Positions 1-38,224 of a DNA stretch of 38,224 nt are shown here, piece after piece. The position numbers were made by a program, and so were the translations under genes. The first letter of the stretch is position 1, and every line of letters starts with the position of its first letter. The notes below the pieces were generated by a model. That model ran no database searches and was not told where the DNA came from. It saw only the letters and a list, made by a program, of their open reading frames with translations. Origin of the DNA: Omnitrophica bacterium GWA2_41_15 (lineage in GTDB: Bacteria; Omnitrophota; Gorgyraeia; Ghiorseimicrobiales; Ghiorseimicrobiaceae); the NCBI GenBank assembly GCA_919902105.1, contig CAKKQO010000058.1, forward strand, positions 1 through 38,224, in the 5' to 3' direction.

Positions 1-92
1 TTGCCAAAGTGATTGCCTGGTACGATAATGAGTGGGGTTATTCCAACCGTGTGGTGGATTTAATTGAATATATCATTAAGCGTGGCATATAG
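1..92 (+). CDS. gap: Glyceraldehyde-3-phosphate dehydrogenase, C-terminal end (partial)
   Basis: Only the last 29 codons are in the window, read from position 3 to the TAG at 90-92. They contain WYDNEWGYSNRVVDL, the highly conserved C-terminal signature of type I GAPDH, the glycolytic enzyme that oxidises and phosphorylates glyceraldehyde 3-phosphate with NAD. The enzyme is cytosolic. The 5' part lies outside the window, so the catalytic Cys cannot be seen. The gene is unrelated to the downstream clusters and marks the edge of a housekeeping region. Confidence 0.95.
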   Translation, partial: AKVIAWYDNEWGYSNRVVDLIEYIIKRGI

Positions 93-100
93 TTACGGAA

Positions 101-180
101 ATTACCCAAAAGAGACACCTTTTGGTAGGCCGAATTACAACGCACGTGTACCAAAAACCAAATTTGGTTTGGTATTTCTT
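101..180. repeat. Nested inverted repeats, possible gap terminator
   Basis: Four copies of a TACCAAA/TTTGGTA-type word lie in alternating orientation. A perfect 7-bp stem (CCAAAAG at 106-112, CTTTTGG at 119-125) has a 6-nt loop. A second arm pair at 149-162 and 163-174 is complementary except for two extra A residues, and its centre ACCAAATTTGGT is a perfect palindrome. The second structure is followed by TTTCTT, so it may terminate gap transcription. The first has no T run. The word at 120-127 can also pair with 149-156, giving alternative folds. A degraded mobile repeat is another reading. Confidence 0.45.
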
Positions 181-282
181 GCCAAAAAGCAAATCTGTAC
201 TACCTACTAAAATAGCCCCTTTTCCAAATTATAAACTCTAACAAGCGCCACCCAATTTCTAATAAATTTTTCAACAAAATAC

Positions 283-309
283 TTGACAAAATCATTTTTA
301 TAGTATAAA
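283..309 (+). promoter_or_regulatory. Sigma70-like promoter for the MerR/ExeA/RiPP operon
   Basis: A consensus -35 TTGACA lies at 283-288, followed by a very AT-rich stretch. The best-matching -10 words are TATAAA at 304-309 (15-bp spacer) and TATAAT at 311-316 (22-bp spacer), so the exact -10 is uncertain. Non-standard spacing would suit a MerR-type activator, but that is inference. The same ACTTGACAA core sits ahead of the second MerR-like gene. Confidence 0.45.
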
Positions 310-361
310 TTATAATTTATAGAATATAATTTATAAAGTAAGGTTGTTATCGATTAAGGCT

Positions 362-610
362 ATGGATAAAAAAATAAAAATAAATAAAAACTTATTTAAA
401 ATTGGCGAAGTAATGGAATATTCCAGCCTATCGAGACAGGTTATCCATAACTATACCCAATTAGAATTAATTAATGAGGCCAAGCGCACGCCCTCAGGTC
501 ATCGGCTCTACGGGGAAGAGGTATTCGAACGGATTAAAAAGATAAAGGAGCTACGCTCTAAAGGTAAGACACTTTTGGAAATAAAAAAGATACTTAACAG
601 GCAAAAATAA
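362..610 (+). CDS. MerR-like helix-turn-helix regulator, copy 1
   Basis: An 82-residue DNA-binding protein with the MerR N-terminal winged-helix pattern. It shows LFKIGEVMEYSSLSRQVIHNYTQ, broken here as LFKIGEVMEYS and LSRQVIHNYTQ, then a GHRLYGEEVFERI wing and a C-terminal IKELRSKGKTLLEIKKIL helix. It has no effector-binding or dimerisation coiled-coil domain. I prefer ATG 362; an in-frame TTG at 344 directly abuts AAGTAAGG, too close to act as a ribosome site. The ExeA gene follows after one base, so the two are surely co-transcribed. A paralogue with the same partner lies at 9262. The likely role is control of the operon it heads. Confidence 0.8.
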   Translation: MDKKIKINKNLFKIGEVMEYSSLSRQVIHNYTQLELINEAKRTPSGHRLYGEEVFERIKKIKELRSKGKTLLEIKKILNRQK

Positions 611-611
611 G

Positions 612-1460
612 ATGTACGAAGAATATTGGAAATTAAAGGAGAAGCCCTTTGGGAACACGCCTGACCCACATTTTCTCTACTATTCTCAAAGACATGAAGA
701 GGCTTTATCGAGAATGCTTTATGCTATTAGAGAGCGAAAAGGTGCGGCTGTTTTAACCGGTGAATATGGGAGCGGAAAGACCCTTTTAAGTAGAGTCCTT
801 TTGGAGGAGCTTTCCAACGAACAATACCAGTCAGCTCTTATCTTTAATCCTAGACTGCCACCTTTAGAACTTATAAAGGAGATTATTTACCAATTAGGCA
901 AAGACGTATCATCTTTGACTAGTAAAACTGAGTTATTGCACTCTCTCAATGAAATCTTATATAAAAATAAGGACGACTACAGAAATACAGTAATAGTTGT
1001 AGATGAGGCTCAGGCCATCGGAGAGCAGGACAGTTTTGAGGAGTTAAGGCTTCTTTTAAATTTTCAGCTAAATGATAATTTTCTTCTTACTCTTATCCTT
1101 TTAGGACAACCGGAACTGAAGGAAAAAATAGATAGTCTACCTCAACTGAGACAAAGGCTGGCTGTCCGGTATCATTTAAAAGCGCTTACAGAAATAGAGA
1201 CAGAGGAATATATTAAACATCGTTTAAGAGTAGCTGGCGCAGAGCAGGAGATTTTTTTAGAAGAGGCCTTTAAGGAAATATATTATTTTTCAGCAGGCAT
1301 ACCTCGAAGAATAAACAATATATGCGATGTGGCCTTATTAGTAGGTTGTGGAGAAGAGCAGGATAGAATTGGTAAAAAGATAATAAAAAAAGTAGCTGAG
1401 GATATGGGAGAGATACCTATTGAAAATGATGAAAAAGCGGAGAAGATAACCAATGCTTAG
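612..1460 (+). CDS. ExeA/GspA-type AAA ATPase, copy 1
   Basis: A 282-residue P-loop ATPase of the ExeA family, which in type II secretion works with ExeB/GspB to remodel peptidoglycan. A related subfamily occurs in exopolysaccharide/PEP-CTERM loci. The family N-terminus is clear (YWKLKEKPFGNTPDPHFLYY). Walker A is GEYGSGKT at 50-57 and Walker B VIVVDEAQ at 127-134. LLGQPEL forms the sensor region and IPRRINNICD the C-terminal Arg motif. There is no peptidoglycan-binding domain after the AAA core, unlike full-length ExeA. It overlaps the HD-GYP gene by 8 bases, and that protein starts with a GspB-like segment, which fits an ExeA/ExeB-like pair. Full-length paralogues are at 9506 (frameshifted) and 35447. 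Confidence 0.88.
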   Translation: MYEEYWKLKEKPFGNTPDPHFLYYSQRHEEALSRMLYAIRERKGAAVLTGEYGSGKTLLSRVLLEELSNEQYQSALIFNPRLPPLELIKEIIYQLGKDVSSLTSKTELLHSLNEILYKNKDDYRNTVIVVDEAQAIGEQDSFEELRLLLNFQLNDNFLLTLILLGQPELKEKIDSLPQLRQRLAVRYHLKALTEIETEEYIKHRLRVAGAEQEIFLEEAFKEIYYFSAGIPRRINNICDVALLVGCGEEQDRIGKKIIKKVAEDMGEIPIENDEKAEKITNA

Positions 1461-2643
1461 AATGTCGGATATCTTAAAAAAGGCTAAGGAGAAGGAAAGA
1501 GAGGCTAAAGAAGAAAGGCAAAAGAAGCCTTTTATTGAGCCTGACCAGCAGGAGGCAGCTCCAGAGCCTGTAAAACCTGTGAAAGAAGTGGTGACGCCTG
1601 AAGTTAAAGCCGATGATGAGGTAGAAAAGCCTAAGATAGAGCAACAACCCGAAGTAAGAGAGCAAAAGGAAGAGGAAGCCAAACCTTCCGAAGTTAGGAT
1701 CTCTCCTGTAGTAATGAAAGGAACTAAAGTAGTTTCAAGCGAAGAGAGTTTGAAGTTGTACGAAGCATTAATGTCTTTAATGAAAGAGATACTAAAAGAG
1801 GACATAAATCACGAATCCATTGATGTTAAACAAATTACGGCATTAATAGAAAAAATAATTGAGCAGTTAAGCTTGAACAATGAAAAGTTGTTAGAGTTAG
1901 CTTTAATCAAAGATTCGAAAGATGTAAACTATATCTTTTGCCATTCAATAAATGTCTGTATCTATTCTATTGCGATAGGATTGGGTCTTGGTTATGAAAA
2001 ATCCAAGTTAACAGAATTGGGAATTTCAGCTCTCCTTCATGATGCAGGGATGTCATGTTATCTGCCTGTAGTTAATCGGTCAACAAAATTAACTACCAGA
2101 GAATATAATGAAATTAAAAACCATTCTATAAATGGTTCAGCGTTTTTGGAAAAGATTAAGAATTTAAACAGAATAGCTAGTTACGTTGCTCATCAACATC
2201 ATGAGCGCATAGATAGTTCGGGTTATCCCCGAGGCCTAAAGGGAGAATCTATAAATGAATACGCCAAAATAGTGGGCATTGTAGATGTATTTGAGGCGAT
2301 GTTGCATCAGCGCTTATACCGTAATGAATTTCTACCATTAGAAGCATTACGGGAAATTCTAGCTAATAAAAATTCCTTCCAATATAGATTAATAAAGATT
2401 TTAATAGAAAAGATTGGCATTTTTCCTATAGGAAGCCTTGTTGAGTTAAATACTAAAGAGATAGCCCAGGTGGTTAAACTTAATTACGCAGTTCCTCTGC
2501 GTCCTGTGGTTAAGATAATATCTGGAGTGGATGGTGAAGAGCCAAAAGAGACGAAAACACTCGATTTGACAACCCAGCCCACTATTTGTATTAAAAAGGG
2601 ATTAAGAAAAAGTGAATTGGGAAAACTTCACACTGTTAGATAA
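1453..2643 (+). CDS. GspB-like N-terminus fused to HD-GYP phosphodiesterase domain
   Basis: A 396-residue protein. Residues 1-25 (MSDILKKAKEKEREAKEE) resemble the start of GspB/ExeB-type proteins. Residues 26-90 are a Pro/Glu/Lys-rich linker. The rest is an HD-GYP domain, the family that hydrolyses cyclic-di-GMP. Visible metal and substrate residues are H164, H196-D197, H224, HH at 249-250, GYPRGLKG from 257, and D278. The usual HDIGK is HDAGM, so the Lys is lost. No membrane segment is evident. GGAG at 1439-1442 supports ATG 1453 over the in-frame ATG 1462. Its location between the ExeA ATPase and the RiPP genes suggests nucleotide-second-messenger control of the module. Catalytic activity is likely but unproven because of the missing Lys. 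Confidence 0.85.
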   Translation: MLRMSDILKKAKEKEREAKEERQKKPFIEPDQQEAAPEPVKPVKEVVTPEVKADDEVEKPKIEQQPEVREQKEEEAKPSEVRISPVVMKGTKVVSSEESLKLYEALMSLMKEILKEDINHESIDVKQITALIEKIIEQLSLNNEKLLELALIKDSKDVNYIFCHSINVCIYSIAIGLGLGYEKSKLTELGISALLHDAGMSCYLPVVNRSTKLTTREYNEIKNHSINGSAFLEKIKNLNRIASYVAHQHHERIDSSGYPRGLKGESINEYAKIVGIVDVFEAMLHQRLYRNEFLPLEALREILANKNSFQYRLIKILIEKIGIFPIGSLVELNTKEIAQVVKLNYAVPLRPVVKIISGVDGEEPKETKTLDLTTQPTICIKKGLRKSELGKLHTVR

Positions 2644-2651
2644 AAGAAAGA

Positions 2652-3068
2652 ATGAAAATAATAAAAAAGATTCTTTACTATAAAGATGTAGGGTTACTCT
2701 GGAAGATATTTATTACTTCCATAAAGATTTCTTTCATATCTTTCCTTAAAAAGCACCAATCGCCTTTATCTTTAAGATTCAAAAAAATCTCTTCCGTAGA
2801 AAATCCTGATATAGGTAAAATAACGAAATATGTCAATTTCTACACTTTTATTCGTCGCAAGCTCGGATTTAAAGAATGCTGCCTTACTTATTCTCTCCTG
2901 CTTTATCATATGCTAAAGCAGGCGGGGATAGAGGCCAAGATAAATTTTGGTGCTAAAAAAACAGATTTCAAATCCATAACCGGTCTAAATATGATTGGCC
3001 ATTGTTGGGTTACCATAGGAGATGAAAAGAAAGAAACCAACGAGCAATTGATATTCAACTATCCTTGA
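2652..3068 (+). CDS. Lasso-B2-like transglutaminase-fold leader peptidase
   Basis: A 138-residue protein resembling the lasso-peptide maturation protease B2 family (transglutaminase-like core). That family uses a Cys-His-Asp triad to cut leader peptides presented by the B1/RRE protein. The catalytic Cys region is ECCLTYSLLLYHMLKQAGI (C76 or C77). The His motif is MIGHCWVTIG with H117. The conserved spacing through INFGAKK to the His segment matches the family. The N-terminal 35 residues are hydrophobic and basic and may touch the membrane. It follows the HD-GYP gene by 8 bases and precedes the PqqD gene by 10. Order B2-PqqD-kinase is typical of lasso-like clusters, so it probably removes the leader of the 6146 precursor. 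A distant transglutaminase-like protein of other function is the alternative. Confidence 0.75.
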   Translation: MKIIKKILYYKDVGLLWKIFITSIKISFISFLKKHQSPLSLRFKKISSVENPDIGKITKYVNFYTFIRRKLGFKECCLTYSLLLYHMLKQAGIEAKINFGAKKTDFKSITGLNMIGHCWVTIGDEKKETNEQLIFNYP

Positions 3069-3078
3069 GAAAGAGGCT

Positions 3079-3366
3079 ATGGTGGTGTCACTAAATAATT
3101 GTATTGCAAAGAATAAAAAGATACCCTGGAGAATAGTAGAAGGAGAAGCTATTTTGGTTGATGTGGACAAGGGTGAGGTTATTCACCTGAACCCAGTAGG
3201 GGCGGAAATCTGGAATTCTATAGATGGCAAAAAATCAGTGAAAGAGATAATTGAGCATATATGCAATCAGTTTGAAGTGGATAAAGAAACCGCCAAAGAG
3301 GATACTTTCAAATTTTTAGAAAGACTTCATGAAAATGACGCCATAGAATGTCTCAAGATTCCTTAA
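3079..3366 (+). CDS. PqqD-family RiPP recognition element protein
   Basis: A 95-residue stand-alone PqqD-type protein. The family pattern is clear: a central WRIVEGEAILVDVDKGEVIHLNPVG stretch (shown here in part as EGEAILVD and HLNPVGAEIW), then GKKSVKEIIEHICNQF and a DTFKFLERLHENDAI helix. PqqD and lasso B1 proteins bind the leader of a precursor peptide and deliver it to modifying enzymes. It overlaps the kinase gene by 19 bases, implying translational coupling. With the B2-like peptidase just upstream it forms the B1/B2 pair of lasso systems, and it probably also serves the radical SAM enzymes. Confidence 0.9.
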   Translation: MVVSLNNCIAKNKKIPWRIVEGEAILVDVDKGEVIHLNPVGAEIWNSIDGKKSVKEIIEHICNQFEVDKETAKEDTFKFLERLHENDAIECLKIP

Positions 3367-4196
3367 TAATTAAAATTGCTGGTTTTTGTGTAGAAGTTAA
3401 AACGGGAAGCCGGAAATCTTTTGTATATTTAGGGCCGCGGTTTAAGGGTTTTTTCACTAAGAGTAAACCGGATTTTGTTGTTCGGGTTGGTGAAAACGAA
3501 CAATATATCAATCTAGGCGATGTTAGCACTATTGAAAAAAGGGGAAGGAAGATTTTTTGTGCTGCGAAGGTTAAATCCTGCCGGAAAGATAAGTCATTTG
3601 GTAAGCGGCAATTGAGTTGCAACCAGACCGAGATAGGGTTTATAGACCTTGAAAATAGGATAGCTGAGATAGACTTGTCAAAAAAGGATGAGGCTTTTAT
3701 AATTCCTAGCTTTTTAAGGGTAATATTAGGATCCTATCTGGCTTCCAATTATGGGATGTTAGTTCATGCCTGTGGGGTTGTTAAAGATGGGAAAGGATAC
3801 CTGTTTGTAGGAGCGCCGGATAGCGGTAAAAGTACTGTCGCAAAGGCCTCAAAGGGGCTAAGAGTTCTTTCCGATGATTGTATATGCCTAAGAAAAGTAA
3901 ATGGTAATTTTTATATCTTTGGTACGCCTTGGGCTCCCTACAGTAGTAATGGTTCAGGACTATTGAGGAGAATCTTTTTTTTGCGAAAAGGGAAAACATT
4001 GGAGTTTAGAAAAATGGCTGTGCCTAAACTAATGCAGGGATTATTTTGGCACGGACGGTTTACTCATTTAAACTTTAGTTTCACTAAAGGTATATTAAAT
4101 ACGATTAGTGAAATAGCAACCACTATCCCATCTTATGAAATGCATTTTTCGCTTAATGATAATATCTGGGAAGGGATTGAAAGATGGGAAATATAA
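3348..4196 (+). CDS. HprK-like ATP-dependent kinase of a RiPP cluster
   Basis: A 282-residue protein with an HPr-kinase-type P-loop: GAPDSGKST from residue 155, preceded by H140 and followed by LSDDCI with D176-D177 and FGTPWAP near 191. This is the fold of HPr kinase/PEP carboxykinase. HprK homologues in Bacillales lasso clusters (the paeninodin PadeK type) phosphorylate the precursor peptide. The N-terminal 120 residues are not the HPr-kinase N-domain but match the extension seen in PqqD-linked homologues. It overlaps the PqqD gene by 19 bases and the first radical SAM gene by 13. No HPr or PTS gene is nearby, which argues for a peptide substrate. The precursor here ends in Asn rather than Ser, so the target would have to be an internal Ser or Thr. 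Confidence 0.8.
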   Translation: MSQDSLIIKIAGFCVEVKTGSRKSFVYLGPRFKGFFTKSKPDFVVRVGENEQYINLGDVSTIEKRGRKIFCAAKVKSCRKDKSFGKRQLSCNQTEIGFIDLENRIAEIDLSKKDEAFIIPSFLRVILGSYLASNYGMLVHACGVVKDGKGYLFVGAPDSGKSTVAKASKGLRVLSDDCICLRKVNGNFYIFGTPWAPYSSNGSGLLRRIFFLRKGKTLEFRKMAVPKLMQGLFWHGRFTHLNFSFTKGILNTISEIATTIPSYEMHFSLNDNIWEGIERWEI

Positions 4197-4999
4197 TTCC
4201 CGCAAGTTTAGAGGCAAAGGTCAAGAAAAGAGCCATCCCGCTCTTTTGCAATTTTGCACTCACTTGGAGATGTAATCACAGGTGTATTCACTGCCATCCT
4301 TATTTACCGCGTTCAAAGGAGTTATCAACTCAGGAGATAAAGGATGCGCTTGGTCAACTTGATGCTTTAGGATGTTTTTTTCTTACTTTTACTGGAGGTG
4401 AGCCACTGCTTAGGCCTGATTTTTTGGAAATTGCGAAGGTTGCAAAGAAATTTTCGTTTGCTTTATTCCTTCATACAAATGGAAGCCTTGTAACCCATGA
4501 ATTAGCAAGGAAGATAAAGGAACTCGGTTTTGTGCAGGTCCAGGTAAATCTTCTTGGCGCATCGGCCAAGATACATGATCGGATAGCAGGAGTCCGAGGC
4601 TCTTTTAAGAAAGCAATAAATACAATTGAATATCTTAAAAGAGAAGGTGTAGCTGTGATATTGAAGACTGTGCTTATGAAGGTAAATTTCTCTGAATTCA
4701 AGAAAATTATAAAATTAGCAACTAATCTGGGAGTAAAATGGCTTATTACACCCGCCGTCTTTTCGGTTGTTGATAAAATGCCAGTTGGCTTAGGGTTGAA
4801 TGAGAAACAGATTAAAAAACTTCAATCACATATATCTCATCTTGAGCCTGGGAGTTTGGGCCCCCATATTAGATTTAAGGGGAAAACTTGGAGAAGTAGC
4901 GTAGATAATCAGCTTTTCCACCCAGCGCCCGTCGCTCTGTATAATTTAAAAGAATCTTTATACTTAAATATTTCTAATGGAAAACTGAAGGAGTATTAA
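4184..4999 (+). CDS. Radical SAM protein 1 with a degenerate SPASM region
   Basis: A 271-residue radical SAM enzyme. The [4Fe-4S]/SAM motif is C30-NHR-C34-IH-C37 within TWRCNHRCIHCHPY, followed by FTGGEPLLRPDF and HTNGSLVT. It is clearly a tandem duplicate of the next gene over about 200 residues. After that, copy 2 has a Cys-rich SPASM domain, while this protein has FHPAPVALYNLKESL aligned to YPCIGAPIVLGNLREK and then stops, with no cysteines. It therefore keeps the catalytic cluster but lacks auxiliary-cluster ligands. It could be a partner subunit, a second modification enzyme, or a decaying copy. GGGAAGGG at 4168-4174 supports ATG 4184. It is part of the RiPP operon. Confidence 0.88.
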   Translation: MGNIIPASLEAKVKKRAIPLFCNFALTWRCNHRCIHCHPYLPRSKELSTQEIKDALGQLDALGCFFLTFTGGEPLLRPDFLEIAKVAKKFSFALFLHTNGSLVTHELARKIKELGFVQVQVNLLGASAKIHDRIAGVRGSFKKAINTIEYLKREGVAVILKTVLMKVNFSEFKKIIKLATNLGVKWLITPAVFSVVDKMPVGLGLNEKQIKKLQSHISHLEPGSLGPHIRFKGKTWRSSVDNQLFHPAPVALYNLKESLYLNISNGKLKEY

Positions 5000-5002
5000 A
5001 AG

Positions 5003-6100
5003 ATGGGGTCTGAAATTCCAGAGCATTTAGAAGCCAAGATTTGGGAGAAGAATATCCCATTTTCTTCCGGTATAGAGCTTACTTGGAGATGTAATCACAA
5101 ATGCATTCACTGCTATCAATATCCGCCAAGCTCTCATGAGTTATCTACTCAGGAGATAAAAGATATTCTTACCCAACTTGCTGCTGCTGGATGTCTCTTC
5201 CTTCAGTTTACTGGCGGCGAACCACTCCTTAGGCCTGATTTTTGGAATATTGCAGATTTTACAAGGAAGCTATCGTTTGCTGTTATTTTATATACAAATG
5301 GGAGCCTTGTAACCAGGGAAGTTGCAAGCAGGATAAAGGAGCTTAGATTTGTCCAGGTTCATATAAGCCTGCTTGGGGCATTTGGGCAGACACACGATAA
5401 AATAGTAAGGGTAGAAGGATCCTATAAGAAAGTAATAAAGGCGATTGAATACTTGAGAAGTAAGGATGTAAATGTAATGTTGAACACAGTGCTGATGAAG
5501 GAAAATTTTTCCGAATTCAAAGAAATTATAAGATTGGCAGAGAGCTGGGGAGCGGAATATCGCATTTCGCCTGTAATCACTCCTGCTAATGAAGGTTCTA
5601 AAGCGCCACTTGATTTAAGGATAAGTGAGGCTCAACTTAAGGAGTTTTATTCATTTTTATTTAATATAAAAAAAGTCGATTTTGGGCCTTACGCAGAGGG
5701 TGATAAAGAGCCATTGTGTGGATATGGGAGGAAAGGAGGCGTAATTAGTGCCTCAGGTGACCTTTATCCATGTATAGGGGCACCTATTGTTCTCGGCAAT
5801 TTAAGGGAAAAATCATTTAGAGAAATTTGGGAGACTTCTGTGGTTTTGAAGAAGATAAGGGCGGCCCATTTAGAGAATCTAAAAGTATGCAATACCTGTT
5901 CCTTATCTTTCAGTTGCATCCGCTGTAGCGGCTTGGCACTATTCGAGGATGGCGACCTGTTTGGTCCGTCTCATGAGTGCTGCAGAATAACAAAGATTAT
6001 AAATGAGGTGATTGCCAATTCTCAGTTACCATCTAAGGTTAAAAAGGTATTTAAAAGAGAGACTGTAGATAGCTTGGAGAGTAAAATTAGAGCTCTTTAG
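5003..6100 (+). CDS. Radical SAM/SPASM peptide-modifying enzyme 2
   Basis: A 365-residue radical SAM enzyme with C30-NHK-C34-IH-C37, FTGGEPLLRPDF and YTNGSLVTRE. The C-terminal SPASM domain has Cys at 239, 257, 296, 299, 305, 308, 326 and 327. These sit in the usual pattern: CGYGRKGG, SGDLYPC, then a CxxC-x5-CxxC block and a final Cys. Such enzymes bind auxiliary iron-sulfur clusters and install thioether or carbon-carbon crosslinks in precursor peptides; others mature dehydrogenases. A PqqD protein upstream and a Cys-rich precursor 46 bases downstream favour the peptide role. The Shine-Dalgarno AAGGAG at 4988-4993 fits ATG 5003. The product is cytosolic. Confidence 0.93.
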   Translation: MGSEIPEHLEAKIWEKNIPFSSGIELTWRCNHKCIHCYQYPPSSHELSTQEIKDILTQLAAAGCLFLQFTGGEPLLRPDFWNIADFTRKLSFAVILYTNGSLVTREVASRIKELRFVQVHISLLGAFGQTHDKIVRVEGSYKKVIKAIEYLRSKDVNVMLNTVLMKENFSEFKEIIRLAESWGAEYRISPVITPANEGSKAPLDLRISEAQLKEFYSFLFNIKKVDFGPYAEGDKEPLCGYGRKGGVISASGDLYPCIGAPIVLGNLREKSFREIWETSVVLKKIRAAHLENLKVCNTCSLSFSCIRCSGLALFEDGDLFGPSHECCRITKIINEVIANSQLPSKVKKVFKRETVDSLESKIRAL

Positions 6101-6132
6101 GACTGCATTTCTTGAACTGTCTGATTAATTTC

Positions 6133-6140
6133 AAGGAGGT
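6133..6140 (+). promoter_or_regulatory. Consensus Shine-Dalgarno of the precursor peptide gene
   Basis: AAGGAGGT is a perfect anti-16S match, five bases before ATG 6146. It is the strongest ribosome site of the whole RiPP operon. This fits a precursor that must be made in excess over its enzymes. Confidence 0.8.
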
Positions 6141-6145
6141 AAGCA

Positions 6146-6307
6146 ATGAAGAGAAAGACACGTAGGCCTTATGAAGAACCCAGGATGCGGGTGAAGAAAT
6201 TTGGCACCTTCTTTTTTTACTGTGCTTGTAGTGGAGGTCATGGAGCAACAGCTTGTTCGGGAACAGGAGGTCTTACTAATAAGGCCATTGGCACCTGTTT
6301 CAACTGA
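6146..6307 (+). CDS. Candidate RiPP precursor peptide, 53 aa, Cys/Gly-rich core
   Basis: A small ORF between the second radical SAM gene and the nucleotidyltransferase gene. The basic N-terminus MKRKTRRPYEEPRMRVKKFG looks like a leader. Y9-E-E-P12-x-M14 matches the YxxPxL recognition motif of lasso leaders that bind B1/RRE proteins, with a Gly-x-Phe (20-22) a little further on, as in lasso leaders. After FFFY the core is rich in Cys, Gly, Ser and Thr: C26-A-C28-SGGHGATA-C37-SGTGG, then C51-F-N at the end. This composition suits thioether or other radical SAM crosslinks, and Ser/Thr residues could accept phosphate or a nucleotide. No other ORF of this kind is in the operon. The cut site is not obvious; it may lie around 20-25. 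The peptide call is inference from context, leader motif and ribosome site. Confidence 0.8.
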   Translation: MKRKTRRPYEEPRMRVKKFGTFFFYCACSGGHGATACSGTGGLTNKAIGTCFN

Positions 6308-6328
6308 ACTTGCGAGAGAAATCTTTAG

Positions 6329-7537
6329 GTGAATCAATTGAGTTGGACAGAAGAAAAGAGATTGTTAGCGGGATGTTCGGTAATAAATAGGGATAGGCCT
6401 ATCTGCCATATAGTTCGACAAACCATTGGTAGTAATTTGAACTGGGATTATATATTAGAAAATGCTTTAGAAAATGGCACATCTTCCCTATTATATAGAA
6501 ACTTGAAGGAAATCAATGATGATGGTCTTGTTCCCAGATTGGTAATCAAAAAATTAAAGGATATTTATTTTGATATTACCGCAGAGAATATCTTTTTACT
6601 TGAAGAGCTTGGCAAAGTCTTGAAGAAGTTTAATGAAGAAAGAATCTCTGTGATTATACTAAAAGGAGCTGCACTCCTAGAAAATATATACCAAGATATC
6701 GGCTTAAGGAGGATGCGCGACATAGATATTCTCGTAAAAAAAAAGCAACTGCACAAAATCGATAGAACCTTGAAACAATTGGGCTATTTTTCTGCTTATA
6801 ACTGGGCAGATTATATGGAGATATCTCCCAGCCAATATCTCAATTCTATATGTTATATAAAAAGACAAGGCAAAATGTTCGTCATCCTGCATCTTCACTG
6901 GCATATAATAAATACTACTGTTCCGGTTTATTCGTATGGTCCTATAAATATAGAGAGATTTTGGAAAGAAGCAGGGCAAACCACTATAGCTGGGGTTAAA
7001 ACATTAGTAATGGCCCCACATCACTTGCTTATTCATCTCTCGGAACATATCTTAAAGCATTCCTATAGTCATTTTATCCTTTTCTGTGATATTTTTGAAG
7101 TAATTAGGTATTGTAATAAAAATGGGCTTAATTGGGAGTTACTCGTTCAGGATACAGTTGAATTTAATCTAAATAAACCGGTATATTATGGTTTATATTT
7201 TACCTCTAAGTTTTTAGGAGCTGAAATACCGGAGAGGGTTTTAACAAGACTTAAACCTTCTTATCTTAATTATGGAGAAAGGAAAATTCAAACCCTGATT
7301 GAAGAGAATAGAGGTCTTCCAGATTTAAATTGTTTTTCTTATTTCGTTATGAATGAGAAAGTTACAGAGAAGTTCAAGTTTGTCTTACGAAGTATCTTCC
7401 CATCCCGAGAGATTCTCGCCTTGCAGTATATTGTAGCGCCCAAAGATATAAGATTTCACCATTATATTCTTAAAGTGAAAAGTGCCTTTATGCAGGGATT
7501 AAGAGTCTTAATTTATTTATTGAGGCGGCCTACTTAA
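6329..7537 (+). CDS. Family-5 nucleotidyltransferase (RiPP tailoring candidate)
   Basis: A 402-residue protein of the uncharacterised nucleotidyltransferase_5 type. The signature is ISVIILKGAALLENIYQDIG (K112-G113) followed by LRRMRDIDILV, with D131 and D133 as likely metal ligands of a polymerase-beta-like fold. Members recur in lasso and other PqqD-linked clusters beside HprK-like kinases and are thought to add nucleotidyl or phosphoryl groups to the peptide; this is not well established. The start is GTG 6329, with GAGAG about ten bases upstream, 21 bases after the precursor stop. Its stop overlaps the stop of the convergent ABC permease gene by 4 bases. It is the last gene of the operon. 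Confidence 0.8.
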   Translation: MNQLSWTEEKRLLAGCSVINRDRPICHIVRQTIGSNLNWDYILENALENGTSSLLYRNLKEINDDGLVPRLVIKKLKDIYFDITAENIFLLEELGKVLKKFNEERISVIILKGAALLENIYQDIGLRRMRDIDILVKKKQLHKIDRTLKQLGYFSAYNWADYMEISPSQYLNSICYIKRQGKMFVILHLHWHIINTTVPVYSYGPINIERFWKEAGQTTIAGVKTLVMAPHHLLIHLSEHILKHSYSHFILFCDIFEVIRYCNKNGLNWELLVQDTVEFNLNKPVYYGLYFTSKFLGAEIPERVLTRLKPSYLNYGERKIQTLIEENRGLPDLNCFSYFVMNEKVTEKFKFVLRSIFPSREILALQYIVAPKDIRFHHYILKVKSAFMQGLRVLIYLLRRPT

Positions 7538-8340
7538 TATTGCACCAGACTTCCCTGCTGGCGTGCTTTTTTAAGGGCAAATTTAAACGAGGCAAGACTT
7601 AAAGGAAGCAGTAATAAAGAAAATAGGAGGAGAAATCCTATTTCTTTTGTAAGTTGACTTATAGTGTAACCTTTATAAACTGCCAATTCCACTGCCCGAA
7701 TAGCATAGGTGATAGGAAAAAATTTCGCCAGAAATTGTAGCCAAGCGGGCATAATAGTAATGGGAAAATAGACCCCGCAGATTAGTCCTTCCAGACTATT
7801 TATAATCCAGCCCAGAGGATTTCCCTGTTTAAATACCATAATAAAACTTGCCGAGAGTATGCCTAAACTACTGAAAGAAATAATTGTTAAAAATAGTATT
7901 ACCAAAGTGGATAATATATTTACATTAGCGAAGCTGATTTTAAATAAAAATATACCTAAGGCAATATAGATAGCCATATCTACAGTAGCAAATAAAAGAT
8001 TCCATAATCCTAAAGAGAAGAGTATGGTGGATATCTTGACGGGTGTTAAAAATAGAGCTTCTAAGGTTCCCTGCATCTGTTCAAAGCGAATTCGGCTGGA
8101 AAAGGACCCTAATCCCACCCCAATATAACTGAAGAAGGCCATACTCAGAAGGACGTAAGAGAAATAATTTACGCCGAATTGTTGGAGGTGTCCGACTATC
8201 CTTTGACCGAATAATTTATCAATGAAGAAATAGGTCAATACAGTTCCAAGAACACCGAAAAGCCTGAATATAAAAGACAATTTATAACTGGATTCAATCA
8301 GAAAATCCTTTTTTATGAAAGCAAAGGGTTTTTTAAGCAT
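7534..8340 (-). CDS. ABC-2 type transporter permease
   Basis: A 268-residue integral membrane protein with about six hydrophobic segments. The family pattern is present: a cytoplasmic IRFEQMQGTLEALFLTPV segment, GNPLGWIINSLEGLICGVYFPI near the middle, and FLAKFFPITYAIRAVELAVYKG near the end. ABC-2 permeases export drugs, peptides or polysaccharides. It follows its ATPase by 4 bases on the minus strand. It converges on the RiPP operon and has no polysaccharide genes on its own strand, so export of the mature peptide (or self-immunity) is the attractive role. A general drug or lipid exporter is the alternative. Confidence 0.88.
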   Translation of the reverse strand: MLKKPFAFIKKDFLIESSYKLSFIFRLFGVLGTVLTYFFIDKLFGQRIVGHLQQFGVNYFSYVLLSMAFFSYIGVGLGSFSSRIRFEQMQGTLEALFLTPVKISTILFSLGLWNLLFATVDMAIYIALGIFLFKISFANVNILSTLVILFLTIISFSSLGILSASFIMVFKQGNPLGWIINSLEGLICGVYFPITIMPAWLQFLAKFFPITYAIRAVELAVYKGYTISQLTKEIGFLLLFSLLLLPLSLASFKFALKKARQQGSLVQY

Positions 8341-8344
8341 ATTT

Positions 8345-9130
8345 TTAACTCTTTTCAGTTAATTTTACAAAAATCTCACCCAAGCTGGCAACAGGATTGT
8401 TTATTTTCCTTCGCAGTTCTTCCATTGTTCCCAGGGCATAAAGCCTTCCTTTATGCAATATCATAAATAGGTCGCAAAGATCTAAGGCCTCATCCATATG
8501 GTGGGTGGTGAATATAACTGTCTTTTCTTTTTTTCTCACCAAATCCTCTTTTATAAAGTTTCTTAAATCCAAAGCAGTTGCATAATCCAGACTTTTGGTT
8601 GGTTCGTCTAAAAGGAGAAGTTCCGGGTCATTAAGAAGACCCCTAATTAGTGCAAACTTTTGTTTCATTCCTGCAGAATAGGTATCAAAGCGGCTATCCT
8701 GGTAATCTATGGCAAAAAGTTTAAACAATTCTTCAATTTTGTCTTTTGGATTTTTCAGACCGTACATAGATGCAAAAAATTCAAGATTTTGCCTTCCAGC
8801 AAGGCGCCAATAGAAGCTTCTCTCCTGGGAAGAGACCATACCAATAAAGGATTTAATCTTATCGTCATTAATACCGAGACGGTAACCATTTACAACTACG
8901 CTACCTTTATCGGGGAGTATTAAAGTAGCGATTATCTTTAAAAGGGTGGTTTTACCTGCGCCATTGGGTCCGAGAACACCAAGTATCTGACCTTTCTTAA
9001 GAGAAAATGAGACATCTTCAAGCGCCCTGGTTGGCTTTCTATGCTTGAAATCGAGTTTAATCAATTTGCTGAAGGAAAGAGGAGGGGTAAAATCCTTGGT
9101 TAATTTTTCTACTTCTAATATATGTTTCAT
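8345..9130 (-). CDS. ABC transporter ATP-binding protein
   Basis: A 261-residue ATPase with Walker A GPNGAGKT (54-61), signature YSAGM (151-155, in place of LSGGQ) and Walker B LLLLDEPTKSLD (171-182). IFTTHHMDEAL supplies the switch His. The style (DrrA/NodI-like, with an ABC-2 permease partner) marks it as an exporter. The first 35 residues before RALEDVSFSL carry an insert (PPLSFSKLIKLDFKHRKPT) common in this subfamily. It is the first gene of the minus-strand pair and is driven from the compact divergent promoter region at 9153-9203. Confidence 0.93.
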   Translation of the reverse strand: MKHILEVEKLTKDFTPPLSFSKLIKLDFKHRKPTRALEDVSFSLKKGQILGVLGPNGAGKTTLLKIIATLILPDKGSVVVNGYRLGINDDKIKSFIGMVSSQERSFYWRLAGRQNLEFFASMYGLKNPKDKIEELFKLFAIDYQDSRFDTYSAGMKQKFALIRGLLNDPELLLLDEPTKSLDYATALDLRNFIKEDLVRKKEKTVIFTTHHMDEALDLCDLFMILHKGRLYALGTMEELRRKINNPVASLGEIFVKLTEKS

Positions 9131-9152
9131 TTGGTTGCCATTCGTTTATAAT

Positions 9153-9181
9153 AATATACCATAATAAAAAGAACTTGACAA
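9153..9181 (-). promoter_or_regulatory. Promoter of the ABC exporter genes, overlapping the divergent one
   Basis: Read on the minus strand, TTGTCA (9181-9176) is a 5/6 match to the -35 consensus. After exactly 17 bases comes TATATT (9158-9153), a 5/6 -10 match. The predicted start near 9146 leaves a short leader before ATG at 9130. Its -35 shares bases with the plus-strand TTGACA because the site CTTGACAAG is palindromic. Confidence 0.5.
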
Positions 9182-9203
9182 GCCATTTATTATATGATAT
9201 TCT
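9175..9203 (+). promoter_or_regulatory. Promoter of the second MerR/ExeA module
   Basis: A perfect -35 TTGACA at 9175-9180 is followed after 17 bases by TATTCT at 9198-9203 (4/6 match); TATGAT at 9193-9198 is the alternative with a short spacer. Transcription would start near 9210, giving about 50 bases of leader to ATG 9262. The TTG inside the -35 box is unlikely to be a start codon. Confidence 0.5.
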
Positions 9204-9261
9204 TACAGAAGATAGTTTACTTAAAGTAAATACTGTAAATAGTACATTGCAGGATATTAAT

Positions 9262-9489
9262 ATGTCAAAAAACCTGATCTCTATAAAGGAAATTGTGCGA
9301 AAATATAACATTCCTTATTCCACAGTTAACCATTATACAATAATTGGGTTATTAACTGTTGCAGATAGAAAGAAGAACATAAGGCTGTACGATGAGGCAG
9401 AGCTAAAAGTTAGGTTAAGAAGGATAGCGGAATTAAGGGGCAAAGGTTATCCGTTACATTTGATTCAGAAGGAGTTAGATACGGTTTAA
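9262..9489 (+). CDS. MerR-like helix-turn-helix regulator, copy 2
   Basis: A 75-residue DNA-binding protein with ISIKEIVRKYNIPYSTVNHYT as the helix-turn-helix, an IRLYDEAEL wing and RRIAELRGKGYPLHLIQKEL at the end. It is a paralogue of the 362-610 product and likewise lacks an effector domain. The open frame extends up to 9175, but that part covers the promoter. ATG 9262 has AGGA (9251-9254) seven bases upstream, so I take the short form. An ExeA-type gene follows after 16 bases, repeating the arrangement of copy 1. It probably controls the polysaccharide operon, the divergent exporter, or both. Confidence 0.75.
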   Translation: MSKNLISIKEIVRKYNIPYSTVNHYTIIGLLTVADRKKNIRLYDEAELKVRLRRIAELRGKGYPLHLIQKELDTV

Positions 9490-9505
9490 AAGGGCTAGGG
9501 AAAAT

Positions 9506-10319
9506 ATGTATGATGAATATTGGGGATTTAAAGAGAAGCCGTTTCAGAATACGCCTGATCCTCGTTTTTTCTATAAATCTTTGGAGCATGAAGAGGCTTT
9601 AATGAAGATGCTTTATATAATTGAAGAGGGGCTAGGGGGGTATGCTTACTGGCGTATTTGGCTGTGGAAAAACGGTTATCGGCCAAGCCCTTTTAGAGAA
9701 ACTCCCCAGTGATAAGTATAAGATAGCATTTATTACCAACCCTCAACTTGAATATGTAGAGCTTCTTAGAGCTGTTGTGCGTAACTTAAAGAGCGTGGAG
9801 TTGCCTATTAAAAAGAGCGAACTTTCTGCAGACTATTTGTTAGAGATTTTGGGCAATATATTGGAAAACAATGCTAGAGATGGCACAGAAACAGTAATCA
9901 TTATTGATGAGGCCCATATCATAAAGGATGAGTATATATTTGAAGAATTACGGCTTTTATTGAATTTCCAGAGAAGAGATAAGTTTTTATTAACCTTGCT
10001 TTTGTTTGGCCAACCAGAATTAAAACAGAGAATCGAGGATAATAAACAATTAGAACAAAGAATTGCTATAAAAAGTCATTTAGAAGCCTTTAACCAGCAA
10101 GATACGCGCAATTATATAATCCATCGGCTTCGCGTAGCCGGCGGAGCGGATTCTATCTTTGAGGAAAGTACTTTTAAGATAATTCATAATCGTTCTGGCG
10201 GCATCCCCAGAAGAATAAACCGGATTTGCGACCTGAGCCTTTTAGTAGGTTTGAACAAAGACGTAAAGCGCATCGGTCAGCAAACAGTGGAAGAAGGCCT
10301 ACAGATTCTGGGTGGCTAA
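9506..10319 (+). pseudogene. ExeA-type AAA ATPase, copy 2, frameshifted in a G6 run
   Basis: The N-terminal part (MYDEYWGFKEKPFQNTPDPR through IIEEGLGG) runs in one frame and stops at 9712. The rest (MLTGVFGCGKT, Walker B TVIIIDEAH, LLFGQPEL, IPRRINRICD) is in another frame from 9642. The switch falls at GGGGGG, 9635-9640. Either one surplus G or two missing G restores the frame; two missing bases give the same spacing as paralogues 1 and 3 (EGKGAAMLTG). Everything else is intact, so this may be an assembly or sequencing error, a recent inactivation, or slippage-controlled expression. The role would be as in the other ExeA-type copies, here at the head of the polysaccharide export genes. Confidence 0.82.
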
Positions 10320-10329
10320 GCCGTTTTTA

Positions 10330-10358
10330 TTGGAATTATAATGAAAAACAAGTATAAT
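10330..10358 (+). promoter_or_regulatory. Possible internal promoter for the export genes
   Basis: TTGGAA (10330-10335, 4/6) and a perfect TATAAT (10353-10358) are separated by 17 bases. The predicted start, about 10365, lies at the AGAGGA ribosome site of the next gene, giving a very short leader. The match is good but the geometry is tight. Confidence 0.4.
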
Positions 10359-10378
10359 ATACCAAAGAGGAAAAATAA

Positions 10379-11719
10379 ATGAGGGATTCCCAAAAATATA
10401 TTATTAAGCTCATCATTTTTATATCTCTAATAAGTGTATTATGGTTTCCTGCTGAGACAGAGGCAGGAAGTATTTTTGATTTCTTCCGCAAAAGGAAAGA
10501 GCCGGCAGCTACTGAAAAGGCAGGAAAGGAGTTAGCTATCCCCCTCCACAAACTCCTACCAGAAGAAAAATTAGAAGTCTCCCAAATTGAATCTCTTTAT
10601 CAACAAGCTAAAGAAGATTTTATTCAAGGAGATTATCCTGCCGCTATAGTAAAGTTTGCTGAAGTAATTAAATTAGAAAAAGACCTTTACCCTATCTACA
10701 CAACTTATGCCCAAGAATATATCCAGCAGGCCCAGGAGATAATTAAAGAACAGGAGGATAAACAAATACAGGCGCATAGGGAAACTGAAGAAGGACGAAA
10801 AAGAAAACAAAAAGAGCTTGCCGACAGGGCAGAAGAAGAAAGATTAAGGAAAGAAACTGAAAAAAAAGAAAAATTAGCTCAAATAGAGCCTGCTTATAAA
10901 GAAGCAGAAGAAACTTTTTTAGAAGCAAAAGCTAAATTTGAAAAGGTTGCAGAGTTAGAGAAAGGCTTAGGGGTTACTTCTACAACCCGAGCTAAGGAAT
11001 TTGAAGATTATTTGGCTCAGAAAGAAGAGCGGTTGGCAGAATCAGGAACAGAGAAAAAAGGTGTTGAAGAAAAGGAAGTTTTAATTCAAGAGGAAGAGGC
11101 TTTAGCTCATAACGGGGATGTTATTAGAGAAGAGCCACAGCTTTTAGAATATACTATTAGCGATGAGGATACATTATATATCTCTGTCTGGCAAGAGGAA
11201 AACTTAAGCCAGGAGGTCATTGTTCGTCCGGATGGCAAGATATCTTTTCCTTTGGCCGGAGATGTTCCTGCTGCAGGTTTAACCTTTACTCAACTAAAAG
11301 AGGAACTCACCAAAAGACTTAAGGATTATGTTAAATACCCTATGGTTTCCATCTCTCTTAAGAAACTAGGTGGTAGAAAAGTTATTGTTTTAGGCGAAGT
11401 AGGTACTGCCGGCGTCTATTCTGTTACGGGAAAATGCACCGTATTGGAGGCAATTGGCAGGGCCGGCGGCTTTACAGCGCATGCTGTTCCTTCCAGTGTA
11501 ATACTTATCAGAGGAGGATTAGAAAGTCCTGAAGGCAAAAGGCTCAATTTAAGCCGGACCATTAACAAAACTGATATGAGTCAAAATGTCGCTTTGCAGC
11601 CGGAAGACGTCGTTTATGTTCCCAAAAAATTTATTGCTAATGTGAATTACGCTGTAACTCAAATTCTTGGTCCTGTATCTCAAGGTGCTTATACAGCTAA
11701 AACATTTAGCGACTGGTAA
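10379..11719 (+). CDS. Polysaccharide export protein (Wza-type) with N-terminal coiled-coil/TPR extension
   Basis: A 446-residue protein. Residues 1-28 look like a signal peptide (hydrophobic IIKLIIFISLISVLWF, then AETEAG); there is no lipobox Cys, unlike Wza. Residues 70-115 resemble a TPR repeat (LYQQAKEDFIQGDYPAAIVKFAEVI). Residues 120-240 are a highly charged Glu/Lys helix, probably a coiled coil. The poly-export domain begins near 255 (YTISDEDTLYISVW, then VRPDGKISFPLAGDVPAAG). SLBB-like sequence follows (VIVLGEVGTAGVYSV, LEAIGRAGGFT). Wza-type proteins form the outer-membrane channel for capsule or exopolysaccharide. It is adjacent to the Wzc-like kinase, the usual partner. The N-terminal extension is unusual. 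Confidence 0.88.
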   Translation: MRDSQKYIIKLIIFISLISVLWFPAETEAGSIFDFFRKRKEPAATEKAGKELAIPLHKLLPEEKLEVSQIESLYQQAKEDFIQGDYPAAIVKFAEVIKLEKDLYPIYTTYAQEYIQQAQEIIKEQEDKQIQAHRETEEGRKRKQKELADRAEEERLRKETEKKEKLAQIEPAYKEAEETFLEAKAKFEKVAELEKGLGVTSTTRAKEFEDYLAQKEERLAESGTEKKGVEEKEVLIQEEEALAHNGDVIREEPQLLEYTISDEDTLYISVWQEENLSQEVIVRPDGKISFPLAGDVPAAGLTFTQLKEELTKRLKDYVKYPMVSISLKKLGGRKVIVLGEVGTAGVYSVTGKCTVLEAIGRAGGFTAHAVPSSVILIRGGLESPEGKRLNLSRTINKTDMSQNVALQPEDVVYVPKKFIANVNYAVTQILGPVSQGAYTAKTFSDW

Positions 11720-11738
11720 GATTATAAAGGAGGCGGTT

Positions 11739-13688
11739 TTGCCACAATACGAATTGAATTTAAGGGATTATTTAAGAATTTTCCGCAAGAGAAAATTTAT
11801 CATAGTTATAACTTTTCTTGTTGTAACCATAACTAGTTTTTTCTATCTTTCTCTACAGCAGCCGATATATGAAGCTTCCACTACAGTTAAAATACTGGAA
11901 CGGCAAAGCATAGCCGGGCTCCTTACAGAATGGATTGTTTATAGCCCAGCGGATATAATGGAATCGCAGGCTAAAATAATAACAGGATTCCCAATTATGC
12001 AAAAGGTAGCTCTGCACCTGGGTTTGATAGATGATACTATCCCGACCTCAAAAATCCACAGTATAGTGGGAGGTTTACAAGGCAGTGTGACTACTGAGAC
12101 AGTTAAACAGACAAATATTATTAGAATTACTGCTACTACAGGCAATGCTAAAGAGTCCATGGATTTAGCCAATACTGTAGCCCAGGTTTATGTAGAAGAA
12201 AATTTATTGGAGAAAAGAAAGCAAGCCAGCACTGCCCGCCAATTTATTGAAGAACAATTGTCTCAGCTAGAAGGAAGATTGAAAGAAGGAGAAGAACATC
12301 TGAGGAAATTCAGCGATGAAGTAAAAGGCATAAGACTAGCTGAACCCATTCAGAAAAAATTGGTGGATTTAGAATTTCAATTGGTTGCCTTTTTACAGAG
12401 ATACACCGATAAACACCCCCAAGTAATCCAGCTTAAAGAACAGATTAAAGATTTAGAAGCACAACTGGCAGGCTTTTCTGGCCAGGAGCTGGAATATGCA
12501 AGACTTGCCCGAGAGGTTGAGGTCAACAAGAAGCTTTATGATATGCTAAAGGAGAAACTTGAAGAGGCGCGTATTACTGAAGCCCAGAAGGTAAGCGATG
12601 TCTCTATAGTTGACCCGGCAGTTATGCCCCGTTCCCCTGTAGGTCCACAGAAAAAGACAGGCATTCTTATAGGTGGAATAATGGGGCTAATATTAGGTAT
12701 TGGCCTTGCTTTTATGTTTGAAACTTTAGATACTTCTATCGGGACCATAGAGGATGTTGAAAATTTACTGAAGTTACCCGTATTAGGAGTTATTCCTTCG
12801 GTTCCAGGCGGATTTAAAGCAGAAAAGAATATTTTTGAAAAATTTAAGAGGAAATTTTTACCTTCCATACCGACCGACGCCGAAGAGTCTTATATACGTT
12901 TGGTCGTTCATCATAAGTCTAACTCTCCTATAGCAGAGGCGTATCGCAATCTTCGCACCAACCTTAAACTTGGTCCATCTCAAAAGACTTTTCTTATCAC
13001 TAGCGCGGGACCCCGCGAAGGCAAGACCACGATTTTGGCAAATTTGGGTTTAACTATAGCTCAAAAAGGGGTAAAGACGCTTTTGGTTTCTTCTGACCTC
13101 AGACGCCCAGCATTGGCTAAGACTTTTGGTATAAAGCGAGAGCCGGGTTTAAATGAAATTATAGCAGGGACGGTAAATTTAGAAGATGCCCTGAGGAATA
13201 TTTCAGATATTATGCTGGGAGATATACAACTCGATGAAATAATAAAAACCCCGGGTATAGAAAATATATGGATTCTTCCGGCAGGACATCTACCTTTTAA
13301 TCCTGCAGAAGTTTTAGGATCCAAAGATATGTCAAAATTGATTGAGGAGCTTAAAAAGAGATTTGATGTTATTCTTTTTGATTCCCCTCCTGTCTTGCCT
13401 GTAACCGATGCCAGTCTTTTAGCTCCTAAGATGGATAGCACTGTTATATGTTATGAAATTGGCAGAACCGCAAGAGCCGCCCTTTTGCGAGCTAAAATTC
13501 AATTGGAGTCAACAGGCGCTAAAATCTCAGGAGTGGTTCTAAACCACATTGCGCCCCAAACCGAGACAATGGCAGCCTATCCGTATTACTACAGATACAA
13601 ATACGGATATTATGGGAAGGAAGAGTCAGACAAAAAGCATAAAAGGCTAAAACAGAGGGAAGAGTCATTTACAGAGGCCGAAGCATAA
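11739..13688 (+). CDS. Wzz/Wzc-type polysaccharide chain-length protein with BY-kinase domain
   Basis: A 649-residue fusion. It has an N-terminal Wzz domain with one membrane segment (about 20-42), a periplasmic coiled-coil/GNVR region ending in VDPAVMPRSPVGP, and a second membrane segment (about 306-328). A cytosolic tyrosine kinase follows: Walker A SAGPREGKTT from 422, Walker A' LLVSSDLRRP, and Walker B VILFDSPP at 544-551. The C-terminal tyrosine cluster YPYYYRYKYGYYG (614-626) is the autophosphorylation tail. It sets polymer length and couples to the Wza-like channel. I chose TTG 11739: AAAGGAGG (11726-11733) sits five bases upstream, whereas the longer frame from 11667 runs inside the preceding gene. 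Confidence 0.92.
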   Translation: MPQYELNLRDYLRIFRKRKFIIVITFLVVTITSFFYLSLQQPIYEASTTVKILERQSIAGLLTEWIVYSPADIMESQAKIITGFPIMQKVALHLGLIDDTIPTSKIHSIVGGLQGSVTTETVKQTNIIRITATTGNAKESMDLANTVAQVYVEENLLEKRKQASTARQFIEEQLSQLEGRLKEGEEHLRKFSDEVKGIRLAEPIQKKLVDLEFQLVAFLQRYTDKHPQVIQLKEQIKDLEAQLAGFSGQELEYARLAREVEVNKKLYDMLKEKLEEARITEAQKVSDVSIVDPAVMPRSPVGPQKKTGILIGGIMGLILGIGLAFMFETLDTSIGTIEDVENLLKLPVLGVIPSVPGGFKAEKNIFEKFKRKFLPSIPTDAEESYIRLVVHHKSNSPIAEAYRNLRTNLKLGPSQKTFLITSAGPREGKTTILANLGLTIAQKGVKTLLVSSDLRRPALAKTFGIKREPGLNEIIAGTVNLEDALRNISDIMLGDIQLDEIIKTPGIENIWILPAGHLPFNPAEVLGSKDMSKLIEELKKRFDVILFDSPPVLPVTDASLLAPKMDSTVICYEIGRTARAALLRAKIQLESTGAKISGVVLNHIAPQTETMAAYPYYYRYKYGYYGKEESDKKHKRLKQREESFTEAEA

Positions 13689-13717
13689 GATTTCAAAAAC
13701 AGCTGCTTTAAAAATGG

Positions 13718-13749
13718 TGGGCTAAAGGAGACAATAGCCCATTTATTAT
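13718..13749 (+). terminator. Hairpin with T-rich tail after the Wzc-like gene
   Basis: TGGGCTA (13718-13724) pairs perfectly with TAGCCCA (13735-13741) across a 10-nt loop and is followed by TTTATTAT. The stem is short and the tail broken, so it may only attenuate transcription into the ligase gene. Confidence 0.4.
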
Positions 13750-13767
13750 ATTAGAGGAATTCCAAAA

Positions 13768-13863
13768 TTGTATTTTATCTTACTCATTATTTTTCTGATT
13801 TTATTTTCTTGGCTTATAAGATTTGCTTTAGTGATGTTTTATTACATTCGTCGATTATATTAA
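13768..13863 (+). CDS. Possible 31-aa single-span membrane peptide
   Basis: A short frame starts at TTG 13768 with GAGGAA (13754-13759) eight bases upstream and ends at TAA 13861-13863. The product is one hydrophobic helix (YFILLIIFLILFSWLI) with a basic end (YYIRRLY). The stop lies 13 bases before the next gene. Small membrane peptides near polysaccharide polymerases are plausible, but I recognise no family, and AT-rich sequence gives such frames by chance. Confidence 0.3.
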   Translation: MYFILLIIFLILFSWLIRFALVMFYYIRRLY

Positions 13864-13876
13864 GGAAAAGATATGT

Positions 13877-15232
13877 ATGCCTAAGAAGAATGGGCAGGCT
13901 ATATTTAGCGTTGTAGTTGCTTTATTATTTCTCGCACTTATAATATTCGTAAGCGCTTCTAAGTTCTCCCTACCAATCTTGCCTCTTATTTTTGTCCTCG
14001 CGCCAATCGTATTTATCGTAACTTTTATTAACACTGATGCGGCATTAATTATATTAATTTTTTCTATGCTTCTTTCCCCCGAACTTAAAATAGCCGAGGT
14101 TCCGGCGCAGGCAGTGGTTGTGCGCATAGATGATATCCTGCTTTTTGTGATTTTCTCCAGCTGGCTAGCCAAGACAGCTATAAACAAAGAACTGGGACTG
14201 CTTAGACGCACCCCCCTTAATCCATTAATAATTGCCTTTATCTTGGTTTATATTCTCTCCACCGGTATAGGGATATTAACTGGCCATATTCATCCATTAA
14301 AGAGTTTCTTTTACATCATTAAATTTGTTGAATATTTTATGCTTTATTTTTTGGTAACCAACAATATACGAGATAAAAAGCAGATAAAGACCTTTATCGC
14401 AGTATTTTTGGTAACCTGTGCTATAGTTTGCGCATACGCTACAACGCAAATTGGAGTTTTGGGCCGGACTACCGCGCCCTTTGAAGGAGAAGAAGGGGAG
14501 GCTAATACATTTGGGGGGTACTTGATTTTGTTATTCGCGGTATGCATAGGTCTTTTTTTATACGCTCCCTCTTCCGTCTGGCGATTCTCTTCCGCGGCAT
14601 TAGCCTGCTTTATAATACCCCCCTTCTTATTTACACTTTCCAGAGGCAGTTATCTCGCTTTTATTTTTATGTATTTGACACTTGTTATTTTAACCAAAAA
14701 GAAAAGACCCTTGCTTATCGGTATATTGATATTAGCTATTTTTGTCCTTCCTGCTATTTTACCAAATAGGGTAACCGGACGGATAGAAGAGACATTTATA
14801 CCTGGCAAGGTATATAAGCCTTTTAATACCCGTATTACTTTAGATGAGTCAGCAGCTGCCCGAGTTGAAAATTGGAAGCATATATTTGAAAGCTGGAAGA
14901 GACGCCCTTTTTTAGGTTACGGGGTTACTGGCGTTGGTCTGGTTGATACGCAATATCCGCGCGTGCTAGGTGAAACTGGAATTATTGGTTTCTGGATATT
15001 TATTTGGCTGATAATAACAATCCTCAGGTATACTTTCCACATTTTTAATAACATAAAAGATGATTGGGCGCAAGGCTTGACTTTAGGATTTTTGGCTGGA
15101 TTTATCGGATTACTTATTCATTCTTTTTCTGCCAATACTTTTATTATTGTGCGTATTATGGAACCATTTTGGTTTTTGGCAGCAGTAGTCATAATGCTGC
15201 CAAAAATTATGGGCGTTCCTTTGCTTAAATAA
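13877..15232 (+). CDS. O-antigen ligase/polymerase-family membrane protein
   Basis: A 451-residue protein with about ten to twelve membrane helices. It has the O-antigen ligase (Wzy_C/WaaL) pattern: LSRGSYLAFIFMYLTLV, then a large periplasmic loop containing RVENWKHIFESWKRRPFLGYG and TGVGLVDTQYPRVLGETGIIGF, the section in which ligases and polymerases carry conserved Arg, Gly and His or Glu. Such proteins either join O-antigen to a lipid acceptor or polymerise repeat units, and sequence alone does not separate the two. With Wzm/Wzt directly downstream a ligase would be expected; with Wzc upstream a polymerase is also possible. AAGGAAAAG precedes ATG 13877. Confidence 0.85.
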   Translation: MPKKNGQAIFSVVVALLFLALIIFVSASKFSLPILPLIFVLAPIVFIVTFINTDAALIILIFSMLLSPELKIAEVPAQAVVVRIDDILLFVIFSSWLAKTAINKELGLLRRTPLNPLIIAFILVYILSTGIGILTGHIHPLKSFFYIIKFVEYFMLYFLVTNNIRDKKQIKTFIAVFLVTCAIVCAYATTQIGVLGRTTAPFEGEEGEANTFGGYLILLFAVCIGLFLYAPSSVWRFSSAALACFIIPPFLFTLSRGSYLAFIFMYLTLVILTKKKRPLLIGILILAIFVLPAILPNRVTGRIEETFIPGKVYKPFNTRITLDESAAARVENWKHIFESWKRRPFLGYGVTGVGLVDTQYPRVLGETGIIGFWIFIWLIITILRYTFHIFNNIKDDWAQGLTLGFLAGFIGLLIHSFSANTFIIVRIMEPFWFLAAVVIMLPKIMGVPLLK

Positions 15233-15234
15233 TT

Positions 15235-16068
15235 ATGTTAGACTCAAACTCAAATATAACAATTATTGAACCCAAAAAAGGATTGGTAGCGGTTGACTTA
15301 AAGGAATTATGGAATTATAGAGAGCTGCTTTATTTCCTTACCAAACGTGATATAAAGGTACGCTACAAACAAACCATTTTAGGAGGTTTGTGGGCTATTA
15401 TTCAACCTGTGTTTACGATGGTAGTGTTTACAATTTTTTTTGGACGTATGGCCAAGATGCCATCGAATGATATTCCCTATCCTATTTTTGTTTATGCCGG
15501 ACTTCTCCCGTGGACCTATTTTGCCAATGCCTTATCTGCGTCTGGGGAGAGCCTTGTGGGAAGCGCTAATCTCATTACTAAGGTATATTTTCCACGATTA
15601 ATCGTGCCCACCGCAGCATCCCTTGCAGGCCTGCTCGATTTTTTCATCGCTATGTTAGTCCTTCTCGGGATGATGGTCTATTATCAGTTGGTTCCCAGTT
15701 TTCAAATTTTATTGTTTCCTTTTCTATTAGGATTGACTTTTTTATGCGCAGTTGGTGCGGGGTTGTGGTTGTCAGCACTTAATGTTCAATATAGAGACAT
15801 CAGATATGTGATTCCATTTTTAATACAAATATGGATGTTTGTCTCACCAGTAATCTATCCGATGAGCTTGGTTCCAGAAAAATATCACTGGCTTCTGGCT
15901 TTAAACCCTATGGCTGGCGTGATAGGCGCCTTTCGCTCATCTTTATTGGGACACCATCCCATTGACTGGACTTTGCTTGGCATTTCCTCGCTAATCATTG
16001 TGATTATATTGTTATCGGGGGTGTATTATTTTCGGAAAATGGAGAGAACATTTGCAGATGTAATTTGA
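15235..16068 (+). CDS. wzm: Polysaccharide ABC transporter permease, Wzm/TagG type
   Basis: A 277-residue ABC-2 membrane protein with the O-antigen/teichoic-acid exporter pattern: FLTKRDIKVRYKQTILGGLWAIIQP, IPYPIFVYAGLLPWTYF, VYFPRLIVPTAA and the typical WMFVSPVIYPMSLVP before the last helices. The RDIKVRYKQTxLG motif is diagnostic of the family. It starts two bases after the ligase gene stop and is followed by its ATPase after 12 bases. Together they flip an undecaprenyl-linked glycan across the inner membrane. Confidence 0.94.
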   Translation: MLDSNSNITIIEPKKGLVAVDLKELWNYRELLYFLTKRDIKVRYKQTILGGLWAIIQPVFTMVVFTIFFGRMAKMPSNDIPYPIFVYAGLLPWTYFANALSASGESLVGSANLITKVYFPRLIVPTAASLAGLLDFFIAMLVLLGMMVYYQLVPSFQILLFPFLLGLTFLCAVGAGLWLSALNVQYRDIRYVIPFLIQIWMFVSPVIYPMSLVPEKYHWLLALNPMAGVIGAFRSSLLGHHPIDWTLLGISSLIIVIILLSGVYYFRKMERTFADVI

Positions 16069-16080
16069 GCAACCTTAATC

Positions 16081-17340
16081 ATGGCTGAGACTGTTATAAA
16101 AGTTAAAAATTTATCCAAACGCTATCGCATCGGGGTGCGTGAAGGTTATAAGACCTTTAGGGAAACCCTCGTCGATTCTGTAAAAGCCCCTTTTCGCAGG
16201 ATAGCCAATATAGGAAAGCCTGTTCCCAAAGATGAAACTATTTGGGCATTAAAGGCTGTTTCTTTTGAAGTTAAGAAGGGTGAGGTTTTGGGAATTATTG
16301 GTAGAAATGGGGCAGGAAAGACCACCCTTCTAAAAATCTTATCCCGAATTACTGAACCGACTGAAGGCAGAATAGAATTAAAAGGAAGGGTGGGTTCGCT
16401 CCTTGAAGTGGGAAGCGGATTTCATCCTGAATTGTCAGGGCATGAAAACATATATCTGTATGGTGCAATTTTAGGGATGGATAGCTACGAAATAACAAAA
16501 AAGTTTGACGAAATCGTAGCCTTCGCTGAAATTGAAAAGTTTATTGATACCCCTGTTAAACGGTATTCCAGTGGTATGTATATGCGATTAGCCTTTGCTG
16601 TGGCCGCTCACCTGGAGCCGGAGATTCTGCTGGTAGACGAGGTGTTGGCTGTGGGGGATGCAGCCTTCCAGAAAAAGTGCTTAGGAAAGATGGGAAAAGT
16701 TGCAGAGGAAGGAAGAACGGTTCTTTTTGTAAGTCATAATATGGGAGCCATAGAATCACTTTGTCATAGAGGCATACTTTTAGAATCCGGTGAAAAAGCG
16801 TTTGAAAGCGAAATTCATAGTGTTGTTTCTAAATACCTATCAAAAAGTTATGAAACCCTTGAGGATCCTCTAAAAAATTGTGCTCGTTTGGGTAATGGAA
16901 AGATACATGTTGTCGACTTTCATTTAGAATCGCCTGATGGTGAAGTGCTGAAAGCGGCAAGGAGCGGTGAACCCATTGTCTTTTGCTTTAAGTTTGAAAA
17001 CCGCGACTGCTTAAGTAACGAAAAGGTTTCATTTTGCTTTAGTGTATATACAGATAAAGAATTTGCCCTGTTTCATTACTACAGTCATTTTTCAAATATT
17101 TATTTTCAAGACTTGCCAAAACAAGGATGGGCCAAATGCCTGATTCCGGAACTCTATCTTTCACCAGGCAATTATCTTGTGATGAGTTATACGCTTGTGA
17201 GCGGTGAAAGAGCTGATTGGCCACAGGCGTTTCTTCCGATAACGGTAGTGGGAGCAGATTTCTACGGAACAGGTAATCCTAACCTTTCTAGTTGGGGACC
17301 GATGCTTGTCAAGGGCAAATGGGCTGTAAAGGAGATATAG
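16081..17340 (+). CDS. wzt: Polysaccharide ABC transporter ATPase with Wzt C-terminal domain
   Basis: A 419-residue protein. The N-terminal half is an ATPase with Walker A GRNGAGKT (74-81), signature YSSGM (162-166), Walker B ILLVDEVLAVGD (182-193) and switch FVSHNMGAI. The KTFRETLVDSVKAPFRR insert is typical of Wzt/TagH. From about 265 to the end there is a beta-rich Wzt_C domain, which in Escherichia coli O8/O9a binds the methylated or phosphorylated non-reducing end of the glycan. The presence of several methyltransferases in the same operon fits capping, but that is inference. It is translated in series with wzm. Confidence 0.94.
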   Translation: MAETVIKVKNLSKRYRIGVREGYKTFRETLVDSVKAPFRRIANIGKPVPKDETIWALKAVSFEVKKGEVLGIIGRNGAGKTTLLKILSRITEPTEGRIELKGRVGSLLEVGSGFHPELSGHENIYLYGAILGMDSYEITKKFDEIVAFAEIEKFIDTPVKRYSSGMYMRLAFAVAAHLEPEILLVDEVLAVGDAAFQKKCLGKMGKVAEEGRTVLFVSHNMGAIESLCHRGILLESGEKAFESEIHSVVSKYLSKSYETLEDPLKNCARLGNGKIHVVDFHLESPDGEVLKAARSGEPIVFCFKFENRDCLSNEKVSFCFSVYTDKEFALFHYYSHFSNIYFQDLPKQGWAKCLIPELYLSPGNYLVMSYTLVSGERADWPQAFLPITVVGADFYGTGNPNLSSWGPMLVKGKWAVKEI

Positions 17341-17508
17341 GAGAATGGTGGGTAGTTTAGGTCGAGAAACGCCCTTAAAAAAGAAACCATACCAACCTAT
17401 TCATATTTATGATTGTTAAAAGTCTGAAATCACCTGACAAATGCTGTGAACCGACATAATCGTTTTAGTTTGCAAAGAGGCTTTTGCTATTTAATTTAGG
17501 AGGTCCAT

Positions 17509-18462
17509 TTGATCATTAAAAAGGCCATCAAAGATACTCTAATCTATGGCATTTCACTTTTTTTAACTAAGAGGGTGAGACAGGCGCTATGCCACGAACC
17601 TTATTTTAAGCTTTGGGAAAAAAAAGGAATTCATATAACTCCGATTCACCACTATCAGCCAATTCCCGATACAAGAACTTTAAATGATAGCATCTTCCTT
17701 AAACGGTCAGATTTGATCGGCATAGAGATGAATGAACAGGAGCAAATGAAGATACTGACCCAGTTCAGTTCACAATACAAAAATGAATATGAGGACTTTC
17801 CTCGTCGTAAAACATCGAATTCATATCAATTTTATGTTAATAATGGAACATTTGATTCCGTAGATTGTGAAATATTGTATTGTATGATCAGACACTTTAA
17901 ACCAAAGACCATTGTTGAAATTGGCTCAGGTAATTCAACCTATTTATCTGCCCAATCGGCGTTAGCAAATAAGGAAGAAACAGGTATTGATACTACACTG
18001 ATTGCCATCGAACCTTTTCCAAACAGCACTCTCAAATCCGGGTTTCCTGGATTATCAAAACTTATTCAAAGGAAGGCTGAGGAGGTTGATCCTTCATTAT
18101 TCGGTGAACTAAGAGAAAATGACATATTATTCATTGACTCCAGCCATGTTTTGAAGATTGGGGGTGACGTTCAAAAAATATATCTTGAAATACTTCCAAA
18201 GATAAGAAAAGGCGTACTTATTCATATACATGATATATTTCTTCCCGCAGAATATCGGAAGGAAGTAGTTCTCGGGCGATATTGGTTCTGGACAGAACAG
18301 TATTTACTCCAAGCCTTTTTATTATTCAATGACACTTTTAAAGTATTATGGGGCAGTAGTTTCATACATTTAAATCATCCAGAGAAACTCGAGGCTGCCT
18401 TTTCATCCTATAACCGGGATGAGAGGTGGCCAGCCAGTTTTTGGATACGAAAAATAAAATAG
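17509..18462 (+). CDS. Class I SAM-dependent methyltransferase
   Basis: A 317-residue protein with the SAM-binding glycine loop VEIGSGNST (136-144), an acidic strand end LIAIEPFP, and DILFIDSSH as the later core strand. The overall pattern is that of methyltransferase family 24. The N-terminal 120 residues match no family I recognise. TTG 17509 has TAGGAGGT (17497-17504) four bases upstream. It stands after a 168-base gap behind wzt, in which I see no gene. It probably methylates a sugar of the polymer or its end. Target specificity cannot be read from the sequence. Confidence 0.8.
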   Translation: MIIKKAIKDTLIYGISLFLTKRVRQALCHEPYFKLWEKKGIHITPIHHYQPIPDTRTLNDSIFLKRSDLIGIEMNEQEQMKILTQFSSQYKNEYEDFPRRKTSNSYQFYVNNGTFDSVDCEILYCMIRHFKPKTIVEIGSGNSTYLSAQSALANKEETGIDTTLIAIEPFPNSTLKSGFPGLSKLIQRKAEEVDPSLFGELRENDILFIDSSHVLKIGGDVQKIYLEILPKIRKGVLIHIHDIFLPAEYRKEVVLGRYWFWTEQYLLQAFLLFNDTFKVLWGSSFIHLNHPEKLEAAFSSYNRDERWPASFWIRKIK

Positions 18463-18498
18463 GCTCTGAATGCCATCGATAGATAAAGGGAATATTTA

Positions 18499-19434
18499 AT
18501 GAAATTTTCAGCTTATATGTTTATCCGAAACGGTATCCGCGCTGGGTATACTTTTATGGAGGCAATTGAAAATGTCTTGCCGTTTGTGGATGAATTCTTT
18601 ATTTTAGAAGGAAAGAGTGATGACGGCACCCGGGAAGCCATGGAGTTATTTGCAAAGCGGAGTTCAAAAATTATTATTGAGTCAAAATTGCCTCAATATG
18701 CACAGGTGAGCAAAGACGAAACAGGACGCTTGTTAGGAGTTGCTTTTGAAGAGGCCCGTCAAAAATGCGATGGCGATTGGCTTATTCAGGTTCAGGCTGA
18801 TATTGTTTTTCATCCTATAACCATCCTTGCAGCAAAATATTTCCTAATGCAAAAAGACAACGCAACAAAATACGATGCTATAAAGATAATTCGTCACCAG
18901 TATCGCTGGAACTGGCAGGAAATGTATAGACAAGACTATCTGAATTCGATATTTAAGAAATCTGCTGGTAAAGTTTTTGGTGATGCCATTGATGTCGGGA
19001 TAAAAGGCAAAACATCTAAAAAACTCTTGCCGTTATTTAAAAAATTTCCTGTTGCTGACAATGCTTGGATATTTCTTGACAATATTATGGGTAAGATTGA
19101 GGGATGTTTTGAAATATGGGAATCCCATGCAGCCAATATTAGGAATAAAGATTTTTCTTGGTATAATAAGGTTACCGGCCGAAGTTTCAAAGATGATTTA
19201 AAAACTTATCACCAAGATGGGTCGCCCCCACCTTTCTGGCAAACCCAAACCAGTCCCTTCAAGAAGATGCTTCCTGAAAATTTGTGGGATTTAATTGGTA
19301 AAGAAAGATATGAAGTTACTCCGCGGTTTATGAACAAAAATGAAGTTTATCAGCCGACATTAAATGACATTTTGCGAATGATCAATAAAATAGATTTGAT
19401 TACCTATCCAATTGCGCGATTTATGAGAATATAG
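18499..19434 (+). CDS. GT2-like glycosyltransferase, divergent
   Basis: A 311-residue protein with a family-2-like nucleotide-sugar fold: an N-terminal AYMFIRNGIRAGYTFMEAIENVLP strand-helix, FFILEGKSDDGTREA (the usual SDDGT element) and DGDWLIQVQADIVFHP in the DxD position, here QAD. The C-terminal half is not recognisable to me. It probably adds a sugar to the polymer on the cytosolic face. The weak match around the second Asp lowers confidence in activity rather than in family. Confidence 0.7.
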   Translation: MKFSAYMFIRNGIRAGYTFMEAIENVLPFVDEFFILEGKSDDGTREAMELFAKRSSKIIIESKLPQYAQVSKDETGRLLGVAFEEARQKCDGDWLIQVQADIVFHPITILAAKYFLMQKDNATKYDAIKIIRHQYRWNWQEMYRQDYLNSIFKKSAGKVFGDAIDVGIKGKTSKKLLPLFKKFPVADNAWIFLDNIMGKIEGCFEIWESHAANIRNKDFSWYNKVTGRSFKDDLKTYHQDGSPPPFWQTQTSPFKKMLPENLWDLIGKERYEVTPRFMNKNEVYQPTLNDILRMINKIDLITYPIARFMRI

Positions 19435-19440
19435 TAATGA

Positions 19441-19812
19441 ATAAATGTAAGAATTCTTTTTCTAACTCAAACATTTTCCCTGGCACACTCAGGCACAATT
19501 TATTTTATTCAACTGCCAAATTACCAAAGTAACATGGCACAATGGCTAGGTAAAAACTGGCCGTGGTGGTCTGTTCCAGACCATTTATGGCACTTCAATC
19601 CTTATAGTATTACTAAACTTCTGGAAAAAGCCGGACTGAAGGTTGTAGAACTAAAAACTTGCGATGTGACGTATGACCTCATTGAATATATATTACCTCA
19701 ATGGATAAGACCATTTATGAGGCCATTGAGATATATTTACCGGACCTCTGGTTATATAAATCGTGGCTCAAATAAAGGTGGCTTGATTCAGGTTTTGGCA
19801 AAGAGGAAATAA
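19441..19812 (+). pseudogene. Remnant of a SAM-dependent methyltransferase (C-terminal part)
   Basis: The frame is open from 19441, but the first ATG is 19534, which would give only 92 residues. The readable part HSGTIYFIQLPNYQSNMAQW and GKNWPWWSVPDHLWHFNPYS matches the C-terminal half of methyltransferase family 23, where the segment GGxLxIxxPN...G..WPW...HLxHF closes the fold. The SAM-binding N-terminal half is missing, and upstream lies only the end of a glycosyltransferase gene. This looks like a 5'-truncated gene left by recombination. The glycosyltransferase-remnant junction at 19435-19485 marks the breakpoint. Confidence 0.75.
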
Positions 19813-19814
19813 TT

Positions 19815-21296
19815 TTGAGAACAGGCATAAAAAAAGTCTTACTGATAAATCCTCCTGAAACAACACAGACCGGTTTTACCTGCCCACCTATAGGTCTTTT
19901 GTACTTGGCTGGGACTTTAAGAGAGAAAGGCATCGATGTTCAACTAATAGATGGTTGTATAAAAGGATGGTCTGCGATCCGTGACAGAATAAAAACATAT
20001 ATGCCCAATTTCGTAGGAATCACTTGTCTGACCCCTATGAGGAAAAAAGCTCTTGCTATCGCCAGAATGGTAAAGGATGTAGACAAGAATGCAACAGTCG
20101 TTTTTGGGGGGGTCCATCCGACTATTATGTATCAACAGTTATTAGTGCACTATGATGCTGTAGATATTGTTGTTCGCGGAGAAGGTGAGATTTCATTTCT
20201 GCAAATAGCACAAGGAATTGATTTAGACAAGATTGATGGGATTGCCTATAGAGATGGGGCCAAGGTCATAAAAAACACTGATAGACACTATGTAGAGAAT
20301 CTCGATAAACTCTCTTTTCCTGCATGGGATTTAATCGCTGACACATTGTACGAATATCCTAGCACCGCACCGTTTAGATATTATAGAGGTATTGATTTAT
20401 ATGACGGCCCGAGAATATCTGTGATATATTCTCGAGGATGTATAGCTCACTGTGATTTCTGTTCAAGTTGGTGGATTTGGAAAGGATGGCGACACCGATC
20501 AGCGAAAAATATGGTAGATGAGCTCGAATGGCTTTATGAGTCCTTCAAAATTCGGCATTTCTGGTTTGCTGATGATACCCTTACGGTAGATAAACAAGCA
20601 ACCTTAGATTTATGTGATGAGATTGTTAAACGACGTCTGCATATCGCTTTTTTTGCAACAACAAGGCCGGACTGCGTCGATTTAGAGATTTTAGAAAAGC
20701 TCAAGCAGGCGGGCTGTTATGAGATATCTTATGGAATAGAGACGGCTTCACCAAAGCTTTTATCCAGAATGAAAAAGGAGAACGATGTTCGTATTTCTGA
20801 AAGGGCGATTGCCTTGACAAAACAGGCCGGATTGAGAGTATGTGCCTTACTCATAGTAGGTAGTGTAGGTGAAACCAAGGAAACGATAGACGAGACCGTA
20901 GGCTTTCTCCAAAAAACTAATCCTGAGGGAATAGGAACTGTTGGAGGATTATGGATTTTGCCAGGTACAGGGCTCTATCGATATGCGAAAAATAGACGTA
21001 TAATAGATGATAGCTTTTGGCTTAGTGATGAGCCTTACATGATATATACACAAGAACATTCACTGAGACAGTTACGTTTTTTCACTCATACACTTAAGAA
21101 ACGCAAAAAGCTTTCAGAGATGACCATTAGACATCGAGTAATCTATACGCTGCATACATACATGGAGGAATTGACACAAAAGGGATTAGATATTTTAAAC
21201 AGATACCCCATCATCAAGTCTGTTTTGAAAAGGTTCTATCAGGCAATTAGGCATAACGTTTATCGAAGTATTCGTTTCCAGAAAGGAAGTTCATAA
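19815..21296 (+). CDS. B12-binding-domain radical SAM protein
   Basis: A 493-residue enzyme with an N-terminal cobalamin-binding-type domain (LLINPPE, PIGLLYLAGTLREKG, FGGVHPT, VRGEGE). A radical SAM core follows, with C209-IAH-C213-DF-C216 in SRGCIAHCDFCSS. HFWFADDTL and YGIETASPKLL follow as in the family. B12-dependent radical SAM enzymes often methylate unactivated carbons or rearrange rings; in sugar loci they may make branched or methylated sugars. The canonical cobalamin DxHxxG His motif is not evident, so cobalamin may bind without the lower ligand, as in many members. It starts at TTG 19815 with AAGAGGAAA upstream, three bases after the methyltransferase remnant. Confidence 0.88.
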   Translation: MRTGIKKVLLINPPETTQTGFTCPPIGLLYLAGTLREKGIDVQLIDGCIKGWSAIRDRIKTYMPNFVGITCLTPMRKKALAIARMVKDVDKNATVVFGGVHPTIMYQQLLVHYDAVDIVVRGEGEISFLQIAQGIDLDKIDGIAYRDGAKVIKNTDRHYVENLDKLSFPAWDLIADTLYEYPSTAPFRYYRGIDLYDGPRISVIYSRGCIAHCDFCSSWWIWKGWRHRSAKNMVDELEWLYESFKIRHFWFADDTLTVDKQATLDLCDEIVKRRLHIAFFATTRPDCVDLEILEKLKQAGCYEISYGIETASPKLLSRMKKENDVRISERAIALTKQAGLRVCALLIVGSVGETKETIDETVGFLQKTNPEGIGTVGGLWILPGTGLYRYAKNRRIIDDSFWLSDEPYMIYTQEHSLRQLRFFTHTLKKRKKLSEMTIRHRVIYTLHTYMEELTQKGLDILNRYPIIKSVLKRFYQAIRHNVYRSIRFQKGSS

Positions 21297-22067
21297 ATGT
21301 CTGTTAGTATCTCATTGGTCGTGAGTACATTAAACGAAGAGCACAACATTGCTGATTGCATCCGCTCGGCTCAGGAATTGGTGAATGAGGTTATTGTTGT
21401 TGATATGCATAGTGATGACCGGACTGTCGAGATAGCCGGGTCGCTGGGGGCTACTGTGCATCTGGTAGAGCGACGACCGTTTGTTGACCCTACTCGTAAC
21501 TTTGCAATTGCCCAGGCAACTGGCAACTGGATTCTCCTGTTAGACGCTGACGAGCGCTTGACACCAAAACTGGCAACAGAACTTCGCATTATAGCTGAAA
21601 AAGATCAGGCTGATGTTGTAACTATACAATTTGATACCTATATGTTTGGTCGGCATATCCGATACTCAGGTTGGCAAGAAGAGCGCCATCGTAGATTTTT
21701 TAAGAAGGGATTCCTGGAATATCCCGATCGAGAAATCCACGCTAACCCTATCATCATTGGACGGCAGTTGATTCTTGATGGAAACAAGGGAAAGATTCAG
21801 CATTTTAACTTTCAGGATCTGCGGGACTTTATCAAGACAATTAATGATTATACCGATGGAGAATCTCTTCAACTGTTGAGGAGTGGTGTAAAAATTACGC
21901 CCTTAAGAGGTGCTTACTGGGGTTTACTCCATTTTTGTAGAAGGTATTTAAAGATGCGAGGCTATAAAGATGGGATGTATGGATTCATTTTGTCGGTTTT
22001 TATGGGGTTCTATTGGTTCTTAGCATTTTCTAAGGCGTGGGAACGGAAGCAACGAAGTCAAAAATAG
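21297..22067 (+). CDS. Family-2 glycosyltransferase (WaaE/KdtX-like)
   Basis: A 256-residue enzyme starting SISLVVSTLNEEHNIADCI, with VIVVDMHSDDRTVEIA and the D-A-D metal motif at 83-85 (LLLDADERLTP). RRFFKKG and EIHANPI follow as in the lipopolysaccharide-core glucosyltransferase WaaE group. The C-terminus has a weak amphipathic or membrane-near helix (FILSVFMGFYWFLAF). It transfers a sugar from a nucleotide donor in the cytosol. Its ATG directly follows the preceding stop. Confidence 0.9.
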   Translation: MSVSISLVVSTLNEEHNIADCIRSAQELVNEVIVVDMHSDDRTVEIAGSLGATVHLVERRPFVDPTRNFAIAQATGNWILLLDADERLTPKLATELRIIAEKDQADVVTIQFDTYMFGRHIRYSGWQEERHRRFFKKGFLEYPDREIHANPIIIGRQLILDGNKGKIQHFNFQDLRDFIKTINDYTDGESLQLLRSGVKITPLRGAYWGLLHFCRRYLKMRGYKDGMYGFILSVFMGFYWFLAFSKAWERKQRSQK

Positions 22068-22096
22068 CCATATAGATTGATTTCCAGGAGCATTTC

Positions 22097-22873
22097 ATGC
22101 AGTCAAATGGCGAGCGGTTTATTGATAATCAGAATATGAGTCGGGAACTATTTTTGCAACATATGGGCCGCTATCTTTTTGCAAGTTCCTATGTGTCGGG
22201 GAAAGTAGTCCTTGATGCGGCCTGTGGCTCCGGGTTTGGCTCAGAAATTCTATCGCAAAAGGCAAAAAAAGTAGTCGGCGTTGATATTAGTTGGGAAGCA
22301 ATCCAGCACTGTAAGGCATACTATAAAAAGCCAAACTTATCTTTCATCCAAATGGATTGTAATTCCCTAACATTTCATCCTTCAAATTTTGATATAGTCA
22401 TATCATTTGAAACCTTGGAACATATTCAGAATGCCGAGTTATTCTTAGAAGAATTAAAAAGAGCACTCAGAAAAGGCGGGCTGCTCATTATATCTACGCC
22501 GAACAGGGAGAATTTCTCGATATACACAAGAGGAATAAAAAATCCTTATCATTTCAGGGAATTCACCGTAGACGAATTTAGAAAACTTATTGGTAACTAT
22601 TTTAAATTAGAGCATTTATTGGGACAGAAGTATTTTGCAAAAAAAGATATCCCCCTTCTTGCCGAATATACCACTAAAGAGATACCATACGGCTCTGATA
22701 ACGTGGTACGACGGCTGATTCGTGTCGGCCTGCGCGCATTTTTACCTGCAGGAACTCGATCCGATCGCCTTTTAGATTGGGAGGTGTGGTCCAATAAATG
22801 CAAGGTTGGTGATGTCATCCCACAAAGAGCGGTCTATTTGGTGGGGATTTGTAGAAAAGTAGGGACTGAATAA
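22097..22873 (+). CDS. Class I SAM-dependent methyltransferase
   Basis: A 258-residue protein with D40-AACGSG-F as SAM loop, VVGVDIS as the acidic strand and FDIVISFETLEHIQN as the family-11 core, then GGLLIISTPNRENFS. The last 80 residues are probably substrate-specific. It is likely to methylate a sugar or nucleotide-sugar. It is separated from the preceding glycosyltransferase by 29 bases. Confidence 0.88.
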   Translation: MQSNGERFIDNQNMSRELFLQHMGRYLFASSYVSGKVVLDAACGSGFGSEILSQKAKKVVGVDISWEAIQHCKAYYKKPNLSFIQMDCNSLTFHPSNFDIVISFETLEHIQNAELFLEELKRALRKGGLLIISTPNRENFSIYTRGIKNPYHFREFTVDEFRKLIGNYFKLEHLLGQKYFAKKDIPLLAEYTTKEIPYGSDNVVRRLIRVGLRAFLPAGTRSDRLLDWEVWSNKCKVGDVIPQRAVYLVGICRKVGTE

Positions 22874-22922
22874 CCTGCCAGAATCACGGCGATAGATGGC
22901 AATTGGAGAGCCAGGCATATCA

Positions 22923-23846
22923 ATGCAGCCAAAAGTTTCAATTATTATTCTTATCCTGGAAGATACGCGCTGCTTTATTGACTGCATAGCCTCTCTAAAC
23001 AAAATAACTTATGGAAATTTTGATATTTTTGTGGTCCACAACGGTCCCAAAAGTAAGGCATTAGAGAAAAAATTAGCTCTGTTGTCCGAACGTATAACGG
23101 AGGTGATTGATACGGGTGAAAATCTTGGTTTTGCAAGGGGTAATAACATTGGTATAAGGCAAGCACTCCGGAAGGGAGCAAAATATATTCTTATTTTGAA
23201 TAATGACACTGTAGTCTCTCCTGATTTTTTGGATATTTTGATAGATGCTGGAAAAGAAAATCCTGATGCCGGTATGTTGGGCCCTAATATCTATTTCCAC
23301 GCTGAGCCTCAGAAAATTTGGTTTGCCGGGGCTAAATTTGATGAAGAGACAGGAAGAGTTTCATTTCCTAAAGCAGGGAAAATTGCAGGTGATGAATGCC
23401 CAAAACCGGAGGAGTCGGATTTCATAACTGGATGCGCAGTCCTGGTAAAGAAAGAAGTAGTAGATAAGATCGGTCTACTAGATGAAAGGTTTTTTATTTA
23501 TTGGGAAGATGTTGATTGGGGGCTTCGGTCAAAGAGAGTGCACTACAGGAATCTGGTAGTACCTTCTTCAAGGGTATGGCATAAGGTATCCATTACGGTG
23601 GGAGGAGAAAATTCTGCCTTCAAGGTATATCATAAAACGAGGAACCATCTCCTATTTGTGAGCCTGCATGCTCCAAATACGAAGGCCAAATTGATGCTCA
23701 GATTCATACGCGATATTGCCTGGCTTTTGTTAAAATCATCCGAGCTTAGTAGAATACAGAAAGCTCGAGCCTATTTTGCCGCAATAATAGATTACCACTT
23801 AGGTAAAACTGGCAGGGGACCGCATTGGCTTTGGGCAAATAATTAA
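22923..23846 (+). CDS. Family-2 glycosyltransferase (rhamnosyltransferase-like)
   Basis: A 307-residue enzyme starting PKVSIIILILEDTRCFIDCI, with VIDTGENLGFARGNNIGIRQA and ILILNNDTVVSPDFL (NND in the DxD position). WFAGAKFDEETG and FFIYWEDVDWGLRSK follow; all are hallmarks of GT2 rhamnosyl- and related transferases. I prefer ATG 22923, because the family begins with this strand and AGG lies at 22913; the longer ATG 22896 has no ribosome site. It builds the glycan on the cytosolic side. Confidence 0.92.
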   Translation: MQPKVSIIILILEDTRCFIDCIASLNKITYGNFDIFVVHNGPKSKALEKKLALLSERITEVIDTGENLGFARGNNIGIRQALRKGAKYILILNNDTVVSPDFLDILIDAGKENPDAGMLGPNIYFHAEPQKIWFAGAKFDEETGRVSFPKAGKIAGDECPKPEESDFITGCAVLVKKEVVDKIGLLDERFFIYWEDVDWGLRSKRVHYRNLVVPSSRVWHKVSITVGGENSAFKVYHKTRNHLLFVSLHAPNTKAKLMLRFIRDIAWLLLKSSELSRIQKARAYFAAIIDYHLGKTGRGPHWLWANN

Positions 23847-23858
23847 CAGAGTAGTGTT

Positions 23859-24698
23859 ATGAACAGGAAGGATAAAGTGGATAATAAATCTATGTTTCCA
23901 ACGCTTCAGGAAATTCGTGATGCGCACTTCTGCAGACGCGAGTACGAGCGTTACTTGCCGCTAAGTCGATATCTGTTTCGCCCTGTTGGATTCTTGTTGA
24001 CCTGGATAGGCATACGAATAGGATTGACTTCCGAGGCAGTATCTTGGTTGTCAGGACTTGTGGGGTTGATTGGCCTCCTATGTTTATTGAGTGCTCAAAC
24101 ACAATTACTTCCCATCGGGATCGGATTGCTGCTTCTCTTTAACCTGCTTGACTGCATAGATGGAAGCATCGCCCGTACTATGAAAACCCAAAATCAATAT
24201 GGAAAGTTCCTGGATTCACTTATGGGATGGGTGGATATGGGATTCTGGGCAGTTATCGGAGTTATGGCATACCACAATCCACAGCTCTTACACTGGCCAA
24301 ACCCCTTAGACAAAGGTGTGATTGTTTGGCTGGCGGCAGGAGGTTTGACATGTTTTTTCTTCATACTGGTCAGGTATATAGAGCAGATTTTTGATGAATT
24401 GCTGAGGGATGATTGGGATAAACTGCTTGACAAGCCAGAATCAGATATTTCCAAAAACAAAACAACAGGAAGTAGAAATAACCCTACGTCAGTTATCATG
24501 AATATAATCCGAAGAATCAATCATAATATGAGAGTAAGAGAAACACAGTATCTCTTACTAATCCTTGCCTACTGGGGAAAGGTTATTGATTTACTCTTAA
24601 TTGTCTTTCTATTTTACTATACACTGCACACCATGCTGCTAATTATCATTTACACTGCTCGCGGTAAACAAATACGTAATTCTCTGGGTATACATTAA
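23859..24698 (+). CDS. CDP-alcohol phosphatidyltransferase-like membrane protein, catalytic Asp replaced
   Basis: A 279-residue membrane protein with about six helices. The CDP-alcohol phosphotransferase motif is D98-CI-D101-G-SI-A-R106, then G115-KFL-D119, but the final Asp expected at 123 is Gly (SLMGWVD). That Asp is part of the catalytic/metal centre in studied members, so activity is doubtful, or D126 may substitute. The N-terminal 40 residues and the loop at 170-215 are extra. Active members transfer a phosphoalcohol between CDP-alcohol and an acceptor; in a glycan locus this could add phosphopolyol or lipid. It starts 12 bases after the glycosyltransferase. Confidence 0.82.
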   Translation: MNRKDKVDNKSMFPTLQEIRDAHFCRREYERYLPLSRYLFRPVGFLLTWIGIRIGLTSEAVSWLSGLVGLIGLLCLLSAQTQLLPIGIGLLLLFNLLDCIDGSIARTMKTQNQYGKFLDSLMGWVDMGFWAVIGVMAYHNPQLLHWPNPLDKGVIVWLAAGGLTCFFFILVRYIEQIFDELLRDDWDKLLDKPESDISKNKTTGSRNNPTSVIMNIIRRINHNMRVRETQYLLLILAYWGKVIDLLLIVFLFYYTLHTMLLIIIYTARGKQIRNSLGIH

Positions 24699-24706
24699 GC
24701 TACCTT

Positions 24707-25834
24707 GTGAATAGAATGCCTGTTAACAAAAAAATCCACATTTTCTACTTCATCCACGATTTAGCACCGTTTGGGGCACAGCGTTCAATTCTTTACACTG
24801 TGAAGTATTTGGATAAGAAAAAATTCCGGGTGACCATATGCAGTTTCTGGGGCGAAGAGACACTTGCTCCCGAGTTTGCCAAATATGGTGCTGAAGTCGT
24901 CTTTTTGCGCGCGGGTCGTTTTTTTAACCCTTTTGTGTGGATAAAATTTATCCTCCTTTTGTTCCGTAAACATCCGCAAATAATCCATACTACTCTTCCA
25001 GAATTAAGTTTTCCGGCACGCTTAGTTGCCTTACTTTTCCCAAAGTTTGCTGTTGTGCACAGTTTTCAGAATCCGCTTTCCAGCGAACCTTTGTTTTGGC
25101 GTTTCGTAAACAAAATAACTCTTCGGATATGTGACGCAATTACTTTTGTTTCTAAAGGCATAGTAGATGAAGCCACAAAAGGACTGCCTGCGATAGAAGA
25201 TAGAGTTTTTGTGATTCAAAATGGGGTTCTTCTTGAAGATATTTCAGTGAATTGTGCTTTTGAATTGCGGAGGGAATTAGGGATCGGCGATAATGGAAAG
25301 GTTATTGGTTGCGTAGGTAGGCTTACTAGGCAAAAAGGGCAAGATATTCTAATTGAGGCAGTGGCCAATTTAGTCAGGAAAGGGAACCCGGTTAAATTGG
25401 TTCTTATCGGCGATGGAGAAATGTTGTCCGAACTCAAAGAAAAAGTCAGACAATTAGCAGTTGAGGATAAGGTAATATTTTTAGGAAGACGATATGATAT
25501 TGCCCAAATTCTTGCGACTATTGATCTTTATGTTGCCCCGTCTCGGTGGGAAGGTTTTGACCTCGCCTTAGCCGAAGCTATGATTTCTGCTAGGCCGTGC
25601 ATCGGGACAGGCATACCAGGGCATGCAGACCTTTTAATAAATAAAGTCACAGGAGTGGCTGTGCCGGCAGAGGATACCAGGGCGCTTACCGAGGCAGTAA
25701 CTTGGTTATTTGACCATCCTGAAGAAGCGCAAAGGATGGCTTTCGCTGCAAAAGAAAGGGTAAAGGCAAATTTTACTGCTGAAATAATGACAAAGAAGTA
25801 CGAAGATTTATACTTGTATTTGATGCAAAGATAA
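24707..25834 (+). CDS. Family-4 glycosyltransferase
   Basis: A 375-residue GT-B enzyme. The N-terminal half has IFYFIHDLAPFGAQRSILYTVKYL. The C-terminal donor-binding half has IGCVGRLTRQKGQDILIEAV, LVLIGDGEMLSELKEKVR, VIFLGRRYDIAQIL and the E-x7-E motif region EGFDLALAEAMISARPCIGTG. It transfers a sugar with retention. The start is GTG 24707 or ATG 24716; neither has a strong ribosome site. It is 8 bases after the preceding gene. Confidence 0.92.
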   Translation: MNRMPVNKKIHIFYFIHDLAPFGAQRSILYTVKYLDKKKFRVTICSFWGEETLAPEFAKYGAEVVFLRAGRFFNPFVWIKFILLLFRKHPQIIHTTLPELSFPARLVALLFPKFAVVHSFQNPLSSEPLFWRFVNKITLRICDAITFVSKGIVDEATKGLPAIEDRVFVIQNGVLLEDISVNCAFELRRELGIGDNGKVIGCVGRLTRQKGQDILIEAVANLVRKGNPVKLVLIGDGEMLSELKEKVRQLAVEDKVIFLGRRYDIAQILATIDLYVAPSRWEGFDLALAEAMISARPCIGTGIPGHADLLINKVTGVAVPAEDTRALTEAVTWLFDHPEEAQRMAFAAKERVKANFTAEIMTKKYEDLYLYLMQR

Positions 25835-25882
25835 GGAGCTATATGTTACTTTTTAAGCGCTCGCTACCTGAGATACTTGCTT

Positions 25883-27055
25883 ATGATGAAGCGTAATATT
25901 TTATACGTTATCGAAAATGCCTCTTTTGGTGGAGGAGAGCGAACATTTGCCCAGATTATTAACGGACTGGATAAAGAGAAATATGAGGTTTCTGTCGCTT
26001 GTTTACCCCGCTCTTCGGGACCTGCCTCCGAGTTATTTGTTGACGAAATTCAAGATTCCGCTCAAATCATTCCTTTTGACTTGCGCAACCAGTTTAATCT
26101 GTGGAATATCTTTAGGTTAATAAAGATTATTAAAGAAAAAAAGATTGACCTTGTTCACAGTCAGGGAGCACGGGCAGATTTTTTTTCTCGAATTGCAGCA
26201 GAGTTAGTAAAAAGACCAGTTGTGGTTTCTACTATAGCCGCTCCAGTAGAAGAATATAATGTCAATCCAGCGAGGAAGGCCGTTTATGTGATATTAGGTC
26301 GTTTTAGCGAAAGATTTGTGGATAAATTTATTGTTGTTGCTGAGCACTTGGGAAGAAAATTGATTCAAATACATAACATTTCGCCGCATAAGGTAGTTAA
26401 GATCCATAATGGCGTGGATACCAAAAAATATAATTATAATTCACAAATAGCAGTCTTGGTGCGAAAAGAGTTAAATATTGGACCGGAGGTTTTGTTGGTC
26501 GGCGCTATTGGCCGGTTAACCTGGGAAAAGGGGCTGCTTTATTTTATTGAAGCAGTAAAAAATATAATCGATAGCGAATGGCAGATAACAGATAAAGTGA
26601 AATATTTGATTGTGGGCGAAGGAAGATTGGAAAAAAAATTGAGGTTGAAAGTTAAAAGACTAGAGTTAGAGGAAAAAGTTATTTTTGCTGGATTCAGGAA
26701 AGATGTGAGGGAAGTTTTAGGCGCTTTAGATATTTTAGTTTTATCTTCACTGCGGGAAGGATTCCCGATGATTACCTTAGAGGCGATGGCAATGGGTAAA
26801 CCAATTGTGGCTACAAACATTGAAGGAGTAAGTGAAAGTGTGGTTGATGGCATAAGTGGAATACTTGTCCCCCCCAAAGACCCGGGGGCTTTAGCCAAAG
26901 CCATAGCCTCTCTTTTAAAAGACAAGGATAATGCTCAAAGGATGGGCCTGGCAGGGAGGAGATGTGTTGAGGAAAAGTTTAATTTTGATATTACGATAAG
27001 ACAGCATAAACAGTTATACGAAGAACTTATCGCCGGTAATTTGGGGTCAAATTAA
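25883..27055 (+). CDS. Family-4 glycosyltransferase
   Basis: A GT-B enzyme of about 390 residues starting MMKRNILYVIENASFGGGERT. It carries VGAIGRLTWEKGLLYFIEAV, KYLIVGEGRLEKKLRLK, VIFAGFRKDVREVL and LREGFPMITLEAMAMGKPIVAT, the E-x7-E donor site. The open frame extends to TTG 25877, but ATG 25883 or 25886 is the more natural start. Its stop overlaps the amidotransferase start by one base (TAATG), indicating coupling. Confidence 0.92.
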   Translation: MMKRNILYVIENASFGGGERTFAQIINGLDKEKYEVSVACLPRSSGPASELFVDEIQDSAQIIPFDLRNQFNLWNIFRLIKIIKEKKIDLVHSQGARADFFSRIAAELVKRPVVVSTIAAPVEEYNVNPARKAVYVILGRFSERFVDKFIVVAEHLGRKLIQIHNISPHKVVKIHNGVDTKKYNYNSQIAVLVRKELNIGPEVLLVGAIGRLTWEKGLLYFIEAVKNIIDSEWQITDKVKYLIVGEGRLEKKLRLKVKRLELEEKVIFAGFRKDVREVLGALDILVLSSLREGFPMITLEAMAMGKPIVATNIEGVSESVVDGISGILVPPKDPGALAKAIASLLKDKDNAQRMGLAGRRCVEEKFNFDITIRQHKQLYEELIAGNLGSN

Positions 27056-28947
27056 TGTGTGGAATTTGTGGAATATCTGGCTTTAAGAATAAAGAATTGT
27101 TAATTGAGATGAATAAAGCGCTTTGTCATCGTGGTCCGGATGATGAAGGCTACTATTTTGGATGGGAAAGAGAGGGGGAAAGGTGCAAGATTGGATTGGG
27201 TGTAAGGCGATTGAAAATTATTGATTTAGAGACTGGAGACCAGCCTATTCACAATGAAGATGAAACAATTTGGATTGTTTATAATGGAGAAATCTATAAT
27301 TTTAAAGAACTCAAAGCCCAGCTCCAGACGTCTGGGCATAAATTTTACACCCATACAGATACGGAAGTTATTGTGCACCTTTATGAAGACGAAGGGAAGG
27401 ATTGTGTTAAGAAACTGCGGGGCATGTTTGCTTTTGCCATCTGGGATAAAAGGAAAGGAGAACTAATTCTGGCAAGAGATCGTCTCGGTATCAAGCCGCT
27501 ATATTACTTTTTTCATAATGGTAATTTGATTTTCGCTTCAGAAATTAAATCCATAATCAAAGATAACAGGATTAAACGAGAAGTAGATTTTAAGGCACTG
27601 GATTACTATATTAAATTTCTTTATGTGCCGGCTCCTTTAACAATTTTTAAAGGCATAAATAAGCTTTTGCCAGGGCATATACTATTATGGACCGAGGGAA
27701 AGGTTTCTATTGAGTCATATTGGGATTTAAACATTCCAAAAAGCAAAACAGAGTATGCCGAAGAGTATTATACACGGAGGCTTTATGAGCTTCTTGAAGA
27801 ATCAGTTCGTCTGGAATTAATCAGTGATGTGCCCCTGGGAGCATTTCTGAGCGGAGGAAGGGACTCCAGCACCGTGGTTGCTTTGATGACGAAATTTTCC
27901 AACAAGCCAGTTAAGACCTTTAGTATAGGTTATGAAGAAAAAAATGCCTCTTATAATGAGTTAAAGAAGGCCCGTTTTGTAGCTAATTATTTTGGATGTG
28001 AGCACGAGGAGTTTATAGTTAAGCCAGATGTCATTGAGTTGCTTCCTGAACTTGTATCATGTTTTGATGAACCTTTTGCTGATTCTTCAGCGATTCCCAC
28101 CTATCTCATCTCGAGGTTGAGTAAAAAAAAGATTACGGTTGCATTGACAGGAATAGGAGGTGATGAGCTCTTTGCGGGTTATCCGCGATATATCGGAGTG
28201 GAGCTTTCGCGAATTTATGAAAAATTCCCTCTTCTATTGCGGCAAAAATTCTCAAAATTAATTGAAAGATTGCCAGAATCCACTAAAAGTGGAAATATCC
28301 CGGGGAGAATAAAAAGGTTTATAAAAGGAGGGATTTTACCTTTTGAGGAAAGATATTTAAGTTGGGTATCTTTCTTTAAAAATGCAGAATTAATGAACCT
28401 CTATTCTCAGGAGGTGAGGTCAGAATTAGAGGGGCGAGAGTCAAACTTTATTCACAAAGATTATTTTGCTAAAGTATCTGACTTAGACCTCTTAGATAGA
28501 GTGTTTTATGTGGATGTAAAGACCTATCTCTGCGACGATCTCCTGACTATCGGAGACCGGGTCAGCATGGCCAACTCTTTGGAACTAAGAGTCCCTCTCT
28601 GTGACCATAAACTGCTTGAATTTTCAGCCGATATTCCAAGCCGTTTAAGGCTTAAAGGGCTGAGTATGAAATATCTATTGAGAAAAGCAACTTCTGGGCT
28701 GTTGCCCAAAGAAGTGCTTAATCAGAAAAAACAAGGATTTATGGTTCCTCTGGCCAGATGGATTCAAGATGAACTGAGGCCTCAAATTGAAGAGTATCTT
28801 TCGGAGAAGAATGTAAAAAGTAGGGGTTATTTTAATTATAACTATGTCAGGCATATTTTAGATTTACATTATCAAGGTAGAATAAATTTTGCCGACCAGA
28901 TTTGGGCATTGTTGGTCTTGGAAATCTGGCATAGGGCTTATTTATGA
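27055..28947 (+). CDS. asnB: Asparagine synthetase-type glutamine amidotransferase
   Basis: A 630-residue protein of usual length. The N-terminal glutaminase domain starts MCGICGISG with nucleophile C2 and has RGPDDEG, VYNGEIYN and RDRLGIKPLYY. The synthetase domain has SGGRDSS (266-272) as the PP-loop and GIGGDELFAGYPRY. In polysaccharide loci such enzymes amidate sugars or uronic acids; they also make asparagine. It is not a lasso cyclase by context: it carries a full glutaminase domain and lies 20 kb from the RiPP genes, although cyclases share the synthetase fold. It overlaps the next gene by 4 bases (ATGA). Confidence 0.95.
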   Translation: MCGICGISGFKNKELLIEMNKALCHRGPDDEGYYFGWEREGERCKIGLGVRRLKIIDLETGDQPIHNEDETIWIVYNGEIYNFKELKAQLQTSGHKFYTHTDTEVIVHLYEDEGKDCVKKLRGMFAFAIWDKRKGELILARDRLGIKPLYYFFHNGNLIFASEIKSIIKDNRIKREVDFKALDYYIKFLYVPAPLTIFKGINKLLPGHILLWTEGKVSIESYWDLNIPKSKTEYAEEYYTRRLYELLEESVRLELISDVPLGAFLSGGRDSSTVVALMTKFSNKPVKTFSIGYEEKNASYNELKKARFVANYFGCEHEEFIVKPDVIELLPELVSCFDEPFADSSAIPTYLISRLSKKKITVALTGIGGDELFAGYPRYIGVELSRIYEKFPLLLRQKFSKLIERLPESTKSGNIPGRIKRFIKGGILPFEERYLSWVSFFKNAELMNLYSQEVRSELEGRESNFIHKDYFAKVSDLDLLDRVFYVDVKTYLCDDLLTIGDRVSMANSLELRVPLCDHKLLEFSADIPSRLRLKGLSMKYLLRKATSGLLPKEVLNQKKQGFMVPLARWIQDELRPQIEEYLSEKNVKSRGYFNYNYVRHILDLHYQGRINFADQIWALLVLEIWHRAYL

Positions 28948-30035
28948 GATTTCGATTGTTGGATTTATTGATTTGTCCTGACTGTAAAAATATCTTGCAT
29001 TGTGATGTTCTCATCAAGTCCAAGGTGGATATTTCAAGACAAATCAACATATCGACTTGTCAATTTTGGTGTGCCTTCCATAACGTGAATCTGTTGGAAA
29101 GTGAAGCGAAAATAACAGACTGTCAGGCCTGCCAGGAGATAGAAATCATTGATGGAATTTTAAAATGTAGCTGTGGCAAATCTTATCCAGTTGCGGGTGG
29201 GATTCCTCGAATTCTACCGCCATCTCTCAGGCCAGTCGAGAAAAAAACTGCAAGAAAATTTGGTTATGAATGGACAAAGTTCTCTGATTATGAAGTAGAA
29301 AATTTCGCAATTTTTATGAAGTTTTTGGCACCAAATTTTTTCTGCGGAAAGGTTGGCTTAGATGCCGGTTGCGGCGCAGGACGACATTTGGTTCGACTCT
29401 CAGATTTAGGGGCGGAAGCAATAGGTTTTGATTTAAGCAATTCCGTTGATGTTGTTTATCAAAAAACTTTTCATTTGCCGGGTATTCATATCGTTCAGTG
29501 TGATGTTTCTTATCTTCCTTTCCGAAAGGATGTTTTTGATTTTATATACAGTTTAGGTATGCTTCATCATCTTCTAGATCCCAATAAAGGTTTCAAAGGT
29601 TTAATTCCATTTTTAAAACCAGGAAGTGGAACGATTTTCTTCTTGGTGTACCAGAGAAGTTTAAGGAAACTGCTCTTGGAACCAATTAGAGCAATTACGA
29701 CTCGTCTTCCAGAAGAAGTGGTGTATTGGATTTCTTCGATAGCGGCAATTTTTGACTACGGGATACTAGGTCAAAGATATCATTTATTGAAAGAGATTCC
29801 CATCTTGGGTAAAATAGCGGATTTGCTTACTCCGCGCCGAGTGAAAGAATATTCCCAATACCCATTTAGGGTAAGTATTGCCGACTGGTTTGATCGGCTA
29901 TCCGCACCGATCAGCCGCTCTTATAGTCAGGAAGAAATAAAAAGATGGTTAGAAAGCGAGCATTTAGCAGATATTAGAGTTTCGGCGATAGATAGTTCGT
30001 GGATTTACGGTTATGGTGTCCGAAAAAACATATAA
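28944..30035 (+). CDS. SAM-dependent methyltransferase with N-terminal zinc-ribbon (Trm112-like)
   Basis: A 363-residue protein. Residues 1-95 hold a Trm112-like metal-binding region: LLICPDC (C11, C14), later CQAC and CSCGKSYPVAGGIPRILP. The methyltransferase core has GLDAGCGAGRHLVRLSDLGA near 138, IGFDLS, and FDFIYSLGMLHHLLDPNKG as the family-11 signature. The C-terminal third is unassigned. Insertions between the two zinc pairs (residues 20-65) contain more Cys residues than usual. It likely methylates a glycan intermediate. It starts within the stop of asnB and overlaps the next gene by 23 bases. Confidence 0.88.
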   Translation: MRFRLLDLLICPDCKNILHCDVLIKSKVDISRQINISTCQFWCAFHNVNLLESEAKITDCQACQEIEIIDGILKCSCGKSYPVAGGIPRILPPSLRPVEKKTARKFGYEWTKFSDYEVENFAIFMKFLAPNFFCGKVGLDAGCGAGRHLVRLSDLGAEAIGFDLSNSVDVVYQKTFHLPGIHIVQCDVSYLPFRKDVFDFIYSLGMLHHLLDPNKGFKGLIPFLKPGSGTIFFLVYQRSLRKLLLEPIRAITTRLPEEVVYWISSIAAIFDYGILGQRYHLLKEIPILGKIADLLTPRRVKEYSQYPFRVSIADWFDRLSAPISRSYSQEEIKRWLESEHLADIRVSAIDSSWIYGYGVRKNI

Positions 30036-31194
30036 CAATAGTTTTAAGATCCTTGTGTTTTCACCAGATTACCCTCCCAGGATAGGAGGAATTGCTGCTT
30101 ATTCAAACGGCATTGCCCGAGGCCTATCTATTCATTGTAAGGTAATAGTATTGGCGCCAAGAATAAGTGGTTTTCGTGCGTTTGACCGAAAGCAACCCTA
30201 CAGAACCATACGGGTAGTTAATCTTCCGGTTATGCGGGAAATTATATTTTTGTTTACGCTGATATGGTTAGCGTCTACTAAAAAAATCAATTTCATCTAC
30301 AATACTGTATGGTTTCCCTGCGGTATCATATCATTAGCGGTTCATTTCCTCTTCGGCACCCCCTATAGTATTGCTGCTCATGCGTCGGAGATTTTAGATG
30401 ACGAGATAACTCTGAAACGCAAGATAAAAAAGAAATTTAAAAAGTTGAAAATTCTTGCGCTTAAAAAAGCACAACTAAATTTTTCAGTCAGTCATTTTAC
30501 CAAGGATAAATTAATTCATATGGGAGTCCCTCCAGAAAAAATTGTCCTTATTCCTAACGGGGTCGATTCTAAATGGTTTCATCCGGATACTAACAGTTCA
30601 TGGATCAAGCAGAGATATGGATTAGAGGGCAAAAGGGTTCTTTTGACGGTTGCCCGTTTAGACAAGCATAAAGGACATGATTTTGTATTACGTGCGTTAC
30701 GTTCCCATATTGTAGAAAAATTTCCTAACGTAGTTTATTTGATTGTCGGTGAAGGACCAGAAAGAAAGAACCTTCAAAAACTAGCGGATTATTTAGACTT
30801 AAATGAAAAAGTTATTTTTGTTGGATTAGTGAAAGATGATCAAATCCCCGCTTTCTATAATTGTTGCGACGTATTTATTATGCCCAGCAGAGAGATAGAA
30901 GGAAGGGCTGACCTTATCGAGGGTTTTGGCATTGCTTATCTTGAAGCCAATGCGTGTGCAAAGCCTGTCATTGGCGGAAGAAGCGGGGGAACGCAAGACG
31001 CTGTCATAGATGGACAAACGGGTTTGTTGGTCGATCCCACAAATATTAGAACTCTTTCCGAAGCGGTATGTAAATTGCTATCTGACAATGAGTATGCTTC
31101 ATTGATAGGAAGGCAGGGTAGAAAAAGAACCGAAGATTTCCTAAGCTGGGAGAAAATCAGCGAAAGAGTGATTCATAGTATAATTAGAACTTAA
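30013..31194 (+). CDS. Family-4 glycosyltransferase
   Basis: A 393-residue GT-B enzyme. The N-terminal half has ILVFSPDYPPRIGGIAAYSNGIARGL. The donor half has LLTVARLDKHKGHDFVLRAL, YLIVGEGPERKNLQKLADYL, VIFVGLVKDDQIPAFYNCCDVF and EGFGIAYLEANACAKPVIGG, the E-x7-E site. The group resembles mannosyl- or glucosyltransferases of the PimB/WfaV kind, but the sugar cannot be read from sequence. It is translationally coupled to the upstream methyltransferase by a 23-base overlap. Confidence 0.92.
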   Translation: MVSEKTYNNSFKILVFSPDYPPRIGGIAAYSNGIARGLSIHCKVIVLAPRISGFRAFDRKQPYRTIRVVNLPVMREIIFLFTLIWLASTKKINFIYNTVWFPCGIISLAVHFLFGTPYSIAAHASEILDDEITLKRKIKKKFKKLKILALKKAQLNFSVSHFTKDKLIHMGVPPEKIVLIPNGVDSKWFHPDTNSSWIKQRYGLEGKRVLLTVARLDKHKGHDFVLRALRSHIVEKFPNVVYLIVGEGPERKNLQKLADYLDLNEKVIFVGLVKDDQIPAFYNCCDVFIMPSREIEGRADLIEGFGIAYLEANACAKPVIGGRSGGTQDAVIDGQTGLLVDPTNIRTLSEAVCKLLSDNEYASLIGRQGRKRTEDFLSWEKISERVIHSIIRT

Positions 31195-31222
31195 CCCCGC
31201 GGTCATAGCTGAGAAATAAAAT

Positions 31223-32095
31223 ATGGAACTGGAATATATCGTATGTAATCTCTGTGGGATTAGCAGAGAAAAAGTGCTATTCCATACCAAGATAGGTAAT
31301 ATTGTCCGTTGTCAAATCTGTGGATTGGCCTATCGTAATCCGCGGTTGGTGGAAAAGGAAGAGTTAGAACGATATATTTATGGAGGCATCGTTAACAGAC
31401 TGCCATGGGAGCAGATTAATGCTTCCAAACAAAAATTCTTTGAGGATACTCTGGTAAAAATTAACAGAGCTATGCGGCCGGGTATAATGTTGGATGTCGG
31501 TTGCGGCGATGGTTTTTTCTTGAAGTTAGCTCAAGTATCTGGTTGGGATGTTTATGGTGTAGAGATATCTAAATTATTAGTGGAACAGGCACGCAAAAGA
31601 ATAGGAACTAACAAAATTTTTGAAGGGGTATTAAAAGAGGGAATTTACCCTTTAAGTTTCTTTAATATAGTAACTTTTTGGGATGTTTTAGACCACCTTT
31701 CAAATCCATTGGCAACACTACAGGAAGTAAACAGGATATTAAAGGAAAATGGAGTTATACTCATCCGGATGAGAAATGCCCTGTTTCACGTTTCATTTAG
31801 TGTTCTGTTTGGAAAGATTACATCCTGGCTGCATTTAAAACCGACTGTATTTCATCTCTATAGTTTCTCTCCAAGGACTATAAGAAATATGCTAGAAAAG
31901 GCTGGATTTAGAGAGATAGGAGTGGAAAACTCTATTCTTACTTCAGGTGATCCATATCGGCAGGGAAGGATATTTGGCCCTTTGGGAATAGAGATGATAA
32001 AGAGATTTATGTTTGCTATGTTTCAAGTTGTATATTACCTTTCTGGTAAAAGATGTGTCTGGTCATCTTCTATTATAGTTTATGGTAGAAAATAA
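31223..32095 (+). CDS. SAM-dependent methyltransferase with N-terminal zinc finger
   Basis: A 290-residue protein. The N-terminus has two CxxC pairs (C8-NL-C11 and C30-QI-C33-GLAYRNPR), the zinc-binding start of many sugar C-methyltransferases and methyltransferase-family-23 proteins. SAM binding is at D91-VGCGDG-F, followed by YGVEIS and TFWDVLDHLSNPLATLQE. The C-terminal half ends near a hydrophobic stretch (MFAMFQVVYYLSG). It may C- or O-methylate nucleotide sugars. It overlaps the next glycosyltransferase by 14 bases. Confidence 0.88.
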   Translation: MELEYIVCNLCGISREKVLFHTKIGNIVRCQICGLAYRNPRLVEKEELERYIYGGIVNRLPWEQINASKQKFFEDTLVKINRAMRPGIMLDVGCGDGFFLKLAQVSGWDVYGVEISKLLVEQARKRIGTNKIFEGVLKEGIYPLSFFNIVTFWDVLDHLSNPLATLQEVNRILKENGVILIRMRNALFHVSFSVLFGKITSWLHLKPTVFHLYSFSPRTIRNMLEKAGFREIGVENSILTSGDPYRQGRIFGPLGIEMIKRFMFAMFQVVYYLSGKRCVWSSSIIVYGRK

Positions 32096-33260
32096 AAAAA
32101 TTAGAGTTCTCCATATCATTACCCGTCTGGATAAAGGTGGTTCAGCAGAGAACACCTTATTCACTGTAGCACATTTGGGTTCTGAGAAGGCATTTCTTTT
32201 AAGTGGGGAGACTTATGACCCCCAAGGCACAATTAGGGGCTTTATCAAAGAGAGAGGGATAAACTGGGTTATTATTCCTGAATTAATCAGGGAAATAGAT
32301 GTTTTTAAAGATATTCAGGCGTTCTGGAAACTTTATCGGTATATTAAAAGAAATAAATTTGATATAGTCCATACTCATAGTTCCAAGGCAGGTATGTTGG
32401 GGCGCTGGGCAGCCAAGTTAGCCGGGGTCAAAATCATTGTCCATACCCCGCATGGACACATATTCTATGGATATTTCAACTGGTTTAAAACTAAAATATT
32501 TATTTATTTAGAGAAAATTACAAGTTTGATTACCGATAGGATAATCACCCTTACTCAAAGAGGGAAAGAAGAGCACATAAAATACAGGATTGCTAAGCCA
32601 AATAAGTTTATTCCTATATATAGCGGAATTGAAATAGAGAAATTTACAAATTTCCAGCTCAATATAATTAAAGAAAAAGAAAGATTAAATATTTCATTGG
32701 AAGCACCTGTTATAGGAACAGTGAGCCGACTTGAGTCGGTTAAGGGAAATCGATATTTTATTGCCTCTTTGCCCGATATAGTTAAAACCTTTCCCTGTCT
32801 AAAAGTCATCTTTGTCGGAGACGGAAGCGAAAGAAAAAAGTTAGAGGAGGATGTAAAAAACCTCGGCCTTTCAGAAAATGTCATTTTTATAGAGGAATGT
32901 AAGGATATTCGCAGAATAGTGAGTACCTTTGATATCTTGGTTTTATCTTCTTTAAATGAAGGGATGGGTCGATGTTTATTAGAAGCGCAAATCTTGGGCG
33001 TGCCGGTTGTGGCCACAGAAGTAGGGGGGATTCCCGATATAGTGAGAGATGGTATAACAGGTATTTTAGTTCCGCCGCGAAATCCAGAGGCGATGTCAGA
33101 AGCGATAGTTAAGTTGCTAAAAGATAAGTTCTTAAGAAAAAATATGTCAAAGGAAGGCAAGAGGTGGGTAGACAAAAAATTTAGCGCTGAGGCTATGGTT
33201 GAAAAAATCTCTGATTTATACCAAGGATTAATAAGAGAAAATAATAGAAATGTTACGTAA
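32082..33260 (+). CDS. Family-4 glycosyltransferase (CapM/PelF-like)
   Basis: A 392-residue GT-B enzyme starting IRVLHIITRLDKGGSAENTL, with VHTHSSKAGMLGRWAAKLAG and VHTPHGHIFYGYF as seen in capsule glycosyltransferases of the EpsD/CapM group. The donor half has GTVSRLESVKGNRYFIASL, KVIFVGDGSERKKLEEDVK, and LNEGMGRCLLEAQILGVPVVAT with the E-x7-E pair. It adds a sugar on the cytosolic side. It overlaps the following gene by 11 bases. Confidence 0.92.
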   Translation: MVENKKIRVLHIITRLDKGGSAENTLFTVAHLGSEKAFLLSGETYDPQGTIRGFIKERGINWVIIPELIREIDVFKDIQAFWKLYRYIKRNKFDIVHTHSSKAGMLGRWAAKLAGVKIIVHTPHGHIFYGYFNWFKTKIFIYLEKITSLITDRIITLTQRGKEEHIKYRIAKPNKFIPIYSGIEIEKFTNFQLNIIKEKERLNISLEAPVIGTVSRLESVKGNRYFIASLPDIVKTFPCLKVIFVGDGSERKKLEEDVKNLGLSENVIFIEECKDIRRIVSTFDILVLSSLNEGMGRCLLEAQILGVPVVATEVGGIPDIVRDGITGILVPPRNPEAMSEAIVKLLKDKFLRKNMSKEGKRWVDKKFSAEAMVEKISDLYQGLIRENNRNVT

Positions 33261-34722
33261 ATTGATTTTAGTATCGGTTATCTTAGGTTGCTTTTGTCAG
33301 ATAGGTGCTGGCGAAGAGTTGATTCAGACACCAGCAGCTATACATATTAGCTCTACAATCAGCGATGGAAAGTATAGTATTTCTGAGATTGCGGAGATTG
33401 CAAAACAAAATAACATCAAAATAGTAATTTTGACAAACAGTGATTTTATGAGATGGGAATATGGATTATGGCCATTGCAAAGAATAATTAAAAAGACCGT
33501 AGAGACTAACTCTGTGTTTAATTATGGAATAAGAAAATATCTTAAAGAGATTGAAGAGGCACAAAGAAAAAATCCCAATTTAGTATTAATAGCGGGCGTT
33601 GAATCTGCACCACTTTATTATTGGGAGGGCAGTCCTTTTAAGAATAATCTTAAGATGTATAATTGGCATAAACATATGTTAGTTATTGGATTGGATAAAG
33701 TTAACGATTATAAGATGTTACCCTCAATTGCCAATAGATATAGTCTAAAACTACCCTATAAGTTTAAAGATATCTATCGATTTTGGCCTATTTTGCTTTT
33801 AATAATAGGAATCTTATGTTTAAGAGAAAGAAAGTTCAGATATAAAGACTTACAAGGGCGTCCATTGGGTCCGTATTCACGTGTATGGCAGATTTTTGGG
33901 ATATGTATCATAATTTTTAGCCTGTTATTTCTGCTTAATAATTTCCCATTTTGTAGTTTTAAATATGACCAATATCACGGAGAGCAAGGCATCGGTCCTT
34001 ATCAAAATCTCATTGATTATGTTAACAAAAGAGGTGGGCTCACATTTTGGGCTCATCCTGAGGCAGAGAATATTGAAAAAAGAGACAGGGTAAACATAGA
34101 GACCAGGGAACATTCAAATAATCTTTTGGAAGCTCGCGACTACACTGGATTTGCTGTATTCTATGAGGGTTATAAGAAGGTTGGGCCTCCAGGTGGCATA
34201 TGGGATGAAGTTCTTAAGCAATATTGTCAGGGTAGAAGAAAGATGCCGGTATGGGCGATTGGTGGGTTGGCTTTTGACCAAACAGGAGACCTCGGCGAGT
34301 ATATGCAGGATTTACGCACCATTTTCTTAATTCCCCATTTAACTAAACAAGCAGCATTAGAAGCATTGAGAGAAGGAAGGATATACGTGGTAAGAGGGAA
34401 GGAAAAATTGGTGTTGGATAGGTTTATCGTTGGAGATAGCCTTTCAGATATTAATGGGGCAATGGGCGATGAAATAGATGTAAGTGGAAATCCGATATTA
34501 AGAATAAGCGGCCATTTTGCAGGTGGACAGTCTGAGTTGGTAAAAATATATCTGATAAGAAACGGCGATGTTATTAAAACTTTTGAAGTTAAAAGTCCTT
34601 TTGAGATAAATTATTCTGATGAGTATTTGGATAAAGGTAAGAAAATATATTATCGGTTAGAAATCCACTACCCGGGAGGAATTCTTATAACTAATCCTAT
34701 ATTTGTAAAATTCAGACAGTAG
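33250..34722 (+). CDS. PHP-like metal-dependent phosphoesterase with membrane segments
   Basis: A 490-residue protein with a likely signal peptide or anchor (LILVSVILGCFCQIGAG, 5-21) and two more hydrophobic segments (about 179-191 and 213-231). The PHP motif is AIHISSTISDGKYS: H32 kept, the second His replaced by Ser34, D39 kept. E118 (GVESAP), H140/H142 (NWHKHML), H269 (FWAHPEAEN) and a late Asp (AFDQTG) fit other metal ligands. The C-terminal 100 residues look like a beta domain (ISGHFAGGQSELVKIYLIRNG). The membrane segments split the PHP fold, which is unusual. Known PHP proteins include the Tyr phosphatase CpsB/Wzb-like type, but this one is not CpsB. The substrate is unknown. Confidence 0.65.
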   Translation: MLRKLILVSVILGCFCQIGAGEELIQTPAAIHISSTISDGKYSISEIAEIAKQNNIKIVILTNSDFMRWEYGLWPLQRIIKKTVETNSVFNYGIRKYLKEIEEAQRKNPNLVLIAGVESAPLYYWEGSPFKNNLKMYNWHKHMLVIGLDKVNDYKMLPSIANRYSLKLPYKFKDIYRFWPILLLIIGILCLRERKFRYKDLQGRPLGPYSRVWQIFGICIIIFSLLFLLNNFPFCSFKYDQYHGEQGIGPYQNLIDYVNKRGGLTFWAHPEAENIEKRDRVNIETREHSNNLLEARDYTGFAVFYEGYKKVGPPGGIWDEVLKQYCQGRRKMPVWAIGGLAFDQTGDLGEYMQDLRTIFLIPHLTKQAALEALREGRIYVVRGKEKLVLDRFIVGDSLSDINGAMGDEIDVSGNPILRISGHFAGGQSELVKIYLIRNGDVIKTFEVKSPFEINYSDEYLDKGKKIYYRLEIHYPGGILITNPIFVKFRQ

Positions 34723-34746
34723 CAAAATAGTTATGATATAATAAAG

Positions 34747-35454
34747 ATGATTTTATCTGTACATCAACCACAATATATTCCTTGGTTAGGTTATTTTGAT
34801 AAAATAGATAAAAGTGATTACTTTGTATTTTTAGATGATGTACAGTACAAACCGAGGGAATATCAGAATAGAAATAAGATTCGCACCAAAGAAGGATGGA
34901 TGTGGCTGACGCTGCCCATTATGTCGAAAGGGTTGAACCGACAGAAAATCTGCGATGTGAAAATAGACAACGACTCTAATTGGCAGAAGAAACACTGTAG
35001 AAGTCTAAAAGTTTGGTATGGTAGAGCAAAGTTTTTTAAAGATTATTTTTCATTTTTTGAAGATGTATATACCAAAAGGTGGGAGAAATTAATCGATTTA
35101 AATATTCATATAATTAAATATATTCTTAAAGAATTAAGGATTGACACCTCTTTATACTATGAGTCTGAGATAAATACTTCTTCGCAAGGGACAGATCGGA
35201 TTATAGAAATATGTAAAAAAATCAAGGCCGATACCTATCTTTCAGGTGTTGGAGGCAAAGACTATCTGGAAGAAGAGAAATTCATTCAAGAAGGAATTAA
35301 GTTAGAGTATCAGAATTTTGTGCATCCTGTATATCATCAGCGTTATATGGAAGGCAAAGATTCGTTCCTTCCATATATGTCAGCTATAGATTTGTTGTTT
35401 AATGAAGGGAAAAACAGCATAGACATTCTAAGGGGTAAGCGTAAACATGTATGA
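34747..35454 (+). CDS. WbqC-like family protein
   Basis: A 235-residue protein with the family start MILSVHQPQYIPWLGYFDKI, then FVFLDDVQYKPREYQNRNKI, WLTLPI and TYLSGVGGKDYL. WbqC proteins occur in O-antigen and capsule loci and are linked to modification of sugars, with the His-Gln-Pro-Gln motif conserved; the exact reaction is not established to my knowledge. It stands between the PHP-like gene and the third ExeA-type ATPase gene, which it overlaps by 8 bases. No signal peptide is present. Confidence 0.92.
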   Translation: MILSVHQPQYIPWLGYFDKIDKSDYFVFLDDVQYKPREYQNRNKIRTKEGWMWLTLPIMSKGLNRQKICDVKIDNDSNWQKKHCRSLKVWYGRAKFFKDYFSFFEDVYTKRWEKLIDLNIHIIKYILKELRIDTSLYYESEINTSSQGTDRIIEICKKIKADTYLSGVGGKDYLEEEKFIQEGIKLEYQNFVHPVYHQRYMEGKDSFLPYMSAIDLLFNEGKNSIDILRGKRKHV

Positions 35455-36265
35455 AGAATATTGGGGTTTAACCGAGAAACCATTTGAGAATACACCAGAC
35501 CCTCGATTTATTTACTATTCATCTCAACATGAAGAGGGTCTTTCCCGCCTCCTTTATGCAGTCAGTGAAGGAAAAGGAGCGGCGATGTTAACAGGAATCT
35601 TTGGTTGTGGCAAAACACTGTTAGCAAGAACACTGCTTAAAGAATTAGATAAGGATATCTATAGAACCGCATTTATAGCCAACCCTTATTTAAGTTATGA
35701 AGAACTTTTGATGCATATTGTCTATAACTTAGGTGGTAAAGACCTGCCCAGTCGTAAAACGGATGTTCTAGTCAATACTGTATTAGAAAGGTTGAGTGAA
35801 ATTCTGGAAAACAATATGCGGGACGGAAAGAAAACAGTGATTATTATTGATGAAGCGCATGTGGTCAGAGATAGACAAGTCTGGGAAGAATTAAGACTTA
35901 TTCTTAATTTTCAATTAGAAGATAGGTTTCTTTTGACGCTTCTACTATTAGGGCAACCAGAGTTAAAAGAGCTTATCGATGGAAATAAACAATTCGCCCA
36001 GAGAATTGCTGTTAGATGCCATTTAGGAAGTTTGGACGAAAAAGAGACTAAAAGATATATCTTACATCGTCTCTCTGTGGCTGGCAGAAGTCAATCGATA
36101 TTTACAGAAGAGGCATATAAGCTGATCTATAAAAAATCTGGTGGGATACCTCGGAGGATAAACCATATTTGCGATTTGGTTTTATTTTCAGGATTCGGTA
36201 AGGATTTGTCTGTAATTGATGAAGATATAATAAAGGATGTAGCAGGAGATTTAGAGGGTAGCTAA
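35447..36265 (+). CDS. ExeA/GspA-type AAA ATPase, copy 3
   Basis: A 272-residue intact paralogue of the products at 612 and 9506. It has the same YWGLTEKPFENTPDPRF start, Walker A GIFGCGKT (50-57), Walker B VIIIDEAH (131-138), LLGQPEL and IPRRINHICD. It ends soon after the AAA core, so the peptidoglycan-binding region of ExeA is absent. No MerR-like gene precedes this copy; it is fused into the operon by an 8-base overlap with the WbqC-like gene. It is closest to copy 2 by eye (GVFGCGKT, VIIIDEAH). The role is presumably to energise or control assembly of the exported polymer; this is inference. Confidence 0.9.
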   Translation: MYEEYWGLTEKPFENTPDPRFIYYSSQHEEGLSRLLYAVSEGKGAAMLTGIFGCGKTLLARTLLKELDKDIYRTAFIANPYLSYEELLMHIVYNLGGKDLPSRKTDVLVNTVLERLSEILENNMRDGKKTVIIIDEAHVVRDRQVWEELRLILNFQLEDRFLLTLLLLGQPELKELIDGNKQFAQRIAVRCHLGSLDEKETKRYILHRLSVAGRSQSIFTEEAYKLIYKKSGGIPRRINHICDLVLFSGFGKDLSVIDEDIIKDVAGDLEGS

Positions 36266-36292
36266 AACTAACTACAAATGGAGGCCTAATAA

Positions 36293-36907
36293 ATGAATAT
36301 ACTAGCTATAGGGGCCCATCCGGATGATATTGAATTTGGCTGTGGGGGTACGCTGATTAAATATGTAGGAAAGGGCCATAATGTATATTTTTTAGTTTTA
36401 ACTATGGGTGGCATAGGAGGGAACCCTGAGGTTAGAAAAAAGGAGCAGGAAGAAGTGGTAAAATTTATGAAAGCTAAACAGGTTTTCTGGGGAGACTTTC
36501 AGGATACCGAACTCCCAGTTAATAAGGCAGTAATTTCTGTTATCGAAGATATTATAAATAAGACAAAACCCAAGATAGTTTTCTTCAACTATTTTGACGA
36601 CACTCATCAAGACCACAGGGTAGTAGCTCAGGCAGCTACATCAGCAGCCAGATACATAAAAGAGGTATTGTATTACGAAGTTCCCACCAGCCAGAATTTC
36701 CAACCTGATATATTTGTAGATATTGCGGATGTATTAGACAAGAAATCGGAATTGCTGAAACTTCATGCCTCCCAAGTTGATAAGACTAAAGTCGAGGACC
36801 TAACTATCTTAGAAAGCGCCCGATCCTGCGCTATTTTTCGGGGTTATCAAGGCAGGGTAAAATACGCAGAGGGATTTAAAGCTATCCGAATAATGAGGGA
36901 AATTTAA
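36293..36907 (+). CDS. PIG-L/LmbE-family deacetylase
   Basis: A 204-residue zinc-dependent hydrolase with A8-H9-P-D-D12 (AIGAHPDDIEFGCGGTL) and THQDHR (H105, D107, H108) as metal and catalytic residues. The family removes acetyl groups from N-acetylglucosaminyl compounds, including GlcNAc-PI and bacillithiol precursors, and occurs in surface-polysaccharide loci for GlcNAc deacetylation. Length is typical. A GGAGG ribosome site lies just upstream (36280s). It sits beside the WecA-type gene, so a GlcNAc-lipid or its nucleotide sugar may be the substrate. Confidence 0.92.
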   Translation: MNILAIGAHPDDIEFGCGGTLIKYVGKGHNVYFLVLTMGGIGGNPEVRKKEQEEVVKFMKAKQVFWGDFQDTELPVNKAVISVIEDIINKTKPKIVFFNYFDDTHQDHRVVAQAATSAARYIKEVLYYEVPTSQNFQPDIFVDIADVLDKKSELLKLHASQVDKTKVEDLTILESARSCAIFRGYQGRVKYAEGFKAIRIMREI

Positions 36908-36910
36908 AGA

Positions 36911-37954
36911 ATGCAGCCATTATTGATTTCTTTACTCTCCTTTTTGATTGTATATTTTTCTACGCCTATTTTTAAAAGATTAGCTATAAAGCTTAACATT
37001 TTAGATACACCAAATCACAGAAAGATACATAAAGAACCCACTCCTCTTTTAGGGGGATTAGCAGTTTACATCGGCGTGATGCTGGGATTAATGCTTATTT
37101 TTGCTAATCTACGTTTTTTTCTAGGGATTCTAATAGGTGCAACCATAATATTAATAATTGGTCTAATAGATGATATCAAAGCCCTATCGGCGCGATTTCG
37201 GTTAATAGGTCAAACCCTTGCCGCATTGATAATAATTATTTTTGGGGTGCGTCTTAATTTTTTACCTAATAACTTATGGGGAAACGTAGGAGAGGTAATC
37301 TTAACTTTAATCTGGATTATAGGCATTACCAATGCCTTAAATTATTTAGACGGGATAGATGGTTTAGCAGCAGGAACTGCAGCTATAAGTGCACTCTTCT
37401 TTTCTATCATCTCCTTTCAAACCAATCAGCCTGTGATAGGCCTGGCGAGTCTCATCTTATTGGCAAGCTGCTTGGGTTATCTGCCTCATAATTTTAAAAA
37501 GGTAAAGATATTTTTAGGAGATGCTGGTAGCACCTTCGTTGGTTTTGTTCTTGCAGGCATAGCCATAATGGGCGATTGGGCAGAAGATAATGTGATAAAA
37601 TTGGTCATACCTATTTTAATTTTAGGAGTTCCAATTTTCGATATGGTATTTACTACGATAATGAGAATCAAAGAAGAAAAAATCAGTACCCTTACCGAGT
37701 GGCTTAAGTATGGAGGAAAAGATCATTTTCATCACCGCTTAATAGACCTAGGACTTCATCCAAAGGGAGCAATGATTTTTATCTGTTTTATTAGTATATC
37801 TTTTGGCATCAGCGCGATTATGGTAAGTGATGAGAAAGCTATTGTTGGATTTTGGGCAATTATACAGGCCTCTATTATTTTTGCAGGAATAGCTGTCTTA
37901 ATGGTCGTTGGTAAAAGACGTCGTAGTGGTTGGAATATTCAGGATAAAGAATAG
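36911..37954 (+). CDS. wecA: Undecaprenyl-phosphate GlcNAc-1-phosphate transferase (WecA/TagO family)
   Basis: A 347-residue membrane protein with about ten helices. The MraY/WecA signatures are LDTPNHRKIHKEPTPLLGG, LIDDIKALSARFRLIGQ (Asp pair), NALNYLDGIDGLAAG, LGDAGSTFVGF and HFHHRLIDLGL. It transfers a sugar-1-phosphate from a UDP-sugar to undecaprenyl phosphate, the first membrane step of O-antigen, teichoic acid or enterobacterial common antigen synthesis. This is the only initiating enzyme in the window and lies at its far end, three bases after the deacetylase gene. Sugar specificity (GlcNAc or another HexNAc) is not certain. Confidence 0.93.
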   Translation: MQPLLISLLSFLIVYFSTPIFKRLAIKLNILDTPNHRKIHKEPTPLLGGLAVYIGVMLGLMLIFANLRFFLGILIGATIILIIGLIDDIKALSARFRLIGQTLAALIIIIFGVRLNFLPNNLWGNVGEVILTLIWIIGITNALNYLDGIDGLAAGTAAISALFFSIISFQTNQPVIGLASLILLASCLGYLPHNFKKVKIFLGDAGSTFVGFVLAGIAIMGDWAEDNVIKLVIPILILGVPIFDMVFTTIMRIKEEKISTLTEWLKYGGKDHFHHRLIDLGLHPKGAMIFICFISISFGISAIMVSDEKAIVGFWAIIQASIIFAGIAVLMVVGKRRRSGWNIQDKE

Positions 37955-38049
37955 CGGATAAAAAAATATTTACTTTTTTTAAATAAATATAAGGTAATAT
38001 TAAAAGAGTAAGAAAAGGTAGTTTTAATAGAGAAAGGGGGTGAAAGATA

Positions 38050-38224
38050 ATGAAAACGATAGCTTATATAGCCATAGTTGTTTCTGCTGTAAGTTTAATT
38101 GTGGGCATAATCTCCAAACTCACATTGACTCCTATTGCTATAGTGCCCGGAGGGTTAGAGGCGCAGGCTCTTTTAGGATTTGCTAACACCTGCCTTCTAA
38201 TTGCCATTACTTTCATTTTGTTGG
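38050..38224 (+). CDS. Small membrane protein, partial at the window end
   Basis: An ATG at 38050 follows a strong AAAGGGGGTGA ribosome site. The readable 58 residues form two hydrophobic segments (IAYIAIVVSAVSLIVGIISK and FANTCLLIAITFILL) joined by a short Pro/Gly loop. No family is evident. The frame runs off the window. The intergenic region 37955-38049 is AT-rich, with no convincing promoter or terminator. Confidence 0.65.
   Translation, partial: MKTIAYIAIVVSAVSLIVGIISKLTLTPIAIVPGGLEAQALLGFANTCLLIAITFILL

Follow-up and report, generated by a model that had tools for sequence, protein, structure and literature searches.

A predicted peptide-modification cassette joining radical SAM and phosphopeptide-type tailoring enzymes in an Omnitrophota genome

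Results

A compact gene cassette surrounds a small Cys-rich peptide gene

We analyzed a 38,224-nucleotide stretch of DNA from Omnitrophica bacterium GWA2_41_15 (contig CAKKQO010000058.1; hereafter the window). Window gene calls and profile searches confirm a series of plus-strand genes between positions 2652 and 7537. In order, these encode a B2-like transglutaminase-fold cysteine protease that is the predicted leader peptidase (2652–3068; NF033537, PF13471 and alignment), a PqqD-type discrete RRE that is the putative leader-binding adaptor (3079–3366; PF05402, 73.6 bits, and PDB matches), an HprK-like peptide kinase (3348–4196; alignment, motif comparison with BsfK, and fold), two radical SAM proteins, a precursor peptide (6146–6307; leader/core pattern kept in relatives), and an NTP_transf_5 protein (6329–7537; PF14907, 163.8 bits, cut-off 31.2). 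Radical SAM 1 (4184–4999; PF04055, 101.7 bits, no SPASM match) has an intact core and a decayed SPASM domain, as judged by tree and alignment, and radical SAM 2 (5003–6100; PF04055, 98.8 bits; PF13186, 44 bits) is a radical SAM/SPASM protein and the predicted cross-linking maturase. Successive genes are spaced by 10 nt, overlaps of 19 and 13 nt, and then 3, 45, and 21 nt. A strong Shine-Dalgarno sequence (AAGGAGG, 6133–6139) lies 6 nt before the ATG of the precursor gene. A preliminary description of this DNA had named the same proteins and reported tight packing on the plus strand, with overlaps or gaps under 50 nt; profiles and, for the kinase, fold agree with the identifications, as do the measured spacings with the packing.

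The genes of that description are real, but its unit of 2652–7537 was drawn too narrowly, as an upstream run and a convergent ABC-2 pair belong to it too. A MerR-type HTH regulator (344–610, plus strand; PF13411, 48.2 bits) heads the run and probably shares a transcript with the cassette. After a 1 nt gap it is followed by an XrtA/ExeA-like AAA ATPase (612–1460, plus strand; TIGR03015, 246 bits, cut-off 324.5; synteny) and, overlapping the ATPase gene, an HD-type (HD_5) protein (1453–2643, plus strand; PF13487, 82 bits; synteny), which ends 8 nt 5′ of the B2 gene. The ATPase is also an upstream partner in genome G170 (locus L131), and the upstream position of the HD-type gene is kept in loci L131 and L132. 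On the minus strand, a convergent ABC-2 type permease (7534–8340; PF01061, 60.8 bits; synteny), the predicted exporter, is paired with an ABC transporter ATPase (8345–9130; PF00005, 99.3 bits; synteny), and this pair adjoins the cassette in ten other loci. We propose that the cassette sits inside an exopolysaccharide locus. A nearby ATPase copy, near 9642, is frameshifted.

No asparagine-synthetase-like lasso cyclase is encoded within 344–9130. An Asn-synthase-like gene 20 kb away (27055–28947) encodes an XrtA-type amidotransferase (TIGR03108, 621 bits) and reaches only 230 of 525 with the lasso cyclase model. AsnB-like matches near the relatives likewise proved to be SIS/GATase proteins and were rejected as cyclase candidates.

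The gene set recurs in related genomes

Dozens of genomes in the class carry this combination of genes, more than would be expected by chance. Only a minority, 5 of the 384 class genomes sampled, have the B2-type version, and there are two additional weak orphan matches; B2 homologues in G075 and G210 (L197 and L198), which have no PqqD in the stretch covered, were excluded. Because the nearest relatives, those within the genus and family, lack the cassette, statements about the B2-type branch rest on five genomes.

Of 40 loci retrieved with the kinase as the only query, 36 have a radical SAM gene within 5 kb, 31 have PqqD, 26 an SpI-type peptidase, and 23 NTP_transf_5. We also identified natural fusions of radical SAM with HprK (3) and of SpI with NTP_transf_5 (21), suggesting that these enzymes belong to one pathway. 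A named-genome scan with radical SAM 2 retrieved 34 loci, nearly all of which represent different radical SAM families and lack the kinase.

Leader and RRE features are consistent with specific recognition

The precursor is a 53-residue peptide that can be divided into the leader MKRKTRRPYEEPRMRVKKFGTFFFY and the core CACSGGHGATACSGTGGLTNKAIGTCFN, with the cut tentatively placed by the lasso register. Its leader contains YEEPRM (6170–6187), a Tyr-type instance of the RRE-binding motif [YW]xxPx[hydrophobic] (defined in PMC13381572). Within the B2-type branch, the pattern YxKPxMxxxKLxxFFxxC is common to L132 and L134 and looser in L139, and 42 further precursors also match the leader/core pattern. 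The preliminary description had made its reading hinge on conservation of the short ORF beside the enzymes, and relatives do encode a peptide there with a [YW]xxPx[hydrophobic] leader and a Cys-rich core. At least three Cys occur in 39 of 46 precursors, with large variation in core length and residues between genomes. Used alone as a query, the precursor gave no significant match except itself, as expected for a 53-residue peptide; relatives were reached via the enzymes instead. The full LPP precursor consensus (YxxPxVLxHQxIxFETxxS) is unmatched by the window, and YxxPx[hydrophobic] alone is common to both.

The best PDB match of the RRE is the lasso protein TbiB1, with further matches to 9x90 (PbaB1) and 9x8z (LppB). 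RRE residues Asn38 and Asp75 correspond to N33 and D70 of LppB, the latter being the residue that reads the leader Tyr/Trp in the LppB crystal structure. Asp occupies this position with 30 of 31 Tyr leaders versus 5 of 11 Trp leaders (Fisher p 5e-4, relatedness only partly corrected). The window, with its leader Tyr, Asp75, and Asn38, carries the lasso-type combination of a B1-type RRE and a YxxP leader, and the RRE still appears to fit this leader.

Precursors of non-B2 relatives often end in Ser (34 of 42; background 7–11%). The same holds for 20 of 23 precursors in the kinase-selected set, and Ser enrichment peaks solely at the last position. By comparison, none of the four B2-type precursors, including that of the window, ends in Ser (0/4 versus 34/42; Fisher p 0.003, relatedness only partly corrected). 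The window precursor ends in Asn and so lacks the residue that backs the kinase assignment in relatives.

The kinase and one radical SAM protein retain their key motifs

An AlphaFold model of the HprK-like protein matches HPrK/P and PEPCK folds (Foldseek probability 1.00, E 6e-5 for 1kkl). Alignment locates His140, the P-loop GAPDSGKS (155–162), and Asp176-Asp177, and the residues of LPP-type kinases (catalytic His, P-loop Lys, Asp-Asp) are present as H140, G155, G160, K161, S162, D176, and D177. The P-loop deviates in having Asp158 in place of the second Gly. HprK-like kinases of sister systems target a C-terminal Ser (paeninodin) or Ser3 of the core (BsfA, LppA) (PMC9266682, PMC10368454, PMC13381572).

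The radical SAM proteins differ in the RiPP hallmark of a core followed by a SPASM domain with auxiliary-cluster Cys, which radical SAM 2 has and radical SAM 1 fails to show. Radical SAM 2 has Cys30, Cys34, and Cys37 in its core and eight Cys after it (239, 257, 296, 299, 305, 308, 326, and 327). Its best solved-structure match is SkfB (6efn), and its top curated scores, under cut-off, are to mycofactocin and AhbD maturases. Radical SAM 1 keeps the CX3CX2C core and a GGE motif, but its alignment shows no Cys after position 64 and a SPASM region reduced to a Cys-less remnant. It arose from radical SAM 2 by a tandem duplication confined to this lineage (tree support 96/96), is fast-evolving (branch 1.01 versus 0.42), and is probably accessory or decaying. 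Reading both proteins as SPASM cross-linkers is unsupported because only 5003–6100 has this domain and the 4184–4999 duplicate has lost it. A defence-system reading was set aside, as the sole PADLOC matches were of viperin type and fell on the radical SAM core.

The B2-like protein scores only just above the cut-offs of its profiles (NF033537 lasso_biosyn_B2, 33.4 bits, cut-off 33; PF13471, 27.3 bits, cut-off 26), and its AlphaFold model (pLDDT 76) gave no significant match against the PDB (best E 0.21). Cys77 and His117 are invariant across the five B2-type cassettes, with a variable third, acidic residue in the alignment. B2 takes the place of the archaeal-type signal peptidase SpI that most relatives use: SpI (TIGR02228, 67.4 bits in relatives, cut-off 51.85) occurs at 51 of the 75 kinase-bearing loci and has no match in 1–16000 of the window. 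In sister systems, B2 and SpI cleave leaders with the aid of the RRE (PMC9266682, PMC10368454, PMC13381572).

Discussion

A predicted pathway to a cross-linked, phosphate-tailored peptide

On the evidence of its genes, the window very probably encodes a small Cys-rich peptide together with enzymes that grip its leader and cross-link, phosphorylate, trim, and export it. We put the probability that the RRE, radical SAM protein, kinase, NTP_transf_5, B2, and ABC-2 pair all act on one precursor, as a RiPP cassette, at roughly 0.7. The directly observed genes, their order and recurrence, the leader motif, and the intact catalytic or binding motifs of the kinase, RRE, and radical SAM 2 lead us to infer the following steps, their order, and the cut site. 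The RRE would hold the precursor by YEEPRM and offer it to its partner enzymes, and radical SAM 2 would cross-link the Cys/Gly-rich core, most likely by thioether bonds between Cys and adjacent carbons, as guessed from the make-up of the core. The kinase would (poly)phosphorylate Ser/Thr of the precursor, at the C-terminal Ser in most relatives and, in the B2-type branch that lacks it, at a residue inside the peptide, for example Ser29 close to where the core begins. NTP_transf_5 may then add a sugar or nucleotidyl group onto the peptide phosphate, much as PsmN puts hexoses on phosphate in a sister system (PMC9266682, PMC10368454, PMC13381572). Cleavage by the B2-like protease would fall just N-terminal of the first core Cys, with export of the product through the ABC-2 pair.

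The preliminary RiPP reading holds for lasso-type leader recognition, HprK-like and NTP-transferase tailoring, radical SAM chemistry, and the lack of a lasso cyclase; it missed the exporter pair. Its proposal that radical SAM chemistry replaced the lasso cyclase is unsupported. Since LPP clusters have the toolkit but no cyclase (PMC13381572), recruitment of a common toolkit by different chemistries is an equally good fit. As to the operon being undescribed, we found no description in the literature searched, although its component pieces are already known.

The RRE/leader co-variation, the C-terminal Ser of relatives, and the B2-for-signal-peptidase swap point to a sister of the LPP/paeninodin phosphopeptide toolkit that employs radical SAM enzymes and is SynChlorMet-like in layout only. 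Phosphorylated lasso peptide systems (paeninodin, pseudomycoidin, Bsf) share the B1-type RRE, B2-like protease, HprK-like kinase, and NTP transferase, as well as, for paeninodin, the C-terminal Ser seen in the window's relatives; unlike them, the cassette has a radical SAM/SPASM enzyme and no asparagine-synthetase-like cyclase. Sactipeptide and ranthipeptide maturases (SkfB, AlbA, PapB) are radical SAM/SPASM enzymes that act on Cys-rich precursors, as radical SAM 2 is predicted to do; the cassette differs in its stand-alone PqqD RRE, kinase, and NTP transferase.

The cassette is one branch of what appears to be an undescribed family, spread across the phylum, in which two known peptide-making machineries are combined. 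More tentatively, and with some doubt, this family might make cross-linked phosphopeptides in which radical SAM/SPASM enzymes ring the Cys-rich core, the kinase marks a residue (usually the C-terminal Ser) for an NTP_transf_5 sugar, and the product either is linked to the exopolysaccharide of the same locus or regulates it; the window would represent a branch that took up a lasso B2-type protease for the signal peptidase and lost the C-terminal Ser. If the main reading is right, a common set of enzymes for leader recognition and phospho-tailoring (RRE, HprK-like kinase, NTP transferase, B2 or SpI peptidase) would serve peptides of three kinds, with lasso, linear, or radical SAM core chemistry. 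The family would offer rules for substrate choice, with the kinase acting on a C-terminal Ser and a single RRE residue reading the leader Tyr/Trp. It would also provide compact, clearly delimited cassettes that may make NTP_transf_5 tractable, a protein that was inactive in the LPP expression system. The unexplained SynChlorMet layout would also become easier to interpret.

Alternative explanations

Linear polyphosphorylated peptides (LPP; Popov et al., 2026, PMC13381572) invite the alternative that the product is an uncross-linked (poly)phosphorylated linear peptide and that the radical SAM genes serve another task. LPP clusters likewise have a discrete RRE that reads a YxxP leader via conserved Asn and Asp, an HprK-like kinase, NTP transferase, leader peptidase, exporter, and capsular polysaccharide setting, and their archaeal-type signal peptidase is even present in most relatives of the cassette. 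We nevertheless consider this unlikely, given the radical SAM genes that accompany or are fused to the kinases of relatives and the Cys-rich precursors; radical SAM is nowhere mentioned in the LPP account, which describes LPP as confined to Bacillota (PMC13381572). The window also differs in its B2-like protease rather than SpI and its ABC-2 pair rather than an MsbA-like pump, and LPP phosphorylation at core Ser3 differs from the C-terminal Ser of the window's relatives. A diverged SynChlorMet member (NCBIfam TIGR04248–TIGR04251) seems improbable too. The protein kinds are identical (ScmC kinase-like, ScmD PqqD-like, ScmE and ScmF radical SAM), with ScmC the best curated match of the kinase and ScmD among the top matches of the RRE, but all four models score far under their cut-offs (32/125, 45.6/100, 98.9/400, and 105.6/400 bits for ScmC, ScmD, ScmE, and ScmF). 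Moreover, the radical SAM pair stems from a tandem duplication within this lineage, one copy having lost its SPASM, rather than from ancient paralogues, and the B2 protease, NTP_transf_5, and ABC-2 pair are additions. The preliminary description had rightly seen both the resemblance and the separation.

Two other readings change the fate of the peptide. Proximity of radical SAM 2 to mycofactocin and AhbD maturases, and a YxxP motif common to PQQ precursors (PMC13381572), could indicate a cofactor or electron-carrier precursor that is dismantled following the radical SAM step; the highly variable core is unlike a cofactor precursor, and PQQ and mycofactocin pathways have no role for a kinase, NTP transferase, or exporter, making this extremely unlikely. 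It is very unlikely, though less remotely so, that the window holds a decaying copy and that only intact relatives make the peptide. The locus may be eroding, since radical SAM 1 looks decayed and the ATPase copy is frameshifted, and close relatives lack the cassette. Against decay, the remaining enzymes are full-length with key residues kept, Asn38 and Asp75 of the RRE still suit the leader, and the B2-type loci without the truncated copy carry a single radical SAM/SPASM gene each.

Organization and recurrence of the cassette

Seven nearly gapless plus-strand genes (2652-7537) encode a B2-like transglutaminase-fold protease (2652-3068), a PqqD-type RRE (3079-3366), an HprK-like kinase (3348-4196), radical SAM 1 (4184-4999), radical SAM 2 (5003-6100), a 53-aa precursor ORF with a strong Shine-Dalgarno sequence (6146-6307) and an NTP_transf_5 protein (6329-7537). 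Genes for a MerR-type regulator, an XrtA/ExeA-like ATPase and an HD-type protein lie upstream of the B2-like gene (344-2643, plus strand), and downstream of the NTP_transf_5 gene a convergent ABC-2 permease/ATPase pair (7534-9130, minus strand) is followed by genes for exopolysaccharide export and synthesis. The window holds three XrtA/ExeA-like ATPase paralogues in all, the second (9506-10319) split by a frameshift near 9642 and the third at 35447-36265; MerR-ATPase pairs (344-1460 and 9175-10319) bracket the cassette on both sides. The genome is ~90% complete.

Of 384 genomes searched from the class Gorgyraeia, 97 match the kinase profile, which is also present in other classes of the phylum. 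To keep gene-association counts from being circular, 40 loci were picked by the kinase alone. Within 5 kb of the kinase, 36 of these 40 carry a radical SAM gene, 31 PqqD, 26 an S24/S26-type peptidase, 23 NTP_transf_5 and 23 an ABC ATPase.

Probable precursor peptide and leader recognition

The short ORF singled out in the preliminary description proved to be conserved beside these enzymes, because relatives carry a matching ORF next to the radical SAM gene, with the same leader motif and Cys-rich part (46 accepted ORFs). Their N-terminus is basic, their leader motif reads [YW]xxPx[hydrophobic] and their C-terminal part is Cys-rich, with at least three Cys in 39 of 46 and 14-18 residues from the motif Pro to the first Cys in 42 of 46. 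A tighter pattern, YxKPxMxxxKLxxFFxxC, is common to the B2-type ORFs of the window, L132 and L134, and is looser in L139. Counted in the lasso register (leader Tyr at -17), the predicted cut directly precedes the first Cys of three B2-type ORFs and lies one residue ahead of it in the fourth, L139.

The nearest solved structures to the window RRE are the lasso B1 proteins TbiB1 and PbaB1, followed by LppB of the linear polyphosphorylated peptides (LPP). LppB holds its YxxP leader with Asn33 and Asp70; the window RRE, whose precursor has a Tyr-type leader, places Asn38 and Asp75 at these positions (alignment via PbaB1 G42 and Q79). Among 43 RREs, Asp occupies the Asp70 position in 30 of 31 with Tyr leaders versus 5 of 11 with Trp leaders (Fisher p 5e-4, uncorrected for relatedness). 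This co-variation, likewise uncorrected, provides independent evidence that the PqqD protein would read this ORF family.

Radical SAM proteins

The preliminary description counted two radical SAM proteins, and both genes are present; the SPASM domain is intact solely in radical SAM 2, which combines a CX3CX2C core with eight further SPASM Cys. Radical SAM 1 is closest to radical SAM 2 (support 96/96), has a longer branch and retains a Cys-less SPASM remnant. A truncated first copy also occurs in a relative genome, G283 (L132); the remaining B2 loci have one radical SAM gene each, and the radical SAM proteins from B2 loci form one group (92/92). Because radical SAM 1 lacks the SPASM Cys and the B2 loci without a truncated copy carry a single gene, the working set is predicted to be a single radical SAM/SPASM protein, and the truncated copies may have an accessory role or be in decay. 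The cores are rich in Cys, Gly and Ser with few aromatic residues, a composition that would point to thioether rather than cyclophane chemistry.

Kinase and its predicted target

The window kinase, modelled by AlphaFold with an HPrK/PEPCK fold, retains His140, P-loop Lys161/Ser162 and Asp176-Asp177, equivalents of which matter in BsfK. In non-B2 relatives the last precursor residue is Ser in 34 of 42 and Thr in 3 of 42 (Ser in control ORFs, 7-11%), and Ser enrichment peaks solely there. The HprK-like kinase of paeninodin targets exactly the C-terminal Ser, and pseudomycoidin has a following step in which the nucleotidyltransferase-like PsmN attaches hexoses to the phosphate; the target in BsfA and LppA is core Ser3, not the C-terminal Ser. 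None of the four B2-type precursors, the window's among them, ends in Ser (p 0.003, shared ancestry not fully corrected), so a kinase target in this branch, if there is one, would be expected inside the peptide. A candidate in the window precursor is Ser29, which the lasso register places at core position 4.

Probable leader peptidase

Most relatives encode instead an archaeal-type signal peptidase (TIGR02228, 67.4 bits against a cut-off of 51.85), of the kind that includes LppS (PMC13381572). Among 75 kinase-bearing loci, half of which were selected through radical SAM, 5 have B2 (one, L131, cut by a contig end), 51 have the signal peptidase and none has both (Fisher p 0.0025, shared ancestry not fully corrected). 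The B2 branch is represented by five genomes, of which four yield a readable precursor. The B2-like protein barely clears the lasso B2 model cut-off, and a fold search with it gave no significant match; Cys77 and His117 are retained in all five members, with no conserved acid afterwards. It is likely the leader peptidase, the weakest assignment in the cassette. Orphan B2-like proteins with GHAWLTLDDKPYL (L197:1456-1923; L198:1420-1902, minus strand), with neither PqqD nor radical SAM in the stretch examined, lie among glycosyltransferase genes.

Comparison with known systems

In layout the cassette most resembles LPP with a radical SAM enzyme added or, alternatively, SynChlorMet with the LPP/paeninodin toolkit added. 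The likeness to SynChlorMet drawn earlier holds for the kinds of protein and fails for membership, as the cassette proteins score below the SynChlorMet cut-offs. Unlike lasso clusters, the cassette has no lasso cyclase, and its precursor does not match the LPP consensus beyond YxxP; it was therefore filed under none of the three. It appears to be of the RRE/HprK/NTP-transferase phosphopeptide kind, distinct from the named systems. A literature search, with bioRxiv preprints and most subscription papers outside its reach, returned no description of radical SAM enzymes in such clusters and no mention of 'SynChlorMet'; the LPP paper (PMC13381572) never mentions radical SAM.

Variation among related cassettes

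Fusions among the loci join radical SAM to kinase (n=3) and signal peptidase to NTP_transf_5 (n=21). Radical SAM-HprK fusions of ~650 aa (L059, 8.6-11 kb; L187, 5.6-11 kb; L190, 2.9-9 kb) adjoin two or three tandem WxxP precursors. Three to four tandem precursors, mostly Cys-free and with the same YxxP leader, adjoin radical SAM and PqqD at L049:7381-8335 (minus strand; near-identical core IKRIQAASVAEGEFVEGIGH) and L045:9242-10955; they probably represent another type of product made by this machinery. Large related ORFs (650-2370 aa), recurrent in some cassettes, lie upstream of the kinase in L043, L138, L140-L143 and L146; that of L143 matches peptidase family C25 (PF01364, 214 bits). GNAT acetyltransferases inside cassettes or joined to signal peptidase (L154:6196-7086, minus strand; L044:1746-2330; L046:3783-4400) suggest a further acylation step in some of them.
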